Source: Streptomyces sp. NBC_01463
GTDB taxonomy: Bacteria; Actinomycetota; Actinomycetes; Streptomycetales; Streptomycetaceae
Length of the DNA stretch: 64,000 bases
Direction of reading: 5' to 3'
NCBI GenBank assembly: GCA_036227345.1
Contig: CP109468.1
Location: 6,882,001-6,946,000, forward strand
In this document: positions 1 to 64,000 of the stretch, one piece after another
How the letters are laid out: each line of letters opens with the position of its first letter
How positions within the stretch are numbered: position 1 is the first letter of the stretch
Made by a program: the position numbers and the translations under genes
The notes under the pieces: generated by a model
Databases searched by the model: none
Seen by the model: the letters and a program-made list of their open reading frames with translations, nothing else
Told to the model about the DNA's origin: nothing

Positions 1-1
1 C

Positions 2-1183
2 TGGGCCAAGTCCCGCTCCGGCATCAAGAACCGGCTCACCGGCCACCGGATGAGCCCCGACGGACGGGAACTCCTCGACGAGGGCAAGACCCTGGTCGAC
101 GCCGACACGATCCCCGGCTGGTTCACCCTGGAGGGCCCCAAGCTCTACCGGCGGAACGGCGAGTTCTGGATCCTCGCCCCGGCCGGCGGGGTGACCACCG
201 GCTGGCAGGGCGCCTTCCGCTCCCGGGAGTTCTCCGGACCGTACGAGGAGCGCGTCGTCCTCGCCCAGGGCCGTACCGGGGTCAACGGACCGCACCAGGG
301 CGCCTGGGTGACGACCGCGGCGGGCGAGGACTGGTTCCTGCACTTCCAGGAGCGCGGGGCGTACGGGAGGGTCGTCCACCTCCAGCCGATGCGCTGGGAC
401 GCCGAGGACGGCGGCTGGCCGGTCATCGGCGACCGGGGCGAACCCGTCTCCGTCCACACCAAACCGGCCACGCCCGAGCAGTCCGCCGCCGCCCCGGCCG
501 GCGGCGACAGCTTCCCGGGCGGGCGCCACGGCCGGCAGTGGCAGTGGACCGCCAACCCGCGCCCCGGCTGGACCGTCGAGCACGGCGGGGACGGGCTGCG
601 GCTCAGCTGCGTACGGACCGCGTACGCGCACGATCTGCGGGCCCTGCCCAACGTGCTGGTCCAGCGGCTGCCCGCCGAGACGTTCACCGTCGAGACCGGG
701 CTCACCCTCGGCAGCGAGGTGGCGGGGGCCAAGGCCGGCCTCGCCGTGCTCGGGGACGCGTTCAGCTGGATCGGCCTGGAGCGGTCGGCGGACGGCGGGA
801 CACGGCTCGTGCACCGGTACGCCGAGTCGGCCGCCGCACACGAACGCGACGCCGAGCACAGCAGGCCGGCCCCCGACGGACGGGTCCGGCTCCGGATCGA
901 GGTCGCCCCCGGCGCCCGCTGCCGCTTCCACGCCGACACCGGGGACGGCACCGGATTCCGGCCCTCGGGCCAGGTCTTCGCCGCCGCACCGTGGCGCTGG
1001 GTCGGCGCCCTGCTCGGACTCTTCGCCACCGCACCCGCCGGGACGGGGCCGGCCGGGACGGCCTGCTTCACCGGCTTCCGCACCACCGCCCGAACCGCCC
1101 CGGCCGGGGCGGCACCGGATCCCACCGAACCCCCCACTCATGCGCACCAACCGAGACAACCGAGAGAGAAGAGCCGATCATGA
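2..1183 (+). CDS. Glycoside hydrolase family 43-type enzyme, 5' truncated
   Basis: The frame is open from base 2, so the gene starts upstream of the window; 393 residues are visible. The segment WAKSRSGIKNRLTGHRMSPD and the following TLEGPKLYRR (the EGP carries the general acid of GH43) identify the end of a five-bladed propeller. From about visible residue 190 a C-terminal beta-sandwich of the beta-xylosidase C2 type follows. The family hydrolyses arabinoside, xyloside or galactoside links in plant polysaccharides; the substrate cannot be fixed here, but the pectinase neighbours suggest a pectin side chain. The stop codon overlaps the next start by 4 bp (ATGA), so the binding protein is translationally coupled. 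No signal peptide can be judged because the N-terminus is missing. Confidence 0.85.
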   Translation, partial: WAKSRSGIKNRLTGHRMSPDGRELLDEGKTLVDADTIPGWFTLEGPKLYRRNGEFWILAPAGGVTTGWQGAFRSREFSGPYEERVVLAQGRTGVNGPHQGAWVTTAAGEDWFLHFQERGAYGRVVHLQPMRWDAEDGGWPVIGDRGEPVSVHTKPATPEQSAAAPAGGDSFPGGRHGRQWQWTANPRPGWTVEHGGDGLRLSCVRTAYAHDLRALPNVLVQRLPAETFTVETGLTLGSEVAGAKAGLAVLGDAFSWIGLERSADGGTRLVHRYAESAAAHERDAEHSRPAPDGRVRLRIEVAPGARCRFHADTGDGTGFRPSGQVFAAAPWRWVGALLGLFATAPAGTGPAGTACFTGFRTTARTAPAGAAPDPTEPPTHAHQPRQPREKSRS

Positions 1184-2514
1184 ACATCTCGAAGACGCAG
1201 CGGGGGCGTGCCGCGGCCGCCGTCTCCCTGGCCGCGGTGCTCGCACTGACCGCGACCGCCTGCGGTGACGACGGAAGCGACAGCGGCACCGAGGGCAGCG
1301 GCAAGGGCGAGATCACCTTCTGGGACAACAACGGCGGCCCGCGCACCGCCGTCTGGACCGAGATCATCAAGGACTTCGAGAAGAAGTACCCGGACATCAA
1401 GGTCAAGTACGTGCCGATCCCGATCGCGGACGTGCAGTCCAAGTACGACACGGCCATCGCCGGCGGCGGACTGCCGGACGTCGGCGGAGTCGGCACCGCC
1501 TACCTCGCCAACATGGTGTCGCAGGAGGCCCTGGACCCGCTCAACGACCGGATCAAGGACTCCTCGCTCAACGGCAAGCTCGTCGAGGGCATGGTCGCGA
1601 GCGTCAAGGACGCGGGCGGCCGGGGCGACGACATGTACTCCGTGCCGACCTCCGCGAACAACGGGGCGCTCTGGTACCGCACCGACCTGTTCAAGGCCGC
1701 GGGCCTCGAAGCGCCCACCACCTGGGCCAGCTTCTACACGGCGGCCGAGAAGCTCACCGCCGCCAAGGACAACAAGTTCGGCTACACCATCCGCGGCGGC
1801 GCCGGCTCCATCGCCCAGGCGATCGACGCGGCGTACGGCCAGTCCGGCATCACGGAGTTCTGGAGCGGCGACAAGACGACCCTCAACGACCCGAAGAACG
1901 TCGCCGCGCTGGAGAAGTACGCGGCGCTGTACAAGAAGACGACGCCCGCCGCCGACGTCAACAACGACTTCACCAAGATGGTCGCCCAGTGGGACACCGG
2001 CACCATCGGCATGCTGAGCCACAACCTCGGCTCCTACCAGGACCACCTGAAGGCCCTGGGCAAGGAGAAGTTCGCCGGCATACCGAACCCGGTCGGTGAC
2101 GGCGGCACCCGCGTACAGGTCTCCAACCCGGTCGACGGCCTCGGCCTGTTCCGGTCGAGCAAGAACAAGACGGCCGCCTGGAAGTTCATCGAGTTCGCCG
2201 CCTCGCACGCCTCCAACAGCAAGTGGAACGAGTCCGCGGGCGCCATCCCGGCCAACACCGAGGCCGCCAAGGACCCGTGGATCAGCGCCACCGAGCCGAC
2301 CGAACTCGCCGCGAAGGCCCTCACCGACGGCTCCACCAAGATCGTGCAGCTGCCGTACTACCTGCCGGACTGGAACAACATCAGCAAGGCGGACAACGAG
2401 CCTGAGTTCCAGAAGCTGCTGCTCGGCAAGGTCACGGCCAAGGCCTTCCTGGACAAGATCGCCGACGAGCTGAACAAGGCCCAGAAGGAGTGGAAGGAGC
2501 TCGGCAACGGCTGA
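1180..2514 (+). CDS. ABC transporter extracellular sugar-binding lipoprotein
   Basis: This 444-residue family 1 (MalE/UgpB-type) solute-binding protein begins with a lipoprotein signal: basic N-terminus, hydrophobic core and lipobox LTATAC with the lipid-accepting Cys at 28, followed by an acidic Ser/Gly linker. The mature part opens with EITFWDNNGG, typical for oligosaccharide binders. The start is ATG 1180, preceded by a purine-rich AGAGAAGAG. No permease genes follow, so the cognate permeases probably lie upstream of GH43 outside the window. It is inferred to capture pectin- or rhamnogalacturonan-derived oligosaccharides at the membrane surface; the ligand is unknown. A weak GC hairpin (2531-2556) lies just after the stop. 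Confidence 0.88.
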   Translation: MNISKTQRGRAAAAVSLAAVLALTATACGDDGSDSGTEGSGKGEITFWDNNGGPRTAVWTEIIKDFEKKYPDIKVKYVPIPIADVQSKYDTAIAGGGLPDVGGVGTAYLANMVSQEALDPLNDRIKDSSLNGKLVEGMVASVKDAGGRGDDMYSVPTSANNGALWYRTDLFKAAGLEAPTTWASFYTAAEKLTAAKDNKFGYTIRGGAGSIAQAIDAAYGQSGITEFWSGDKTTLNDPKNVAALEKYAALYKKTTPAADVNNDFTKMVAQWDTGTIGMLSHNLGSYQDHLKALGKEKFAGIPNPVGDGGTRVQVSNPVDGLGLFRSSKNKTAAWKFIEFAASHASNSKWNESAGAIPANTEAAKDPWISATEPTELAAKALTDGSTKIVQLPYYLPDWNNISKADNEPEFQKLLLGKVTAKAFLDKIADELNKAQKEWKELGNG

Positions 2515-2612
2515 TCCGGCCTCCAGCCAGGCCGGTACCCCGGTGACAGGGGCCGGTGGCGGCCCGGGTTCCGTCCCGCCGCCGGTCCTCTCCTCCGTGC
2601 ACTCCGTACCGC

Positions 2613-2632
2613 CGTACGTGCCCGCACGTACG
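2613..2632. promoter_or_regulatory. Perfect palindrome upstream of the acetylesterase gene
   Basis: The two 9-bp arms CGTACGTGC and GCACGTACG are separated by CC. The element ends 35 bp before the GTG start of the acetylesterase gene, in the only sizeable gap of the pectin cluster. Its symmetry and position fit a repressor operator, but it could also form a short hairpin in the leader. The binding protein is unknown. Confidence 0.45.
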
Positions 2633-2667
2633 CCCCGTTGCGCATCCATGAGAGAGGCAGCTTCACC

Positions 2668-3492
2668 GTGTCACTCACCCGCAGGCAGACCGTGGCGGCC
2701 ATCGCCGCGCTGCCCCTCGCACTCGCCGCCACCCCCGCCGCCGCACACGGCCCGGGCGGCCGCCCCCGTCCCCGTACCGTGCACATCGCCGGCGATTCGA
2801 CCGCCGCGCAGAAGTACGCCGACGCGGCGCCCGAGACCGGCTGGGGGATGGCCCTGCCGTTCTTTCTCGGCCGGACCCTGGACGTCGCCAACCACGCGAT
2901 GAACGGCCGCAGTTCGAAGAGCTTCATCGACGAGGGGCTGCTCGCCGCCCTGCTGCCGGAGGTCCGTGACGGCGACCTCCTGCTGATCCAGTTCGGGCAC
3001 AACGACGAGAAGACCGAGGACCCGGCCCGCGGCACCGACCCCTACACCACCTACCAGGACCATCTGCGCCAGTACGTGCGCGCCGCACGGGCCCGCCGGG
3101 CGCTGCCGGTCCTGCTCACCCCGGTGGAGCGCCGCCGCTTCGCCGCCGACGGCACGGCGAGGCCCAGTCACGGCGAGTACCCGGCCGCGATGCGCGCGCT
3201 GGCCGCCGAGGAGCGCGTGCCCCTGCTCGACCTCCAGGCCCTCACCCTCGCCCGCTGGCAGGAGCTCGGCCCCGACGGCACCCAGGCGTACTTCAACTGG
3301 CTGGAGCCGGGGCAGTCGCCCAACTACCCCGACGGGCAGCAGGACAACACGCACTTCCAGCCCCGCGGCGCCGTCGAGGCCGCGCGGCTCGTCGCCCGCG
3401 CCCTGGTGGCCGGGAAGGTGCTCGCCCCGCGCGACGTACGGCGCACCGATTCCGCGATCCCGCTCGAATGGATCACCTGGCCGCAGGCCTGA
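2668..3492 (+). CDS. Secreted rhamnogalacturonan acetylesterase (SGNH hydrolase)
   Basis: This 274-residue protein has all SGNH/GDSL blocks: IAGDST (nucleophile Ser, block I), the Gly and Asn blocks (NHAMNGRSS and FGHND), and DNTHFQPRG with the catalytic Asp/His near the C-terminus. The arrangement matches the RhgT/YesT rhamnogalacturonan acetylesterases (CE12). The signal peptide begins VSLTRRQTVAAIAAL and ends near AAA at about 27; the RR suggests Tat export. GTG 2668 was chosen because GAGAGGCAG sits 8 bp upstream and it gives a clean signal; an in-frame TTG at 2638 adds ten unlikely residues. It removes acetyl groups from rhamnogalacturonan so that lyases can act, which fits the neighbouring PL1 and CE8 genes. 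Confidence 0.88.
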   Translation: MSLTRRQTVAAIAALPLALAATPAAAHGPGGRPRPRTVHIAGDSTAAQKYADAAPETGWGMALPFFLGRTLDVANHAMNGRSSKSFIDEGLLAALLPEVRDGDLLLIQFGHNDEKTEDPARGTDPYTTYQDHLRQYVRAARARRALPVLLTPVERRRFAADGTARPSHGEYPAAMRALAAEERVPLLDLQALTLARWQELGPDGTQAYFNWLEPGQSPNYPDGQQDNTHFQPRGAVEAARLVARALVAGKVLAPRDVRRTDSAIPLEWITWPQA

Positions 3493-3557
3493 CCCCGGCC
3501 GTCCCTGTTCTCCTCACCTCACTCCACCGCTTCCTCCTCACCACCGAAGGATCCGTC

Positions 3558-4895
3558 ATGCCCGCACGCATCTGTCATGCTCGTGCCATTGCGCTGGTGA
3601 TGGGCTGTGCCTCCCTGGCGCTCGCCGTCTCCGTCCCCGCCCAGGCCACCGGACACCACCAGGGCCCCGGCCGCGGCGCCGAGCGCGCCGTCCTCGCCAA
3701 GGGCGACGGCTGGGCCTCCGCCGAGGGCTCCACCACCGGCGGCGCCGCCGCCACCCCCGACCACGTCTACACCGTGACCAACCGGGCCGAACTCATCGCC
3801 GCCTTCGAGGACGCGGGCGACGCACCGAAGATCATCAGGATCGACGGCACCGTCCACGGGAACTCCGACGCCGCGGGCACCCCGATCGGCTGCGAGGAGT
3901 ACGAGACCGACGGCTACACCCTGGACAAGTACCTCGCCGCCTACGACCCGGCGACCTGGGGCCGCGAGGAGGTTCCGTCCGGGCCCCTGGAGGACGCCCG
4001 GCTCGCCTCCGCCAAGCTGCAGAAGGCCGCGGTGAACGTCTACGTCCCGTCCAACACCACGATCATCGGGGTCGGGAAGGACGCGACGGTCATCGGCGCC
4101 AGCATCCAGATCCAGAACGTCTCCAACGTCATCGTCCGGAACATCTCGTTCGAGGACACCTACGACTGCTTCCCCCAGTGGGACCCCACCGACGGCGAGA
4201 CCGGGCACTGGAACTCCGAGTACGACAACCTCGTCGTCTACGGCTCCGACCACGTCTGGGTCGACCACAACACCTTCAGCGACGGCGACCGCCCCGACGC
4301 CGGCCAGCCGCTCTACTTCAACGAGCGCTACCAGCAGCACGACGGGCTGTTCGACATCGTCAAGGGCGCCGACCTGGTCACCGCCTCGTGGAACGTCCTC
4401 AAGGACCACGACAAGACGATGCTCATCGGCAACAGCGACGGCGCCGGGGCGAGCGACCGCGGCAAGCTGCGCGTCACGCTGCACCACAACCTCTTCAAGG
4501 ACGTCAACGAGCGCGCCCCCCGGGTCCGCTTCGGCCAGGTCGACTCCTACAACAACCACTTCGTCGCCACCAAGGGCAGCGTCTACGGCTACACGTACGG
4601 CATAGGCGCCGAGTCCCAGCTGGTCGCCGAGCACAACGCGTTCACCCTCGGCGGCGAGTTCGACAAGGCGACGATCCTCAAGAAGTGGTCCGAGTCCTCG
4701 CTCACCGCCGCGGACAACTACGTCAACGGCCGCCGCACGGACCTCGTCGCCGTCCACAACGCGGGCGTCCCCGCGGAGCAGCTCACCACCGGCGCCGGCT
4801 GGACGCCGACCCTGCGCACCAAGGTCGACCACCCGCTGCTCGTGCCCCTGCTCGTCGGCCTCAAGGCCGGCGCCGGCCGGATCCCCGGCGCCTGA
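3558..4895 (+). CDS. Secreted pectate lyase, polysaccharide lyase family 1
   Basis: The 445-residue protein has a Sec signal peptide (hydrophobic core ALVMGCASLALAVSVPAQA) and a parallel beta-helix. Diagnostic PL1 segments are DHVWVDHNTFSDG, HDGLFDIVKGAD (the second Ca-binding turn) and RAPRVRFGQVDSYNNHF, whose RxPxxR supplies the catalytic base. It cleaves polygalacturonate by Ca-dependent beta-elimination outside the cell. ATG 3558 is preceded by GAAGGA. The preceding stop is only 65 bp away, so co-transcription with the acetylesterase is likely; a strong hairpin follows. Confidence 0.93.
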   Translation: MPARICHARAIALVMGCASLALAVSVPAQATGHHQGPGRGAERAVLAKGDGWASAEGSTTGGAAATPDHVYTVTNRAELIAAFEDAGDAPKIIRIDGTVHGNSDAAGTPIGCEEYETDGYTLDKYLAAYDPATWGREEVPSGPLEDARLASAKLQKAAVNVYVPSNTTIIGVGKDATVIGASIQIQNVSNVIVRNISFEDTYDCFPQWDPTDGETGHWNSEYDNLVVYGSDHVWVDHNTFSDGDRPDAGQPLYFNERYQQHDGLFDIVKGADLVTASWNVLKDHDKTMLIGNSDGAGASDRGKLRVTLHHNLFKDVNERAPRVRFGQVDSYNNHFVATKGSVYGYTYGIGAESQLVAEHNAFTLGGEFDKATILKKWSESSLTAADNYVNGRRTDLVAVHNAGVPAEQLTTGAGWTPTLRTKVDHPLLVPLLVGLKAGAGRIPGA

Positions 4896-4916
4896 CCGCC
4901 GGCCGTCCCGTGTCCG

Positions 4917-4960
4917 GCGGCCTCCCCGCCGGTGCCGCTGCGCACCGGCGGGGAGGCCGC
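4917..4960 (+). terminator. 19-bp perfect hairpin after the pectate lyase gene
   Basis: Two 19-bp arms (4917-4935 and 4942-4960) pair perfectly around a 6-nt loop CGCTGC, 22 bp after the PL1 stop. There is no U-tract, which is usual for Streptomyces intrinsic terminators. It ends 38 bp before the pectin methylesterase start, so it may act as a partial terminator or mRNA stabiliser between two co-functional genes. Confidence 0.75.
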
Positions 4961-4998
4961 GCGCCCCGTCGAGCCCTCCGCGTAAGGAAGTACCGCCC

Positions 4999-6105
4999 AT
5001 GCCCAGCAGACGCAGTGCCCTGACCCTGCTCGCCGGCGGCAGCGCCGCCCTCGTCCTCGGCGCGGCCCCCGCCGCCCGCGCCCGGCCCGGCACCCACCGC
5101 CCCTTCGGCCGCCACGGCTCACCGGCCCGCCGCCTCGACGCCGCGACCCTGTACGTCGACGCCCGCGGCAGGGGCGACCACAGAAGCGTCCAGGCCGCCG
5201 TGGACGCCGCGACCGGCACCGGCCGCACCCTGGTGATCGCCCCCGGCACCTACCGCGAGACCGTCGACATCCCGGCTGACCGCACCGGCCTCACCCTCAT
5301 CGGCGCGAGCGACGACCCGCACGACACCGTCATCGTGTACGCCAACGCCAACGGCACACCCAGGCCCGACGGTTCGGGGACGTACGGCACCAGCGGATCC
5401 GCCACCGTCACCGCCCGGCCCGCCGGACTCACCGCCCGCGGCCTGACCTTCGCCAACGACTGGCTGCGCGCCGACCACCCCGACTACACCGGCACCCAGG
5501 CCGTCGCCATCAAGGTGACGGGCGACCGTTCGGCCTTCTACGGCTGCCGCTTCCTGGGCCACCAGGACACCCTGTACGCCGACTCGCCCGCCCTCACCGA
5601 ATTCGCCCGCCAGTACTACCGCGACTGTTACGTCGAAGGGGACGTCGACTTCGTCTTCGGCCGTGCCACGGCCGTCCTGGACCGGTGCCACTTCCGCACC
5701 CTGACCCGCACCGACCTGGCGGCCCCGCCGTACGGCTTCGTCTTCGCGCCCAGCACCGCGGGAGCCAACCCGCACGGCTATCTGGTGCGGCACTCCCGCA
5801 TCACCACCACCGCCCCCGACGGGTACTTCAAGCTGGCCCGCCCCTGGGTGCCGTCGTCCGACCTCACCGCACACCCGATGCTGACCGTGCGCGACAGCCG
5901 GCTCGGCGCCGGGATCGACACGGACGAGCCCTACGGGACCATGTCCGCCGGATTCCCCTGGCAGGACCAGCGGTTCGCCGAGTACCGCAACACGGGCCCC
6001 GGCGCCCGCGTCACGGTCCCCGCGAACCGCCCGCTGCTGACCGCGTCCGAGGCACGCCTGCACACCCCGGCCTCCTGGTTCGGCGACTGGCGTCCCCGCG
6101 CGTGA
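4999..6105 (+). CDS. Secreted pectin methylesterase (CE8)
   Basis: The protein has 368 residues with a short, Tat-like signal (MPSRRSALTLLAGGSAALVL) ending near ARA. Family signatures are in order: GTYRE, GHQDTLY with the proton-donor Asp 190, GDVDFVFG with the nucleophile Asp 217, and LARPW carrying the substrate Arg. The fold is a right-handed beta-helix. It de-esterifies homogalacturonan to pectate, the substrate of the flanking lyases. The start follows AAGGAAG by 8 bp. Length and motifs are complete; no oddity was seen. Confidence 0.93.
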   Translation: MPSRRSALTLLAGGSAALVLGAAPAARARPGTHRPFGRHGSPARRLDAATLYVDARGRGDHRSVQAAVDAATGTGRTLVIAPGTYRETVDIPADRTGLTLIGASDDPHDTVIVYANANGTPRPDGSGTYGTSGSATVTARPAGLTARGLTFANDWLRADHPDYTGTQAVAIKVTGDRSAFYGCRFLGHQDTLYADSPALTEFARQYYRDCYVEGDVDFVFGRATAVLDRCHFRTLTRTDLAAPPYGFVFAPSTAGANPHGYLVRHSRITTTAPDGYFKLARPWVPSSDLTAHPMLTVRDSRLGAGIDTDEPYGTMSAGFPWQDQRFAEYRNTGPGARVTVPANRPLLTASEARLHTPASWFGDWRPRA

Positions 6106-6122
6106 GGCGCGGCCGCCACGCG

Positions 6123-6160
6123 AGGGGCGCCCCGCCGGTCCCGTCCGGCGGGGCGCCCCT
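6123..6160. terminator. 16-bp hairpin between convergent pectinase genes
   Basis: The arms 6123-6138 and 6145-6160 are perfectly complementary (AGGGGCGCCCCGCCGG and its complement) around TCCCGT. It lies between the stops of the plus-strand CE8 and minus-strand PL3 genes and can serve both as a bidirectional terminator. Confidence 0.85.
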
Positions 6161-6177
6161 GGCTGTCGGGCCGCCGC

Positions 6178-7026
6178 TCAGTCGTAACTGACGTCCGAGC
6201 TGCTGTACTTGCAGTACGTGCCGTCGGGACCGCTGCCCGTCTCCGTCGGCTCGTCCCCGTCGTCGTTGCCCGTGTAGCGGACGCACGGCTTGATCTTCTT
6301 GCTGCTGTCGCCGTGGATGCGGACGGACTTCAGCGTCGCGGTGTCGCCGTAGTTGGTGTTGATCCCGACCAGGGCCTTGCCGGGCGCCGTCACATCGACG
6401 TCGCTGACCGCGATCGTGCGCTTGTACTGCTTGGAGCAGTTGCCGCACGAGCGGACGAGCTTGCCGAAGTCCGACACCTGGAACCCGCTGATGGTCAGCG
6501 TGCCCGCCCCGTTGAACTGGAAGACCTTGTCCTCGGCCTTCCGGGCGCCGCCGCCGGTCACCTTGTACGTGGCGCCGGACGAGGTGCCCTTGAAGGACGC
6601 CGCGTCCTCGCCGACGTCCTCCCACCAGACGTTCTGGAGGGTGCAACTGCCCTTGCAGTGGATGCCGTCGGCGGCCGGCGAGCCCACGACGACGTTCTTC
6701 AGGACGGCTCCGTCGGCCAGCTCGAAGATCGGGTCCTGGCCCTCGTCCTGGCCGCCGCCGCCCAGATCCCCGCTTCCGTAGAAGCGCTTCAGTCCGCCGT
6801 CGTACGTCCCCGAGACCTTGATGGTCGCCGAGACGGCCTGCGAACCCGAAGGGGTCGGCCAGGCGGCTGCCGCGGCGGCCGCGGGGGCGGCGCCGGCGGA
6901 CTGGACCAGGAGCCCGGTGGTGAGCGCGGCGCCGGTGAGCGCCAGCGCGGTGGTCGAAGCGGTGAGCATGCGGCGGCGGCCGGTGCGCCGGGCGTGGCTG
7001 CCGTGCGGTGCGGCTCGTTTCATCAT
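6178..7026 (-). CDS. Secreted pectate lyase, polysaccharide lyase family 3
   Basis: This 282-residue protein has a twin-Arg-like signal (RRTGRRRMLTASTTALALTG) with cleavage near AAPA. The mature 200 or so residues match PL3 enzymes: GGGGQDEGQDPIFEL, DGIHCKGSCTLQNVWWEDVGEDA, then GGGARKAEDKVFQFNG and a Cys-rich SCGNCS. The acidic DVGEDA segment binds Ca. The family cleaves low-methylated pectate by beta-elimination. ATG 7026 was chosen because GAGGAACGGGA precedes it; the reading frame is open further upstream but without a ribosome site. It is transcribed convergently to CE8 and probably responds to the same inducer. Confidence 0.9.
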   Translation of the reverse strand: MMKRAAPHGSHARRTGRRRMLTASTTALALTGAALTTGLLVQSAGAAPAAAAAAAWPTPSGSQAVSATIKVSGTYDGGLKRFYGSGDLGGGGQDEGQDPIFELADGAVLKNVVVGSPAADGIHCKGSCTLQNVWWEDVGEDAASFKGTSSGATYKVTGGGARKAEDKVFQFNGAGTLTISGFQVSDFGKLVRSCGNCSKQYKRTIAVSDVDVTAPGKALVGINTNYGDTATLKSVRIHGDSSKKIKPCVRYTGNDDGDEPTETGSGPDGTYCKYSSSDVSYD

Positions 7027-7129
7027 GTCGGTGTCCCGTTCCTCGGTGGTGGGGGGAGCGTTGCGCTCTCTGGTCGCCACCGCGGGGGACAAGGGTTGCC
7101 GGGTTCCGCGCTTCTTTTTCCGGCGCGGG

Positions 7130-7867
7130 TCAGTGACCGGAGCCGAAGCGGTCGCCCACCGAGGCCCGTTCACCGGAGACGCGGACCGCGTGCGCGGTCA
7201 GGTAGTCGCCCGTCGCGTCCCGGCCGCCCTCCGCGTGGTTGTACTGCCCGGCGAACGTGTACGTCCCCGCCGGCACCGTCCGTCCCGGCTTCAGCGCCCA
7301 GCGGTAGACGAGATAGCCGCCGTCCTCGGTCGCCGACACGGTGAAGTCCTCCTCCGGCAGCGAACGCCAGGAACCGGTGCTGTTCACCCCGCCGGTGAGG
7401 GCGATCCGCAGCTCGACCGTGAGCGAGGACAACGGCTCGTCCGTCCGCAGCGTCACATTGCTCTGCGCCCAGTACGCGTTGCTGTGCGGATCGACCACGC
7501 CGTCCGTCCACAGCGGGCCGTCCGCGGTGCGCAGCGAGCCGGGCGGCGCGGGCGGTGAACCGGCGGCGGCGGGGGAGGAGGGGTGGGCCGGGGAGGACGG
7601 CGCGGCCGCCAACCGCTCCCCGCGCGGTCCGCCGTCGCCCGCGGAGGTGACGGCGAACGCGCCGAGCGCCAGCACCCCGCAGACCGCGGCCGTCGCCCCC
7701 GCCACGCGCAGCCACGGCGTCGCGGCACGCGGCGGGCGCACGACGCCCCGGGCCGGCGGACGGGCCCCGGCCATGCCGCGCCCGACCCGGGCCAGCATCC
7801 GCTCCCGGTCGGGGCGGTGCGCCTCGGCGGCCTCCCGCAGCCGCCCCGGCAGCTCCTCGTTCTTCAC
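7130..7867 (-). CDS. Membrane protein partner of the SigE-type sigma factor
   Basis: The protein has 245 residues: a cytoplasmic N-terminus of about 50 residues (REAAEAHRPDRERMLARV, a pattern common next to SigE-family sigma genes in Streptomyces), one membrane segment at about 52-74 (VAGATAAVCGVLALGAFAV), a Pro/Ala linker, and an extracytoplasmic beta-rich domain. Its ATG overlaps the sigma stop by 4 bp, so the two are co-translated. It lacks the HxxxCxxC zinc anti-sigma motif; by position it is inferred to regulate the sigma factor or be its main output. The outer-domain function is unknown. Confidence 0.7.
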   Translation of the reverse strand: MKNEELPGRLREAAEAHRPDRERMLARVGRGMAGARPPARGVVRPPRAATPWLRVAGATAAVCGVLALGAFAVTSAGDGGPRGERLAAAPSSPAHPSSPAAAGSPPAPPGSLRTADGPLWTDGVVDPHSNAYWAQSNVTLRTDEPLSSLTVELRIALTGGVNSTGSWRSLPEEDFTVSATEDGGYLVYRWALKPGRTVPAGTYTFAGQYNHAEGGRDATGDYLTAHAVRVSGERASVGDRFGSGH

Positions 7868-8505
7868 TGACTTCCTCCGCTGCGCTGCGCCGCGACGGCC
7901 ACCCGCACATGCGCGGCGGGCGTGTCGGGACCCAGCAGCCGCTGCAGTTCCGCGACGGCACGCGAGGTCTGGCTCTTCACCGTACCCACCGAGATCCCGA
8001 GCACCAGCGAGGTGTCCCGCTCCGAGAGGTCGAAAGCATGCCGCAGCACCACACAGGCCCGCTTGCGGAACGGCAGCCTGCGCAGCGCCCCCTGGACATC
8101 GACCACCGCCGAGACGTCCGGATCGTCGACCGCGTCCCCGCCGCCGCGCGGCGCCCAGAACAGGGCGATCCGGCGGCGCTCCCGCACCGCGCTGCGAATC
8201 CGGCTCCGCGCCAGGTTGGCGACGACACCGCGCGCGTACGCCACCGGATGGTCGGCGTCGCGGACCCGGTCCCAGCGGTGCCAGAGCGCCAGCAGGGCGT
8301 CGGCCGCCAGGTCGTCCGCGGCATCGGCCTCACCGGTCAGCAGGTGCGCCAGCCGGGCGAGTTCGGCGTAGTGCGCCTCGAAGAACGCGTGGAACTCGGC
8401 GGCAGCGGCATCGGTGTCGCCGGCTTCGACGGGCTGGCCCACAGCTACCTCATCCCTGCGCTCGAATCCCGGTGCACGCGTCGTCCCGACTGTGTACGTT
8501 CCCAT
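7864..8505 (-). CDS. ECF sigma factor, SigE family
   Basis: The 213-residue protein has sigma region 2 at about 35-100 (FHAFFEAHYAELARLAHLL, then the DDLAADALLALWHRW stretch) and region 4 at about 140-190 (ALRRLPFRKRACVVLRHAF, with the helix-turn-helix LSERDTSLVLGISVGTVKS). Regions 1 and 3 are absent, as in group 4 sigma factors. It directs RNA polymerase to a dedicated promoter set, typically for envelope or stress responses. ATG 8505 is the first Met giving a normal N-terminus. It forms an operon with the membrane protein downstream. No convincing autoregulatory promoter was recognised in its 170-bp leader. Confidence 0.88.
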   Translation of the reverse strand: MGTYTVGTTRAPGFERRDEVAVGQPVEAGDTDAAAAEFHAFFEAHYAELARLAHLLTGEADAADDLAADALLALWHRWDRVRDADHPVAYARGVVANLARSRIRSAVRERRRIALFWAPRGGGDAVDDPDVSAVVDVQGALRRLPFRKRACVVLRHAFDLSERDTSLVLGISVGTVKSQTSRAVAELQRLLGPDTPAAHVRVAVAAQRSGGSQ

Positions 8506-8553
8506 CCGCCGCCCGATGGGGCGGGCGGGGCGAGAGCGTACCAGCGCTCCACG

Positions 8554-8563
8554 GAAGCGCTTC
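8554..8563. promoter_or_regulatory. GAAGCGCTTC palindrome in the sigma-factor leader
   Basis: This 10-bp perfect palindrome lies about 50 bp upstream of the sigma-factor start. The AAGCGCTT core resembles half of the operators bound by LacI-family sugar regulators in actinomycetes. A 9-bp version recurs at 28882-28890 upstream of the MarR gene. On its own it is weak evidence. Confidence 0.3.
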
Positions 8564-8628
8564 GACACGGGTGCGTATCCAAGTAAGGCGTAACACGGCC
8601 AAAACGTGAAGGGCCCGGGACACGGCGA

Positions 8629-8664
8629 ACGCCCCGGCACCCCGAAAAGGGGGTGCCGGGGCGT
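8629..8664 (-). terminator. 15-bp hairpin after the penicillin-binding protein gene
   Basis: Arms 8629-8643 and 8650-8664 (ACGCCCCGGCACCCC and its complement) enclose GAAAAG. It lies 13 bp beyond the PBP stop on the minus strand and separates that gene from the sigma-factor operon transcribed in the same direction. Confidence 0.85.
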
Positions 8665-8677
8665 CGCGTCCCGCCGG

Positions 8678-10129
8678 TCACCGCTGCAGCGCGGCCTTCA
8701 TCATCTTCTGGGCGATCGGGGCCGCGAGGCCGTTGCCGCTGACCTCCGAGGCCGACGAACCCGAGTCCTCCACGATCACGGCGACGGCGACCTCCTGGCC
8801 GCTGGAGTCGTCCTTCGCGTACGAGGTGAACCACGCGTACGGGGTGTTGCTGTTGTCCACACCGTTCTCCGCGGTGCCCGTCTTGCCACCGACCTCGGCG
8901 CCGGCGATCCGGGCGTTGGTGCCGGTGCCGTCCTCCACGACGGTCACCATCGCGCTGCGCAGCTGCTTCGCCGTGGACGAGGACACGATCCGTGTCATGT
9001 CGCCGTCCTCGAAGTCCTCCAGTGTGCCGCCCTCGGCGTCCGTCACCTTGGAGACCATGTGCGGTGCCGCCAGCTCGCCGTCGTTGGCGAGGGCCGCCGA
9101 GACCATCGCGATCTGCATCGGCGTCGCGGTGACCTCGAACTGGCCGATGCCTGTCAGCGCGGTCTGCGCCTTGTCCATCCCGGTCGGGTAGATGCTCTTC
9201 GACGCCCGGACCGGCACATCGAGCTTCTCGGTGTTGAAGCCGAACTTCTCCGCCATCGCCCGCACCTTGTCCTGGCCGAGATCGGCGGCGACCTTGCCGA
9301 AGACGTTGTTGCAGGAGTACTGGAGCGCCACCCGCAGCGTGGCGTTCTCGCAGGGTGCGGAGGCGCTCTCGTTCTTCAGGGGGGTGCTGGTGCCGGGCAG
9401 TGTGTACGGCATCGGGCTCCTGGTCGGCTCGTCGACCGAGCCGTACAGCCCGTCCTCCAGCGCGGCCGACGCCACCACCAGCTTGAACGTCGAACCCGGC
9501 GCCAGCGGCTGCCGCAGCGCCCGGTTGACCAGCGGCTTGTCCGGATCGGCGAGCAGTTTCTTCCAGGCGTCGCCGTCCGTCGTCCCGCTGATGTCCGAGG
9601 GGTCGTACGACGGAGAGGAGACCATGCCGAGGATCTGCCCGCTCTTCGGGTCGATCGCGACGGCCGCGCCCTTGTCGTCCCCGAGCGCGTCGGCCGCCGC
9701 CTTCTGGACGGCCGGGTCGATCGTCGTGAGCACACTGCCGGGCGCGTTCTGCTTGCCGGTCAGCGCGTCCAGCGGGTTCTTCAGCCGGTCGCCGGTGCCG
9801 TCCAGCACATGGCTGTAGATCCCCTCCAGCTGCGTCGAGCCGTAGGCCTGGGAGCTGTAGCCGGTGACGGCCGAGTAGAGGTCGCCGTCCTTGTAGCTGC
9901 GCTTGTACGCGAGATCGCTGCCCTCCGTCCTCTTCGATCCGGTGACCGGGGAGCCGGCCACGATGATGTCCCCGAGCGGCTGCGCGTACTGCGCGATGGT
10001 GTTCCGCCGGTTGTGGTCGTCGTCTGCGAGCGCCCGGGCCTGGTACGCCTGCACCCAGGTCGCCCGCCCCAGAAGGGCGAGGACCAGCAGCAGGGAGAAG
10101 ACCGAGGCGCGCCTGATCGTCTTGTTCAT
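8678..10129 (-). CDS. pbpA: Penicillin-binding protein, class B transpeptidase (PbpA-like)
   Basis: The 483-residue protein has one N-terminal membrane anchor (about 9-27, SVFSLLLVLALLGRATWV), a dimerisation region, and a penicillin-binding domain with all three active-site motifs: SxxK in PGSTFK, SxN in YSCNN and KTG in GGKTGTAE. It cross-links peptidoglycan outside the membrane. Size and the start MNKTIRRA match the actinobacterial PbpA group that usually sits beside the FtsW/RodA-Stk locus; here it stands alone, so it is probably one of several paralogues. ATG 10129 was chosen for position of the anchor; no strong ribosome site is visible. Confidence 0.88.
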   Translation of the reverse strand: MNKTIRRASVFSLLLVLALLGRATWVQAYQARALADDDHNRRNTIAQYAQPLGDIIVAGSPVTGSKRTEGSDLAYKRSYKDGDLYSAVTGYSSQAYGSTQLEGIYSHVLDGTGDRLKNPLDALTGKQNAPGSVLTTIDPAVQKAAADALGDDKGAAVAIDPKSGQILGMVSSPSYDPSDISGTTDGDAWKKLLADPDKPLVNRALRQPLAPGSTFKLVVASAALEDGLYGSVDEPTRSPMPYTLPGTSTPLKNESASAPCENATLRVALQYSCNNVFGKVAADLGQDKVRAMAEKFGFNTEKLDVPVRASKSIYPTGMDKAQTALTGIGQFEVTATPMQIAMVSAALANDGELAAPHMVSKVTDAEGGTLEDFEDGDMTRIVSSSTAKQLRSAMVTVVEDGTGTNARIAGAEVGGKTGTAENGVDNSNTPYAWFTSYAKDDSSGQEVAVAVIVEDSGSSASEVSGNGLAAPIAQKMMKAALQR

Positions 10130-10220
10130 CCCGCTGGAGGGACGAGCGGGACGCCGCGCTCCGTTCCCGGTTGTGCCGCTTCTCACCCATTCCTCATCGA
10201 GGCCGGCCGGGCCGCCGGGG

Positions 10221-10880
10221 TCACCCCGGGGTGATGAATCCCGACTCGTACGCGGCGATGACCGCCTGGGTCCGGTCGCGGGTGCCGGTCTTCGCCAGCA
10301 CGCCCGCCACATGGCTCTTCGCCGTCGCCGGGCCCACCCGCAGCCGGGCGGCGATCTCCGCGTTGGTGAGCCCGGCCGCCATCAGCCGCAGCACGTCCGC
10401 CTCCCGGTCGGTGAGCCTGGCCGCCCAGCGCGGCGCGGCGGACGGCTGCCGCTTCCCGTACTCGGCCGCCAGACCCCGCACCGCCGCGGGGAAGAGCAGC
10501 GAGTCGCTGCGGGCGACCAGGCGCACCGCCTGCACCAGGTCCTCGGCCGCCGCCCGCTTCAGCAGGAAACCCGCAGCCCCGGCCCGCAGGGCCTCGTACA
10601 CGTACGCGTCGTTCTCGAAGGTGGTGACGACGACGACGCGGGGCGCCGGGTCGAGCGTGGCCAGGATCTGTTCGGTGGCGCGGATCCCGTCGGTCTCCGG
10701 CATCCGCACGTCCATCAGCACCACGTCGGGGCGCAGCGCGCGCACCACGGAGACGGCCTCGGCGCCGGTCGCCGCCTCGCCCACGACCTCCAGTCCCTCC
10801 TCCGCGTCCAGGATCACCCGCAGGGCGGTGCGGACCATGCGTTCGTCGTCGGCGAGGACGATCCGGACCGTTGTGCTCAT
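10221..10880 (-). CDS. NarL/FixJ-type response regulator
   Basis: The 219-residue protein has a receiver domain (1-120) with the acidic pocket DD at 11-12, phospho-acceptor Asp 57 in VVLMDVRMPETDG, a Thr in VVTTFEN and a Lys in LLKRA. The C-terminal LuxR helix-turn-helix (about 152-210) reads LTDREADVLRLMAAGLTNAE. It is phosphorylated by the histidine kinase encoded immediately upstream, whose stop overlaps this ATG by 4 bp. Target genes are unknown; the coupled membrane protein is a candidate part of the same signalling unit. Confidence 0.92.
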   Translation of the reverse strand: MSTTVRIVLADDERMVRTALRVILDAEEGLEVVGEAATGAEAVSVVRALRPDVVLMDVRMPETDGIRATEQILATLDPAPRVVVVTTFENDAYVYEALRAGAAGFLLKRAAAEDLVQAVRLVARSDSLLFPAAVRGLAAEYGKRQPSAAPRWAARLTDREADVLRLMAAGLTNAEIAARLRVGPATAKSHVAGVLAKTGTRDRTQAVIAAYESGFITPG

Positions 10881-12127
10881 CGCTGCTCCTGTGCGGGGGT
10901 GTGCAGGGGGACGAGGGCGGTCAGCCGCCAGTGGCCCTCGTGTTCTCCGGCCTCGGTACGGCCGCCGAGCAGGACCGCCCGTTCGGCGATGCCGCGCAGC
11001 CCGCGGCCGCCGCCGGGACGCACCACCGGCGGCCGCCCGGTCAGCGGGCTGGTCATGACGATCTCCAGTTCCGTGGCGCGGACCGTGATCCGCAGCCGCA
11101 CCGGCTTTCCGCGCCCGCCGTGCCGCAGCGCGTTGCTCAGCCCCTCCTGCACGATCCGGTACGCCTCGCGCGACACCGCCGCGGGGACGGCGCCCGGATC
11201 GCCCTCGGTGGTGCGGGAGACGGGCAGCCCGCAGTGCGCCAGCAGTCCGTCCAGCGCGTCGAGCCCCGGCCCCGACGCCGTGTCCGGTGTCCCGTCGTCC
11301 TTGCGCAGCAGGCCCAGGACGGTGTCGAGTTCGCCGACCGTGCGCCGCGTCGTCTCCTCGATCGCGGTCAGCGCGGCCCGGACGAACTCCGGGTCGCTGT
11401 CCAGCACCCGGCGGGCGGCGCCGGCCTGGAGGGTGACGGCGCTCAGCGCGTGGCCGACCGAGTCGTGCAGTTCCCGGGCCAGCCGGTTGCGGACCGCGAG
11501 GCCGGCCGCGCGGCGTTCGGCGGCGGCCAGCCGGTCGTCGGGCGTCGGGCCGAGCAGCGCCGGCGCCCGGTCCGCCAGCAGCGCCCCGGCCGCCGCCGCG
11601 CAGCAGGCCAGCGCCACCAGCATCGCGATCCCGGCGAGCGGCGCCAGGGCGATCACCCAGGTCCGGTCCAGCGCCTCGGGCAGGCCCCGCACCGGCGAGT
11701 CCCGCACGGCCGTGAGGAGCGGCAGCCCGATGACCCCCACCGCGAACGGGGTCAGAGCCAGCGTCATGCCGCTGATGATGCCGCCGAGCATGACGTGCAG
11801 GGTGAACCAGGCGGCCGAGCGGACCCGGGCCTGCCGGGTCCTGGCCGGCCCGTCGGCGAGCTGCCGGTCCGGCGGCAGGCCGCACAGGGCGCGGGCGACG
11901 GCCGCCGAGAGCGGCCGGGCGAGCGGGAGGAGCGCGGTGACCGCGGCCATCGGCAGGGCGAAGGCGAACGCGGTCAGCTGGCTGACCGGTGAGGTGAAGA
12001 CGTCGGCGTCCGGGCTGGACGCGCCGACGATGACCGTGCCGACGAGGAAGTACGGCATCAGCAGGGCGCCGCCGATGATCAGGTGCAGCCAGCGCAGCCG
12101 GGCCCGCCGCCCGATGAGCGGGGTCAC
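10877..12127 (-). CDS. Membrane sensor histidine kinase (NarL partner)
   Basis: The 416-residue kinase starts with four to five membrane helices (about 14-190), then the HisKA_3 dimerisation helix with the phosphorylated His in LARELHDSVGHALS, and a HATPase_c domain with N-box EGLSNALRHGG and G-box GGGRGLRGIAERA. It lacks an obvious extracellular sensor, so sensing is likely intramembrane. GTG 12127 overlaps the upstream stop (GTGA) and gives a start just before the first helix; a longer in-frame extension upstream lies inside the neighbouring gene and is rejected. It transfers phosphate to the following response regulator. Confidence 0.9.
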   Translation of the reverse strand: MTPLIGRRARLRWLHLIIGGALLMPYFLVGTVIVGASSPDADVFTSPVSQLTAFAFALPMAAVTALLPLARPLSAAVARALCGLPPDRQLADGPARTRQARVRSAAWFTLHVMLGGIISGMTLALTPFAVGVIGLPLLTAVRDSPVRGLPEALDRTWVIALAPLAGIAMLVALACCAAAAGALLADRAPALLGPTPDDRLAAAERRAAGLAVRNRLARELHDSVGHALSAVTLQAGAARRVLDSDPEFVRAALTAIEETTRRTVGELDTVLGLLRKDDGTPDTASGPGLDALDGLLAHCGLPVSRTTEGDPGAVPAAVSREAYRIVQEGLSNALRHGGRGKPVRLRITVRATELEIVMTSPLTGRPPVVRPGGGRGLRGIAERAVLLGGRTEAGEHEGHWRLTALVPLHTPAQEQR

Positions 12128-13134
12128 GTCCGGTGGCCGGGGCGCGGCCGGGTCCGCGCCGCGCGCTCCACCAGGAAGTAGGCGCCCAGGGTCATCACCA
12201 GCGTCCCGACCAGCATCTGCACAGCGTAGACGAGCACCATGGCGGCGGTGGGCCGGTCGGCGAGGTCGTCGACGTTGCCCAGCGAGGCGATGCTCATCCA
12301 GCCGCCCCAGCAGGCCGTCGTTCCGGAGCCGCCCCAGGCCAGGGCGAGCGGCAGCCGCAGCGGCAGCGCGGAGTCGCGGCGGAAGGCGAGGAGCAGGGCT
12401 CCGGCGACGGCGGCGACGACGAAGAGGACGTAGACGGCGTCGAGGACCTGGGTCCCGCTGGTGCGGTCCTCGATCCAGCCCTCGCAGAGGCCGGTGGTCG
12501 ACCCGGCGGCCCAGAGCAGGTGCAGGGTGCCGGGGACCAGGGCGGTCAGCGAGGCGGCGACGGCGGCGGCCCGCAGCGCGGGAGCGGTGGGGCTGTCCGG
12601 GAGTTCGCGCAGTGTGCCCTGCCAGAGGTGGCCCCAGCGGTCCCTTGCGTACAGCGCGAACAGGGTGCCGAGGGCCAGGCCCTGGATGATGAAGCCGGTG
12701 TAGACGACGCCGAAGACCCACTCGTCCAGGAAGGGGCGGCTAGCCTCGCCCTTGTTCGCGGCCGTCCCGCCGAGGGCCTGGACCAGCAGTTGGAGCGGGT
12801 AGCCGGTCATGATCGGCAGCAGCAGTCCGGTCGCCACCCACATCGGCAGGACGAGCAGCCAGGCGGGTACGCGCCGGCCCCAGGGCCGGGTGAGCAGCAG
12901 GGCGATGACCACGACCGCGCTGTCCATCAGGACCGACGCACCGTTCGCGACGGCCATCGTGGTGCGGTGGTCGAGGAGTGTGCTGCCGGACGGAATCCCC
13001 ACGTGACTGCCGCAGATCCAGGCGGCCTTGAGGACGATGTAGGGCAGGCAGGCGACGATCGCGACGGTGCGGAGCACGGCGCGGAGACGGTGGGCCGCCG
13101 GTGCGGGAGCCGGCGCGAGCGGTGTCTGTGTCAT
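12124..13134 (-). CDS. Polytopic membrane protein coupled to the two-component system
   Basis: The 336-residue protein has about eight hydrophobic helices, including VAIVACLPYIVLKAAWI near the N-terminus and AMVLVYAVQMLVGTLVMTL near the C-terminus. No family could be assigned with confidence. It is the first gene of a three-gene unit (membrane protein, kinase, regulator) joined by 4-bp overlaps, so it is likely part of the sensing apparatus or its ligand handling. ATG 13134 was chosen over an upstream in-frame start because GGAAG lies 11 bp before it and the upstream segment is not hydrophobic. Confidence 0.7.
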   Translation of the reverse strand: MTQTPLAPAPAPAAHRLRAVLRTVAIVACLPYIVLKAAWICGSHVGIPSGSTLLDHRTTMAVANGASVLMDSAVVVIALLLTRPWGRRVPAWLLVLPMWVATGLLLPIMTGYPLQLLVQALGGTAANKGEASRPFLDEWVFGVVYTGFIIQGLALGTLFALYARDRWGHLWQGTLRELPDSPTAPALRAAAVAASLTALVPGTLHLLWAAGSTTGLCEGWIEDRTSGTQVLDAVYVLFVVAAVAGALLLAFRRDSALPLRLPLALAWGGSGTTACWGGWMSIASLGNVDDLADRPTAAMVLVYAVQMLVGTLVMTLGAYFLVERAARTRPRPGHRT

Positions 13135-13227
13135 GACACCCACGCTTCCGCGCGGCCGCTCCCGGCACGTCATGCCGGGCGACGATCCGTCTCCGCCGCG
13201 CGGCGGAGACGGATCGCCGAGGAGACC

Positions 13228-14568
13228 TCAGACGAGTTCGGGCTGCAGCTCCGGCCGGCGCACCGGCGCCGCCTTCGGTTCCCACTGCCTGGTGGTCCGC
13301 ACGTACCCGTAGACCACCGAGGCCGTCGCGAGCATGAGCAGCGGGCCGGACAGCCACGGGTGGTCGCCCAGTTGGGTCGGCAGATAGCGGGTGGCCACCA
13401 GGATCGCGGCGAAGACCGTGGTGCCGTAGGCGACCAGCCGGGTCGCGGACCGGTCCCAGCCGCGTTCGAGCGAGCGCAGGGCCGTCTCGATCGTGACGGT
13501 GAAGATCACGCCGGTGATGATGTCGATGCCGTAGTGGTAGCCGAAGCCCAGTGTCGCGGCGAGCGTGGCGACCAGCCAGAACGCGCCCGCGAACCGCAGG
13601 TACCAGGGGCCCTTGCGGGAGTGGATGAAGATCGTGGTGGCCCAGGCCGTGTGCAGGCTGGGCATGCAGTTGCGCGGGGTGATGCCGTCGAACGGCATGT
13701 GCTGCGGAACGCCGTGCGGCGGCATCGTGTCGGGCCAGATGTTGGCCATGGCCCACTGCCCGCCGTCCGCGCCGTAGGCGAAGACCGGTCCGACGACCGG
13801 GAAGATCATGTAGATGGCCGGTCCGAGGAGGCCTATCACCAGGAAGGTGCGCACCAGGTGGTGGGACGGGAAGCGGCGCTCGTCCGCCACGTTGCGCAGC
13901 TGGTAGAGCGCGACGACGACCGCGGCCACCGCGAGCTGGGTGTAGACGGAGTTGAGGAAGTGCTCGCCGAACGATCCGGTCGCCCGGACCATCCGGCCCA
14001 CCAGCCACGAGGGGTTGCCCAGCGCGTGGTCGGCGGTCGCCACGTACTGGTCGAGCACCAGCGGGCGGGTCTTCGAGGTGATGAGCAGCCAGGTGTCACC
14101 GGTCTTGCGGCCGGTCACCAGCAGCAGGCCCAGCCCGACGCCCTTGAGCAGCAGGACGCGTTCGCGACCGGTGCGGCGTGTGACGGCGATCACCGCGCAC
14201 CCCAGGATCACCCACAGAGCGCCGTTCCCGAAGGGATGGCCCTGGGTCACCGGGGCGTCGGCCACCCAGCGCACCAGCAGGATCACGAGGTCGATGCCGA
14301 TCGCGGTCCCCACCGCGATGAACCGCTGCCGCCAGGTGAGCACCACCAGCATCAGCCCCATGCTGGCGTACAGCAGGAACCCCGAGGCGGGGGCGAATAT
14401 CACCTCGCGCGCCTGGCTGGCGATGGGTCCCGGCAGACCGTAGTGGCGTGCGGCGAATTCCAGGGCGACGAGGAATCCGATGCCCACCACCGCCGCCGCG
14501 GCCCACAGCGCCGCTTGCGGCCGACGCCATGAGGTGAACGCATTTCGGCTGGTTATTCGCGAAAACAC
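13228..14568 (-). CDS. PAP2-superfamily phosphatase / inositolphosphotransferase-like membrane protein
   Basis: The frame encodes about ten membrane helices and ends with the Aur1/Ipt1-like PAP2 signature: CMPSLHTAWATT (catalytic His after SL) and YHYGIDIITG (second His with Asp). Family members dephosphorylate or transfer lipid phosphates such as undecaprenyl or phosphatidate. The start is uncertain: GTG 14568 (446 residues) coincides with the onset of normal Streptomyces codon use, whereas ATGs at 14688 and 14700 would add 40-44 residues from an AT-richer stretch. None has a clear ribosome site, so a leaderless start is possible. It stands alone; the role is inferred only from the family. 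Confidence 0.82.
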   Translation of the reverse strand: MFSRITSRNAFTSWRRPQAALWAAAAVVGIGFLVALEFAARHYGLPGPIASQAREVIFAPASGFLLYASMGLMLVVLTWRQRFIAVGTAIGIDLVILLVRWVADAPVTQGHPFGNGALWVILGCAVIAVTRRTGRERVLLLKGVGLGLLLVTGRKTGDTWLLITSKTRPLVLDQYVATADHALGNPSWLVGRMVRATGSFGEHFLNSVYTQLAVAAVVVALYQLRNVADERRFPSHHLVRTFLVIGLLGPAIYMIFPVVGPVFAYGADGGQWAMANIWPDTMPPHGVPQHMPFDGITPRNCMPSLHTAWATTIFIHSRKGPWYLRFAGAFWLVATLAATLGFGYHYGIDIITGVIFTVTIETALRSLERGWDRSATRLVAYGTTVFAAILVATRYLPTQLGDHPWLSGPLLMLATASVVYGYVRTTRQWEPKAAPVRRPELQPELV

Positions 14569-14891
14569 CCGCGATGCTATAGGTATCAAGTGTTTGGCCG
14601 ATTTGTTAGTTGTGGTCGGATAGGTCGCACTTGGCGTCGGACCGTACGTTTTTCCGGTGCGGAGCGGGCGATGAGGGCGGTCGCCCATGAATTCGAGCAT
14701 GTTATCGGAGCGGTCCGCGGGGGCCCTGGTCACGGGCGGTACGAGGGCGGACCGGGGCGGAGCCCGACAGTCCGGATCGGCCGTCCGGACAAGGGAGTCG
14801 GGGGCGCCGGGGCCCGTCGGCGCAGGGCGGACCGTGAGCGACGACACACGCCGCGCGGTCCCGCCGCTTCAGGGGCGACCGGGGCGCCGCC
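14569..14891. other. Intergenic stretch upstream of the PAP2 gene
   Basis: About 320 bp without a convincing gene. Its proximal 120 bp (14569-14690) is clearly AT-richer than the surroundings and contains TTGATA and TATAGC-like steps on the minus strand; it probably holds the PAP2 promoter, or an N-terminal extension of that protein. The distal part is GC-rich and featureless. Confidence 0.4.
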
Positions 14892-15016
14892 TCAGGGGCG
14901 GCCGCCGGGGCCCTCGCCGGTGAAGGCGGACGCGGGGACCGGCTCGGGGCCGGACATCCGGACGGAGAACAGCGGCAGGCCGCTCTCCCGCGCCTCGCGC
15001 AGACCCGCTTCCAGGG
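14892..15016 (-). pseudogene. Coding-like tail without a start codon, downstream of the IclR gene
   Basis: Directly after the IclR stop, a different minus-strand frame runs to a TGA at 14892-14894 and reads EAGLREARESGLPLFSVRMS, then PEPVPASAFTG to a Pro-rich end. About 40 consecutive codons have over 90 percent G or C in the third position, as in true Streptomyces genes, yet no ATG, GTG or TTG lies in frame within a usable distance. It looks like the 3' remnant of a lost gene. The family is not recognised; a chance effect of GC-rich DNA is possible. Confidence 0.35.
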
Positions 15017-15787
15017 TCAGAGCCTCCGGGTCGCGAGGGTCAGCCGGTCGCGCGCGTCGAACAGGGCGTCCTTGACCATCTGTTCGTGCGCGGGGGTCAG
15101 CCGGGCGACCGGCACCGAGCAGCTGATGGCGTCACGGGCCGGGGTGCGGTACGGGACGGCGACGCCGAAGCAGCGCAGCCCCAGCGTGTTCTCCTCGCGG
15201 TCCACGGCGTAGCCCTGCTCGCGGATCAGGTGCAGCTCCTCGATGAGCTTCTCCCGGTCCGTCAGGGTGTGTTCGGTGAGCGCGGGCAGCGTCTCGGGCA
15301 GCATCTTGCGCACCTGCTCGTCGCTGTGGGTGGCCAGCAGGGCCTTGCCGAGCGAGGTCGAGTGCGCGGGCAGCCGGCGGCCGACGCGGGTGAAGGGGCG
15401 CAGGTAGTGCTGGGACTGCCGGGTGGCGAGGTACACCACGTTCGTCCCGTCGAGACGGGCGAGGTGGATGGTCTCCGTGGTGTCGTCGGAGAGCCGGTCC
15501 AGGGTGGGGCGGGCCGCCGCGACCACCTCGTCGCCGTCGATGTACGAGGTGCCGACCAGCAGCGCCCGCACCCCGATCCCGTACCGGGTCCCGGTCGCGT
15601 CCGTCTCCACCCAGCCCAGCTCGACCAGGGTGCGCAGCAGCATGTAGAGGCTGGACTTGGGGTATCCGACCGCTTCCTGCACCGCGGCGAGCGAGTGCAT
15701 GCCCGGCCGCCCGGCGAAGTACTCCAGCAGCTCCACCGTCCGTACCGCGGACTTGACCTGTGCCCCACCAGACTCGGCAACCGACAT
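15017..15787 (-). CDS. IclR-family transcriptional regulator
   Basis: The 256-residue protein has an N-terminal winged helix (about 12-75; SAVRTVELLEYFAGR, then VGYPKSSLYMLLRTLVELGW) and a C-terminal IclR effector domain (85-250) with the typical HSTSLGKALLA and ENTLGLRCFGVAVP segments that bind small organic acids. It is divergent from the aldehyde dehydrogenase gene; a palindrome lies between them. It is inferred to repress sugar-acid (glucarate, galactarate or uronate) catabolism and to be released by an acid intermediate. ATG 15787 follows GGGGCGTAGGG; an in-frame start at 15811 is an alternative. Confidence 0.88.
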   Translation of the reverse strand: MSVAESGGAQVKSAVRTVELLEYFAGRPGMHSLAAVQEAVGYPKSSLYMLLRTLVELGWVETDATGTRYGIGVRALLVGTSYIDGDEVVAAARPTLDRLSDDTTETIHLARLDGTNVVYLATRQSQHYLRPFTRVGRRLPAHSTSLGKALLATHSDEQVRKMLPETLPALTEHTLTDREKLIEELHLIREQGYAVDREENTLGLRCFGVAVPYRTPARDAISCSVPVARLTPAHEQMVKDALFDARDRLTLATRRL

Positions 15788-15887
15788 CGCCCTACGCCCC
15801 TTCCAGCCCACTTACGAAACCCTGCGACTTCTTGCCAACACCGAACGCCCGGAAATAGAGTCGCTTCATATTCACGATCAGGAACTC

Positions 15888-15905
15888 TGTTCAGAATACC
15901 GAACA
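15888..15905. promoter_or_regulatory. Putative IclR operator, TGTTC-N8-GAACA
   Basis: An inverted repeat with perfect 5-bp arms TGTTC (15888-15892) and GAACA (15901-15905) around AGAATACC lies in the 155-bp divergent region, 37 bp before the dehydrogenase start. The spacing and the GTTC...GAAC composition are typical of IclR-family operators. It can control both divergent promoters. It is inferred to be the site of the adjacent IclR protein. Confidence 0.6.
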
Positions 15906-15942
15906 ACTTCTGATGTGTGGCAGTGGAGCGGAAGGAAACACG

Positions 15943-17463
15943 GTGGCAGCAGCACCAGTCTGGAGCGTCGACCCCCGCACCGGGAACCCGCGTGAGCAGG
16001 TTGCGGTGGAGGCTACAGCGGAGGAGGTCGACCGCGTGGTCCGGGCCGCTCACGCCGTACGCGGCTCCCTCGCCGACCGCACCGTGCGCGCCGCGTTCCT
16101 GCGCACCGCGGCCGATCTGCTCACCGAGGCCGGCGAACACGTCATCGAGGCCGCCGACGCCGAGACGGCGCTCGGCCCGGCCCGGCTGACCGGCGAACTC
16201 GCCCGCACCGCGGCCCAGCTGCGGGCCTTCGCCGAGGTCGTCGACGAGGGCGCGTACCTCGACATCCACATCGACCACGCGGACGCCACCCGCACCCCGC
16301 CGTGGCCCGACCTGCGGCGCTACAAGATCCCGCTCGGCGTCGTCGCCGTCTACGCGGCCAGCAACTTCCCGCTCGCCTTCTCCGTACCCGGCGGCGACAC
16401 CGCGAGCGCCCTCGCGGCAGGCTGCCCGGTCGTCGTCAAGGCCCACCCCGACCACCCCGCGACCTCCGAACTGTGCGCCTCCGTGCTGCGCAGGGCCGCG
16501 GCGCAGCACGGACTGCCCGAGGACGTCGTCACCCTGGTGCACGGCTTCGAGGCGGGCGTCGAACTGGTCAGGCACCCCCTCGTCGGCGCCGCCGGCTTCA
16601 CCGGCTCGGTGCGTGGCGGCCGCGCCCTGTTCGACGCGGCGGCGGCCCGGCCCGCCCCCATCCCGTTCCACGGCGAACTCGGCTCCCTCAACCCCGTCGT
16701 CGTCACCGAGGCGGCCGCCGCCGAGCGCGGCGAGCAGATCGGTGCGGGCCTCGCGGGCTCGATGACCATGGGCGCGGGCCAGTTCTGCACCAAGCCCGGC
16801 TTCGTCCTCGCCCCCGCGGGCGAGACCGGCGACCGGCTCCTGAAGTCCCTCACCGAAGCGGTCAGCGACACCGAGGCCGGGGTGCTCCTCGACCACCGGA
16901 TGCGCGACGCCTTCCTCGCGGGGGTGCGCGAGCGCGCCGGACTTCCCGAAGTGGAAGCCCCGGTCACCCCCGGAGCGGGCAGCGAACACACGGTCGCGGC
17001 CGGCTTCCTGACCGTGCCGGCCCGGCTGCTCACCACCGAGGGCGCGCACGACGCGCTCCTGGAGGAGTGCTTCGGCCCGGTCACCGTCGTCGCCCGCTAC
17101 ACCTCCGAGGACGAGATCGCCGCGGTGCTGTCCCGGCTCCCCGGCAACCTCACCGCCACCCTCCAGATCGCCACCGAGGAGGCCGACGGCAGCGCCGCAG
17201 GACTCCTGGCCGCGCTCACCCCGCTGGCCGGCCGCGTCCTGGTCAACGGCTGGCCGACCGGTGTCGCCGTCGCCCCCGCCCAGCACCACGGCGGCCCCTA
17301 CCCGGCCACCACCTCCACCTCCACCTCGGTCGGCGCCACCGCGATCGAGCGCTGGCTGCGCCCGGTCAGCTACCAGACGGTCCCCGAGGCGCTGCTTCCG
17401 CCGGAACTCCGCGAGGACAACCCCCAGAACCTGCCCCGCCGCGTGGACGGACACCCCGCATGA
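15943..17463 (+). CDS. Aldehyde dehydrogenase, alpha-ketoglutarate semialdehyde type
   Basis: The 506-residue protein belongs to the ALDH superfamily: nucleotide-binding segments (VAVYAASNFPLAFSVPGGD, then FTGSVRGGRALFD), general base Glu 245 in HGELGS and catalytic Cys 282 in GAGQFCTKPG. The GQFCTKPG form and length match 2,5-dioxovalerate (alpha-ketoglutarate semialdehyde) dehydrogenases, the last step of oxidative glucarate/galactarate or pentose catabolism to 2-oxoglutarate. GTG 15943 has GGAAGGA 6 bp upstream. Pectin-derived galacturonate is a plausible source of substrate. The following DUF1349 gene overlaps by 4 bp. Exact substrate is inferred. Confidence 0.85.
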   Translation: MAAAPVWSVDPRTGNPREQVAVEATAEEVDRVVRAAHAVRGSLADRTVRAAFLRTAADLLTEAGEHVIEAADAETALGPARLTGELARTAAQLRAFAEVVDEGAYLDIHIDHADATRTPPWPDLRRYKIPLGVVAVYAASNFPLAFSVPGGDTASALAAGCPVVVKAHPDHPATSELCASVLRRAAAQHGLPEDVVTLVHGFEAGVELVRHPLVGAAGFTGSVRGGRALFDAAAARPAPIPFHGELGSLNPVVVTEAAAAERGEQIGAGLAGSMTMGAGQFCTKPGFVLAPAGETGDRLLKSLTEAVSDTEAGVLLDHRMRDAFLAGVRERAGLPEVEAPVTPGAGSEHTVAAGFLTVPARLLTTEGAHDALLEECFGPVTVVARYTSEDEIAAVLSRLPGNLTATLQIATEEADGSAAGLLAALTPLAGRVLVNGWPTGVAVAPAQHHGGPYPATTSTSTSVGATAIERWLRPVSYQTVPEALLPPELREDNPQNLPRRVDGHPA

Positions 17464-18071
17464 CCCTGCACCTGCCCGAACTCCCCTTCGGCCTGGAGCC
17501 GTTCGGACCCGCGACGGACTGGGCCTACGAGGCCGGCGTCCTCACCGGCCGCGCGGGCGCCCGCCAGGACCGGTTCGTCCCGCCGGGCGGCGAGAGCCTC
17601 GACTCCGTCAGCGACGCGCCCCGGCTGCTCGGTGCCGCGCCCGAGGGCGACTTCCAGCTGATCGCCCGGGTCAAGGTCGCCTTCGCCGGTGCCTTCGACG
17701 CGGGGGTGCTCTACCTCCACGTCGGCGACCGCGAATGGGCCAAGATCTGCCTGGAGCTCTCCCCGGACCGGCCCACCATCTGCACCGTCGTCACCCGCGG
17801 CCACTCCGACGACGTCAACTCCTTCGTCGTGGACGGCGACACCTACTGGCTGCGCCTGAGCCGCACCGGCAACGCCTTCGCCTGCCACGCCTCACCCGAC
17901 GGCGAGAAGTGGACCTTCGTCCGCGTCTTCGCCCTGGGAGACCGGGAGCGGGCGGCCGCCGCGTCCATCGGCTTCCTGGCGCAGTCGCCCACGGGCGAGG
18001 GCTGCGAGGTCACCTTCGACCGGATCGCGTACCGCCCGACGGGCATCGCCGACCTCCGCGACGGCAGCTGA
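17460..18071 (+). CDS. DUF1349 domain protein (concanavalin A-like fold)
   Basis: The 203-residue soluble protein shows the DUF1349 pattern: LDSVSDAPRLLGAAPEGDFQ, then FDAGVLYLHVGDREWAKICLE and VNSFVVDGDTYWLRLSR, a beta-sandwich related to lectin and glycanase folds. Despite old names such as regulation of enolase, its role is not established. It has no signal peptide. The ATG overlaps the dehydrogenase stop (ATGA), so it is co-translated with a sugar-acid catabolic enzyme, suggesting binding of a sugar or sugar acid. A bidirectional hairpin follows. Confidence 0.78.
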   Translation: MTLHLPELPFGLEPFGPATDWAYEAGVLTGRAGARQDRFVPPGGESLDSVSDAPRLLGAAPEGDFQLIARVKVAFAGAFDAGVLYLHVGDREWAKICLELSPDRPTICTVVTRGHSDDVNSFVVDGDTYWLRLSRTGNAFACHASPDGEKWTFVRVFALGDRERAAAASIGFLAQSPTGEGCEVTFDRIAYRPTGIADLRDGS

Positions 18072-18103
18072 CCGGGCGCACAGCCGCGCACCCGCACGCC
18101 GGG

Positions 18104-18141
18104 GATGCCCCCGCCTTCCGCGACAGGAAGGCGGGGGCATC
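18104..18141. terminator. 16-bp hairpin between convergent genes
   Basis: Arms 18104-18119 (GATGCCCCCGCCTTCC) and 18126-18141 pair perfectly with loop GCGACA, between the DUF1349 gene (+) and the minus-strand hypothetical gene. It is a likely bidirectional terminator. Confidence 0.85.
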
Positions 18142-18143
18142 GT

Positions 18144-18830
18144 CTATTCGATCTTCGCGGTGATGGTCCGGACGAACTCGGGGAGCACATCGTCCCGCCA
18201 CACGAAGGGCGCCGGGGCCGGCTTGCCCTTGAAGGTCACGGTGGTCTGCCCGCCCACGGTGAACAGCAGCGGGCCCTTGCGGCAGCTCCAACTGCCTTCG
18301 GCGAGACCCGTGATGACGCAGCGGTCCGCGCCCTGCGCACCCTGGTTGGTGCCGGTTCCCGGCACGACGCGGTCGGCGTAGCGCACGATCAGTTCCGGGT
18401 CGGCCACGGCATCGATGCGGACCCAGAACTGGGTGGCGCTGTAGGTCTCGCCGGGAAGCCGCATGCTGTAGAGGCACTGGCCGGACCCGGCCCTGTCACT
18501 CGCCTTCCACGTGGAGTCCGCGGCGAAGTCCTTGACCGACGAGGAACTGATCGCGCGGCTCTCGTGCTCGATGTCCTTGACGCCGGGGAAGATGGCCTCG
18601 ATCTCCTCCTGATTCACGAACGAGCACGCGTCCGGCCACCGGTTCGCGTCCAGGACCGCCCCGTCCCCGATCTCGGGAAGGGCGATGGTCCCGTCCCGGG
18701 GAGCGGCCTCGCCTATCGCGACCTCGTCGTCGGAGAAGGCGTCGGAGCTGATCAGGAACGCCAGCAGGACGGCATTCGAGAGCAGCAGGACGCCCACCAG
18801 GGCGCGCACCATGACTCTGTTCTTCGGCAT
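18144..18830 (-). CDS. Hypothetical membrane-anchored extracytoplasmic protein
   Basis: The 228-residue protein has one N-terminal membrane segment (about 6-24, VMVRALVGVLLLSNAVLLAF) and an extracytoplasmic domain of about 200 residues with four Cys that could form two disulfides (DACSFVNQEEI, SGQCLYS, DRCVITG, SWSCRKG). The CSFVN...IFPG start resembles DUF3558-type surface proteins, but the match is loose and no function is assigned. It ends next to the shared hairpin and is divergent from the S51-like gene, with 139 bp between them. ATG 18830 is the only start giving an N-terminal anchor directly. Confidence 0.65.
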   Translation of the reverse strand: MPKNRVMVRALVGVLLLSNAVLLAFLISSDAFSDDEVAIGEAAPRDGTIALPEIGDGAVLDANRWPDACSFVNQEEIEAIFPGVKDIEHESRAISSSSVKDFAADSTWKASDRAGSGQCLYSMRLPGETYSATQFWVRIDAVADPELIVRYADRVVPGTGTNQGAQGADRCVITGLAEGSWSCRKGPLLFTVGGQTTVTFKGKPAPAPFVWRDDVLPEFVRTITAKIE

Positions 18831-18969
18831 GGCGGCTGATTGTCCTGGAGGAGCGAGCCGGTTGTCGATCGCGTTCCCGTCTGTTCCGGCCCTCGGCGTC
18901 GCTCGTGCGCCGCCGCCCGTGAGACCCTGCCGTCGGCCGGCTGCCGAACCATTGGGGGAGAAACACGTC

Positions 18970-19698
18970 ATGGCTGTGCATCTGATCGGGGGCGGCTGGG
19001 ACGAGGACGTCGCACCGCTCGTCTACGGGCCGTTCCTCGCCGAGGCGGGGCACGAGGGCGCGGTGGGGTGTCTGCTGGTCGACGAGGGGGACGGCGCGGA
19101 GCAGTTCGCCCGCTACGACGCCGTGTTGCGCGGGGTGGCGCCGCGGTGCAGGCCGGTGCCGCTGTTCGTGCCGGTGGGCGGGGTGTTCGCGCCCGAGGCG
19201 CTCGCCGGTCTGGACGGGCTGCTGGTCGGCGGCGGTCTCACGCCCGCCTACCAGGACGCGCTCGGACCGGTGGCGGCCGCCGTGGGGCGGGCGCTGGACG
19301 TGCGCCCACTGCCGTACGCGGGCTTCTCCGCCGGCGCCGTCGTCGCCGCACGACGGGCGCTGGTCGGCGGGTGGCTGGACCGCGGTGTTCCGGTGTGCCC
19401 CGACGACGCCGCCGAGGACATCGAGGAGATCGAGGTCCGCGACGGCCTCGGGCTCGTCCCGTACACCGTCGACGTGCACGCCGCCCAGTGGGGGACGCTC
19501 GCCCGCCTGGTCGCAGCCGTTGCCCGCGGTGACGCGGATTCCGGGGTCGCCCTGGACGAGAACACGCTGCTGACCGTGGGGGGCGACGGCCGTGCGGTGG
19601 TGGCCGGGGCCGGGCAGGTGCATCTCGTACGGGGCGCGGAGCCGGCCGGTTCCGTCACCGTGCGGGCCTTCCGGGCCGGGGACGTGCTCACCGCCTGA
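18970..19698 (+). CDS. Peptidase S51-like protein (class I glutamine amidotransferase fold)
   Basis: The 242-residue cytoplasmic protein carries the S51 nucleophile elbow GFSAGAVVA with Ser 120, preceded by LDGLLVGGGLTP, as in dipeptidase E and cyanophycinase relatives. A conserved His (about 165, TVDVHAAQWG) may complete the charge relay. Substrate is unknown; it could hydrolyse an Asp-containing dipeptide. The start at ATG 18970 follows GGGGGAG at normal distance. It is monocistronic and closed by an unusually long hairpin. Confidence 0.78.
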   Translation: MAVHLIGGGWDEDVAPLVYGPFLAEAGHEGAVGCLLVDEGDGAEQFARYDAVLRGVAPRCRPVPLFVPVGGVFAPEALAGLDGLLVGGGLTPAYQDALGPVAAAVGRALDVRPLPYAGFSAGAVVAARRALVGGWLDRGVPVCPDDAAEDIEEIEVRDGLGLVPYTVDVHAAQWGTLARLVAAVARGDADSGVALDENTLLTVGGDGRAVVAGAGQVHLVRGAEPAGSVTVRAFRAGDVLTA

Positions 19699-19699
19699 G

Positions 19700-19768
19700 G
19701 GGGCCGGTGCCTTGCGTGACCGTGCGGGCGCCTTCGGCTTCCGCACGGTCACGCAAGGCACCGGCCCC
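19700..19768. terminator. 28-bp perfect inverted repeat
   Basis: Arms 19700-19727 and 19741-19768 are perfectly complementary over 28 bp with a 13-nt loop. The left arm begins 1 bp after the S51-like stop; the right arm ends 28 bp before the stop of the convergent transporter. It is much longer than other terminators in the window and should act in both directions. Confidence 0.85.
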
Positions 19769-19796
19769 ACCCCGGAGTTCACCATCGCCGAGGCGT

Positions 19797-21245
19797 TCAG
19801 GCGGGCGTACGGGACGGCTCCGGGGCGGCATCCGCGCGAGGCCGGCCCACCTCGGCCGGGGCCGCCTGCCGTGCCACGCCCCGCGGCAGCCTTGTCGTGG
19901 CCAGGGCGGTGAGGGCGAGCAGGGCCGCGCTGATCAGCAGGCTCGTACGGAGTCCCGTCCCGAAGCCGCCCGCGACCAGGGCGCCGAACGCCGCCACGCC
20001 CAGCCCGCCGGAGACCTGGCGGGCGGCGTTGAGCACGCCCGCGGCGACCCCGGCCCGCTCGGTCGGCACGGTCTCCATCATCGCCGCGGTCAGCGGCGGC
20101 AGGGCCAGACCCGCGCCCAGGGCCAGCGGCACCAGGAGGACGGCCGTCAGGACCAGCGAGGTGTCCGGGCCGACGAACAGCAGGAGCAACAGGCCGCCCA
20201 CCGAGACCAGTTGGCCGGTCAGCATCGGCAGCCGGGGGCCGTACCGGTTCGCGAGCCTGCCGGACAGGATGTTCACCACCACCAGCAGCCCGGTCATCGG
20301 CAGGAACATCAGCCCCGCGGTCAGCGCCGACTGGCCGCGTACCTGCTGGAAGTAGATGCTGAAGACGAAGATCATCCCGTAGAAGGCCAGGCTGAGCGCG
20401 GACCCGGCGGCGACCGCCACCGCCGCGGTCCGGTTGCGGAAGAGGCCGAGCGGCACCACCGGGTGGGGGTGGCGGGACTCGATGCGGAGGAAGGCGGCCA
20501 GGCCCGCCACCGCGACGCCCAGGGCGGTCAGGGCGACCGGTCCCTTCTCGATCACGGCGAAGGCGAGGGCGGCCAGGGTCAGTACGGCGGTCAGCTGACC
20601 GGGCAGGTCCAGCGGGGCCGGGCGCCGCGGGGAACGCGGCAGCCGGAAGGTGAGCGCCAGTGCGAACAGGCCCAGCGGCAGGTTGATGAAGAAGATGGCC
20701 CGCCAGTCCCAGGCCGTGGTGAGCGCGCCGCCGACGACCGGGCCCAGCGCCGCGGCCGTCGTGCCGCCCGCCGCCCACAGCGACACGGCACGCCCGCGCT
20801 GCGCGGGATCGGTGTACGCCTGGCGGACCAGGGCGAGCGTCGTCGGCAGCACGATCGCCGCGGCCACGCCCTGGACCACCCGGAAGCCGATGAGCGAAGG
20901 CAGGTTCGGAGCCAGCCCGCAGGCGGCGGACGCGAGGGTGAAGAGCGCGATCCCGAGCGTGTACGCGCGGGTGGCGCCGATCCGGTCGGAGAGCGCGCCG
21001 GTGGACAGCAGCAGCGCGGCGAACGCGATCGTGTACGCGTCGACCACCCACTGCAGCCCGGACATTCCGCCGCCCAGGTCCGCCCCCATCGAGGGGAGCG
21101 CCACGTTCACCACCGAGGCGTCGAGCATGATCAGCGCGAAGCCGAGGAGTGAGGCGAGGAGGGTGAGCGCGGGGGCCGGTGCGGGCCGCTGGGCGCTCAA
21201 CTCGGGTCCGAGCGCGGGAGCTTGTCTGGTCTTCTCTGTGGGCAT
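19797..21245 (-). CDS. MFS drug exporter, DHA2 (EmrB/QacA) type
   Basis: The 482-residue protein has 14 predicted membrane helices, with the DHA2 motif LDASVVNVALPSM in helix 1, motif A-like STGALSDRIGATRAY, and motif C-like GPVVGGALTTAW in helix 5. Such proton-driven antiporters expel hydrophobic toxicants or the producer's own metabolite. The start at ATG 21245 fits a short cytoplasmic tail; an upstream in-frame extension runs into the divergent gene. It is divergent from the GlxA-type regulator with 70 bp between starts, so regulation by that protein is likely. The substrate is unknown. Confidence 0.88.
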   Translation of the reverse strand: MPTEKTRQAPALGPELSAQRPAPAPALTLLASLLGFALIMLDASVVNVALPSMGADLGGGMSGLQWVVDAYTIAFAALLLSTGALSDRIGATRAYTLGIALFTLASAACGLAPNLPSLIGFRVVQGVAAAIVLPTTLALVRQAYTDPAQRGRAVSLWAAGGTTAAALGPVVGGALTTAWDWRAIFFINLPLGLFALALTFRLPRSPRRPAPLDLPGQLTAVLTLAALAFAVIEKGPVALTALGVAVAGLAAFLRIESRHPHPVVPLGLFRNRTAAVAVAAGSALSLAFYGMIFVFSIYFQQVRGQSALTAGLMFLPMTGLLVVVNILSGRLANRYGPRLPMLTGQLVSVGGLLLLLFVGPDTSLVLTAVLLVPLALGAGLALPPLTAAMMETVPTERAGVAAGVLNAARQVSGGLGVAAFGALVAGGFGTGLRTSLLISAALLALTALATTRLPRGVARQAAPAEVGRPRADAAPEPSRTPA

Positions 21246-21315
21246 GACCTCAGCCTCGCGGCCGGCGCCGGGATAGAGTAGTGGCCCGAATGCCATACCT
21301 CCGGAGGTTCTGGCC

Positions 21316-22287
21316 ATGCCGCCCGCACACCGAGTCGTCGTCATCTCCACACCGCCCGTGTCCATGTTCAACATCGCCATTCCCGAGATGCTGTTCAGCA
21401 AGGTCGAGATCGACGGCGAGCCGGGATACGAGACGGTCTACTGCACCCCGGACCCCGGGCCCGTCCGGACCAGCGGCGGGCTCGACGTGCAGATCGAGGG
21501 CGGACTCGGCCTCATCGAGTCGGCCGACACGGTGATCCTGGCGGGCGCCGGCTCGCGCGAGGAGCCCGACCCGCGCATCCTGGCCGCCCTGCGCCGGGCC
21601 TCGGCCGACGGCCGGCGCATCGCGTCCATCTGCACCGGCGCCTTTGCCCTCGCCGAGGCCGGTCTGCTCGACGGGCGGGCCGCCACCACCTACTGGACGT
21701 ACACCGGCGAACTCGGCGACCGCTACCCCTCCGTCGACCTGCAGAAGGACGTCCTGTTCGTCCAGGACGGTCCGGTCCTCACCTCGTCCGGATACGCGGC
21801 CGGCATCGATCTGTGCCTCCACATCATCCGTACCGACTACGGGGCCGCCGTCGCCAACCACGTCGGCCGGCTCACGCTCGTCGCCCCCGTGCGGCCGGGC
21901 GGGCAGACGCAGTTCACCGACACCCCGCTGCCGCCCGAGCGCGGGGTCTCGTTCGCCGGCACCCGCGCCTGGGCGATGCAGCACCTCGACGAGCCGCTGA
22001 CCCTGACCGACCTGGCCCGCAACGGCGGCGTCTCCATCCGTACGCTCTCGCGCCGCTTCCACGCCGAGACCGGCCTCAGCCCCCTCCAGTGGCTCCTGCA
22101 CCAGCGCATCGAGCGGGCCAGGGAACTCCTGGAGACCACCACCCTTCCCATGGACCAGGTGGCGCGGGCGAGCGGCCTCGGCACGGCCGACTCGATGCGC
22201 CAGCACATCCAGCGCAGGCTGGGCCTCACGCCGAGCGCCTACCGGACCTCGTTCAGCAGGGTGGCCGCCGCCGCAACCTCCGGCTGA
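21316..22287 (+). CDS. GlxA-type regulator: DJ-1/PfpI domain plus AraC helix-turn-helix
   Basis: The 323-residue protein joins an N-terminal class I amidotransferase-like domain (about 5-190), with the nucleophile-elbow Cys in ASICTGAFAL, to two AraC helix-turn-helix motifs (about 215-315), the second ending ASGLGTADSMRQHIQRRLG. In these regulators the DJ-1 domain is a ligand sensor rather than an enzyme. The start is supported by GGAGG 10 bp upstream; a TAGAGT -10-like box lies at 21274-21279. Divergent from the DHA2 exporter, which it probably controls. Confidence 0.9.
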   Translation: MPPAHRVVVISTPPVSMFNIAIPEMLFSKVEIDGEPGYETVYCTPDPGPVRTSGGLDVQIEGGLGLIESADTVILAGAGSREEPDPRILAALRRASADGRRIASICTGAFALAEAGLLDGRAATTYWTYTGELGDRYPSVDLQKDVLFVQDGPVLTSSGYAAGIDLCLHIIRTDYGAAVANHVGRLTLVAPVRPGGQTQFTDTPLPPERGVSFAGTRAWAMQHLDEPLTLTDLARNGGVSIRTLSRRFHAETGLSPLQWLLHQRIERARELLETTTLPMDQVARASGLGTADSMRQHIQRRLGLTPSAYRTSFSRVAAAATSG

Positions 22288-22307
22288 ACGGGCGCGTCCC
22301 CTCCACC

Positions 22308-22775
22308 ATGATCCGAACCGCGACCCCCGCCGATCTCGACGCCATGGTCCGCCTGCACGCCGAGGCCCGGGCCACGTACTACAGCGGGCACCTGCCCGAG
22401 GAGGAGTACGCGGGCGAGGCCGAGGCCGGCCGCAGCAGGGGCGGCTGGGCCCGCGCCATCGACCGCGCGGACGCCACCGTGCTCTGCGCCGAACAGGACG
22501 GGATCCTCACGGGCGTCGCGGCCTACGCCCCGCGCGACGGTGCGATGCACCTCAGCCAGCTCCATGTGTCACCGGCCCACTGGCGCAAGGGGGTCGGGAC
22601 CGCCCTGCACGACGCGTGCGTGGCCGCCTGGCGGCGGGACGGGGTGGCGGAGGCCCGGCTTGAGGTCTTCGTCCACAACCTCCGGGCCCAGGCCTTCTAC
22701 GCCGCGCGCGGCTGGACACCCGACCCGGACCGCTCCCGGACGGGCAGCCACCTGATGCTGATTCTTCTGCCCTGA
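22308..22775 (+). CDS. GNAT-family N-acetyltransferase
   Basis: The 155-residue protein has the GNAT core: IRTATPADLDAMVRL at the N-terminus, the substrate strand AMHLSQLHVSPAHW, the acetyl-CoA loop RKGVGTALH (Q/RxxGxG/A) and the terminal LEVFVHNLRAQAFYAARGW. It transfers acetyl to an amine; the acceptor is unknown. It starts 20 bp after the GlxA-type gene and is probably co-transcribed with it. The small size is normal for the family. Confidence 0.85.
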   Translation: MIRTATPADLDAMVRLHAEARATYYSGHLPEEEYAGEAEAGRSRGGWARAIDRADATVLCAEQDGILTGVAAYAPRDGAMHLSQLHVSPAHWRKGVGTALHDACVAAWRRDGVAEARLEVFVHNLRAQAFYAARGWTPDPDRSRTGSHLMLILLP

Positions 22776-22848
22776 CCCTGCCCCGGCTCCTCCGTGCGGA
22801 CAGGCGCAGGCCCAGAGGCTCTGGGACCCGGGTTGGGTCCTGGGGCCC

Positions 22849-22877
22849 ATGACGGCGCGGCCCCGGGTCCGTAGGCT
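22849..22877 (+). promoter_or_regulatory. Vegetative-type promoter for the toxin gene
   Basis: A -35 ATGACG (22849-22854) and -10 TAGGCT (22872-22877) are separated by 17 bp, close to the SigHrdB consensus TTGACN and TANNNT. The inferred transcript starts at about 22884, giving a leader of about 42 nt to the ATG at 22926. It separates the toxin-immunity unit from the upstream GNAT gene. Confidence 0.55.
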
Positions 22878-22925
22878 GAGAAATCGTCATTCTGCCTGCG
22901 GGCAGTGCTGGTTGGGGAGCGAAGC

Positions 22926-25490
22926 ATGTCTGCGACAGGTGGCATATCCGCGTACGGAGGCGTAGGACCCGCTCCCGGGGCGGGGCGCCGTGAGCTGCCG
23001 CGCGCCATGGGGGCGGCACGGCTGCTGCTGCATGTGCTGTTCGGCGCCACCCTGCTGGGCGCCGTCGGCCTGGCGGGGTCCGCGCTCGCCGCCGACGCGC
23101 TGGACGGCGTCGTGGTCGGGCTGCTGCTGTACGGGGCCGTGCCCGGTGTCGTGGGCTGGCTGCTCTCGCGGCGGGTGTGGACCGGTGGCCGGGGCGTCTG
23201 GGGCGGACTCGTCGCCGTACAGGCGTGGTTGATCATCGGTGGCGCGGCCAACGCCGCCGACGGGTCGATGCACGGCTTCACCCAGATATTCCTGCCGGTG
23301 CTGATCCTGGTGTTCCTGAGCCGGCCGGACAGCCGCGCGTGGTTCCGCCTGCCGGCGCGCGAACGCGAGGACAAGCCGGACTTCTCGCTCCCGCACATGA
23401 TCACGTGGCGCCGCGACCGTGGACAGTCGGCCCTGGAGTACGTGGGCCTGGTCATGCTCGTCGCGGCCATCGTGGTGGCGTTGCTGCTGAGCGGCGTGGG
23501 CGGCCCGATGGCGGACCGCTTCCAGGCCGCTGTCTGCTCCGTCACGGGCACGTCCTGCCCGGCCAAGGGCAGCGGAACGGTGAACGCGGGCGACTCCGCG
23601 GGCGGCGCGACCGCGGGCGGCGCGGAGACCGGGGGCGCCGACGCGGGCGCCACGGTCGTCGGCGGCGCGGACGGGGGAGGCGAGAACGGCGGCGCCGGTG
23701 GTGCGAACGGCGGCGAGAACGGCGGCGCCGGTGGTGCGAACGGCGGCGCCGGTGGTGCGAATGGTGCGGCCGGGGGTGCGAACGGCGGCGCCGGTGGCGC
23801 CGATGGCAGTTCCGGTGGTGCGAACGGTGCGGCCGGCGGGACCACCGGGGGCGACTCCACCGGAGGCGCCGGCGGACCGGCCGGGGCGGACACCACCGGG
23901 GGATCGGACACCGCGGGCGGCTCCGACACCGCCGGGGGCGCCGACGCGACCGGCGGTACGGGCGGCCCCGACGGGCCCGGCAGCGACACCTACCCCGAGA
24001 CCGCGGACGAGCCCGAGGCCGACTACGACGACATCCCCGCGTCCGGCGAGGACGACTCGGGGGACTCCGGCGACTCCGACGACGGTGAGGACAAGGAGGA
24101 CTGCGGCGGCTGGGGCTTCTTCGGCTGCGCCTGGGACCGCGGCACGCAGGTCGTCAAGGGCGTCTTCGTGGACGGCATCTGGGGCGACGTGACCGGGGTC
24201 ATCGACCTCTTCAAGCCCTCGACCTGGTCCGGCATCGTCGACTACGGCAAGCAGCTCGGCAGCCAGTGGGCGGACGACGCCAAGGACGCCGGCAGCAAGT
24301 GGGACAAGGGCGACTACCTGGGAGCGTTCGGCGACTGGGGCAAGGCCTCGCTCAACACCGTCGTCAAGGTCGGCGACGACATGTTCGTCGGCGACGACGT
24401 GCGCGAGCGGTGGAACAACGGGGAGAAGACCCGCGCCGTCACCGACGTCGTGTGGAACGTCGGCTCCCTCTTCATCCCCGGGTACGACGTCGCGAAGGTC
24501 ATCGGCAAGACCAGCAGGCTCGGCAAGATCGGGAAGATCGCCGCCGACGTGGCGGAGGCCGCCGAGGACGCGGGCGCCGCCTCGCGCCGGGCCCGCAAGG
24601 CCGCCGAGGCCGGGGACGTCGACGGAGCCCGCAAGGCGGCCAAGGAGGCCGACGACGCCGCCGACAAGGCCGAGGACTCGGCCCGTAAGACCGGCTGCTC
24701 CATCGCCTCCGGACCCCTCGGGCCCAGGACCCGCTACGGCGGCACCGGTGTCGCGGGTGCGGGGACCGGAGTGCTCGCCGCCGGACCGCCGGACCATGTG
24801 ATCCTCGCCGACGACGGCTGCGACAAGGCCGCCGAGGCCAAGGCGAAGGAGGCCCGCGACCAGGAGCGCGCCGCCTGGACCGACAAGAAGCGCGCCGAGG
24901 AGAAGGACCGCGCCGCCAAGGCGCTGGAGAAGAAGAAGCCGTGGCCGGACGCCAAGCGCAACGACAGCTCCGACCCGCGGAACTACAACCCGCCGAAGTG
25001 GGCGGACGATCTGAAGGACCCGGAGCTCGGCTCGGCCGACGCGGGCGACGGGTTCTGGGGGAGCCGTGACCGCAACCCCAAGCCCAACTGGAAGAACGAG
25101 TCCTGGCTCCGCTACCAGGAGCAGATCACCGGCACCAACCGCGGCAAGGAGTACATCGTCGCCAACCCCAAGGAGGGCAAGCCTCCGGTGGAGTACGACG
25201 GGTGGGACTCCGGACGGCAGACGTTCCTGGAGGCGAAGAACGGCTACAAGAGCTACCTGACGAAGGGCGACAAGGGGACGCTCACCAAGTCCGGCCGGGA
25301 GAAGTTCGTCAAGGAGGCGACGGAGCAGGTCAGCGCCTCCGGCGGCCGTGCGATCGAATGGCACTTCTCCGACCCGGACGTGGCCAAGGCCGCCCGGAAG
25401 GCCTTCCGTGAGGAGGGGCTTCCGATCAAGGTCGTCTACAGCAAGCAGAACCCGGAGAAGAGCACGAGGAAGGCCGGGGCCTTCGACTAG
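22926..25490 (+). CDS. Polymorphic toxin: membrane helices, Flp-prepilin-like segment, Gly-rich linker, Tox-REase-5 nuclease
   Basis: The 854-residue protein is modular. Residues about 33-130 form four hydrophobic helices. Residues 160-190 read RRDRGQSALEYVGL followed by a hydrophobic stretch, matching the Flp (type IVb) prepilin signature G/XXXXEY with Gly 166, Glu 171 and Tyr 172. About 222-348 is a Gly/Ala/Asn/Asp repeat linker, 350-390 is acidic, and 500-690 is a helical Ala/Lys/Glu-rich region. The last 140 residues (WLRYQEQITGTNRGKEY, then EYDGW and FLEAKNGY) match the Tox-REase-5 nuclease; Asp 758, Glu 769 and Lys 771 form the PD-(D/E)XK core. It is inferred to be a surface-delivered DNA-targeting toxin; the immunity gene follows. 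ATG 22926 has GGGGAG 6 bp upstream. Confidence 0.82.
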   Translation: MSATGGISAYGGVGPAPGAGRRELPRAMGAARLLLHVLFGATLLGAVGLAGSALAADALDGVVVGLLLYGAVPGVVGWLLSRRVWTGGRGVWGGLVAVQAWLIIGGAANAADGSMHGFTQIFLPVLILVFLSRPDSRAWFRLPAREREDKPDFSLPHMITWRRDRGQSALEYVGLVMLVAAIVVALLLSGVGGPMADRFQAAVCSVTGTSCPAKGSGTVNAGDSAGGATAGGAETGGADAGATVVGGADGGGENGGAGGANGGENGGAGGANGGAGGANGAAGGANGGAGGADGSSGGANGAAGGTTGGDSTGGAGGPAGADTTGGSDTAGGSDTAGGADATGGTGGPDGPGSDTYPETADEPEADYDDIPASGEDDSGDSGDSDDGEDKEDCGGWGFFGCAWDRGTQVVKGVFVDGIWGDVTGVIDLFKPSTWSGIVDYGKQLGSQWADDAKDAGSKWDKGDYLGAFGDWGKASLNTVVKVGDDMFVGDDVRERWNNGEKTRAVTDVVWNVGSLFIPGYDVAKVIGKTSRLGKIGKIAADVAEAAEDAGAASRRARKAAEAGDVDGARKAAKEADDAADKAEDSARKTGCSIASGPLGPRTRYGGTGVAGAGTGVLAAGPPDHVILADDGCDKAAEAKAKEARDQERAAWTDKKRAEEKDRAAKALEKKKPWPDAKRNDSSDPRNYNPPKWADDLKDPELGSADAGDGFWGSRDRNPKPNWKNESWLRYQEQITGTNRGKEYIVANPKEGKPPVEYDGWDSGRQTFLEAKNGYKSYLTKGDKGTLTKSGREKFVKEATEQVSASGGRAIEWHFSDPDVAKAARKAFREEGLPIKVVYSKQNPEKSTRKAGAFD
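23590..23970 (+). repeat. Gly/Ala/Asn-coding repeat array in the toxin linker
   Basis: Within the toxin gene, irregular tandem copies of units such as GGCGGCGCCGGTGGTGCGAA encode GGAGGANG-type repeats (strongest at 23685-23845), grading into GGSDTA units. The degeneracy suggests slippage-driven growth. Functionally it is a flexible linker between the pilin-like segment and the cytotoxic part. Confidence 0.8.
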
Positions 25491-25497
25491 CCTGGGG

Positions 25498-25527
25498 CGC
25501 CCCGGGCCCGGTGTGCGGCCCGGGGCG
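25498..25527 (+). terminator. 11-bp hairpin between toxin and immunity genes
   Basis: Arms CGCCCCGGGCC (25498-25508) and its complement (25517-25527) flank an 8-nt loop in the 72-bp gap. It may attenuate transcription from the toxin promoter or protect an mRNA end, which would let toxin and immunity levels differ. A separate promoter for the immunity gene was not recognised. Confidence 0.5.
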
Positions 25528-25562
25528 GGACCGACGACGGATCACAACGGTGGAGGCAGGAC

Positions 25563-26282
25563 ATGCGACGTGTGGTGCGAGGCTTCTGGGGTCCCCGGAA
25601 GGAATCGCCCCTGGAGCTCGCGGGACGCTGGAAGACGATGCTGGACGCCCTTCCCGCACTGCTTCCGGCAGCCGGCCCCGCCACCGCCGGGGAGCCGTGG
25701 ACCTGGACGCACCACCACGCGTCCGGCAGCCCCACGGAGCTCCGGCCCGACGAGGCCGCGCTGGCCGCCGCGCTCCAGGCCGACCACGACTCCCCGCAGA
25801 CCTCGGACGGGGCCGGTCTCAGCCTGGCGGTCACGGGTGAGCCGGGCTGGGAGGTCGCGGTCTCCGGGCGCGGCGGCGGGGAATCGGAGTACGTGACCCA
25901 GGCGGTCGTGCTCACGGTCGTCTCCCCGGACGGGGCCGAGGTCGGCGAAGCCGCCCTCCTCGCGCTGATCGCGGACACCTGGCAGCCGGACATCGGCGAT
26001 GTCACCGACGACGACCTGCTGGACGCCCTGGAGGACGACGCCGGCTACGACTACACCCGCTCCGAACTGTGCGTGGGCCGGCTCGGCTACCTCTCCCCGG
26101 GCCGGGCGGCGCTCGTCCCCGACGGAGTGGGAGCGGTCGGCAAGGAGCCGGTCGGCGCGGGTCTGCTCCTGGACATCGCACCCCCCGGGGACACCGGGGC
26201 CGTGGTGGACGCCTATGTGCGCCTGCGCGACGCCGGCGCACTGGAGCCCCTGCCCCGCCCGATGAACCGCACGTACCTCTAG
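25563..26282 (+). CDS. Immunity protein, Imm52-like
   Basis: The 239-residue soluble protein begins MRRVVRGFWGPRKESPLELA, the WGxRxES pattern that opens Imm52-type immunity proteins, and continues with the LLPAAGPATAGEPWTWTH region expected after it. It has no signal or membrane helix, so it acts in the cytoplasm of the producer. Imm52 is known as a partner of Tox-REase-5 toxins, and here it follows such a toxin by 72 bp. It is inferred to bind and neutralise that nuclease. The start has GGAGG 8 bp upstream. Confidence 0.8.
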   Translation: MRRVVRGFWGPRKESPLELAGRWKTMLDALPALLPAAGPATAGEPWTWTHHHASGSPTELRPDEAALAAALQADHDSPQTSDGAGLSLAVTGEPGWEVAVSGRGGGESEYVTQAVVLTVVSPDGAEVGEAALLALIADTWQPDIGDVTDDDLLDALEDDAGYDYTRSELCVGRLGYLSPGRAALVPDGVGAVGKEPVGAGLLLDIAPPGDTGAVVDAYVRLRDAGALEPLPRPMNRTYL

Positions 26283-26304
26283 GCCGTACAGCTCGTACGC
26301 CGGT

Positions 26305-26338
26305 CCGGACCGCTCCCCGGCACAGGGGAGCGGTCCGG
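26305..26338 (+). terminator. 14-bp hairpin closing the toxin-immunity unit
   Basis: Arms CCGGACCGCTCCCC (26305-26318) and its complement (26325-26338) around GGCACA, 22 bp beyond the immunity stop. Confidence 0.85.
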
Positions 26339-26374
26339 GGAATGACCGGCACCCCGATGGGTGTTTCCCGGTGA

Positions 26375-26391
26375 GCGGAGGGTCCCTCCGC
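26375..26391. promoter_or_regulatory. 17-bp palindrome upstream of the DsbA-like gene
   Basis: GCGGAGGG-T-CCCTCCGC is a perfect palindrome with one central base, 43 bp before the DsbA-like start. It could be an operator or a short leader hairpin. No matching regulator is adjacent. Confidence 0.35.
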
Positions 26392-26434
26392 GCTGTGGAA
26401 GCAGCCGCACGAGAGCCTGGAGAGCAGAAGAGTC

Positions 26435-27154
26435 ATGCGCGTCGAGATCTGGAGCGACATCGCCTGCCCGTGGTGCTACATCGGCAAGGCCCGGTTCGAG
26501 AAGGGCCTGGCAGGGTTCGCGCACCGCGACGAGGTAGAGGTGGTCCACCGGTCCTTCGAGCTCGACCCCGGGCGCGCCAAGGGCGACACCGGACAGGTCA
26601 TCGACATGCTGGCGCAGAAGTACGGGCGCACCCGCGAGGAGGCCCTGTCGATGGAGGCGAACGTCGCCGCCAACGCGCAGGCCGAGGGGCTCGGCTACCG
26701 CACCGAGGGCCGTGACCACGGCAGCACCTTCGACATCCACCGGCTGCTGCACCTGGCCAAGGCCCGCGGCCGTCAGGACGAGCTGCTGAGCCTGGCCTAC
26801 CGGGCGAACTTCGCCGAGGAGCGTTCCGTCTACGACGACGAGGTGCTGGTCGAGCTGGCCGTCGAGGCAGGTCTGGACGGCGACGAGGCGCGCGCGGTGC
26901 TCGCCGATCCGCAGGCGTACGCGGCCGAGGTGCGGGCCGATGAGCGGGAGGCGTCCGAACTCGGCGCCAACGGGGTGCCGTTCTTCGTGCTCGACCGGCG
27001 GTACGGCATCTCCGGCGGCCAGCCCGCCGAGGTCTTTGCCCAGGCGCTGGACCAGGCGTGGAAGGACCGTCCGCTGACCGCGATCGGCGGGGACGCGGCG
27101 GCCTGCGACGCCGACGGGGCCTGCGAGGTTCCGCAGACCGGAAGCAACGCCTGA
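26435..27154 (+). CDS. DsbA-family thiol oxidoreductase, FrnE-like
   Basis: The 239-residue protein has the thioredoxin-fold active site CPWC (residues 11-14, WSDIACPWCYIGKARFE), a helical insertion domain and the cis-Pro loop GANGVPFFVLD at about 179-188. FrnE-like members are cytoplasmic oxidoreductases or isomerases; there is no signal peptide. An extra C-terminal Cys pair (ACDADGACEVPQ) could add a second redox site. It has AGAGCAGAAGAG before the ATG and appears monocistronic. Confidence 0.88.
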   Translation: MRVEIWSDIACPWCYIGKARFEKGLAGFAHRDEVEVVHRSFELDPGRAKGDTGQVIDMLAQKYGRTREEALSMEANVAANAQAEGLGYRTEGRDHGSTFDIHRLLHLAKARGRQDELLSLAYRANFAEERSVYDDEVLVELAVEAGLDGDEARAVLADPQAYAAEVRADEREASELGANGVPFFVLDRRYGISGGQPAEVFAQALDQAWKDRPLTAIGGDAAACDADGACEVPQTGSNA

Positions 27155-27237
27155 GGCCCGCTCCGGAACCGCCCGGAACCGCCCGCGCTCCCTGCATCCA
27201 TAAGTAATGCTTGGGTACACCCCTTAACTCTTGGTGA

Positions 27238-27266
27238 TTGACTATGGGTTGAGGGGAGTTCAGGCT
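27238..27266 (+). promoter_or_regulatory. Promoter giving a leaderless aminotransferase transcript
   Basis: TTGACT (27238-27243), a 17-bp spacer and CAGGCT (27261-27266) lie so that the expected transcription start is the A of the ATG at 27273. The upstream DNA is notably AT-rich for the window. Leaderless mRNAs are common in Streptomyces. Confidence 0.5.
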
Positions 27267-27272
27267 GGGCGC

Positions 27273-28334
27273 ATGATGATCCCTTCGCTCAGCCGTGCGG
27301 TGGCCGCCGAGTTCGCGCCGGAGACCGCCTACCTCAACACCTCCACCTGCGGGCTGCTGCCCCGCCGTACCGTCGACGCGGTGAGAGCCCTCGCCGAGGG
27401 CAACACCACGGGCCGCAGGGACGGGGCGGGCGACTTCGAGGCGGTGGACGGGGCCAGGGAGGGATTCGCGCGGATCGCCGGGGTCGACGCCGGCCGGGTC
27501 GCGGTCGGCAGCTCGGTCACCGTCCATGTGGGGCTGATCGCCTGCTCGCTGCCCGCCGGTGCCGAAGTGCTGGTGCCCGAGGGTGAGTTCAGCTCGGTCG
27601 TCACCCCCTTCGCGGTGCGCGGAGACCTCCGGATGCGGTACGTCCCGCTGGCGGAGCTGGCCGGCGCGGTGCGCCCCGATACGGCGCTCGTCGCCTTCTC
27701 CTCGGTGCAGTCCGCCGACGGCCGGCTCGCCGACCTGGACGCGGTGCGCGCCGCGGCGGCCGCGCACGGCGCCCGTACGCTGCTGGACGCCACCCAGTCC
27801 GCGGGCTGGCTGCCGCTCGACGCCGGGGCGTACGACTACACGGTCGCGGGCGGCTACAAGTTCCTGCTCTCCCCGCGCGGTACGTCGTTCCTCACCGTCA
27901 CCGAGGAGGCCCAGCAGTCCCTCCCGCCGGTCTTCGCCGGCTGGGTCGCGGCCGAGGACCCGTGGAACAGCACCTACGGGCCGGTCACCAAGCTCGCCCC
28001 CGACGCCCGGCGCTACGACGAACCGCCCGCGTTCCTCTCGTACCACGGAGCCGAGCAGTCCCTCGCGCTGCTGAACGAGATCGGCATCGACACCGTCCAT
28101 GACCACGCCACCGGGCTCGCCGCCCGGTTCAGGGCCGGGCTGGCCGGGCTGGGGCATCGGGCCGTGCCGGCCGAGACGGCCGTCGTCGGGGTGCCGGGAC
28201 TCGGTGACCGGGCGCCGGACCTGGGGCGGGCGGGTGTGATGGTCTCGAACCGGGCCGGCAATCTGCGGGCGGCCTTCCACCTGTACAACACCGAGGCCGA
28301 TGTGGACCGGGCGCTCGACGTCCTCTCCGGCTGA
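27273..28334 (+). CDS. PLP-dependent aminotransferase, class V
   Basis: The 353-residue protein is a fold-type I PLP enzyme of the class V group (cysteine desulfurase / isopenicillin N epimerase-like): [13 protein letters not shown] at the N-terminus, the PLP-ring Asp in [12 protein letters not shown], and the Schiff-base Lys in [15 protein letters not shown]. It lacks the long C-terminal Cys loop of NifS/IscS desulfurases. The substrate is unknown. The first ATG of the ATGATG pair was taken because it matches the predicted leaderless start; no strong ribosome site is close. It is convergent with the MarR gene, 18 bp away. Confidence 0.83.
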
Positions 28335-28352
28335 GGTCCGGCCGCGCGGGCG

Positions 28353-28838
28353 TCAGCCGTTCTCCGGGCAGTCCGCCGCCTCGCGGCAGAGGTTCTCCTC
28401 GACCTTGGCCAGCAGTCTGGCCAGCTCCTTGCGTTCCCCCGCGTCCAGGCCCGCGAGGGTGTGCTCCTCCAGGCTCGTCCAGGCCTGCTCCACGTCGGAG
28501 AGCAGCGCACAGCTGTTGTCGGTGGCCTCGACCAGGACGGCCCTGCGGTCGGCCGGGTCGGGGCTGCGGCGGACGTGCCCGGACTGCTCCAGGCGCTGGA
28601 GCATCTTGGTGACCGTGGACGGGTCCAGGTCGACCGCCTTGATCACCTCGGACTGGCGGACCGCGCCCGCGTCCCACAGGTACATCATCAGGAACTCCTG
28701 GCCGGGGTAGAGGCCCGCGCCCTTGAGCAGCTTGCCCGCCGCGATCCGGTGGAGCCGCGAGACCCGTGACACGGCGTGGCTGAACGGGCCGCCGCGGGCG
28801 GCGCTGGGCAGCTCGGAACAGGCGGGATCGGAGGTCAT
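28353..28838 (-). CDS. MarR-family transcriptional regulator
   Basis: The 161-residue protein has a winged helix at about 40-110: QSEVIKAVDLDPSTVTKMLQ is the recognition part and SPDPADRRAVLVEAT the wing with the conserved DxR. Terminal helices form the dimer interface; Cys residues at both ends (PACSE and ENLCREAADC) could sense thiol stress. It is divergent from the Old Yellow Enzyme gene; inverted TTGGTCGGCCAA-type repeats lie between. It is inferred to repress that flavoenzyme until an electrophile or oxidant is present. ATG 28838 follows CGAGGAG by 7 bp. Confidence 0.88.
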   Translation of the reverse strand: MTSDPACSELPSAARGGPFSHAVSRVSRLHRIAAGKLLKGAGLYPGQEFLMMYLWDAGAVRQSEVIKAVDLDPSTVTKMLQRLEQSGHVRRSPDPADRRAVLVEATDNSCALLSDVEQAWTSLEEHTLAGLDAGERKELARLLAKVEENLCREAADCPENG

Positions 28839-28906
28839 CGGTGACTCCTCGGGTCGGTGCACGGCGGCTCCGCGGCTACCGGAAGCGCTTTGTCGCCGAC
28901 TTTACC

Positions 28907-28961
28907 TTGGTCGGCCAAGTAATGCGTTACAGTGGCCCACGTGCGAAAGGTTGGCCGACCA
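28907..28961. promoter_or_regulatory. Putative MarR operators over divergent promoters
   Basis: The palindrome TTGGTCGGCCAA (28907-28918) recurs in inverted form as TTGGCCGACCA (28951-28961). A TACAGT -10-like box (28928-28933) for the reductase gene lies between them, with TTGGTC as its -35 candidate. Binding at both sites would block the promoter. A weaker third copy is at 28970-28981. Confidence 0.55.
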
Positions 28962-29018
28962 CATAGTTCTGGCCGGCCGATCCCGTGTCTTCCTTCGGCC
29001 ACATATCTGGGGGCTCCC

Positions 29019-30089
29019 ATGACCACCGCGTTCGACTCACTCGACCTGGCCGGCACCCGGCTCGCCAACCGCATAGCCCTGGCGCCGATGACCCGGAGCC
29101 GGGCGGGGGAGGGCGGCGTGCCGACCGAACTCACCGCCGAGTACTACGCCCAGCGCGCATCGGCCGGACTCGTCATCACCGAGGGCATCCAGCCGTCGGC
29201 CGTCGGCCAGGGATACCCCAGCACCCCGGGACTGCACAGCGACGAGCAGATCGCCGCCTGGCGCAAGGTCACCGACGCCGTGCACGACAAGGGCGGCAGG
29301 ATCTTCGCGCAGGTCATGCACGCCGGCCGGATCGGCCACCCGGTGCTGCTGCCCGACGGGCTCACCCCGGTCGGCGCCTCCCCGGTCGCGGCCGCCGGAC
29401 AGGTCTTCACCCAGGAGGGCGCGAAGGACTTCGTCACCCCGCGCGAGCTGACCGACGCGGAGATCAGGGAGACGGTCGCCGACTTCGCCGCCGCCGCACG
29501 GGGCGCGGTGGACGCCGGCTTCGACGGTGTGGAGCTGCACGGCGCCAACGGATACCTGATCCACCAGTTCCTGGCACCCAACTCCAACCTGCGCACCGAC
29601 GCGTGGGGCGGTTCCGTGGAGGGCCGGATACGGTTCGCCGTGGAGACCGTGCGCGCCGTCGTCGCCGAGATCGGTGCCGCACGCACCGCGATCCGCCTCT
29701 CGCCCGGCGGCCCGTTCAACGACATCGACGAGCCCGCGCCGGAAGCCACGTACAGCGCGCTCGTCCAGGCCATCGAACCGCTCGGGCTCGCCTATCTGCA
29801 CCTCGTCGAGGGCGCGCCCGGAGACCGGGCGCTGACCGACTCCCTGCGCAAGCAGTTCAACGGCACCCTCGTCCTCAACCCGGCGAGCGACGGCCCGACC
29901 GGGCCCGACGCGCTCACCCTGGTCGAGGAGGGCGTGGCGGACATCGTCTCCTACGGGGCGCTGTTCCTGGCCAACCCGGACCTGCCCGAGCGGCTGCGCG
30001 CGGGCGGCCCCTACAACGACCCGGACCGCGCCACCTTCTACGGGGGCGACCACCGCGGCTACACGGACTACCCGGTGCTCGGGGCGTGA
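29019..30089 (+). CDS. Old Yellow Enzyme-family NADH:flavin ene-reductase
   Basis: The 356-residue TIM-barrel flavoprotein has the FMN- and substrate-site segments of classical OYEs: ALAPMTRSRAGEGGVPT, QVMHAGRIGHP, FDGVELHGANGYLIHQF (His/Asn pair that binds the electrophile's carbonyl), SNLRTDAWGGS and the C-terminal phosphate loop VSYGALFLANPDLPERL. It reduces activated C=C bonds, for example in enals or nitro compounds, using NAD(P)H. ATG 29019 was chosen; in-frame sequence upstream lies in the operator region. The promoter overlaps MarR-type repeats. Confidence 0.92.
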   Translation: MTTAFDSLDLAGTRLANRIALAPMTRSRAGEGGVPTELTAEYYAQRASAGLVITEGIQPSAVGQGYPSTPGLHSDEQIAAWRKVTDAVHDKGGRIFAQVMHAGRIGHPVLLPDGLTPVGASPVAAAGQVFTQEGAKDFVTPRELTDAEIRETVADFAAAARGAVDAGFDGVELHGANGYLIHQFLAPNSNLRTDAWGGSVEGRIRFAVETVRAVVAEIGAARTAIRLSPGGPFNDIDEPAPEATYSALVQAIEPLGLAYLHLVEGAPGDRALTDSLRKQFNGTLVLNPASDGPTGPDALTLVEEGVADIVSYGALFLANPDLPERLRAGGPYNDPDRATFYGGDHRGYTDYPVLGA

Positions 30090-30117
30090 CCGTCCGCACC
30101 TGCGGCGTCCGCCGCGC

Positions 30118-31152
30118 TCATGCCGAGTCGCGGCGGACCAGTTCGGTGGGCAGTATCACCGCGGCCGGGTCCTCCCCACCGATCTGCGCCAGCAGCACCC
30201 GCACCATCTCGGCGCTGATCCGGTCCCACGGCTGACGGATCGTCGTCAGCGCGGGCCGGGAGGCGAGCGCGGCGGGGGAGTCGTCGAAACCGCCCACCGC
30301 GACATCGTGCGGCACGCTGCGCCCCGCCTTCTCCAGCGCCGCGAGCACCCCCTGCGCCATCAGGTCCGATGCGACGAACACCGCGTCCAGGTCCGGCGCC
30401 CGCTCCAGCAGCAGCGCGGCCGCCGCCTCGCCGCCCGCCCGGCTGTAGTCGCCGGGCACGATCAGCGCGTCGTCGACGGGCAGTCCGCGGTCGGCCAGCA
30501 TCTCGCGGTAGCCGGCCAGCCGCTCCACGCCGCCCGGGGTGTCCAGGGGGCCGCTGACCGTACCGATCCTGCGGCGCCCCGACTCGTACAGGAAACGCAC
30601 CATGTCCCGGGCGCCGTCCCGGTCGTCGGCGGCCACGTAGCTGACCTTCGAGCCCTGCCCGAGCGGCTTCCCGCAGGCGACCAGGGGCACCCCCGCCTCG
30701 TGCAGCTGGGCCGCGACCGGGTCGCCCGAGTGGCTGGAGACCAGCAGGACCCCGTCCACGTGCCCGGCGATGTACCGCATGTTCCTGCGGCGCTCCGCCT
30801 CCGTGCCCGCGATCATCAGCAGCAGCGGGATGTCGTGCGCGGCGAGCGCGCTGGTGCAGCCGCGCAGCAGCACGTTGAAGTTCGGGTCCTCGAAGAACCG
30901 CTCCTGGGGCTCGGTCAGCAGGAAGGCCACCGAGTCGGAGCGGCCCGTGATCAGCGATCTGGCGTGCCGGTTGACCGTGTATCCGGTCTTGCGGATGGCG
31001 GAGTTGACCGCATCGAGCGCGGCCGGGCTGACGTTGTGACCGCCGTTCAGCACCCGGGAGACCGTGCCGCGGGAGACCCCGGCCTCCCGGGCCACGTCAT
31101 GGATCGTCGGCGGCCGTCGGCGTCCCGTACCGGTCTGTTCTGTGCGGCTCAT
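30118..31152 (-). CDS. LacI-family repressor of the galactan locus (GanR-like)
   Basis: The 344-residue protein has the LacI helix-turn-helix VAREAGVSRGTVSRVLNG and hinge (NRHARSLITGRSDSV), then a periplasmic-binding-protein-like effector domain ending in VGGFDDSPAAL...TTIRQPW. It is the last gene of the minus-strand unit beside the ABC importer and, with GH42 and GH53, reproduces the Bacillus gan locus arrangement. It is inferred to bind the CTGTGA-GCGT-TCACAG operator and to be released by galactose or galacto-oligosaccharides. A 41-bp gap separates it from the permease gene. Confidence 0.88.
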   Translation of the reverse strand: MSRTEQTGTGRRRPPTIHDVAREAGVSRGTVSRVLNGGHNVSPAALDAVNSAIRKTGYTVNRHARSLITGRSDSVAFLLTEPQERFFEDPNFNVLLRGCTSALAAHDIPLLLMIAGTEAERRRNMRYIAGHVDGVLLVSSHSGDPVAAQLHEAGVPLVACGKPLGQGSKVSYVAADDRDGARDMVRFLYESGRRRIGTVSGPLDTPGGVERLAGYREMLADRGLPVDDALIVPGDYSRAGGEAAAALLLERAPDLDAVFVASDLMAQGVLAALEKAGRSVPHDVAVGGFDDSPAALASRPALTTIRQPWDRISAEMVRVLLAQIGGEDPAAVILPTELVRRDSA

Positions 31153-31193
31153 GGTGCGTGATCTTTCGTCAAGTGACGTCCTGGCGGGGCCCG

Positions 31194-32060
31194 TCAGGAC
31201 TTTACGGCCCCGGAGAGCAGGTCGAGGCTCCAGAAACGCTGGATGACCAGGAACAGGGCGATCAGCGGGACGATCGCCAGCAGCGCGCCCGTGATCACCA
31301 GCGTATAGAGCGCCGGGGTTGTGGCACCCTGCTGGAGCAGGGTGAAGAGCCCCAGCGTGACCGGGAACTTCTCGTCGTCGCCGAGCATGATGTAGGGCAG
31401 CAGGAAGTTGTTCCAGATCGCGACGAACTGGAAGAGGAAGACGGTCACCAGGCCCGGCAGCATCATCGGCAGTGCGATGGTGCGGAAGATCCGCCACTCG
31501 CCGCCCCCGTCCATCCGCCCGGCCTCGATCACATCGCCGGGCACGGCGGCCGCCGCGTAGATCCGGGCCAGGTACACCCCGTACGGCGAGAGGATCACCG
31601 GCAGCATCACCGACAGGTACGAGTCGGTCAGATCGGCCTTCGCCATCAGCAGGTACTGCGGCACCGCGAGGATCACCGGCGGCATCAGCACCCCGGCCAG
31701 CAGGATGTTGAAGATGCTCTCCCTGCCGCGGAAGCGGTACACCGCCAGCGCGTACCCCGAGAGGGCGGAGACGGCCGTGGACAGCAGAGCGCCCACGCCG
31801 GCGTAGAGGGCCGAGTTGGCCATCCACTTCCAGTACACCCCGTCCCGGTACGCCGAGAGGTCGGCGACGTTGTCCGCGAAGCCGGAGCCGGGCAGGAAGG
31901 TGAAGGTCGAGAACAGCTCGCTGCCGGACTTGGTCGAGGCGGTCAGGATCCAGGCGACGGGCAGCAGGCAGTAGAGGGCGCCGAGCAGCAGCACCGCGGT
32001 GGGCACGAGGGCGAACCGGCGGGGGGCCGCGGCCGGGGGCCGCGGATGCGTCGTGGTCAC
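31194..32060 (-). CDS. ABC sugar transporter permease, MalG/GanQ type
   Basis: The 288-residue protein has six membrane helices and the EAA loop characteristic of binding-protein-dependent permeases (VIEAGRMDGGGEWRIFRTI, with G at the conserved spacing). It forms the transmembrane pore with the permease encoded upstream; the ATPase is not in the window and is probably a shared MsiK-type protein, as is usual for Streptomyces sugar importers. GTG 32060 overlaps the upstream stop (GTGA). Substrate: galacto-oligosaccharides by context. Confidence 0.9.
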   Translation of the reverse strand: MTTTHPRPPAAAPRRFALVPTAVLLLGALYCLLPVAWILTASTKSGSELFSTFTFLPGSGFADNVADLSAYRDGVYWKWMANSALYAGVGALLSTAVSALSGYALAVYRFRGRESIFNILLAGVLMPPVILAVPQYLLMAKADLTDSYLSVMLPVILSPYGVYLARIYAAAAVPGDVIEAGRMDGGGEWRIFRTIALPMMLPGLVTVFLFQFVAIWNNFLLPYIMLGDDEKFPVTLGLFTLLQQGATTPALYTLVITGALLAIVPLIALFLVIQRFWSLDLLSGAVKS

Positions 32061-32983
32061 TGGGGGTCCCCCTGCTTCGTACGGGAGTTGGCCGCCCTGA
32101 GGAAGCCGAAGGACAGGGCCAGGGTCACGACCGCGATGATGACCGCCTGGGCGGCCGCCGCGTAGATGTCGTTGTTGACGAAGGCGTCCTGGTAGACCTT
32201 CATCAGCGGACTCCAGGTGGTGGAGAGGGAGTTGGTGAGCGGCTTCAGGGTGGTCGGCTCGTTGAACACCTGGAGGGTCGCGATGATCGAGAAGAAGAAC
32301 GTCAGCACCAGCGAGGGCGCCACCATCGGGATCTTGATCCGGAGCGCGATCTGGAGCTGCGAGCAGCCGTCCAGCCGGGCCGCCTCGAAGATCTCGGCGG
32401 GGATGGCCCGCAGCGAGGTGTAGATGACGATCATGTTGAAGCCGGTGCCGCCCCAGACCGCGATGTTGGCCAGCGCGAGGTAGAGCGGCCCGCCGTCGAG
32501 CAGGTCCGGCTGCGGCAGGCCCGCCCGGTCCAGCAGGAAGTAGAACGGGCTGACGTCGGGCAGGTAGAGGAAGCCCCACATCAGGGCGGCGACCACACCG
32601 GGGATCGCGTACGGGAGGAAGATCGCCAGCCGGGTGAACCCGCGCAGCCTGAGCCGTTCGGTGTCCAGCAGCAGTGCGAAGAGCAGGGCCAGGCCCAGCA
32701 TCACCGGGACGACGATCGCGCCGTAGCCGAGGATGCGCAGCGCGCCGTTGAGCAGTTCGGAGTCGGAGAGCGCGTCCCGGTAGTTGGCGAACCCGGCCCA
32801 GACCTCCTCGCGGGCCCCCTTGCCCAGGCCCAGTCCGCTGACCTCGGTGCGGCGGAGGCTGAGGTGGAGCGCGTAGCCGATGGGCAGGGCGAAGAAGAGC
32901 AGGAACAGCACGGTGGCGGGGATCAGGAAGGCGTACGGGGCGCTCCTGACCCCGTACGCCTTCCGGCGGCGCGCGCGTGTCAC
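32057..32983 (-). CDS. ABC sugar transporter permease, MalF/GanP type
   Basis: The 308-residue protein has six membrane helices, starting AYAFLIPATVLFLLFFALPI after a basic tail, and the EAA loop IFEAARLDGCSQLQIALRI. It pairs with the MalG-type permease. GTG 32983 overlaps the binding-protein stop by 4 bp, so the three transporter parts are co-translated in the order binding protein, MalF, MalG. Confidence 0.9.
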   Translation of the reverse strand: MTRARRRKAYGVRSAPYAFLIPATVLFLLFFALPIGYALHLSLRRTEVSGLGLGKGAREEVWAGFANYRDALSDSELLNGALRILGYGAIVVPVMLGLALLFALLLDTERLRLRGFTRLAIFLPYAIPGVVAALMWGFLYLPDVSPFYFLLDRAGLPQPDLLDGGPLYLALANIAVWGGTGFNMIVIYTSLRAIPAEIFEAARLDGCSQLQIALRIKIPMVAPSLVLTFFFSIIATLQVFNEPTTLKPLTNSLSTTWSPLMKVYQDAFVNNDIYAAAAQAVIIAVVTLALSFGFLRAANSRTKQGDPQ

Positions 32984-34302
32984 TCGGAGACTCCGAAGCC
33001 CTGCTTCTTCAGGTCGGCGACGGTGGCGTCCTGCATCGAGGTGAGGGCCGGTGCGAAATCGGACCTGCGCTTGGCGGCCTCGGCGAAGTCGTCCTTGAAG
33101 GCCGTGTACGCGACGTTCACGTTGGGGCCCCAGGCCGCGGGTGCGGTGCCCTTGGCGATCTTGGCGGCCTCGGTGTAGAAGTCCGGCTGGTTGGCGAAGT
33201 AGGCCGGCGGCTTCGCGAGGGCGCCGCCGGTCTGGGCGGCCGTGGCTGCGGGGTAGACGCCGCTCTCCTTGACCAGCGCGGCGAGCGCCGCGGGGTCGGT
33301 GTTCAGCCACTTCGCGAAGGCGGCCGCGGCCGCCTTGTGCTTCGAGTCGTTGGTGACCGCGGTCGAGGAGCCGCCCCAGCTGCCGGTGACGCTCTCGCCG
33401 GCCTTCCACTGGGGGAGCGGGGCCATGGCCCACTTGCCCGCGGTGCCGGGTGCGGCGGTGGTCAGGGTGCCGGGCGCCCAGACCGCGCTGACCCAGGCGA
33501 TCTGCTTGCCGGTGTTGAGCGCCTTGTTCCAGGCCGGGGTGTACATCGGCTGGTTGTCGACGGCGCCCTCCTTGACCAGTCCGCCCCAGAAGTCCGCGAC
33601 CTTCCGCGTGGCCGGGTCGTCGATCGCGACCTTCCACTTGTCGCCCGAGGTGGTCCACCACCGGGCGCCGGCCTGCTGGGCGAGGCCCGCGAAGAGGCCG
33701 GAGTCGTTGGAGGAGAAGGTGGTGAGGTCCTTGTCCGGCGCCTTCTTCTTCAGCGCCCGGGCGGTCTGCGCGAACTCGTCCCAGGTGGTGGGCACGGACA
33801 GCCCGTACTGCTTGAACAGGTCCTGGCGGTAGTAGAACATCAGCGGGCCGGAGTCCTGGGGCAGCGCGTACAGGGCGTCCGACCCCAGCGTCGCCTGCTG
33901 CCAGACGCCGTCGGCGAACCGGTCCTTCGCGTCGCCGGCCTCCTCGGATATGTCGGCGAGCACGTCGTTGGAGACGAGGGTGGGCAGCGCCTGGTACTCG
34001 GCCTGCACCAGGTCGGGGGCCTTGTGCGCCTTCGCCGCGGTGATGATCTTGGTGACCAGGTCGTCGCCCGACGCCTGCTTCTTCACCGTGACCGTGATGC
34101 CGGCCTTCTTGCCCTCGCCCTTGTTCCAGAGGTCCGCGACCTTGTCCAGACCGGGGGCCCAGGCCCAGTAGGTGAGCGACGCGGGGCCGGCGGCGGCCGG
34201 GCCGTCCCCGCTGCCGTCGTCGTCCGACGAGCCGCAGCCCGTGAGCAGGGCGGTGGCGGCGAGCGAGACGGCCGCGGACACCGCGACGATGCGGTACTTC
34301 AT
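32980..34302 (-). CDS. Galacto-oligosaccharide-binding lipoprotein (GanS-like)
   Basis: The 440-residue family 1 solute-binding protein has a lipoprotein signal with lipobox LLTGC (Cys 23) and an acidic linker. The mature start SLTYWAWAPG and the SWGGSSTAVTNDS region are typical sugar binders; many Trp and Tyr can stack on sugar rings. ATG 34302 is preceded by GGGGAGA. A TTGACA promoter overlapped by a LacI-type operator lies directly upstream. It is inferred to bring beta-1,4-galacto-oligosaccharides released by the GH53 enzyme to the importer. Confidence 0.9.
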   Translation of the reverse strand: MKYRIVAVSAAVSLAATALLTGCGSSDDDGSGDGPAAAGPASLTYWAWAPGLDKVADLWNKGEGKKAGITVTVKKQASGDDLVTKIITAAKAHKAPDLVQAEYQALPTLVSNDVLADISEEAGDAKDRFADGVWQQATLGSDALYALPQDSGPLMFYYRQDLFKQYGLSVPTTWDEFAQTARALKKKAPDKDLTTFSSNDSGLFAGLAQQAGARWWTTSGDKWKVAIDDPATRKVADFWGGLVKEGAVDNQPMYTPAWNKALNTGKQIAWVSAVWAPGTLTTAAPGTAGKWAMAPLPQWKAGESVTGSWGGSSTAVTNDSKHKAAAAAFAKWLNTDPAALAALVKESGVYPAATAAQTGGALAKPPAYFANQPDFYTEAAKIAKGTAPAAWGPNVNVAYTAFKDDFAEAAKRRSDFAPALTSMQDATVADLKKQGFGVSE

Positions 34303-34347
34303 GGATTTCTCCCCTGACGAGAAGCGAGGGTGCAGCGCCGGCAAGCG

Positions 34348-34363
34348 CTGTGAGCGTTCACAG
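34348..34363. promoter_or_regulatory. LacI-type operator CTGTGA-GCGT-TCACAG
   Basis: A 16-bp inverted repeat with perfect 6-bp arms lies immediately downstream of, and touching, the -10 box of the transporter promoter. It covers the expected transcription start. The TGTGAGCG...CA character is close to the classic lac operator. The adjacent LacI protein is the obvious ligand. Confidence 0.7.
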
Positions 34364-34390
34364 TAGAGAAACGAAACCGACACTTGTCAA
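34362..34390 (-). promoter_or_regulatory. Promoter of the galactan transporter operon
   Basis: On the minus strand TTGACA (34385-34390, perfect consensus), a 17-bp spacer and TCTACT (34362-34367). The operator overlaps its downstream edge. For the divergent GH42 gene, TTGTCA (34384-34389) and TATGTT (34409-34414) form a weaker candidate with 19-bp spacing, so the two -35 regions overlap. Confidence 0.65.
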
Positions 34391-34482
34391 TGGTTGTTGC
34401 TGTGCGGTTATGTTGGGCCAGCGCCACCGAGAGTGTGTGTGCACGTTCCCAGAAGTTGTTCCAAAGAGCCCAGGAGACGCCC

Positions 34483-36528
34483 ATGCCGCACACCCCTCGC
34501 GCGACTGCCCCGCAGGGTCTGCACCAGCTGGCCTTCGGCGGCGACTACAACCCCGAGCAGTGGCCCGAGGAGGTCTGGCACGAGGACATGCGCCTCATGC
34601 GGGAGGCCGGCGTCACCATGGTCAGCGTCGGGATCTTCTCCTGGGCGCTCCTGGAGCCCGAGCCGGGCACCCACGACTTCGGCTGGCTCGACCGGCTCCT
34701 GGACCTGCTGCACGTCAACGGCATCCGCGCCGACCTCGGCACCCCCACCGTCGCCCCGCCCGCCTGGTTCTACCGCGCCCACCCCGATGCCCTGCCGGTC
34801 AGCAGGGACGGCGTCCGGTACGCCTTCGGATCGCGCGGCGCGATCTGCCACAGCAACCCCGCCTACCGCGCCGCCGCGGCGGACATCACCGAACAGCTCG
34901 CCCGCCGGTACGCGAACCACCCGGCCCTCGCCCTGTGGCACGTCCACAACGAGTACGGCGTCCCGGTCAGCGCCTGCTACTGCGACAACTGCGCCGCCCA
35001 CTTCCGCCGCTGGCTCACCGCCCGCCACGGCGACGCCGCGGCCGTCAACGAGGCCTGGGGCACCGCCTTCTGGGGCCAGCGCTACCGCAGCCTCGACGAG
35101 ATCGACCCGCCCCGCACCACCCCGACCGTCGGCAACCCGGCCCAGCAGCTGGACTACGCCCGCTTCGCCGACGCCACCATGCGCGAGAACTTCTGCGCGG
35201 AACGCGACATCCTGCACCGCCTCGCCCCCGGAATCCCCGTCACCACCAACTTCATGACCGCGCTCAGCCAGTGCGACTCGGTGGACTACTGGGCCTGGGG
35301 CCGCGAGGTCGACCTCGTCACCAACGACCACTACCTGATCACCGACGGCCGCCGCACCCACGTCAACCTCGCCATGGCCGCCGACCTCACCCGCTCGGTC
35401 GCAGGCGGCGCCCCCTGGCTGCTCCTCGAACACTCCACCAGCGGGGTCAACTGGCAGCCCCGCAACCCCGCCAAGCGCCCCGGCGAGATGGCCCGCAACA
35501 GCCTCGCCCACGTCGCCCGCGGCTCCGACGGCGCGATGTTCTTCCAGTGGCGGCAGTCCCTGCGCGGCGCGGAGAAGTTCCACTCGGCGATGCTCCCGCA
35601 CGCCGGTACGGACTCCCGGATCTGGCGCGAGGTCTCCCGGCTCGGCTCCGATCTCGGCCTGATGGACGAGATCCGCTCCACCCGGACCGTCGCCGACGTC
35701 GCCATGGTCTGGGACTGGCAGTCCTGGTGGGCCCAGTCGCTGGAGTGGCGGCCGAGCCGGGACCACGACGCCCGCGAGCGCGCCGACGCCTTCTACGCCG
35801 CCCTCTTCGACCGCCACCTCACCGTCGACTTCGCCCACCCCGACGCCGACCTGTCCGGCTACCCGCTGGTCGTCGTCCCGGCCCTCTACCTCGCCACCGA
35901 GGAGACGGGCCGCAACCTGCGCCGGTACGTGGAGGGCGGCGGCACCCTCGTCGTCTCGTACTTCTCCGGGATCGTCGACGCCCACGACGCGGTGCACCCC
36001 GGGCCGTACCCGGGCGCGCTCCGGGACGTACTGGGGCTGACCGTCGAGGAGTTCTCCCCGCTCGCCGAGGGCGGCACCGTCCGTCTGATCACCCCCGAGG
36101 GCGCACCCGAGGGACCCGATCTGACCGGTGACCTCTGGTCGGACGTGGTGATCCCGCGCGGCGCCGAGACCATGTGGTCCTACGCCGACGGCGTCCCGGC
36201 CGGACGGCCCGCCGTCACCCGCCACCGCCTCGGCGAGGGCACCGCCTGGTACGTCTCCACCCGGCTCACCGGCGCCGGCCTGGACGCCGTCCTCGACCGG
36301 GCCTGCGAGGACGCCCGCATCGCACCCCGCACCGGCCTCCCGCACGACGTCGAGGCCGTCACCCGCACCGGCGACAGCGGCACGTACCTCTTCGTCATCA
36401 ACCACACCGGGGGCGACGCGAAGGTACCGCTCGACGCCCCCGGCACCGAACTCCTCACCGGAGAACCGGCCACGGGCCACCTCGCCGTTCCGGCGGGCGC
36501 CGTCCGCGTGGTCCGGCTCGACGGCTGA
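34483..36528 (+). CDS. ganA: Beta-galactosidase, GH42 (GanA-like)
   Basis: The 681-residue protein has the three GH42 domains: catalytic barrel (1-400) with acid/base Glu 157 in HVHNEYG and nucleophile Glu 316 in LLLEHSTS, a trimerisation domain (VVVPALYLATEE...GGGTLVVSYFSG) and a small C-terminal beta domain. The Cys-rich CYCDNCAAHF segment is the family zinc site. There is no signal peptide, so it hydrolyses imported galacto-oligosaccharides in the cytoplasm. ATG 34483 follows CAGGAGAC. It leads the plus-strand arm of the galactan locus and GH53 follows after 59 bp. Confidence 0.93.
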   Translation: MPHTPRATAPQGLHQLAFGGDYNPEQWPEEVWHEDMRLMREAGVTMVSVGIFSWALLEPEPGTHDFGWLDRLLDLLHVNGIRADLGTPTVAPPAWFYRAHPDALPVSRDGVRYAFGSRGAICHSNPAYRAAAADITEQLARRYANHPALALWHVHNEYGVPVSACYCDNCAAHFRRWLTARHGDAAAVNEAWGTAFWGQRYRSLDEIDPPRTTPTVGNPAQQLDYARFADATMRENFCAERDILHRLAPGIPVTTNFMTALSQCDSVDYWAWGREVDLVTNDHYLITDGRRTHVNLAMAADLTRSVAGGAPWLLLEHSTSGVNWQPRNPAKRPGEMARNSLAHVARGSDGAMFFQWRQSLRGAEKFHSAMLPHAGTDSRIWREVSRLGSDLGLMDEIRSTRTVADVAMVWDWQSWWAQSLEWRPSRDHDARERADAFYAALFDRHLTVDFAHPDADLSGYPLVVVPALYLATEETGRNLRRYVEGGGTLVVSYFSGIVDAHDAVHPGPYPGALRDVLGLTVEEFSPLAEGGTVRLITPEGAPEGPDLTGDLWSDVVIPRGAETMWSYADGVPAGRPAVTRHRLGEGTAWYVSTRLTGAGLDAVLDRACEDARIAPRTGLPHDVEAVTRTGDSGTYLFVINHTGGDAKVPLDAPGTELLTGEPATGHLAVPAGAVRVVRLDG

Positions 36529-36587
36529 GGGCGCACGACCGCTCCTCCTCCACGCAACTCCCGCGCACGGTCGAAGGGACATCGACG

Positions 36588-38147
36588 ATGTACGGAACGA
36601 CGCACGGCAAGAAGAGAGCGGCGGTGCTGGCGGCCTCGCTGTCCGGCCTGCTGCTGGCCGCACTCCCCGCACACGCGGCCACGGCCGCCACCGCTCCCGC
36701 CAACACCGGGTTCGAGTCCGGCAGCACCGGCTGGTCGACGTACTCGGCCGCCGGGCGGAACGCCGCCTCCTTCACCGAGGCGGGCGGCCACGGCGGCAGC
36801 AGCAGGCTCAGCCACTGGTCCGCGTCCGCCTACAAGGTGGAGACGTACCAGTACCTCACCGGACTCACCGACGGCACGTACACCCTGAGTGCCTGGGTGC
36901 GGTCGGGCGGCGGCCAGAACTCCGCGTACATCGCCCTGCGCGACTGCGGCGGCGCCGAGCAGCGCACCGACCTGCCGCCCACCGCGAACGGCGGCTGGAT
37001 CCGCCTCGTCACCTCGGTCAGGGTCACCGGCGGCTCCTGCACCATCAGTCTGAACTCGGACGCCCACGCGGGGGAGTGGGCCAACTTCGACGACATCGCC
37101 TTCACCCCGGGCGCCACCGGACTCTCCGTGAAGGGCGGCGACCTCTCCACCCTCCCGAAGAACGAGGCGCACGGTGCCGTCTACCGCGGTGCGAGCGGGA
37201 CCGCGGGCGACGCGATGAGCCTCCTGGACTCCGCGGGCATGAACTACGTCCGCCTCAAGGTGTGGGTGAACCCGGCCGACGGCTTCAACGACAAGGCCCA
37301 CGTCCTGGCCATGGCCAAGCGCGCCAAGGCCCTCGGCATGAAGGTGCTCGTCGACTTCCACTACTCCGACGGCTGGGCCGACCCCGGCAAGCAGAACAAG
37401 CCCGCCGCCTGGTCCGGGCACGGCTACGCGCAGCTGCGGACGGACGTCTACGACCACACGTACGACGTGCTGAACGCCCTCAAGGCACAGGGCACCACCG
37501 CCGACATGGTCCAGATCGGCAACGAGATCAACGCCGGGATGCTCTGGCCCGAGGGCTCCACCGACCACTGGTCCCAGCTCGCCGGACTCCTCACCTCGGG
37601 TGCCAACGCGGCGAAGGCCGTCTCGTCCGGTACGAAGGTGGCCCTGCACCTCGCCAAGGGCGGCGACAACGCCGGCACCCGCTGGTGGTTCGACAACGCC
37701 GTCGCGTACGGCGTGCCCTTCGACGTCATCGCGCTCTCGTACTACGGCTACTGGCACGGCCCGCTCAACGACCTCCAGACCAACCTGGACGACGCCGCCG
37801 CCCGGTACGGAAAGCCGGTGCTGGTCGCCGAGACGGCCTACGCGCACACCCTCGCCGACGCCGACGGGCTGGAGAACAACATCGCCACCGCGGACCAGCT
37901 CGTCAGCGGCTACCCCGCCACCCCGGCCGGGCAGGCGGCCAACCTCCGCGACGTGCTGAACGTCGTCGAGGCCGTCCCGGGCGGCCGGGGACTGGGCGCG
38001 GTGTACTGGGAGCCGGCCTGGACCGCCGTCGGCGGCAGCGGCTGGGACCCGGCCGACCCCTCGTCCGGCAACGCCTGGGAGAACCAGGCCCTGTTCGGCT
38101 ACGACACGAAGCTGCTCCCGGCGGCGAGCTGGTTCTCCCACCGGTAG
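36588..38147 (+). CDS. ganB: Secreted arabinogalactan endo-beta-1,4-galactanase, GH53 (GanB-like)
   Basis: The 519-residue protein has a signal peptide (VLAASLSGLLLAALPAHA, cleavage near 30), an N-terminal beta-sandwich carbohydrate-binding-like domain (about 35-175; NTGFESGSTGWSTY to WANFDDIAFTPG) and a GH53 barrel. Catalytic residues are acid/base Glu 313 in QIGNEINAG and nucleophile Glu 415 in VAETAYAHT; YRGASGTAGDAMSLLDSAG marks the barrel start. It cuts beta-1,4-galactan side chains of pectin outside the cell, feeding the ABC importer and GH42. The added binding-like domain is longer than Bacillus GanB. Confidence 0.93.
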   Translation: MYGTTHGKKRAAVLAASLSGLLLAALPAHAATAATAPANTGFESGSTGWSTYSAAGRNAASFTEAGGHGGSSRLSHWSASAYKVETYQYLTGLTDGTYTLSAWVRSGGGQNSAYIALRDCGGAEQRTDLPPTANGGWIRLVTSVRVTGGSCTISLNSDAHAGEWANFDDIAFTPGATGLSVKGGDLSTLPKNEAHGAVYRGASGTAGDAMSLLDSAGMNYVRLKVWVNPADGFNDKAHVLAMAKRAKALGMKVLVDFHYSDGWADPGKQNKPAAWSGHGYAQLRTDVYDHTYDVLNALKAQGTTADMVQIGNEINAGMLWPEGSTDHWSQLAGLLTSGANAAKAVSSGTKVALHLAKGGDNAGTRWWFDNAVAYGVPFDVIALSYYGYWHGPLNDLQTNLDDAAARYGKPVLVAETAYAHTLADADGLENNIATADQLVSGYPATPAGQAANLRDVLNVVEAVPGGRGLGAVYWEPAWTAVGGSGWDPADPSSGNAWENQALFGYDTKLLPAASWFSHR

Positions 38148-38152
38148 GCACG

Positions 38153-39178
38153 CTACGGCTGCGGGGTCTCCTCCAGCGGCGCCCCGCGCCACTTCCACGA
38201 GGTGACCCGCTCACGGCCCGGCAGATCGGCGCGGCCGGTGGACCAGAGCAGGACGGTCCACCGGTCCTCGTCGTCCGGCGCGTCGGGGAAGAGCCGGGCC
38301 AGCACCCGGTCGCACAGGTCGTCCGGCGGGGTCCATCCGATGCCGAGGCCCCCGGCGATGTCATGGGCGTGCACCAGGGTCTCCACGACGCCCATGGCGG
38401 CGAAGCCCTCCGCGTCCGACACCCCGAACCCGTGGTACGAGCGGACCTCCGGAGCCGTCGTCCGGACCATCGCGGCCAGCAGCGCCCCGCTGGTCTCCAG
38501 GGTCTGCAACAGCCCGGCCGTGCCGGCCGCCGGGTCCGCGAAGATCGCGTTGAACGGGCCGCCCTCGCGCCGCGGGGACCAGTGGTAGGGCACCTCGTTC
38601 TCCAGCGGAGGCGACTGCGGGCCCAGTTGGGCCGCGTACGCGAACAGGTCGTCGCTCAGGTGCTCCACGGTCTCCCAGCAGTCCCAGCTGAGGGTCCCCG
38701 CGGGAACGTGCCAGTCGGTCGCCGGCGACTCCTTGAACGCGGCCACCGCCAGCCGTACCGCCGACGTCACATCGTCCGCCGTGACCGGCAGCCGTGTCCC
38801 GGTCAGCCGGGCGCGCTCGCCCGCACTGCACTCCACACAGAACTCGTTGCCCTCCGGATCGGCCAGGGTCACCCAGCCCCGCCCGTTCGGCCTGCGGTGG
38901 TCGCCGACGAGGGTGGCACCGAGGGCGAGCAGCCGCTCGACCTCCTCGTCCCGGGTGCGGTCGTCCGGCTGGATGTCGAAGTGGACGCGGTTCTTGGAGC
39001 TCTTCGGCTCGGGCACGGTGACGAACAGGAGGGCGGCACCGGGGGTTTCGAGGAGAGCCTCGGGGTCGCCGGGGAAATCGTCGTCGGCGAGGGAGGAGCC
39101 CAGCACCTCGGCCCAGAACGTGCCGAGCTTGTGGGCGTCGGCACAGTCGACGGTGACGTGATGTACGTGTGAGGTCAT
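38153..39178 (-). CDS. Fusion of a VOC/glyoxalase domain with a DinB/maleylpyruvate isomerase-like domain
   Basis: The 341-residue protein starts with a VOC domain (1-125: HHVTVDCADAHKLGTFWAEV, then VHFDIQ and WVTLADPEGNEFCVE) that has metal-type His and Glu positions. Residues 135-341 form a four-helix DinB/MDMPI-like domain with WDCWETVEHLSDDLFAYAAQ and ETLVHAHDIAGGL, where His and Asp can bind metal. MDMPI-like proteins use mycothiol, the actinobacterial thiol, so a mycothiol-dependent isomerase or detoxification role is inferred. Substrate unknown. The gene is convergent with GH53 (5 bp apart). Confidence 0.78.
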   Translation of the reverse strand: MTSHVHHVTVDCADAHKLGTFWAEVLGSSLADDDFPGDPEALLETPGAALLFVTVPEPKSSKNRVHFDIQPDDRTRDEEVERLLALGATLVGDHRRPNGRGWVTLADPEGNEFCVECSAGERARLTGTRLPVTADDVTSAVRLAVAAFKESPATDWHVPAGTLSWDCWETVEHLSDDLFAYAAQLGPQSPPLENEVPYHWSPRREGGPFNAIFADPAAGTAGLLQTLETSGALLAAMVRTTAPEVRSYHGFGVSDAEGFAAMGVVETLVHAHDIAGGLGIGWTPPDDLCDRVLARLFPDAPDDEDRWTVLLWSTGRADLPGRERVTSWKWRGAPLEETPQP

Positions 39179-39192
39179 GGCCCCCACTCTCA

Positions 39193-39262
39193 CCCGCGGC
39201 CGTAACCGGGGTCCAGCGGGTTACGGCCGCGGGGGCGGGACGGTGTTCCCGTCCCGCCCCCG
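39193..39262 (-). terminator. Two overlapping hairpins after the ectoine operon
   Basis: Hairpin 1 has 15-bp arms 39193-39207 and 39219-39233; hairpin 2 has 14-bp arms 39230-39243 and 39249-39262. They share 4 bases, so they compete or stack. They lie between the ectD stop and the start of the VOC-fusion gene, which is transcribed in the same direction. Confidence 0.8.
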
Positions 39263-39284
39263 CCACGACCGCCGTGCGGTTCCG

Positions 39285-40178
39285 CTACCTCACCGGCGTG
39301 AAGTCGCGCGCTCCGATGAACTCCGGGCGGCGGACCGGTGCCGCGAAGGGCTCCTCGGCCGCGTTCTCCACGCTGTTGAACACGATGAAGACGTTGCTGC
39401 GCGGATACGGGGTGATGTTGTCCCCCGAGCCGTGCATGCAGTTGCAGTCGAACCAGGTCGCCGAACCGGCCGCGCCCGTGAAGAGCTTGATGCCGTGCCG
39501 GTCGGCCATCTTCGTCAGCGCCTCGTCGGACGGGGTGCCCGCGTCCTGCATCTGCAGCGACTTCTTGTAGTTGTCCTTCGGCGTCTCGCCCGCACAGCCG
39601 AGGAACGACTTGTGCGAACCGGGCATGATCATCAGCCCGCCGTTGGTGTCGTGGTTCTCGGTCAGCGCGATCGACACTGACACGGCCCGCATGTGCGGCA
39701 GCCCGTCCTCGGCGTGCCAGGTCTCGAAGTCCGAGTGCCAGTAGAACCCCGAGGCACCGAACCCCGGCTTGACGTTGATCCGGGACTGGTGGACGTACAC
39801 GTCCGAGCCGAGGATCTGCCGGGCCCTGCCCACCACGCGCTCGTCGCTGACCAGCCGGGCGAAGACCTCGCTGAGCCGGTGGACCTCGAAGACCGACCGT
39901 ACCGAGTCCGACTTCGGCTCGATGATCGAGCGCTCGTCGGCCCGCACCGCCGGATCGGCGATCAGCCGCTCCAGCTCGGCGTGGTAGCCGGCCACCTCGT
40001 CAGGGGTGATCAGCTGGTCGACGGTGAGGAAACCGTCGCGTTCGAGGCCCTGCAGCTCCTGGGCGGCGATCGGACCCGGTGCGCCCGGCGCGGACCAGAT
40101 GACCGGGTCCTGGCGGGGAGTGGTCATCTCGGCGGCGCCGCGCGACGGGTACAGGTCGGCGCGTACATCAGTGGTCAT
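39285..40178 (-). CDS. ectD: Ectoine 5-hydroxylase
   Basis: The 297-residue non-haem iron, 2-oxoglutarate-dependent dioxygenase shows the EctD signature YWHSDFETWHAEDGLP, which supplies the HxD iron ligands, and the distal His in NCMHGSGDN; the R at SNVFIVFNS context binds 2-oxoglutarate. It hydroxylates ectoine to 5-hydroxyectoine, a compatible solute protecting against salt, heat and desiccation. It is the last gene of ectABCD, 6 bp after ectC, so it is co-expressed with ectoine synthesis. Length matches characterised EctD proteins. Confidence 0.97.
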   Translation of the reverse strand: MTTDVRADLYPSRGAAEMTTPRQDPVIWSAPGAPGPIAAQELQGLERDGFLTVDQLITPDEVAGYHAELERLIADPAVRADERSIIEPKSDSVRSVFEVHRLSEVFARLVSDERVVGRARQILGSDVYVHQSRINVKPGFGASGFYWHSDFETWHAEDGLPHMRAVSVSIALTENHDTNGGLMIMPGSHKSFLGCAGETPKDNYKKSLQMQDAGTPSDEALTKMADRHGIKLFTGAAGSATWFDCNCMHGSGDNITPYPRSNVFIVFNSVENAAEEPFAAPVRRPEFIGARDFTPVR

Positions 40179-40184
40179 GGTGGT

Positions 40185-40583
40185 TCAGGCCTCCTCGGTC
40201 AACAGCGGGTATACACCGTTCTCGTCGTGGTCCTCCCGTCCGGTGACGGGAGGGTTGAAGACGCACACGCAGCGGAAGTCCGTCTTGGGGCGCAGCGTGT
40301 GGTGCTCGTGCCCGTTCAGCAGGTACATCGTGCCGGGGGCGATCCAGTGCTTCTCGCCGGTCTCGTCGTTGGTGAGTTCGGCCTCGCCCTCGGTGCAGAG
40401 CACGGCCTCGATGTGGTTGGCGTACCACATCGACGTCTCCGTGCCCGCGTAGAGCACGGTCTCGTGGAGAGAGAAGCCGACCTTCTCCTTGGCGAGCACG
40501 ATGCGCTTGCTCTCCCAGGTGCCGGAGGCGGACTTAATGTGCCGGTCGGTGTTCTCGATGTCACTGAACGATCGGACGATCAC
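40185..40583 (-). CDS. ectC: L-ectoine synthase
   Basis: This 132-residue cupin begins [16 protein letters not shown] and keeps the EctC segments [30 protein letters not shown] and [17 protein letters not shown] with the iron-binding Glu and His. It cyclises N-gamma-acetyl-diaminobutyrate to ectoine. The start is GTG 40583. The gap to ectB (65 bp) contains a GC hairpin and the gap to ectD is 6 bp. Confidence 0.97.
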
Positions 40584-40623
40584 GGTGGGTCAGTGCCTTT
40601 CTCTCTGCAGCGGTGTTTCTCGT

Positions 40624-40646
40624 CGGGCCCGCCCGGGGCGGGCCCG
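40624..40646 (-). terminator. GC hairpin between ectB and ectC
   Basis: CGGGCCCGCC (40624-40633) pairs perfectly with its complement (40637-40646) around CGG, 3 bp after the ectB stop. Within an operon it more likely sets differential mRNA stability or attenuation than full termination. Confidence 0.5.
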
Positions 40647-40648
40647 GG

Positions 40649-41911
40649 TCAGGCGGTCTCGCGGACGCAGCGGGCCAGCGTGCGCAGGCCCTCGTCCAGT
40701 TCCTCGGGGGTGATGGTCAGCGGCGGCAGCAGCTTCACGACCTCGCTCTGCGGGCCCGAGGTCTCCAGCAGCAGGCCCAGCTCGAAGGCCCGGGCGCAGA
40801 CGGCCGACGCGCGCGCCGGGTCGTTGAACTCCAGGCCCCACACCAGGCCGCGGCCGCGGAACTGCGCGGTGTCGTGCTCGCCGCAGATCGCCAGCAGCGC
40901 CGACTCGACCTGCTCGCCGCGGGCCAGCGTCTGCTTCTCCATCTGGCCGTCGGCCCAGTAGGCGTCGAGGGCGGCGGCGGCGGTGACGAACGCCGGGTTG
41001 TTGCCGCGGAAGGTGCCGTTGTGCTCGCCCGGCTCCCAGATGTCCAGCTCGGGCTTGAACAGGCACAGCGACATGGGCAGCCCGTAGCCGCTGATGGACT
41101 TCGACAGCGTCACGATGTCCGGCGTGATGCCGGCCTCCTCGAAGGAGAAGAAGCCGCCGGTACGGCCGCAGCCCATCTGGATGTCGTCGACGATCAGCAG
41201 CATGTCCTGGCGCTCGCACAGCTCCTGCAGCGCGCGCAGCCACTCGGCACGGGCGACGTTGATGCCGCCCTCGCCCTGCACGGTCTCCACGATCACCGCG
41301 GCGGGCTTGTTGAGGCCGGAGCCCTGGTCCTCCAGGAGCCGCTCGAACCAGAGGAAGTCGGGGACCTGGCCGTCGAAGTAGTTGTCGAACGGCATCGGCG
41401 TGCCGTGCACCAGCGGGATGCCGGCGCCGGCCCGCTTGAAGGCGTTGCCGGTGACGGCCAGCGAGCCGAGCGACATGCCGTGGAAGGCGTTGGTGAAGGA
41501 GACCACGGACTCGCGGCCCTTGACCTTGCGGGCCAGCTTCAGCGCCGACTCGACGGCGTTGGTGCCCGTCGGGCCGGGGAACATCACCTTGTACGGCAGG
41601 TCGCGCGGCCGCAGGATGACGTTCTGGAAGGTCTCCAGGAAGGCCCGTTTGGCGGTGGTCGCCATGTCGAGGCCGTGGGTGATCCCGTCGCGCTCGATGT
41701 AGTCGATCAGCGCGCGCTTCAGCACCGGGTTGTTGTGGCCGTAGTTGAGCGAACCTGCGCCGGCGAAGAAGTCGAGGTACGAGTGGCCGTCCTCGTCGGT
41801 CAGCCGGGCGCCCTGCGCGCGGTCGAAGACGGCGGGCCAGCCGCGGCAGTAGCTGCGTACCTCGGACTCGAGGGTCTCGAAGACGCTAAGTGCGGGCGGG
41901 GTGATGGTCAC
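40649..41911 (-). CDS. ectB: L-2,4-diaminobutyrate:2-oxoglutarate transaminase
   Basis: The 420-residue class III aminotransferase has the PLP-ring Asp in LLIVDDIQMGCGRTG and the Schiff-base Lys in VTLSKSISGYGLPMSL. It forms L-2,4-diaminobutyrate from aspartate semialdehyde, the first committed ectoine step. The start is GTG 41911. It follows ectA by 86 bp, a gap with a short GC-rich stem (41970-41990) but no clear promoter. Confidence 0.96.
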   Translation of the reverse strand: MTITPPALSVFETLESEVRSYCRGWPAVFDRAQGARLTDEDGHSYLDFFAGAGSLNYGHNNPVLKRALIDYIERDGITHGLDMATTAKRAFLETFQNVILRPRDLPYKVMFPGPTGTNAVESALKLARKVKGRESVVSFTNAFHGMSLGSLAVTGNAFKRAGAGIPLVHGTPMPFDNYFDGQVPDFLWFERLLEDQGSGLNKPAAVIVETVQGEGGINVARAEWLRALQELCERQDMLLIVDDIQMGCGRTGGFFSFEEAGITPDIVTLSKSISGYGLPMSLCLFKPELDIWEPGEHNGTFRGNNPAFVTAAAALDAYWADGQMEKQTLARGEQVESALLAICGEHDTAQFRGRGLVWGLEFNDPARASAVCARAFELGLLLETSGPQSEVVKLLPPLTITPEELDEGLRTLARCVRETA

Positions 41912-41997
41912 AGCGGGTCTCCTGCGTGAGGGGGGTTGTGACGGGCGGCGGTGAAGGGGGACCGCGACGGGCTCGGCCCGTCGGCGGAAGTGCCTGC

Positions 41998-42528
41998 TCA
42001 GGCGTGGAACGGGCCGATGCGGTAGAGCACTTCCGGCAGATGGGTGGCCTCGGGGAACAGGCCGCCGTCGAAGAGCACCTCGTGCTCCAGGGCCACGTCG
42101 TGGCGCTGCGCGTAGGAGGTGAACAGGCGGTCCGACGCCTTGTTGTCCGGCGTGATGGTCGTCTCGACCGAGGCGAGCCCCTGCTCCGCGGCGACGCGTG
42201 CGGTCAGGGCGTCCAGCAGCTTCCCCGCCAGTCCGGTGCCCCGGTGGCCGTGGTCGACGGCCACCTGCCAGACGACGAGCGTCTCGGGGCGGTCTGGCCT
42301 GATGTACCCGGTCACGAAGGCGACCGGGCCGCCGGTCTCGTCGCGGGCGACCACGGAGGTCGCCGCGAAGTCACGGCACCACAGCAGGTAGCTGTACGAG
42401 GAGTTGAGGTCCAGGACCTCGGAGTCGCGGGCAATGCGCCAGATCGCGGCTCCGTCCTCCACTCGCGGGGTGTCGATAGTGATGAATTCGCTTCGGGCAC
42501 GTGCAAAATCTGCTGGTGCGGCGGTCAT
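41998..42528 (-). CDS. ectA: L-2,4-diaminobutyrate N-gamma-acetyltransferase
   Basis: The 176-residue GNAT protein has IDTPRVEDGAAIWRIARDSE at the N-terminus, the EctA-specific LDLNSSYSYLLWCRDF, and the acetyl-CoA loop HGHRGTGLAGKLLD. It acetylates diaminobutyrate for EctC. It is the first gene of ectABCD. ATG 42528 has no Shine-Dalgarno; TAAATT lies 9 bp upstream and could act as the -10 of a leaderless transcript, while a second promoter is seen further upstream. Confidence 0.95.
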   Translation of the reverse strand: MTAAPADFARARSEFITIDTPRVEDGAAIWRIARDSEVLDLNSSYSYLLWCRDFAATSVVARDETGGPVAFVTGYIRPDRPETLVVWQVAVDHGHRGTGLAGKLLDALTARVAAEQGLASVETTITPDNKASDRLFTSYAQRHDVALEHEVLFDGGLFPEATHLPEVLYRIGPFHA

Positions 42529-42789
42529 GTGAATTGAATTTACCCAGCAAAAATCGAAATTGCATCGAGGCAAGGGGTTGGGTGGCGCGACTCCTTGTGT
42601 TATCACGCGAGTGTGCGCCCCGGCGCGAATCGGCTACGGTTTCTTCCGATTTGGTATGCATATATCCGGCATAATGCCCTCGGTGTGGAGTCGGTCACAA
42701 GGTAGTAACTCTCGTGAGACGCAACCGAATTGTGTAGATCGGGAGCCCCGGAAACTGGGGTGTTTAGCCCTCCGGAAAGCGGGCAGAAG
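42529..42789. other. ectA leader and promoter region
   Basis: About 260 bp, clearly AT-richer than average. It contains a TTGTGA/CATTAT promoter on the minus strand, an ATATATGCAT-rich stretch in the expected leader, and near ectA a GGGTAAATT box whose GGGTA resembles stress sigma (SigB-type) -10 elements. No ORF or riboswitch was recognised. Confidence 0.5.
42671..42700 (-). promoter_or_regulatory. Candidate upstream promoter of ectABCD
   Basis: On the minus strand TTGTGA (42695-42700) and CATTAT (42671-42676) are 18 bp apart. The transcript would start near 42664 and carry a leader of about 135 nt before ectA. Confidence 0.45.
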
Positions 42790-42829
42790 AATGCGGGAAG
42801 CTGCTCTGGACAAGGCAGCTCCCCGCATT
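42790..42829 (-). terminator. Hairpin after the aminotransferase gene
   Basis: Arms 42790-42804 and 42815-42829 (15 bp, one mismatch) with a 10-nt loop lie 19 bp past the minus-strand stop at 42848. It insulates the ectA promoter from upstream transcription. Confidence 0.8.
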
Positions 42830-42847
42830 TATGGAATACGTCGGAAT

Positions 42848-43954
42848 CTATTCGCCGAGCCAGGTTTCCGATACGGCCTTGCGGGCAGCTTCCAGATCGA
42901 CCTGCCGGCCGGCATCGGCCAGCGCCGCCCCCAGAGCCGCGAGCGAGGAGAGCACCGCGCCCCGCGTCGCATCCACCCCGTAGTGATTGACCCGGATCAT
43001 CTCCTTGGACAGCGCCCCGCCTCCCGCGATCAGCGGCAGCGACGGGTCCGCCGCGAGCGCCCGCGCGACCAGCTCCGCGGCGTCCACGCCCTCCGGCGTG
43101 CGCAGCGTCGTCGCCACCGGCGCCGCGTCCCGCGCCTCGTGCACGTACGGCGTCAGGCCCCCGCCGAGCGCCACCGCACCGGCCCGGGTGGCCGCCGCCG
43201 CGACGGCGTGACGGGCCATCAGCGCGTCCAGGCCCTCCGTCTCGATCCGCTCCACGCAGGCCTCCAGCGCCAGCATCTCCAGCTGGGCCGGGGCGTGCAG
43301 CAGCGCCTTGCGGCCGCCGTCGATCCAGCGCTCCTTCCAGTCCAGCAGGGAGAGGTAGGAGCGGCGCGGGGCCTGCGGGTTGGCGGCGATGCGCTCCCAG
43401 GCCCGGGCGCTCACCGACACCGCGGACACCCCGGCAGGGCCGCCCATCGCCTTCTGCGCGCCGATCACGCACAGGTCCACACCCCACGCGTCCGGCAGCA
43501 GCGGCTCGGCACCCACCGAGGCGACGGCGTCCAGCATGAACAGCGCCCCGTGCGCCCGGACGACCTCGCCGATCTCCGCGACCGGGTTGGTGTTGCCGGT
43601 CGCGGCCTCCGCGTGGACCAGCGAGACGAAGTCGATCTCCGGGTGCGCGGCCAGCGCCTCGGCGACCTGGGCGGCCGTCACGGCCGTGTGGAAGGGCACC
43701 GCGAGATCGATGACCTCGGCGCCGCAGTCGCGCAGCCAGTTGCCGAAGGTCTGCCCGTACGGCCCCGTGACCACGTTCAGTGCCGTCGAACCGGGCCGGG
43801 CACCGCCCCTGATGCAGCCTTCGAGGGGGAGGAGCGCCTCGCCCTGCATGATGACGACGTCCTGCTCGGTGTCGAGAAGACCGGCCACCCGCCGCTCGAT
43901 CGCGGCGAAGTGCGCGGCGGTGAGCGGGGTCAGGTCGAGGAAGGGGTGCGTCAC
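42848..43954 (-). CDS. PLP aminotransferase, alanine-glyoxylate/serine-pyruvate type
   Basis: The 368-residue class V aminotransferase has the substrate loop VHAEAATGNTNPV, PLP-ring Asp in LFMLDAVASVGAEP, and Lys in VIGAQKAMGGPAG. This matches alanine:glyoxylate or serine:pyruvate aminotransferases and phosphonate-type relatives. It starts with GTG 43954. It lies just upstream of ectABCD but is separated by a terminator, so a direct role in ectoine synthesis is not implied. It is divergent from the amidohydrolase gene. Confidence 0.83.
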   Translation of the reverse strand: MTHPFLDLTPLTAAHFAAIERRVAGLLDTEQDVVIMQGEALLPLEGCIRGGARPGSTALNVVTGPYGQTFGNWLRDCGAEVIDLAVPFHTAVTAAQVAEALAAHPEIDFVSLVHAEAATGNTNPVAEIGEVVRAHGALFMLDAVASVGAEPLLPDAWGVDLCVIGAQKAMGGPAGVSAVSVSARAWERIAANPQAPRRSYLSLLDWKERWIDGGRKALLHAPAQLEMLALEACVERIETEGLDALMARHAVAAAATRAGAVALGGGLTPYVHEARDAAPVATTLRTPEGVDAAELVARALAADPSLPLIAGGGALSKEMIRVNHYGVDATRGAVLSSLAALGAALADAGRQVDLEAARKAVSETWLGE

Positions 43955-44038
43955 GGTGGTGCTCTCTTCGCGATCGGATCGGTGTGCGGCCCGGCCTGCG
44001 GACCTGGCTTGCTCCGAGGGTACCGAGCGCCGCGGGGA

Positions 44039-44096
44039 CGCCCCGGACCCGTCTGCCGGATCGGCCCGCGCGGGGCGCGGCGCCGGGTCCGGGGCG
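44039..44096. repeat. 13-bp inverted repeat in a divergent promoter region
   Basis: CGCCCCGGACCCG (44039-44051) is perfectly repeated in inverse (44084-44096) with a 32-nt GC-rich spacer that can itself fold. It sits in the 170-bp gap between divergent aminotransferase and amidohydrolase starts, 28 bp from the latter. A looped operator or a leader hairpin are both possible. Confidence 0.5.
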
Positions 44097-44124
44097 CCGT
44101 GCGGCGCCTCGTACAGTGCTGCCC

Positions 44125-45222
44125 ATGAGCGATCACGAGGCGCGGGTGCTGCAGGTGAAGGGGCGGGTGCTCGTCGGACCCGAGGAGGTCAGGGACGAGA
44201 TCTGGGCGGTCGACGGACGCGTGACGTACGAGCGGCCCGCCGGTGCGGACGACGCGGTCGTCGTCACCGGCTGGGCGCTGCCGGGACTCGTCGACGCCCA
44301 CTGCCACGTCGGGCTCGACCACCACGGCGCCGTCGACACCGCCACCACGGAGAAGCAGGCCCTCGACGACCGGGAGGCCGGCGCGCTCCTCCTGCGGGAC
44401 GCGGGCTCGCCCGCCGACACCCGGTGGATCGACGGCCGCGAGGACCTGCCGAAGATCATCAGGGCGGGCCGGCACATCGCCAGGCCCCGGCGCTACACCC
44501 GTAACTACGCCCATGAGATCGAGCCCGACGAACTCGTGGCGTACGTGGCGCAGGAGGCGCGCCGCGGCGACGGCTGGGTGAAGCTGGTCGGCGACTGGAT
44601 CGACCGCGAGGTGGGCGACCTGACCGCCTGCTGGCCCCGCGAGGAGGTCGCCGCGGCCATCGCCGAGGCCCACCGGCTGGGGGCCCGGGTCACCGCGCAC
44701 TGCTTCGCCGAGGACTCTCTGCGCGATCTCGTCGAGGCCGGCATCGACTGCGTCGAGCACGCGACCGGGCTGACCGATGAGACCATCCCGCTCTTCGCCG
44801 AGCGCGGGGTCGCGATCGTCCCCACCCTGGTCAACATCGCCACATTCCCCGAACTGGCGCAGGGCGGCGAGGCCAAGTTCCCGCGGTGGTCCGCCCATAT
44901 GCGCCGGCTGCACGAGCGCCGCTACGACACCGTGCGGGCCGCGTACGACGCCGGGGTGCCGGTGTTCGTCGGAACGGACGCAGGCGGGGTGCTGGCCCAC
45001 GGACTGGTGGCCGACGAGGTCGCCGAGCTCGTCAAGGCGGGCATCCCGCCCCTGGAGGCGCTGTCCGCGACGACATGGGGAGCGAGGGCGTGGCTCGGCA
45101 GGCCCGGCCTGGAGGAGGGCGCCCCGGCCGACCTGGTGGTGTACGACGAGGATCCGCGGGCGGACGTACGGGTGCTGGCGGCCCCGCGCCGGGTCGTGCT
45201 GAACGGGCGCGTGATCGGCTGA
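44125..45222 (+). CDS. Amidohydrolase-family metal-dependent hydrolase
   Basis: The 365-residue protein has the amidohydrolase barrel: metal His pair in GLVDAHCHVGLD, VKLVGDW (the strand-4 Lys), HCFAEDS and HATG His ligands, and the catalytic Asp in FVGTDAGG, ending with the typical ADLVVYDEDPRADV. Imidazolonepropionase- and prolidase-like relatives hydrolyse cyclic amides or imides; the substrate here is unknown. TACAGT (44112-44117) lies exactly 7 bp before the ATG, suggesting a leaderless transcript. A strong hairpin follows. Confidence 0.85.
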   Translation: MSDHEARVLQVKGRVLVGPEEVRDEIWAVDGRVTYERPAGADDAVVVTGWALPGLVDAHCHVGLDHHGAVDTATTEKQALDDREAGALLLRDAGSPADTRWIDGREDLPKIIRAGRHIARPRRYTRNYAHEIEPDELVAYVAQEARRGDGWVKLVGDWIDREVGDLTACWPREEVAAAIAEAHRLGARVTAHCFAEDSLRDLVEAGIDCVEHATGLTDETIPLFAERGVAIVPTLVNIATFPELAQGGEAKFPRWSAHMRRLHERRYDTVRAAYDAGVPVFVGTDAGGVLAHGLVADEVAELVKAGIPPLEALSATTWGARAWLGRPGLEEGAPADLVVYDEDPRADVRVLAAPRRVVLNGRVIG

Positions 45223-45227
45223 TCCCG

Positions 45228-45268
45228 GTGTCCCGGGTCCGGGCCGTGCCCGGACGGGCCCGGGACAC
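45228..45268 (+). terminator. Long hairpin after the amidohydrolase gene
   Basis: GTGTCCCGGG plus TCCGGGC pair with the complementary right arm, with a 4-nt bulge on the right side and a 3-nt loop, 6 bp beyond the stop. Confidence 0.75.
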
Positions 45269-45565
45269 ACCGTGTTGACCGGCAGTGACCGGGAGCGGGC
45301 CCGCTCGTTGAATCACTTCACCGTCTCCCGTGCACGGGCCGTCCGGGCCGCCCGCGCTCGGTGAAACGGGTGAACGCGAGGAACGTACGTGCCGGAATAT
45401 TCGAATGTAGACACGGAAACCCCCCTTTGGGGTGAACTCACCTCAGGTATCTGCCAGTTCACCCTCTGTGCGTAAAGATTCACGGAGTCGAGGCCACCGG
45501 TGCCCGCGATGTCCCCCATTGGACGGCGCCGGTGGCTCCATGTCTCTTGTGGGGGTTCCACCATC
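45269..45565 (+). other. Leader region of the LAETG protein gene
   Basis: About 300 bp without a gene. It holds an AT-rich core (45385-45480) with a 9-bp inverted repeat GGGTGAACT (45430-45438) / AGTTCACCC (45456-45464), a TAAAGAT -10-like box near 45473, and an 8-bp inverted repeat GCCACCGG (45493-45500) / CCGGTGGC (45529-45536) just before the ribosome site. The exact promoter was not resolved. Confidence 0.5.
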
Positions 45566-46693
45566 TTGAACAGCAACACCTTCCGCCTCGCCGCCCTGGC
45601 GGTCGCCGCCGCTCCCGTCGCCCTGCTGGTCGCCGTCCCGGCGCACGCCACGGACGCGACCACCACCACGACCACCGGTGGCGGGAAGGCGAGCGCGGTC
45701 GTGCTCCGTACCGCACTCGACGTCTCGCTCCTGAACAAGACGATCGATGTGCCGCTCAAGGCCACGCTCAACGAGGTGCAGGCGCCGAGGAGCGCCGAGA
45801 AGACCGCGCTCAGCGTGAAGCTCGACGGGGTGGAGAGCGGAAGGCCGGTCGACGTGCTGCGGGCCGACGTGGCCACGGCGAAGGCGACCGTCGGCAAGCA
45901 CCGCGCCGAGGGTTACACCAATGTGGCCAGGGCGCGGCTCCACCTGCCCGGTCTGCCGCTGCTCTCGCTGATCGAGGTCGAGCAGGTCACCTCCAAGGCC
46001 GTCTGCGAGGTGGGCCACAAGCCGGTGGCCGAGTCGAACGTCCTGGGTCGTGTGAAGGTCCTCGGCAAGCGGATCACCCTCACCGCCGGAGGCACCACGC
46101 AGGTCAAGGTGCCGGGCGTCGGCGCGGTGACGCTCGACCTGTCGAAGACCAGCACCACCTCGCGCACCGCGGCCGCGGTGGCGCTCCAGCTGAAGGTCTC
46201 GGTCAACCCGCTCGATCTGAACGTCGCCGACGTGCAGGGCGAGGTCACCCTCGCCGAGGCCACGTGCGAGACGCCGAAGGCGGCGGGCGGCACGGGCGGC
46301 GGGGACAACGGAGGCAGTGACAACGGCGGCAACGGCAACGGAGGCAACGACAACGGCGGTTCGAGCGACGGCGGCTCCACCGACGGCGGTTCGGACAACG
46401 GCGGATCGGACAACGGCGGCTCCACCGACGGCGGTTCGGACAACGGCGGCTCCACCCACGGCGGTTCGAGCAACGGTGGCTCGGACAACGGCGGTTCCGG
46501 CAGCGGCGGTTCGGGCGGCGGCGACGTGAAGCCCCAGACCGGCACCGGTCACGCGCCCCAGTCCGCCGTCGACGCCGACCTCGCCGAGACGGGCAGCAGC
46601 TCCACCACGCCGTACGTCGCCGGCGGTGCCGCCTTCCTGCTGGCGCTCGGCGCCGGTGCGATGGTCGTGGCCCGGCGGCGCGCGCAGGACTGA
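45566..46693 (+). CDS. LAETG-anchored surface protein (sortase E-type substrate)
   Basis: The 375-residue protein starts at TTG 45566 (GTGGGGG upstream), giving a signal peptide NSNTFRLAALAVAAAPVALL cleaved near AHA. The mature beta-rich domain of about 210 residues has two Cys (AVCEVGHKP and EATCETP) and is followed by about 75 residues of (S/T)DNGG repeats, then the sorting signal LAETG, a membrane helix and RRRAQD. LAXTG motifs are used by Streptomyces class E sortases on aerial hyphae. It resembles the SCO1860 family found next to ectoine genes. ATGs at 45500 and 45509 would disrupt the signal and are not preferred. Confidence 0.85.
   Translation: MNSNTFRLAALAVAAAPVALLVAVPAHATDATTTTTTGGGKASAVVLRTALDVSLLNKTIDVPLKATLNEVQAPRSAEKTALSVKLDGVESGRPVDVLRADVATAKATVGKHRAEGYTNVARARLHLPGLPLLSLIEVEQVTSKAVCEVGHKPVAESNVLGRVKVLGKRITLTAGGTTQVKVPGVGAVTLDLSKTSTTSRTAAAVALQLKVSVNPLDLNVADVQGEVTLAEATCETPKAAGGTGGGDNGGSDNGGNGNGGNDNGGSSDGGSTDGGSDNGGSDNGGSTDGGSDNGGSTHGGSSNGGSDNGGSGSGGSGGGDVKPQTGTGHAPQSAVDADLAETGSSSTTPYVAGGAAFLLALGAGAMVVARRRAQD
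46320..46520 (+). repeat. SDNGGS-type coding repeats
   Basis: Tandem 12-24 bp units (GGCGGTTCGGACAACGGC and GGCGGCTCCACCGACGGC variants) encode a Gly/Ser/Asp/Asn stalk of the LAETG protein. It should carry the folded domain through the cell wall; the number of units is likely variable between strains. Confidence 0.8.
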
Positions 46694-46756
46694 CGCCCGG
46701 GCGCACATGAGCAGGCCCGAGGGGGCGGCCGGGGGGCCGTAGGGGGACGGAGGGGA

Positions 46757-46792
46757 GGGGAGCGGCGTTCCGCAGGCGGAACGCCGCTCCCC
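46757..46792 (+). terminator. 15-bp hairpin after the LAETG gene
   Basis: Arms GGGGAGCGGCGTTCC (46757-46771) and its complement (46778-46792) with loop GCAGGC, about 65 bp after the stop and 74 bp before the globin start. Confidence 0.85.
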
Positions 46793-46865
46793 ACTTGTGC
46801 GGCCGCGCCACCGGATGCCGACGACCGCCCCCGCAGGACGGGGATCGGCGCTATGTTCGGCTGCC

Positions 46866-47264
46866 ATGGACCAGACCACAGACCCGGCCACGCCGGACGA
46901 AGCGGCGCCGGAGTCCCTCTTCGAGCAGATCGGCGGCGCCGGAGCCGTCGCCGCCGTGGTGGACATCTTCTACGCACGCGTTCTGGCCGACCCCGAGCTG
47001 ACCGCCTACTTCGCGGGCAAGGACGTCACCCGGCTCAAGGCCCACCAGCGGCTCTTCGTCGGCAGCGCCCTCGGAGCCACGACCCCCTACACCGGCCGGG
47101 CCATGGGCCGCGCCCACCAGGAACTCGCCATCACCGGGCCCCACTTCGACCGCGTCGTGGACCACCTCGCCGCCGCACTGACCGACGGCGGCGTCGATCC
47201 CGCCACCATCGGCGTGATCGCCGCCAAGCTCGCCCCGCTCAAGCCGGACATCGTCAGCGGCTGA
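46866..47264 (+). CDS. Group 1 truncated haemoglobin
   Basis: The 132-residue protein has the 2-on-2 globin pattern: SLFEQIGGAGAVAAVVDIFY with the B10 Tyr at the end, a Gly-Gly near helix A, and the proximal His in MGRAHQELAITGPHFD, as in mycobacterial trHbN. Group 1 members bind O2 and detoxify nitric oxide. ATG 46866 was chosen; upstream in-frame sequence is not globin-like. Its 3' end overlaps the convergent cobC gene by 11 bp. Confidence 0.9.
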   Translation: MDQTTDPATPDEAAPESLFEQIGGAGAVAAVVDIFYARVLADPELTAYFAGKDVTRLKAHQRLFVGSALGATTPYTGRAMGRAHQELAITGPHFDRVVDHLAAALTDGGVDPATIGVIAAKLAPLKPDIVSG

Positions 47265-48357
47265 CCGCGGACAGCACCTGGAGCGCCTGGTCGAACGCCT
47301 GGAGGAAACGGTTGGTCGTCGTACGGTCCCGGACGGCCAGCCGCAGCCACTCGGTGCCGAGCCCGGGGAACGTGTCGCCGCGCCGGGCCGCGAAGCCCAG
47401 CAACCGCAGCCGCTCGCGTATCTCCGCGGCCCCCTCCAGCCGGACCAGCACGAACGGCCCCTGGGCCGGCTCCACCACCCGTATCTCGGTGAACTCCCGC
47501 AGACCCGCGACCAGATGGCAGCGGTCCACCGCGATCCGGTCCGCGGCCGCCGCCGCCTCGGCCAGTGCCCGCGGCTCCATGCACGCCTCGGCCGCCGCCA
47601 GCGCCGGCGACGACACGGGCCACAGCGGCTGCGCCTCCTCCAGCAGCCGCACGGTCTCCGGCGCGGCCGCCACGTACCCGATCCGCAGCCCGGCCAGCCC
47701 CCACGTCTTGGTGAGGCTGCGCAGCACCACGAGCCCGGGGACGTCCGTACGGCCGCACAGCGCCTCGCGCTCGCCCGGCACCGCGTCCATGAACGCCTCG
47801 TCGACCACCAGCGTCCGCCCGGGGCGCGCCAGCCGCTCCAGCACGGCCGCGGGATGCAGTACGGACGTCGGGTTGGTCGGATTGCCGACGACCACCAGGT
47901 CCGCGTCCGCAGGCACATCGGCCGGGTCCAGCCGGAAGCCGTCCCCGGCCCGCAGCAGCACCCGTTCCACCTCGTGCCCGGCAGCGCGCAGCGCCGACTC
48001 GGGCTCGGTGAACTGAGGATGGACCACGACCGGGCGGCGGGCCGGCAGGGCCCGGGCGATCAGCACGAACGCCTCCGCCGCACCGGCCGTCAGCAGCACT
48101 CGCTCCGCAGGCAGCCCGTGCCGTGCGGCGACCGCCGCACGCGCCTGACGCCCGTCCGGATACGCGGCGAGCGCGCCCAGGGACGCGGCTATCCGCTCCT
48201 TCAGCCAGGCCGGTGGGGTCCCGGCCCGTACGTTGACGGCGAGATCGGTCAGATCCCGGCCCCGTCCCCGTACCTCCGCGTCACCGTGGTGCCGCAGATC
48301 GTGCGCGCCCGCGCCTGTGGCGCCGGGGCGTTCAGTGGGAGTGTGCATGACCGCCAT
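47254..48357 (-). CDS. cobC: CobC-like PLP enzyme (threonine-phosphate decarboxylase / histidinol-phosphate aminotransferase family)
   Basis: The 367-residue fold-type I PLP protein has LLTAGAAEAFVLIARAL, the PLP segment VVVGNPTNPTSVL, VVDEAFMDAVPGE and the Lys in LRSLTKTWGLAGLRIGY, as in CobC/CobD proteins of actinobacteria. It supplies aminopropanol phosphate (or its precursor) for the cobalamin nucleotide loop. ATG 48357 lies inside the end of cbiX, overlapping it by 26 bp; a second in-frame ATG at 48348 is possible. It is the last gene of the cobM-cobL-cobJ-cbiX-cobC block. Confidence 0.85.
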   Translation of the reverse strand: MAVMHTPTERPGATGAGAHDLRHHGDAEVRGRGRDLTDLAVNVRAGTPPAWLKERIAASLGALAAYPDGRQARAAVAARHGLPAERVLLTAGAAEAFVLIARALPARRPVVVHPQFTEPESALRAAGHEVERVLLRAGDGFRLDPADVPADADLVVVGNPTNPTSVLHPAAVLERLARPGRTLVVDEAFMDAVPGEREALCGRTDVPGLVVLRSLTKTWGLAGLRIGYVAAAPETVRLLEEAQPLWPVSSPALAAAEACMEPRALAEAAAAADRIAVDRCHLVAGLREFTEIRVVEPAQGPFVLVRLEGAAEIRERLRLLGFAARRGDTFPGLGTEWLRLAVRDRTTTNRFLQAFDQALQVLSAVSR

Positions 48358-49243
48358 GGTGGGGGTGGTGGTGATGGCCGTCGTCGTCAGGGTGGAAGTG
48401 CGGCTGCTGCGGCAGTCCCACCTTGTCCTCGAAGCCCGGCAGTGCGATCCGGTACACGCAAGAGTCGCAGTTCATCCGCAGATCGCCCTTGACTGCCTCC
48501 CGGTAGCGCTCCATGACCAGATCGAGCAGTTCCTCAGCGGCACCGATCACCTCGGCCGACCGGACGTCCAGCTCCGCATGGGCGGCGGCCCACTCCTCGG
48601 TCTGGTGACGCACCCGGTCCGGCAGGATGCCGGTGAAGAGGAAGTACGGCAGAACGACTATGCGCCCCGCACCCAGCTTCACGCAACGGTCGAGACCGGA
48701 CGGCACGTCGGGGGCGGCCAGCGAGACGAACGCCGTCTCCACACCCGCGTAGCCCCGCCCCTCCCAGAACAGCCGCGCCGCCTTGTACACCTCGGCGTTG
48801 GCGTCCGGATCGGTGGAGCCACGCCCCACCAGCAGGACCGTCACCTCGGACCGGTCGGTGTCGCCCAGCACCTCGTCGACCCGCCGCTCCAGCACCTTCA
48901 GCAGCCCCGGGTGCGGGCCGAGCGGACGCCCGTAGGTGTACGAGATGCCCGGGTGGCGCTCCTTCTCACGGGTCAGCGCCGCCGGGATGTCGCCCTTGGC
49001 GTGACCGGCCGACACCAGCATCAGCGGGACGGCGGCGAAGTGCTTGACGCCCTGCTCGACGAGTTCGGTCACCGCGTCGCCCAGCGGCGGCGGCGACAGC
49101 TCGATGAAGCCGCCCGCGACGGGCAGCCGCGGGTTGCGGGCGCCGAGCTCGGCCACGAAGTCACGGAAGGCGGCTGCCCCGCCCTCGTCCCGGGTGCCGT
49201 GGCCGGCGATGAGCAGTGCGGGCTGGGCGGACGGGGTGTTCAC
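48332..49243 (-). CDS. cbiX: CbiX-like sirohydrochlorin chelatase
   Basis: The 303-residue protein is a two-domain CbiX: the first domain holds the metal His in LLIAGHGTRDEGG and the second VLLVGRGSTDPDAN, where the matching His is replaced. MNCDSCVYR is a Cys pair seen in long CbiX forms, and the C-terminus is a His-rich tail (HFHPDDDGHHHHPHHGG) that could buffer cobalt, nickel or zinc. It inserts cobalt or iron into sirohydrochlorin. GTG 49243 has GAGGAG 5 bp upstream. The gene sits 53 bp after cbiG-cobJ. Confidence 0.9.
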   Translation of the reverse strand: MNTPSAQPALLIAGHGTRDEGGAAAFRDFVAELGARNPRLPVAGGFIELSPPPLGDAVTELVEQGVKHFAAVPLMLVSAGHAKGDIPAALTREKERHPGISYTYGRPLGPHPGLLKVLERRVDEVLGDTDRSEVTVLLVGRGSTDPDANAEVYKAARLFWEGRGYAGVETAFVSLAAPDVPSGLDRCVKLGAGRIVVLPYFLFTGILPDRVRHQTEEWAAAHAELDVRSAEVIGAAEELLDLVMERYREAVKGDLRMNCDSCVYRIALPGFEDKVGLPQQPHFHPDDDGHHHHPHHGGHAHSH

Positions 49244-49296
49244 GGATTCTCCTCGGTGTTCATGGGGGGTGGTGCGGTGCGGTGCGGCGGGCCGGT

Positions 49297-51021
49297 TCAC
49301 GGGGCCGGCCGCGGAGCGGGCGCGGCGGTGGCGGACTGCCAGCGGTAGCCGCGCGGGGTGACCATGCGGCCCGCGATCTCACGGGTGGCCGTGTTGCCCA
49401 CGGTGACGACGGTCATCATGTCGACCACCGCCGGGTCCAGCGCAGCCAACGACGTGACCAGGCTGCTCTCGTCGGGCCGCGAGGCATTGCGTACGACTCC
49501 GACCGGGGTCGCCGGGTCGCGGTGTCCGGCCAGGATCGACAGCGCCTTCGGGAGCTGCCAGTCACGGCCCCGGCTGCGCGGGTTGTAGAACGTCACGATG
49601 ATGTCGGCCTCGGCGGCGGCCCTGACCCGGCGCTCGATGACCTCCCACGGCGTGTGCAGGTCGGACAGGCTGATCGAGACGTGGTCGTGGCCCAGCGGGG
49701 CGCCCAGGATCGCGGCGGCCGCCAGCGCGGCCGTCACCCCCGGCACACCCACCACGTCGATGTCGGCGCCCGCCTCGGCGAGCGCGGGCGATGCCATCGC
49801 GTACACCCCCGCGTCACCACTGCCGATCAGCGCCACCGCATGCCCCTTGCGGGCCTCGGTGACCGCCGTGCGGGCCCGCTCCTCCTCGGCGCCGAGCCCC
49901 GACTCCAGGACCGTGGTGCCGGGCCGCAGCAGGTCCCTGATCTGGTCGACGTACTGATCGAGCCCGACCAGCACCGACGCCCGCCGCAGCTCCTCCCGGG
50001 CGCGCGGCGTCAGCAGATCGCGGGCACCGGGCCCGAGCCCGACGACGGCGAGCCGGCCGCGCGGGGCCCTGCGCACCACCGCGCAGGTGGCCATCGCCGC
50101 CCGCCCCTCCGGCCGCGACTTCCGCTTCGGCACCAGCAGTTCACCGCCGCCGGCGAGCGCGGCGGCCTCCGCGACCGAGGGCGTGCCGACGGCGGCGAGC
50201 GGCGCTTCGGACGGATGCGGCACCTCGATCCGGGCCAGCTCGTCGGCCGGGTACGTCCGCAGCGGCACCCCGAGACCGGCGGCGGCGGCCACGATCCCGG
50301 GCTCCCCGGCCTTCGCGTCCACGGTCACCAGCTCCGCGACGCTCAACGGCGAGAGCCCGGCGTCCTCCAGCGCCTCCCGGACCAGCCCGAGCACCTCGTC
50401 GGCGGGCGCGTCCTTGGAAGCCCCGACCCCGACGGCGAGCGAGGCCGGCCGCAACACGGCCTCCCGCGAACCGAGTCCGACGACGCGGTCGGTGATGTGC
50501 AGCACCGCGGACCCGGCGGCGCCGGGGCTCACGTTCGGCGGCAGAGCGGGCAACGGCCGCACCACGTCGGCCCGCAGCGTCACCGGAGCACCGTCGAGCA
50601 TCGCCCGCGACACCCCCGCGACATCCCCCTCCACGGGGAGCCCCAGCGTGTCCAGACCGGGCACGCCCACCGCGTCCGTCGCCGTCGTCACCACCGGCGC
50701 CGCGCCCAGCACCTCGCCGACCGCGACCGCCAGGACGTTCGCCCCGCCGCCGTGCCCGCCGAGCAGCGCCACCGCATGGCGCCCCGCCTCGTCGACACAG
50801 ACGACGCCCGGGTCCGCCGCCTTGTCCACGAGCAGCGGTGCCACCAGCCGCACCACGGCCCCCGTCGCGAGGAAGCACACCAGCTGCTCGCACTCGGCGA
50901 ACGCGCGCCGCACGGCCTCGCCCACCGGACCGTCGTAGACCACGGCACGGCCGGGCCAGGCCGAGGCCAGCCGGTCACGGGCGACGGCACCCGCCGCCGT
51001 CGCGGAGATCAGGCCGATCAC
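49297..51021 (-). CDS. cobJ: CbiG-CobJ fusion: cobalt-precorrin-5A hydrolase plus precorrin-3B C17-methyltransferase
   Basis: The 574-residue protein has CbiG N-terminal (1-130; LVCFLATGAVVRLVAPLL), linker and C-terminal (210-320; VGVGASKDAPADEVL) domains, then a full CobJ/CbiH methyltransferase (from LAVVGLGPGARDLLTPRA, with the SAM motif ALIGSGDAGVYAM and VTFYNPRSRGRDWQL). CobJ contracts and methylates the macrocycle at C17; CbiG opens the delta-lactone. GTG 51021 overlaps the cobL stop by 4 bp. The fusion is common in actinobacteria. Confidence 0.93.
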   Translation of the reverse strand: MIGLISATAAGAVARDRLASAWPGRAVVYDGPVGEAVRRAFAECEQLVCFLATGAVVRLVAPLLVDKAADPGVVCVDEAGRHAVALLGGHGGGANVLAVAVGEVLGAAPVVTTATDAVGVPGLDTLGLPVEGDVAGVSRAMLDGAPVTLRADVVRPLPALPPNVSPGAAGSAVLHITDRVVGLGSREAVLRPASLAVGVGASKDAPADEVLGLVREALEDAGLSPLSVAELVTVDAKAGEPGIVAAAAGLGVPLRTYPADELARIEVPHPSEAPLAAVGTPSVAEAAALAGGGELLVPKRKSRPEGRAAMATCAVVRRAPRGRLAVVGLGPGARDLLTPRAREELRRASVLVGLDQYVDQIRDLLRPGTTVLESGLGAEEERARTAVTEARKGHAVALIGSGDAGVYAMASPALAEAGADIDVVGVPGVTAALAAAAILGAPLGHDHVSISLSDLHTPWEVIERRVRAAAEADIIVTFYNPRSRGRDWQLPKALSILAGHRDPATPVGVVRNASRPDESSLVTSLAALDPAVVDMMTVVTVGNTATREIAGRMVTPRGYRWQSATAAPAPRPAP

Positions 51022-52274
51022 TGGATTGCTCCTTCACTTGCACCGGCCGCGGAGCGGACGCCCCACAGCAGAAAGACCGGATTGGCCGCCGCGAGCCGGG
51101 TCACGTCACCGGGCAGCGGCGCCAGCCGCGACGACTGCAGCAGCACACCCTCGGGCACGAACCCGGCACCGGCCAGCGCCGACCGCACCGGCCCGACCCG
51201 GTCCAGGGCCGCCACCGCGACCACCACGGCCCGCCGCGCCCGCCGGGCGCACGCCGTCACGATCGCGGGCAGGTCGTGCCCGCCGCCCCCGACGAACACC
51301 GCGTCGGGGTCCGCCAGATCGGACAGCACTATCGGCGCGGCCCCGTGCACCGCCCGTACGTACACACCGTGCGCGGCGGCGTTCGCGCGGATCCGCTCGA
51401 CCCCGTCCGCCGTCTTCTCGACGGCCACGGCGGCAGCGCCGAGCCGCGCGCACTCCACCGCCACCGATCCCGAACCGGCACCGATGTCCCACACCAGATC
51501 TCCCGTACGCGGCCCGAGCCGGGCCAGCGCCAGCGCCCGCACCTCGAACTTGGTGATCATCGAGTCGCGGTGCTCGAACTCCGCCTCGTCCAGCGCCCAC
51601 CCGGCCGGACCGGCGGCCGGACCGCCCACCGTCCGCACCGGCGACAGGGCCCTCGACTCGTCCAGGCACAGCACCACGCTCACCGGGTCAGGCCACTCCC
51701 GGTCCGCCGCCTCCCGCAGCGTCAGCCGCTCGACGCGCTCGCGCTCCGGATCCCCGAGCGCCGTCGCGACGACCAGGGTCCGCTCCCCGCTCCGGTACAG
51801 CAGCCCCGCCGCCAGCTCCGCGGGCCCGGCACCGGGACCGGTCAGCACCGCGACCTTGGGGTGCGCGAAGCACACGTTCACCGCGGTGCGCGGATCACGC
51901 CCGTGCGCGCTGACGACGACCGCGTCGTCCCACGGCAGTCCCAGCCGGGCGAACGCCACCGCGATCGACGGCGCACCCGGACGCACATCGAGCGCCGCCG
52001 GACCGAACCGCTCGGCCAGCGCCCGCACGATCCCGAAGAACCCCGGATCGCCGGAGGCCAGCACGACCACCCGCGCCCCGTCATCGGCGAGGTGCTTCCC
52101 GATCCGGTCGAGCGCGGGGGCCAGCGGCCCCAGCACCAGCCGCCCGGCGCCCGCGGGCAGCGCGGCGCCGTCCAGATGGCGCCGGGCCCCGACCACCAGC
52201 GTGGCCCCGGCCAGCTCCCGCACGGCGTCGGGGCAGAGCGGCGCCCCCGTCCCCGTACCGAAGACCCGGATCAC
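51018..52274 (-). CDS. cobL: Precorrin-6Y C5,15-methyltransferase, CbiE-CbiT fusion
   Basis: The 418-residue protein joins a CbiE-type tetrapyrrole methylase (1-200; VVVLASGDPGFFGIVRAL) to a CbiT-type Rossmann methyltransferase and decarboxylase (220-418; SAM motif DLVWDIGAGSGSVAVECA). It methylates C5 and C15 and decarboxylates the C12 acetate. GTG 52274 overlaps cobM by 4 bp and its stop overlaps cobJ by 4 bp, so the three are tightly coupled. Confidence 0.94.
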   Translation of the reverse strand: MIRVFGTGTGAPLCPDAVRELAGATLVVGARRHLDGAALPAGAGRLVLGPLAPALDRIGKHLADDGARVVVLASGDPGFFGIVRALAERFGPAALDVRPGAPSIAVAFARLGLPWDDAVVVSAHGRDPRTAVNVCFAHPKVAVLTGPGAGPAELAAGLLYRSGERTLVVATALGDPERERVERLTLREAADREWPDPVSVVLCLDESRALSPVRTVGGPAAGPAGWALDEAEFEHRDSMITKFEVRALALARLGPRTGDLVWDIGAGSGSVAVECARLGAAAVAVEKTADGVERIRANAAAHGVYVRAVHGAAPIVLSDLADPDAVFVGGGGHDLPAIVTACARRARRAVVVAVAALDRVGPVRSALAGAGFVPEGVLLQSSRLAPLPGDVTRLAAANPVFLLWGVRSAAGASEGAIQ

Positions 52275-53119
52275 GAGCCGGACCGCTGGGCGCGCAACTC
52301 GGCCCGGGCCGCCTTGTCCGCCTTGCGGTACCCGTGGAAGTGGCCCGGGTGGTAGAGGTGCGAACGGGTCCCCGACGCCGACAGGGCCGGGCCGACCAGG
52401 AAGAGCGTGTGCTTCCAGAGCTTGTGCTCCTTGACCGTGGCCTCCAGCGTCTCGATCGTGCAGTGCAGGATCAGCTCCTCCGGCCAGGTCGCCTGGTACG
52501 CGATCACGACCGGCGTGGACGTCGGGTAACCGCCCTCCAGCAGCTCCTGCGTCAGCTGACCCGACCGGGCCGCCGACAGGAACAGCGCCATCGTCGTGCC
52601 GTGCCGGGCGAACTCCCGCACCTCCTCACCGGGCGGCATCGGCGTCTTGCCGCCGCCGAGCCGGGTCAGGATCACCGACTGCGCCACCTCCGGGATCGTC
52701 AGCTCGCGCTGCGCGATGGCCGCGACCGCCGAGAACGACGACACCCCGGGCACGATCTCGACCGCGACCCCCAGCTCGCCGCACCGGTCGACCTGCTCCT
52801 GGGTGCCGCCCCACAGCGCCGGGTCACCGGAGTGGATGCGCGCCACCTTCAGCCCCTCGTCGCCCGCCCGCCGGTAGACGGCGACGACCTCTTCGAGGGA
52901 CATCTGCGCCGAGTCGAGGATCTCCGCACCCTCCCGGGCGTGTTCGAGGACCTCCTCCTGCACGAGGCTGGCCGCCCAGATGACGATGTCGGCGTCCGCG
53001 ATGGCCCGCGCCGCCCGGAAGGTCAGCAGATCGGCGGCGCCGGGTCCGGCACCGACGAACGTCACGGTGCCGCGGGTGGGCGCGGCGACTGCGCCGGCTG
53101 CGTCGACTGCTTCGGACAT
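52271..53119 (-). CDS. cobM: Precorrin-4 C11-methyltransferase
   Basis: The 282-residue tetrapyrrole methylase has VTFVGAGPGAADLLTFRA at the N-terminus, the SAM loop ARIHSGDPALWGGTQEQ, and VSSFSAVAAIAQRELTIP with ILTRLGGG, the pattern specific for CobM/CbiF. It methylates C11. ATG 53119 follows AAAGGA by 8 bp. It starts a five-gene block and is divergent from the ZIP transporter, with 77 bp between starts. Confidence 0.94.
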   Translation of the reverse strand: MSEAVDAAGAVAAPTRGTVTFVGAGPGAADLLTFRAARAIADADIVIWAASLVQEEVLEHAREGAEILDSAQMSLEEVVAVYRRAGDEGLKVARIHSGDPALWGGTQEQVDRCGELGVAVEIVPGVSSFSAVAAIAQRELTIPEVAQSVILTRLGGGKTPMPPGEEVREFARHGTTMALFLSAARSGQLTQELLEGGYPTSTPVVIAYQATWPEELILHCTIETLEATVKEHKLWKHTLFLVGPALSASGTRSHLYHPGHFHGYRKADKAARAELRAQRSGS

Positions 53120-53196
53120 GGGACGGGTCCTTTCGAGAACGTGGAACGTGGGATTCGGGGATGCGCGCACCGGGGTCAATCGGCTAGCAAGAGCCC

Positions 53197-53919
53197 ATGG
53201 CGGTGTTCGTCGCGCTCGGCGCGTTCCTGATGACCCTGGTCGGCGGCTGGGTCGCCCAGCGCGTCACCGACCGCCGCCACCTGGTGCTCGGATTCGCCGG
53301 CGGACTGATGCTCGGCGTGGTCGGCCTCGACCTGCTGCCGGAGGCCATCGAGGCCGCGGGCGGCCTCGTCCTCGGCGTACCGGCCGCCCTGCTGCTGTTC
53401 GTGGGCGGCTTCCTCGTCGCGCATCTGGTGGAGCGTCTGCTCGCCGTACGCCAGGCGGCACACGGCGCGAGCGAGGAGCGCGTGCCGCAGGTCGGCCTGA
53501 CGGCGGCGGCCGCGATGGTCGGCCACAGCCTGATGGACGGCGTGGCGCTCGGCGCCGCCTTCCAGGTCGGCGGCGGCATGGGAGCGGCCGTCGCCCTCGC
53601 CGTCATCACCCACGACTTCGCCGACGGCTTCAACACGTACACGATCACCAGCCTGTACGGGAACGCCCGCCGCAAGGCCCTGACGATGCTGTACGCGGAC
53701 GCGGCGGCGCCCGTCGTCGGCGCGGCGACGACGCTCGTGTTCACCCTTCCGGAGGAACTCCTTGGCTGCTATCTCGGCTTCTTCGGCGGTGCGCTGCTCT
53801 ACCTCGCCGCCGCCGAGATCCTGCCCGAGGCGCACCACGACCACCCGGCCCGCTCCACGCTGTTCTGCACGGTCGCCGGAGTGGGCTTCATCTGGCTGGT
53901 GGTGGGCCTCGCGGACTGA
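53197..53919 (+). CDS. ZIP-family divalent metal transporter
   Basis: The 240-residue protein has seven to eight membrane helices and the ZIP metal motifs HSLMDGVALGAAFQ (helix 4) and HDFADGFNTYT (helix 5), where His and Asp line the pore. It is the only plus-strand gene in the cobalamin cluster, divergent from cobM and convergent with cobI (5-bp gap). ZIP carriers import zinc, iron, manganese or cobalt; the location suggests cobalt supply for CobN, but this is inference. ATG 53197 was taken; its ribosome site is weak. Confidence 0.87.
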   Translation: MAVFVALGAFLMTLVGGWVAQRVTDRRHLVLGFAGGLMLGVVGLDLLPEAIEAAGGLVLGVPAALLLFVGGFLVAHLVERLLAVRQAAHGASEERVPQVGLTAAAAMVGHSLMDGVALGAAFQVGGGMGAAVALAVITHDFADGFNTYTITSLYGNARRKALTMLYADAAAPVVGAATTLVFTLPEELLGCYLGFFGGALLYLAAAEILPEAHHDHPARSTLFCTVAGVGFIWLVVGLAD

Positions 53920-53924
53920 CCGCC

Positions 53925-54653
53925 TCACAGCTTCCCGCCCCGCCCGCCGTCGCGCGGCGCGGGCGCGATCAGCGTGGAGAGATACGGCAACGGGCCGTCG
54001 GCCAGCTCCGCCGCCGGCCGGATCGACTCCTCCGGCAGCCCGAGCGCCGAACCCCACACCGCGTCCTCGGTCCGCCCCGTCTCGCGCAACGCCGTGGCGA
54101 CCTCCTCGGCCAGCCGGCCGAACTTGTACGCGACGACCGTCCCGGGCCCCTCCAGCGCCTCCTTCAGCACGGCCGCCCCCGCCGTCACCGGCACCAGTGT
54201 CAACGGCTCGGTGCCCTCGGTCAGCACCGCACCGCTGCGCGCCGCCAGGTCCTGCATGGCGGTGATCCCCGGCACGGTCACCACGGCCGTCCCCGGCAGC
54301 AGCTCCCCGATGGTGTGCGCGAGATAGGTGAACGTCGAGTACACATTGGGGTCCCCGATGGTCGCGAACGCCACCGAACCGTGCGTACGCAGCAGTTCCG
54401 CGACCCGCGCCCCCGCCGCGTCCCACGCCGCCTCCCGGCGCGCCCGGTCCGTCCGCTCGTTCAGCGCGAACACGACCCGCACGACCTTCTCGGCCCCGAC
54501 GTAGTGCAGCACGGTCGCCTCGGCCCGCCCCCGCTCACCGGTGTCCATCACCGGCACCACGACGACGGCGGCATCCCGCAGCGCGTTGACGCCCTTGACG
54601 GTCACCAGCTCCGGATCACCGGGCCCGACCCCGACCCCGACCAGTGTGTTCAT
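53925..54653 (-). CDS. cobI: Precorrin-2 C20-methyltransferase
   Basis: The 242-residue protein has the tetrapyrrole methylase features LVGVGVGPGDPELVTVKGV, VAFATIGDPNVYSTFTYL and VTVPGITAMQDLAARSG typical of CobI/CbiL. It adds the C20 methyl. ATG 54653 overlaps the cobB stop (ATGA), so it is translated with the upstream corrin genes. Longer in-frame extension upstream lies inside cobB and is rejected. Confidence 0.94.
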   Translation of the reverse strand: MNTLVGVGVGPGDPELVTVKGVNALRDAAVVVVPVMDTGERGRAEATVLHYVGAEKVVRVVFALNERTDRARREAAWDAAGARVAELLRTHGSVAFATIGDPNVYSTFTYLAHTIGELLPGTAVVTVPGITAMQDLAARSGAVLTEGTEPLTLVPVTAGAAVLKEALEGPGTVVAYKFGRLAEEVATALRETGRTEDAVWGSALGLPEESIRPAAELADGPLPYLSTLIAPAPRDGGRGGKL

Positions 54654-56107
54654 CCCTTGCACCTCTCCACGAATCGGCGGGCCGCACCGGGCGCCGAAGC
54701 CCAATGAACATGCAGATAACTCGCGTGCACGCCCTGCTGCACGAACCCCTCGACCCGCCGCTCCGGCTGGTGCACGCCCCAGGCAGGCGCGTCCCCCGCC
54801 CCGGGCTCCAGCACGGTGCGGTGGAACTCGTGCCCACGCATCCGGGTCCCGGCCACGGCCAGCACACTGTCCGAGAGCGCCACGGCGTCCCGGTACCCGA
54901 GCGTCAGCCGCTCGGACATCCGCGCCTCGGCGTCCAGCACCCCGCACATCGGCAGCCCGTCGAGCGACCGGGCCAGATACAGCAGCCCCGCACACTCGGC
55001 GGCGACCGGCGCCCCGGAGGCCACCAGCTCCGCGACGGCCTTGCGCAACGGCTCGTTGGCCGACAGCTCCGGCGCGTACACCTCGGGAAAACCACCCCCG
55101 ACGACGAGCCCCGCCGTCCCCTCGGGCAGTGCCTCGTCACGCAACGGATCGAACGGCACGACGGTGGCCCCGGCGGCGGCGAGCAGCTCACTGTGCTCGG
55201 CGTAGGAGAAGGTGAAGGCAGGCCCGGAAGCGACGGCGACCTTCCGCCCCTCCGGCGTACTTTCCAGCCCTTCTGCCCCACCCAGCCCCTCCGGCGTTTG
55301 AGGAGCGGGGTCCGGGACGGAGCCCCGGTTGCGGGAACGGGCGGGGAGGGGAACAGGCCCGCCGCAGGCGCCCACAGCCTCAGCCGCGCTCCACGCACCC
55401 GCACCCGGCACGGGAGGCGCGGACCGGGCCAAGGCAAGCAACGCCTCCAGGTCACACCCCGCCCGCACCCGATCCCCCATCGCCGCGACAGCGGCCACCG
55501 CGTCGCTCCGCCGCTCGGCCACGGGCACCAGCCCCAGATGCCGCGACGGCACCGCCACCTGCCCGGCCCGCCGCAACACCCCCAGCACCGGCACCCCGGA
55601 CTCGTCCAGGGCCTCCCGCAGCAACGCCTCGTGCCGGTCGGAGCCCACCTTGTTCAGGATCACGCCGCCGATCCGCACCTGCGTGTCCCACGAGGCGAAT
55701 CCGTGCACCAGCGCCGCCACGGACCGCGACTGCGACGACGCGTCCACGACGAGCACCACAGGCGCCCGCAACAACGTCGCGACCTGCGCCGTGGAGGCGA
55801 GCTCCCCGTGCCCGGACGCCCCGTCGTACAGCCCCATCACGCCCTCGACGACCGCCAGGTCACACCCCTGCGCACCGTGCGCGAACAGCGGGGCGATCAG
55901 CTCCGGCCCGCACATGTACGCGTCGAGATTGCGCCCCGGCCGCCCGGTGGCGAGGGCGTGGTAACCCGGATCGATGTAGTCGGGCCCCACCTTGTGCCCG
56001 GACACGGCGAGCCCCCGCCCGGCGAAGGCGGCCATCAGACCCGTCGCGACGGTGGTCTTGCCGCTGCCGGACGCCGGCGCGGCGATGACCAGGCGCGGAA
56101 CACTCAC
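54650..56107 (-). CDS. cobB: Cobyrinate (hydrogenobyrinate) a,c-diamide synthase
   Basis: The 485-residue protein has the N-terminal synthetase with P-loop APASGSGKTTVATG and Walker B-like VVEGVMGLYDGASG, and a C-terminal glutamine amidotransferase with nucleophile Cys in VAAECAGLLYLA. It amidates the a and c side chains with ATP and glutamine. Between the domains, residues about 245-276 (LPARSRNRGSVPDPAPQTPE) are not protein-like and come from an inserted copy of an intergenic repeat that stayed in frame. GTG 56107 overlaps the cobO stop by 4 bp; GTG 56110 is an alternative. Confidence 0.93.
   Translation of the reverse strand: MSVPRLVIAAPASGSGKTTVATGLMAAFAGRGLAVSGHKVGPDYIDPGYHALATGRPGRNLDAYMCGPELIAPLFAHGAQGCDLAVVEGVMGLYDGASGHGELASTAQVATLLRAPVVLVVDASSQSRSVAALVHGFASWDTQVRIGGVILNKVGSDRHEALLREALDESGVPVLGVLRRAGQVAVPSRHLGLVPVAERRSDAVAAVAAMGDRVRAGCDLEALLALARSAPPVPGAGAWSAAEAVGACGGPVPLPARSRNRGSVPDPAPQTPEGLGGAEGLESTPEGRKVAVASGPAFTFSYAEHSELLAAAGATVVPFDPLRDEALPEGTAGLVVGGGFPEVYAPELSANEPLRKAVAELVASGAPVAAECAGLLYLARSLDGLPMCGVLDAEARMSERLTLGYRDAVALSDSVLAVAGTRMRGHEFHRTVLEPGAGDAPAWGVHQPERRVEGFVQQGVHASYLHVHWASAPGAARRFVERCKG
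55282..55373 (+). repeat. Dispersed GC-rich repeat, copy A (inside cobB)
   Basis: This 92-bp element begins CCAGCCCCTCCGGCGTTTGA and ends near CCGCCGCAGGCGCC. It is highly similar, with small indels, to copy B at 58756-58850 in the same orientation. The flank 55262-55281 looks like a degraded further copy of the same start (TTCCAGCCC). Such elements are, from memory, abundant between Streptomyces genes; here it is read in frame in the CobB interdomain linker. Confidence 0.85.
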
Positions 56108-56703
56108 CACTCGATGCCCCTCTGGCCCTTCTGCCCGGCGTCCATCGGGTGCTTGACCTTCGACATGTCGGTCACCAGATCGGCGGCGTCCACCAGCGCG
56201 GCGGGCGCGTTGCGCCCGGTGATCACCACGTGCTGGTTGCCCGGCCGCCGGCGCAGCACCTCGACGACCTCATCGGTGTCGACCCACCCCCAGTGCATCG
56301 GGTAGGCGAACTCGTCGAGCACGTACAGCCGGTACGTCTCCGCCGCCAGGTCGCGCTTGACCTGCTCCCAGCCCTCCCGCGCCGCCGCCTCGTTGTCGAG
56401 CTGCTGATCGCGCTGGACCCAGGACCAGCCCTCGCCCATCTTGTGCCAGGCGACGGACCCGCCCTCGCCGCTCGCGCCGAGGACCTTCAGCGCGTTCTCC
56501 TCGCCGACCTTCCACTTCGCCGACTTCACGAACTGGAAGACCCCGATCGGCCACCCCTGATTCCAGGCCCGCAGCGCGAGCCCGAAGGCGGCCGTCGACT
56601 TGCCCTTGCCGATGCCGGTGTGCACCACCAGCAGCGGCCGGTTGCGGCGCTGCCGGGTGGTCAGCCCGTCGTCCGGCACGCTGACCGGCTGTCCCTGCGG
56701 CAT
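56104..56703 (-). CDS. cobO: Cob(I)yrinic acid a,c-diamide adenosyltransferase
   Basis: The 199-residue CobA/CobO/BtuR-type protein has the P-loop VHTGIGKGKSTAAFGLALRA, VFQFVKSAKWKVGEENAL and VLDEFAYPMHWGWVD. It transfers adenosyl from ATP to the cobalt of cob(I)yrinate diamide. Its ATG shares the A of the preceding TAA (TAATG), so it is coupled to the chelatase subunit. Confidence 0.95.
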   Translation of the reverse strand: MPQGQPVSVPDDGLTTRQRRNRPLLVVHTGIGKGKSTAAFGLALRAWNQGWPIGVFQFVKSAKWKVGEENALKVLGASGEGGSVAWHKMGEGWSWVQRDQQLDNEAAAREGWEQVKRDLAAETYRLYVLDEFAYPMHWGWVDTDEVVEVLRRRPGNQHVVITGRNAPAALVDAADLVTDMSKVKHPMDAGQKGQRGIEW

Positions 56704-58733
56704 TACGCGGCCCTCCTGCTGTAGCCCTGAACGTCCTTGACCAGCCCGGCGATCGAGTCGGCGCGCAGCTCGTCGAGCGTGACGGCGGTGCCGCCCAGCT
56801 CACCCGCGAGACTCGCCGCGAGCCCGAGCCGCACGGGCCCCGACTCGCAGTCCACGACGACGGACGCCGTGCCCTCGGCCTCGTGCAGCCGGGCCGCCCG
56901 CGCGGCCAGCGCCACCGGCTCAGGCCCCCCGGTCGCCCGCCCGTCGGTCACCACGACCAGCAACGGCCGCCGCGAGGGATCGCGCAGCCGCTCCACACGC
57001 AGCACGTCGTGCGCCTTCAACAGCCCGGCGGCCACCGGGGTGCGCCCGCCGGTCGGCAGCATCTCCAGCCGCGCGGCGGCGGCGTCCACGGACGAGGTCG
57101 GCGGCAGCGCCACCTCGGCGTCCTTGCCCCGGAAGGTGATCAGCCCGACCTTGTCGCGCCGCTGGTAGGCGTCCATCAGCAGCGACAGCACCGCACCCTT
57201 CACGGCGGTCATCCGCTGCCGGGCGGCCATCGACCCGGACGCGTCCACGACGAACAGGACGAGGTTCCCCTCGCGCCCTTCCCGCGTCGCCTGCCGCAGA
57301 TCGTCCCGCCGCACCACCAGCCCCCGCCCGGACCGGCCCCGCGCCCGCTGATGCGGGGCGGCGGCCTGCACGGTCGCGGCCAGATGCAGCTTGGTCAGCG
57401 CGCCCTGCGGCCGCCGGGCACCGGTCGTCCGCCCGTGCTCGGTACGCGCCCGGGACCGCCGCCCCGCCGCGCCCTCGCCCAGACCGGGCACGCTCAGCAT
57501 CTTCGTACGGAACGGCTCACCGGCCCGCACGGGCTGCTGCTCGCCGCCGCCGGAGGACTGCCCCCGCGCCGGCTCCTGCTCCTTCTCCCCGCCCTGCTCG
57601 GGCACGGACTGCGCGGGCGTGTCGCCGGCCCCGTCCTCACCCTGCGGCGGCGTGTCGGGCCCGTCACCCTCCGGCGGCCGGCCGCCGCCACCGGGCCCGT
57701 CCGGGTCCGGGTCGTCGTCCTCGCCGCTGTTCTGCTCCAGCGTGTCGTCGAGCTTGTCCTCGTCGAGCCCCGGCGCGTCGAACGGATTGCGCCGGCGCCG
57801 GTGGGGGAGCGCGAGCAGGGCGGCCTGCCGTACGTCCTCGGCCAGCACGTCGTTGCGCCCGGCCCAGGCGGCCAGCGCGGTGGCGGTCCGGGCCATCACG
57901 ATGTCGGCCCGCATCCCGTCGACCTCGAAGGCCGCACAGGTCGCGGCGATCTGCCGCAACGCGCCATCACCCAGCCGGACGTGCGGGAGCAGCGCCCGGG
58001 CGGCCACGATCCGGGCCCGCAACGCGCCTTCCTCGTCGGCCCACCTGGCGGCGAACGCGGCCGGGTCGTCGTCGTACGCGAGCCGGCGCCGCACCACCTC
58101 CACCCGCAGATCGGTCTCACGGGAGGCGGCGACCTCGACGGTCAGCCCGAACCGGTCGAGGAGCTGGGGCCGAAGCTCCCCCTCCTCGGGGTTCATCGTC
58201 CCGACGAGCAGGAAGCGCGCGGCATGCCGTACGGAGACGCCCTCGCGCTCCACGTAGGAGGCACCCATGGCGGCGGCGTCCAGCAGCAGGTCGACCAGAT
58301 GGTCGTGGAGGAGATTGACCTCGTCGACGTACAGGATCCCGCGGTGCGCGTCGGCGAGGAGTCCCGGCTCGAAGGCCTTCACACCCTCGGCGAGAGCCCG
58401 CTCGATGTCGAGCGCCCCGACGAGCCGGTCCTCGGAGGCACCGACGGGCAGCTCCACGGTCCGCGCGGCCCGTGACACGCCGGCACCGGTCTCGTGGGGC
58501 CCGTCGGGACACGCCGGATCGGGTGCCGCCGGAGCACACGAGAACCGGCACCCGGGAACGACGGCCACCTCCGGCATGAGCGCGGCGAGCGCGCGCACGG
58601 CGGTGGACTTGGCGGTCCCCTTCTCGCCACGCACGAGGACACCGCCCACGGCGGGCGACACGGCGTTGAGCAGCAGCCCGAGCCGGAGATCGTCCTGTCC
58701 GACGATGGCGGTGAAGGGATAAGGCGTACTCAC
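56703..58733 (-). CDS. Cobalt (magnesium-type) chelatase ATPase subunit, fused ChlI-ChlD
   Basis: The 676-residue protein combines an AAA+ ChlI/BchI domain (1-330; Walker A VRGEKGTAKSTAVRAL, Walker B GILYVDEVNLLHD, VGTMNPEEGELRPQLLDRFG) with an acidic Pro-rich linker (about 340-440) and a ChlD-like von Willebrand A domain with the MIDAS VVDASGSMAARQR. In actinobacteria this single protein is thought to replace CobS and CobT and to power CobN. GTG 58733 follows AAGGAGG. It ends 1 bp into cobO; the gap to cobN holds a repeat. Confidence 0.92.
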   Translation of the reverse strand: MSTPYPFTAIVGQDDLRLGLLLNAVSPAVGGVLVRGEKGTAKSTAVRALAALMPEVAVVPGCRFSCAPAAPDPACPDGPHETGAGVSRAARTVELPVGASEDRLVGALDIERALAEGVKAFEPGLLADAHRGILYVDEVNLLHDHLVDLLLDAAAMGASYVEREGVSVRHAARFLLVGTMNPEEGELRPQLLDRFGLTVEVAASRETDLRVEVVRRRLAYDDDPAAFAARWADEEGALRARIVAARALLPHVRLGDGALRQIAATCAAFEVDGMRADIVMARTATALAAWAGRNDVLAEDVRQAALLALPHRRRRNPFDAPGLDEDKLDDTLEQNSGEDDDPDPDGPGGGGRPPEGDGPDTPPQGEDGAGDTPAQSVPEQGGEKEQEPARGQSSGGGEQQPVRAGEPFRTKMLSVPGLGEGAAGRRSRARTEHGRTTGARRPQGALTKLHLAATVQAAAPHQRARGRSGRGLVVRRDDLRQATREGREGNLVLFVVDASGSMAARQRMTAVKGAVLSLLMDAYQRRDKVGLITFRGKDAEVALPPTSSVDAAAARLEMLPTGGRTPVAAGLLKAHDVLRVERLRDPSRRPLLVVVTDGRATGGPEPVALAARAARLHEAEGTASVVVDCESGPVRLGLAASLAGELGGTAVTLDELRADSIAGLVKDVQGYSRRAA

Positions 58734-58755
58734 AAGACCTCCTTGGGGGAACATT

Positions 58756-58850
58756 CCAGCCCCTCCGGCGTTTGAGGAGCGGGGGTCCGGGGGCGGAGCC
58801 CTCGGTTACGGGAAGGGGCGGGACAGGGGAGAACGTCCGCCGCAGGCGCC
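58756..58850 (+). repeat. Dispersed GC-rich repeat, copy B (intergenic)
   Basis: A 95-bp copy of the element also found in cobB fills most of the 139-bp gap between cobN and the chelatase subunit gene. It contains inverted GC segments that can fold, so it may work as a partial terminator or processing site within the operon. Confidence 0.85.
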
Positions 58851-58872
58851 ACACCCACCATGCGTACCCCGC

Positions 58873-61800
58873 TCACTCGTCCCCCTCCAGATCGCCCTCG
58901 AGCTCCAGATACGTGGCCCGCAACCGCTCCAGCGTCTCCGCGTCCGGCTCCGCCCACAGCCCCCGCTCGGCCGCCTCCAGCAACCGCTCCGAAATCCCGC
59001 GCAGCGCCCACGGGTTGGACTTCTTCATGAAGTCCCGGTTGGTCTCGTCGAACACGTACTCCGCCGACAACTTCTCGTACATCCAGTCGTCGACGACCCC
59101 GGCGGTCGCGTCGTACCCGAACAGGTAGTCCACGGTCGCCGCCATCTCGAAGGCGCCCTTGTACCCGTGCCGCCGCATGGCCGCCATCCAGCGCGGGTTC
59201 ACGACCCGCGCGCGGAAGACGCGATGCGTCTCCTCACCCAGCGTCCGCGTCTTCACCTGATCCGGCGTCGCCGAATCCCCGACGTACGCCTCGGGCGACT
59301 CGCCCGTCAGATGCCGCACCATGGCGACCATGCCGCCGTGGTACTGGAAGTAGTCGTCGGCGTCGACGAGGTCGTGCTCCCGGGTGTCGACGTTCTTCGC
59401 CGCCACCGCGATCCGCCGGAACGCCGTCTCCATGTCCCCGCGCGCCGCCCGCCCCTCCAGCCCGCGCCCGTACGCGTAACCGCCCCAGACCGCGTACACC
59501 TCGGCCAGGTCCGCGTCCGACCGCCAGTTGCGCGCGTCGATCAGCGGCAGCAGCCCCGCCCCGTAAGCCCCCGGCTTCGAGCCGAAGATGCGGGCCGTGG
59601 CCCGTCGGCGGTCGCCGTGCTCGGCGGTGTCCTCGTCGGCGTGCGCCCGTACGTAGTTGGCGTCGGCCGGCTCGTCCAGCTCCGCCACCGCGCGGACCGC
59701 GTCGTCGATCAGGCCCACCACGTGCGGGAACGCGTCCCGGAAGAAGCCCGAGATCCGGACCGTCACATCGATGCGCGGCCGCCCCAGCTCGCTCACCGGC
59801 ACCACCTCGAAGCCGGTCACCCGGCGCGAGGCGTCGTCCCACACCGGGCGGCAGCCGAGCAGCGCCAGGATCTCCGCGATGTCGTCACCCTGGGTGCGCA
59901 TCGCGGAGGTGCCCCACACCGTCAGACCGACCGACTTCGGGTAGTCGCCCGTGTCGGCGAGGTACCGGGCGATCAGCGAGTCCGCGAGGGACTGGCCGAC
60001 CTCCCACGACAGCCGGGACGGAATCGCCTTCGGGTCCACGGAGTAGAAGTTGCGGCCCGTCGGCAGCACGTTGACGAGCCCGCGCGTCGGCGAGCCCGAG
60101 GGACCGGCCGGGACGAAGCCGCCGTCCAGCGCCTTCAGGATGTGGTCGATCTCGTCGGTCGTCCGGGCCAGCCGGGGCACGACCTCCTCGCAGGCGAAGC
60201 CCAGGACGGCGACGGCGGCCGGGAGTTCGATGCCCAGCACCTCCCGGACCAGGCCGGCCACCGCCGGGAGCTCCCAGCCGCGCGCCTCCATGCCCTCCGC
60301 GAGCCGGCGGCACAGCTGCTCCAGCAGGTCGATCGCGTCCGCGCCCGTCCGCGCCGGCCCGTCCACCAGCCCGGTCAGCCCGTCCGGCACCTTCACGGCC
60401 GCGCCCGGCTCGCCCAGCAGCTCCTTCTCGCTGAGCCCGAAGTGCTCGGCGATGGCCGCCCGCAGACCGGGCAGCGCGTTGGCCGTGCCGCCCCACACCT
60501 GCGAGGCGCGCAGCACCGCGAGGACGAGGTTGACCCGGGCCTCGTCGACCGGGCCGCCGCCCAGGATGTGCAGCCCGTCGCGGATCTGGACGTCCTTGAT
60601 CTCGCACAGGTAGCCGTCGATGTGCATGACGAACGAGTCGAAGTCGTCGTCGCCCGGCTGCTCGTCGACATGCAGGTCGTGGTGCAGCTCGGCGGCCTTG
60701 ACCAGCGTCCAGATCTGCGCCCTCACCGTCGGAGCCTTGGTCGGGTCCAGGTCGCTGACCAGCGCGTACTCGTCGAGCAGCTGCTCCAGCTTCGCGAGGT
60801 CGCCGTAGGTGTCGGCGCGGGCCATCGGCGGCACCAGGTGGTCCACCACCGTGGCGTGGCCGCGCCGCTTGGCCTGGGTGCCCTCGCCCGGGTCGTTGAC
60901 GATGAACGGGTAGATCAGCGGCAGTTCGCCGAGCACCGCGTCCGGGCCGCAGCCGGCCGACAGGCCGAGGCCCTTGCCGGGCAGCCACTCCATCGTGCCG
61001 TGCTTGCCCATGTGGACGACGGCGTCCGCGCCGAAGGTGTTCTCCAGCCAGCGGTAGGTGGCCAGGTAGTGGTGCGAGGGCGGCATGTCCGGGTCGTGGT
61101 AGATCGCGATCGGGTTCTCGCCGAAGCCGCGCGGGGGCTGGATCAGCACCACCACGTTCCCGAACTGGAGCGAGGCGAGGACGATGTCGTCCCCGTCCAC
61201 GTACAGCGAGCCCGGCGGCTCGCCCCAGTGCTCCAGCATCGAGTCGCGCAGCTCCGGCTCCAGCTTCGCGAACCACTGCCGGTAGTCGGCCAGCGGCACC
61301 CGCGCCGGAGCCGCCGCGAGCTGCTCCTCGGTCAGCCACTCCACGTCGTGGCCACCGGCGTTGATGAGGCGGTGGATCAGCTCGTCACCGTTGTCCGGGT
61401 GGCCCTCGACGCCGTAGCCGGCAGCGCGCAGCGCGTCCAGGACGCGGACGGCGGATGCGGGGGTGTCCAGGCCGACCGCGTTGCCCACGCGGGAGTGCTT
61501 GGTGGGGTAGGCGGTGAAGACCAGGGCGAGCTTCTTCTCGGCGTTGGTCTTGTGCCCGAGGACGGCGTGGCGCACCGCGATCCCGGCGACGCGGGCGGCC
61601 CGCTCGGGGTCCGCGCGGTACACCGGCACCTCGTCCGGCCCCTGCTCCTTGAAGGAGAACGGGACGGTGATGAGGCGGCCGTCGAACTCCGGGATGGCGA
61701 CCTGCATCGCCGCGTCCATGGGGGAGAGCGCGGCGTCCGACGCGTCCCACGCCGCCCGCGAGGACGTCAGGCACAGCCCCTGCAGCACCGGCACGTTCAG

Positions 61801-62559
61801 ATCGGCGAGCGCGCCGATGTCCCAGGCCTCGTCGTCGCCCCCGGCGGAGGCGTCGGACGCGCGGGTGCCGCCGGCCGCGAGCACCGTGGCGACCAGGGCG
61901 TCGGTCCGGCCGAGCAGCTCGTACAGGGCGGCGTCCGCGCCGCGCAGCGAACCGCAGTACACGGCAAGGGCGTTGGCGCCGCGTGCCTCGACCGCGTCGC
62001 ACAGCACGTCGACGAACGAGGTGTTCCCGGAGAGGTGGTGCGCCCGGTAGAAGAGCACCCCGACGGTCGGGCGGCCCTCGACGAACTCCCGCTCGCCGTG
62101 CACCCCCCACTCGGGCATCTTCTGCGGCTCGGCGAAACCGTGCCCGGTCAGCAGCACGGTGTCGGAGAGGAAACGGGCCAGCTCGACGAGGTTCCCCGGG
62201 CCACCCTCCACCAGATAGCGCAGCGCCTCGGCGACGACGCCCGCCGGTACGGACGACTCGGCCATCAGCTCCGCGTCCGGCACGGCCTCACCGCCGAGCA
62301 GCACGGTCGGGATGCCGGCCGCCTTCAGGGCGGCGAGTCCGTCCTCCCAGGCGCGCTTGCCGCCCAGCAGCCGGACGACGGCGACGGAGGCTCCCTCGAT
62401 CAGCGCGGGGAGTTCCTCGTGGACATCGATACGGGTCGGGTTGCCGATCCGGAAGGGCGCGCCCGAGGCACGGGCGGCCAGGAGGTCCGTATCGGCGGTC
62501 GACAGCAGCAGCACCGTGCTCAGCTGGGCGCTCGACGGGGCGTTCGACGGGGCGTTCAT
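58873..62559 (-). CDS. cobN: Cobaltochelatase large subunit
   Basis: The 1228-residue protein has the CobN/ChlH hallmarks: [20 protein letters not shown], the [20 protein letters not shown] segment, [18 protein letters not shown], and C-terminal [15 protein letters not shown] and [15 protein letters not shown]. It binds hydrogenobyrinate diamide and inserts cobalt with ATP energy from the ChlI/ChlD-type subunit. ATG 62559 overlaps the cobQ stop by 4 bp; a longer frame upstream lies within cobQ and is rejected. Confidence 0.95.
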
Positions 62560-64000
62560 GCGCGTGCTCCAGGTGCTCCGGGGGCGATGAAGGGAAGTCC
62601 TGCCGGTGCGCCCGACTCGATGAGTCGCCACAGCGCATCGGTGTCCGCGTGTTCTTCGATCAGGTCGCCGAGGCGGTCGAGCTGTTCCTCGCGCAGCGCG
62701 GCGAAACAGGTGTCGGGTGCGGGGACGAAGCGGCGGCCGGCGGCCCGCGCGGTCTCCGTCAGGAAGCGGCGGCGGAACGCGTCGCTCTCCAGCGAGCCGT
62801 GCCAGTGGGTGCCCCACACGGAGCCGGACCGGCAGCCGTCGAGGCGCCCGCCCCGCCCGTCGGTGAGGAACGGTTCGCCGCCGCGCACGTCCGCGACGCC
62901 GTGGTGGATCTCGTACCCCTCGACGGGGGCGCCGAGCGCCTCGCCGGCCGGCCGGGCGAGGGTCTTCTCACGGTCGAACCGGACGCGTACGGGAAGGAGT
63001 CCGAGCCCGTCGACCTTCCCGGCGCGCGACTCGACGTCGTCCTCGATCTCCTCACCGAGGATCTGGTAGCCGCCGCAGATGCCGAGCACCGGACGGCCCT
63101 CGGCGGCGCGCCGCAGCAGGGCGTCGGCGAGCCCGCGCTCACGCAGCCAGGCCAGCGCCTTCACGGTGCCGCGGGTGCCGGGCACGATGACGAGGTCGGC
63201 GTCGTGCAGTTCCTCGGCCCGGTCCACGAACCGCACCACGACGCCCGGTTCGGCGGCCAGCGCGTCCACGTCGGTGAAGTTCGACATCAGGGGCACCGCG
63301 CACACGGCGACGCGCAGGATGTCCTCGCCGTGCGGCGGCGCGACGACCGACTCCCGGACGGCGCCGCGCAGCGAGACCCGCAGACCGTCCTCCTCGTCGA
63401 TGCCGAGCCCGTGGGCGAACGGCAGCACGCCGTACGTCGGCCGCCCGGTGAGATCGCGCAGCATGTCCAGTCCCGGTTCCAGCAGCGACACGTCGCCGCG
63501 GAACTTGTTCACCAGATACCCGGCGATCAGCTCCTGGTCCTCGGGGGCGAGCAGCGCCGTCGTGCCGAAGAACGACGCGAAGACCCCGCCGCGGTCGATG
63601 TCGCCGACGACCACGACCGGGAAGCGCGCAGCCCGGGCGATGCCCATGTTCACGATGTCCGTGCGCCGCAGATTGATCTCGGCCGGACTGCCCGCCCCCT
63701 CGCAGATCACCGCGTCATACGTGCCCCGAAGCTGCTCCAGACAGTCCACGACGGTGGACAGAAGCGATTCCTGCCGGCCGCCGTGGTAGCCGCGGGCGCT
63801 CATCTCGCCGACCGGGCGCCCCATCAGGACGACCTGGCTTGAGCGGTCGCTGCCGGGCTTGAGCAGCACCGGGTTCATCAGCGCGGTCGGCTCGACGCGA
63901 GCGGCCTGTGCCTGCATGGCCTGGGCGCGGCCGATCTCGGCACCCTCACGGGTGACGAAGGAGTTGAGCGACATGTTCTGCGCCTTGAACGGCGCCACCT
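62556..64000 (-). CDS. cobQ: Cobyric acid synthase, N-terminus beyond the window
   Basis: About 481 codons are visible; the frame is open at the window edge. [20 protein letters not shown] is the conserved start of the CobQ synthetase domain just after its P-loop, [15 protein letters not shown] holds the Walker B region, and the glutamine amidotransferase domain has [15 protein letters not shown] with the nucleophile Cys and the terminal GTHWHGSLE His. It amidates side chains b, d, e and g of adenosyl-cobyrinate diamide. It is the first visible gene of the minus-strand cobalamin block. Confidence 0.95.

Follow-up and report, generated by a model that had tools for sequence, protein, structure and literature searches.

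A Tox-REase-5 toxin with an Flp prepilin-like signal and an Imm52-like partner gene in Streptomyces

We analyzed a 64,000-nt stretch of Streptomyces sp. NBC_01463 (contig CP109468.1; hereafter the window), in which two neighboring genes encode a large modular protein and a smaller partner (Table 1).

Table 1. Features of the toxin and partner genes, with positions in the window
Feature	Position	Strand	Basis or remark
Toxin gene, 854 aa	22926..25490	+	ATG at 22926; leader, Flp prepilin signal, Gly-rich linker, helical region, Tox-REase-5
Four membrane helices, residues 26-131	23001..23318	+	Upstream of prepilin signal; hydropathy and AlphaFold2
Flp/class III prepilin signal and fifth membrane helix, residues 163-191	23412..23498	+	Invariant motif; identity to own Flp pilin
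Cys204 and Cys211, directly after fifth helix	23535..23558	+	Invariant in 69 sequences
Low-complexity Gly-rich linker	23559..24035	+	Very low AlphaFold2 confidence; Gly-rich repeat at about 23596-23956
Mostly helical conserved region, residues 393-670, between linker and toxin	24102..24935	+	Alignment, AlphaFold2
Tox-REase-5 domain, residues 727-816	25104..25373	+	Pfam; D758, E769, K771 invariant
Partner (putative immunity) gene, 239 aa, Imm52/TsiT-like	25563..26282	+	Pfam, family matches, predicted fold

A sequence-only reading of the window had described the larger product as a membrane-anchored toxin with four hydrophobic helices and a long Gly-rich linker, and both features hold. Hydropathy analysis yielded four hydrophobic stretches (residues 33-51, 62-80, 90-108, and 113-131), matched by AlphaFold2 helices at residues 26-55, 61-86, 89-111, and 115-131, and the linker contains a Gly-rich repeat. 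A fifth hydrophobic stretch (residues 173-191) falls within the Flp-like segment, for which AlphaFold2 placed a helix at residues 169-188 with low confidence (pLDDT of 42-48 over residues 161-200). Across the whole protein, Tox-REase-5 was the sole Pfam match at E up to 1; residues 393-670 matched no family, and PrsW, WXG/LXG, RHS, PAAR/VgrG, and ALF domains were absent at this threshold, consistent with the earlier view that the N-terminus is not a common delivery module.

The Tox-REase-5 match is strong (E 3.2e-18, 66.5 bits against a cut-off of 25). In an alignment of the window protein with 38 of a set of 81 proteins (39 sequences in total), D758, G759, E769, A770, and K771 are invariant, confirming the C-terminal domain and the Asp, Glu, and Lys positions proposed from sequence. 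The active-site motifs given for this family are FDG and EAK (PMC3482391); the window toxin has EAK, and its aromatic-DG motif reads YDG. The predicted structure of the domain matches TseT, one half of the solved Pseudomonas TseT-TsiT pair. Judged by these residues, the toxin appears to be of the nuclease type with an intact active site.

The other half of the solved pair, TsiT (6jdp), matches the predicted structure of the partner protein (E 6.6e-6, probability 1.00), with a moderate TM-score of 0.54. On its own, the window partner scores under the Pfam cut-off of 25 for Imm52 (E 0.017, 15.2 bits), and 27 of the 30 scanned members of its family match Imm52 at E up to 0.1 (best 1.5e-10); we therefore refer to it as Imm52-like, in line with the original annotation of the downstream gene. 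Its highest 19-residue hydropathy is 1.25, indicating no clear membrane segment. Among the fetched loci, an Imm52-like frame lies downstream, within 3 kb, in 35/36 Tox-REase-5 carriers (the alignment of Imm52-like genes took in 30 of 35), so that the toxin-immunity pairing is well supported and the partner is likely the antidote of the toxin.

Homologs of the toxin share its N-terminus and differ in what follows. On this one N-terminal part, we found Tox-REase-5, ADP-ribosyltransferase, deaminase, HINT-plus-tail, and hydrolase C-termini, and the carriers with C-termini other than Tox-REase-5 have other families downstream, with none called nearby for several. Two per-genome scorings took at most 7 and at most 11 candidates per genome, which leaves absences soft, and one C-terminal cluster, CT3, is mixed, being joined partly through shared HINT sequence. 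The variety refutes a constant C-terminus throughout the family, and the polymorphic character claimed for the system is well supported: by sequence, the N-terminus is a reusable carrier.

This variety bears on the idea that the two genes serve phage defense or abortive infection within their own cell. PADLOC models for phage-defense candidates do match both proteins (PDC-M17A the toxin, best 8.6e-19; PDC-M17B the partner, 3e-8). However, these labels name candidates, the toxin matches span residues 702-840 only, the leader and prepilin signal would place the nuclease outside the membrane, and the same carrier bears many kinds of C-termini, all of which make a defensive role very unlikely. The C-termini of the sister family F28 and of the Abhydrolase_8 carriers, in contrast, are alike across 10 and 13 loci, respectively, and these proteins may be ordinary modular minor pilins (adhesins or extracellular enzymes) whose C-terminal domain does not act as a toxin. 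For the window protein, the intact nuclease active site, the TseT-like fold, and the Imm52-like partner found in 35/36 cases render such a role highly improbable.

The segment that follows the four helices resembles an Flp prepilin. As described in PMC3244431, Flp/Tad prepilins carry G at -1, E at +5, and Y at +6, with a hydrophobic helix from about +7. The window toxin fits this rule, with predicted cleavage between G166 and Q167 (23423/23424), E171 at +5, and Y172 at +6. The motif occurs in 69/69 fetched-locus proteins that match residues 1-150 (the four-helix part), with G166, Q167, E171, Y172, and G174 invariant; the 69 were found by residues 1-150 alone, yet their loci had been fetched on matches to residues 1-225, so the test is not fully blind. 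The segment also shares 49% identity over 45 residues with the 77-aa Flp pilin of the same genome (pairwise E 1e-15). At the sequence level, this is not a chance resemblance, and the Flp-prepilin-like segment of the sequence-only reading is upheld. The Pfam model Flp_Fap (PF04964) has no match in the window toxin at E up to 1, matches five sister carriers at E 0.01-0.054, every one below the cut-off, and also places the genome's own Flp pilin below it (E 0.0082). The unfamiliar delivery route that had been proposed can thus be kept in part: no common module is present, and the route narrows to a prepilin signal of the Flp/class III type that is related to Tad pili.

The toxin departs from Flp pilins in its 166-aa, four-helix leader and its total length of 854 aa, and because the leader is long and the protein large, we call it prepilin-like rather than an Flp pilin. 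Prepilin leaders are usually short, and no processed leader known to us has four membrane helices. By crude hydropathy, three or four leader helices occur in 42/51 carriers of family F0 and 13/13 of family F2, two in 8 F0 carriers, and none in 1 F0 carrier. In F28, forms with and without a membrane leader are similar only past the predicted cut, a comparison of little power since the helix-free leaders are so short (20-41 residues). A Cys pair at the place of Cys204 and Cys211 is present in 87 of 93 carriers, a set selected by the prepilin motif itself, and the 6 without it all belong to F28; these residues may form a disulfide on the outer side of the membrane.

Elsewhere in the genus, the four-helix leader has relatives among small membrane proteins that stand alone. 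The window four-helix part shares 31% identity over 143 columns with a 191-aa protein (L165:2803-3378) whose C-terminus coincides with the end of the similarity. This protein and another of 173 aa (L166, adjoining OmpA and DUF192 genes) stand alone, so the four-helix part also occurs without a prepilin signal. These two and a third, at locus L164, are the three weaker matches that cover the four-helix part and lack the motif (G026, G076, and G093); at L164 (G026), the frame is interrupted and its neighbors are Flp, TadG-like, and OmpA genes. The OmpA name at L164 and both neighbor names at L166 were assigned by eye from gene calls.

We then considered the position of the carriers relative to Tad loci. 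A Tad marker lies within 20 kb of 33/74 four-helix carriers; of the other 41, 14 are on marker-free contigs. In Streptomyces, 46 of the 74 are on contigs longer than 1 Mb (the partial match G068:7354699 was excluded), and 19 of these 46 lie at most 20 kb from a Tad locus, compared to 0.55 expected. Since a locus is inherited among related genomes, the placements do not count as independent. In the fetched stretches, no Tad gene lies within 10 kb of members of C-terminal clusters CT1 (13), CT6 (2), or CT8 (1), a count in which markers can be missed where the stretch is short. The distance test of large Flp-only matches comprised 38 proteins hand-picked among the matches listed, in 50 genomes searched for markers, and some of these are F28 proteins and not toxin carriers. 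A distance of 3.6 Mb separates the window copy from the Tad locus of its genome, and for its closest relatives (G179, G166, and G204) this distance is 3.4-3.8 Mb; its use of Tad is therefore proposed by homology. The genome has A24 peptidase and TadA ATPase genes, and as A24 is also present in 20/20 genomes with no carrier match, its co-occurrence with carriers is uninformative.

The Flp-like segment might instead do no more than anchor the protein or direct its insertion in the membrane, with another protease freeing the toxin and no part for Tad machinery, leaving the toxin and immunity roles unchanged. The four helices already hold the protein in the membrane, some sister carriers have an autoprocessing domain (PT-HINT), and the window copy is among the 41 carriers more than 20 kb from any Tad marker. 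An anchor, however, does not need the invariant G, E+5, and Y+6, and this explanation, which we consider unlikely, accounts neither for the exchange of leaders at the cleavage site in F28 nor for the enrichment at Tad loci.

We lean toward a polymorphic toxin-immunity pair that uses an Flp (Tad-type) prepilin as its trafficking module, cut by an A24 peptidase and displayed or released by Tad machinery. The domains, the toxin and partner folds, the prepilin motif, the C-terminal variety, the frequent Tad-locus location, and the F28 leader pattern supply computational support. Under this model, the precursor would insert in the membrane and an A24 prepilin peptidase would cut after G166 on the cytoplasmic side, removing the four-helix leader. 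The product would be a large modular minor pilin, with the Flp helix followed by a flexible linker and a nuclease domain outside the membrane, which Tad machinery would display on, or release from, the hyphal surface. The nuclease domain could then enter a neighboring cell, and the Imm52-like protein would stay in the cytoplasm and block the nuclease, as TsiT does TseT. Cleavage, export, Tad dependence, target entry, killing, protection, and contact dependence are the inferred parts of this scheme. More tentatively, the Streptomyces Tad pilus may be a contact-dependent toxin-delivery machine with interchangeable Flp-type minor pilins, behind four-helix or helix-free leaders, each with a different toxin and the matching immunity gene adjacent.

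Polymorphic toxins are sorted by exit route, and those given for Tox-REase-5 are T2SS, T5SS, T6SS, and PrsW (PMC3482391). In its first 300,000 of 357,715 characters, that survey gives no Flp prepilin route, and the terms "pilin," "pilus," "Flp," and "TadE" are absent. Among the matches listed from the open-licence PMC literature, we found none that describes polymorphic toxins borne by Flp or Tad proteins and paired with immunity genes, and within that scope, the gene pair suggests an undescribed route for toxins to the cell surface. If Streptomyces Tad pili display toxins, a widespread locus would gain a function, and pilus biology would be tied to interbacterial warfare in a monoderm. Tad delivery would also be a protein-delivery route outside the known secretion types, and the short-leader form would extend it to other Actinomycetota. 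Two questions would then be open to direct testing: cleavage by A24 after a leader of four helices, and transport of a nuclease into a neighboring cell by a pilus.

Among the closest counterparts is TseT-TsiT (PA3907-PA3908) of Pseudomonas aeruginosa, which has the same toxin and immunity folds, Tox-REase-5 with Imm52. TseT is a T6SS effector, whereas the window toxin is on a four-helix and Flp prepilin carrier in a monoderm hyphal host. Umbrella toxins are reportedly also polymorphic toxins used between Streptomyces, but as secreted particles, and we know of no prepilin signal in them. The polymorphic toxin systems of Zhang et al. 2012 (PMC3482391) likewise combine a constant N-terminus, variable C-terminal toxins, and adjacent immunity genes, and Tox-REase-5 with Imm52 is tabulated there as a pair. 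Modular type IV pilins (PilB, PMC8179133; monoderm pilus review, PMC6916266) similarly join a small pilin module to a large functional module; they were gathered by the IPR012902 signal, and the available text of these sources describes mostly binding functions and mentions no immunity genes. The Myxococcus Kil/Tad pili (Herrou 2025, PMC12075869) are likewise Tad-type, with processed minor pilins bearing bulky variable domains and killing on contact, and Tip4 reportedly bears, or is associated with, its own toxic activity. Their tips are KilN/TadG-like, with no toxin domain and adjacent immunity gene described in the available part of that paper, whereas the carriers here are Flp-like and belong to monoderm hosts.

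The toxin gene and its Imm52-like putative immunity partner (see table) lie in a 9.07-Mb genome of two contigs, downstream of genes for a DJ-1/AraC-type regulator and a GNAT acetyltransferase and upstream of one for a DsbA-like protein; there is no pilus gene among these nearest neighbours. Every close protein relative among the matches listed comes from Streptomyces. Pfam places Tox-REase-5 at toxin residues 727-816 (E 3.2e-18) and no other domain at E up to 1. The catalytic residues that the sequence-only reading had assigned are present and invariant across a 39-sequence alignment, and the four hydrophobic helices it described were found at residues 26-131.

Coordinates of the features discussed (window positions unless a locus is named)
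Feature	Position	Strand	Description
Toxin gene	22926-25490	+	open frame, 854 aa
Partner gene	25563-26282	+	open frame, 239 aa
Gene run	47254-63998	chiefly -	cobalamin-biosynthesis-like, judged by eye on the gene calls
Second four-helix Flp carrier, own genome	L075 (G000:C1:4250000-4265000) 9123-11459	-	C-terminal cluster CT1
Short-leader Flp protein, own genome	L076 (G000:C1:3275000-3294000) 14018-15565	-	PT-HINT, different C-terminus; ~4 kb from A24 prepilin peptidase gene
Split relative	L098, G005:C1:5438552 and 5440689		N-terminal and toxin parts in separate open frames (508, 593 aa)
Interrupted four-helix frame	L164:2556-2912	-	beside Flp, TadG-like and OmpA genes
Stand-alone four-helix protein	L165:2803-3378	-	191 aa; Pro-rich N-terminus
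Stand-alone four-helix protein	L166:3686-4207	+	Pro-rich N-terminus; adjoins OmpA-family and DUF192 genes
F28 family	L077:5717-7216	+	class III signal, conserved C-terminus; also in L040, L052, L053, L068, L072, L074, L084, L094, L113
F3 small gene	L040:6584-7093	+	second small gene behind immunity gene; 24 other loci
Opposite-strand genes	L095:5051-11773		one of 955 aa; between toxin and its immunity gene
Flp signal fusion	L152:397-1755	-	another actinobacterial family; joined to calpain-like cysteine protease

Behind the four helices stands R-R-D-R-G/Q-S-A-L-E-Y (slash, predicted cut), followed by a fifth hydrophobic helix. Because it fits the published Flp pilin rule of E at +5 and Y at +6 relative to the cleavage site (PMC3244431), this segment is a predicted class III prepilin signal. 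Identity is 49% over 45 residues to the 77-aa Flp pilin of the same genome, and 56% over 55 residues to another of its large proteins, in L076. In a motif test using toxin residues 1-150 as the sole query against gene-called loci (themselves fetched with residues 1-225), 69 proteins matched, and G-x4-E-Y lay within 60 residues behind the match in all 69, bearing out the Flp-prepilin-like segment noted in the sequence-only reading. G166, Q167, E171, Y172, G174, C204 and C211 are invariant in this set. Behind the signal there is a Cys pair in 51/51 F0, 13/13 F2, 15/15 F8 (short-leader) and 4/4 unassigned carriers, and in 4/10 members of F28.

Three weaker four-helix matches, among those listed, end before the motif: one interrupted frame, which looks like a decayed carrier in a Tad slot, and two stand-alone small proteins akin to the toxin leader, with neither a prepilin signal nor a Pfam family. 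The L165 protein shares 31% identity with toxin residues 14-143, and its end coincides with that of the similarity; the leader therefore looks, from these comparisons, like a formerly free membrane protein fused ahead of the signal.

F28 proteins possess 3-4 leader helices in 7/10 cases and none in 3/10. Behind the G, proteins of the two leader types align with each other at 31-36% identity, starting at residue 1 or 2 of that part and running through to its end. Their leaders have no more than 11 residues in common (E 0.03-0.2), the helix-free ones being just 20-41 residues long. Such exchange at the predicted cut is expected if the leader is removed. Two copies read end in YCAR or YCAK, and by eye a lipoprotein-like gene often follows; F28 may serve this same system as an adhesin or a structural tip.

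The sequence-only reading had suggested surveying homologues for conserved N-termini joined to variable toxins, and this arrangement was found. Among 93 carriers above 300 aa, chosen from the fetched loci by prepilin motif, the last 170 residues sort into 12 clusters. Representatives carry Tox-REase-5, ADPrib_exo_Tox, Scabin-like, XOO_2897-like deaminase or Abhydrolase_8 domains, or PT-HINT followed by varied tails, Tox-REase-5 being one; no named Pfam domain was found in scanned representatives of CT2 or in some of those of CT3. Leaders lack helices in 13/15 F8 carriers. A search of 199 genomes from the genus with the Tox-REase-5 model gave 35 matches, 30 of them within Flp carriers (places and frames compared with carrier matches plus the L052 frame); the split relative, counted among the 30, may be a broken copy. 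In CT1 the scanned member has an Abhydrolase_8 domain; its 13 copies have neighbours in common and look less toxin-like.

The gene downstream varies with toxin type, and none of the seven scanned non-Imm52 downstream families has a Pfam match over cut-off. The F3 gene, which overlaps the immunity gene by 4 bases in most relatives, has no Pfam match and is not called in the window; its product is perhaps a second immunity protein.

Read together, loci L105 and L106 give one block: histidine kinase, LuxR-type regulator, Flp pilin, TadE/G-like protein, lipoprotein-like gene, OmpA-family protein, carrier, immunity gene, DUF192 and A24 prepilin peptidase. Among the matches listed, the four-helix part is found 74 times (E up to 4.3e-21), in 50/246 genomes; 33 of these lie within 20 kb of an OmpA or A24 gene, and the remaining 41 are farther or without a marker, 14 being on contigs with neither gene. 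On contigs above 1 Mb, 19/46 lie within 20 kb of a marker, in 19/32 genomes, compared to 0.55 expected; 20000 rounds of random placement never exceeded 5, and independent placements are fewer than 19 because the genomes are related. Flp, TadG-like, OmpA or A24 genes lie within 10 kb of 41/93 carriers, covering CT0, CT2, CT3, CT4, CT5, CT7, CT9, CT10 and CT11, with none for CT1, CT6 and CT8 in fetched stretches that are sometimes short. Of 38 large Flp-only proteins, hand-picked among the matches listed and including some F28, 30 lie within 20 kb of a marker.

The own genome encodes T2SSE (TadA), two T2SSF (TadB/C), RcpC/CpaB, a ParA-like (TadZ-like) protein, OmpA, Flp and A24. The window toxin lies 3.6 Mb from this locus, and its Tad link therefore rests on homology. 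A24 occurs in 20/20 genomes without a carrier match, so its presence alone is no evidence. Four-helix carriers (E up to 1e-25) were found in 29/249 genomes of the family and 1/17 genera (at most 11 candidates scored per genome), and a phylum sample of 396 genomes (at most 7 per genome) gave matches spanning the four-helix part from the own genus only. Large signal-only proteins in other taxonomic families carry PT-HINT (L156), a calpain-like protease (L152) or Abhydrolase_8 (L160).

The most likely mechanism begins with two steps that the sequence supports: the toxin precursor would insert into the membrane, and A24 would cleave it after G166. Judging from the families involved, the product would be a minor pilin of the Flp type, its flexible arm and nuclease head lying outside the membrane, and would be displayed on, or released from, a Tad structure. 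It may then enter a neighbouring cell and damage its DNA, with the cytoplasmic Imm52-like protein shielding kin.

The closest known toxin pair is TseT-TsiT of Pseudomonas. Zhang 2012 (PMC3482391) tabulates Tox-REase-5 with Imm52, and the portion of its text examined contains no pilin export route. According to Herrou 2025 (PMC12075869), Tad pili with exchangeable tips act in predatory killing, one tip being linked to toxic activity; modular pilins are also described in PMC8179133 and PMC6916266. In the top-ranked open-licence literature, we found no report of polymorphic toxins, paired with immunity genes, that ride on an Flp or Tad carrier.
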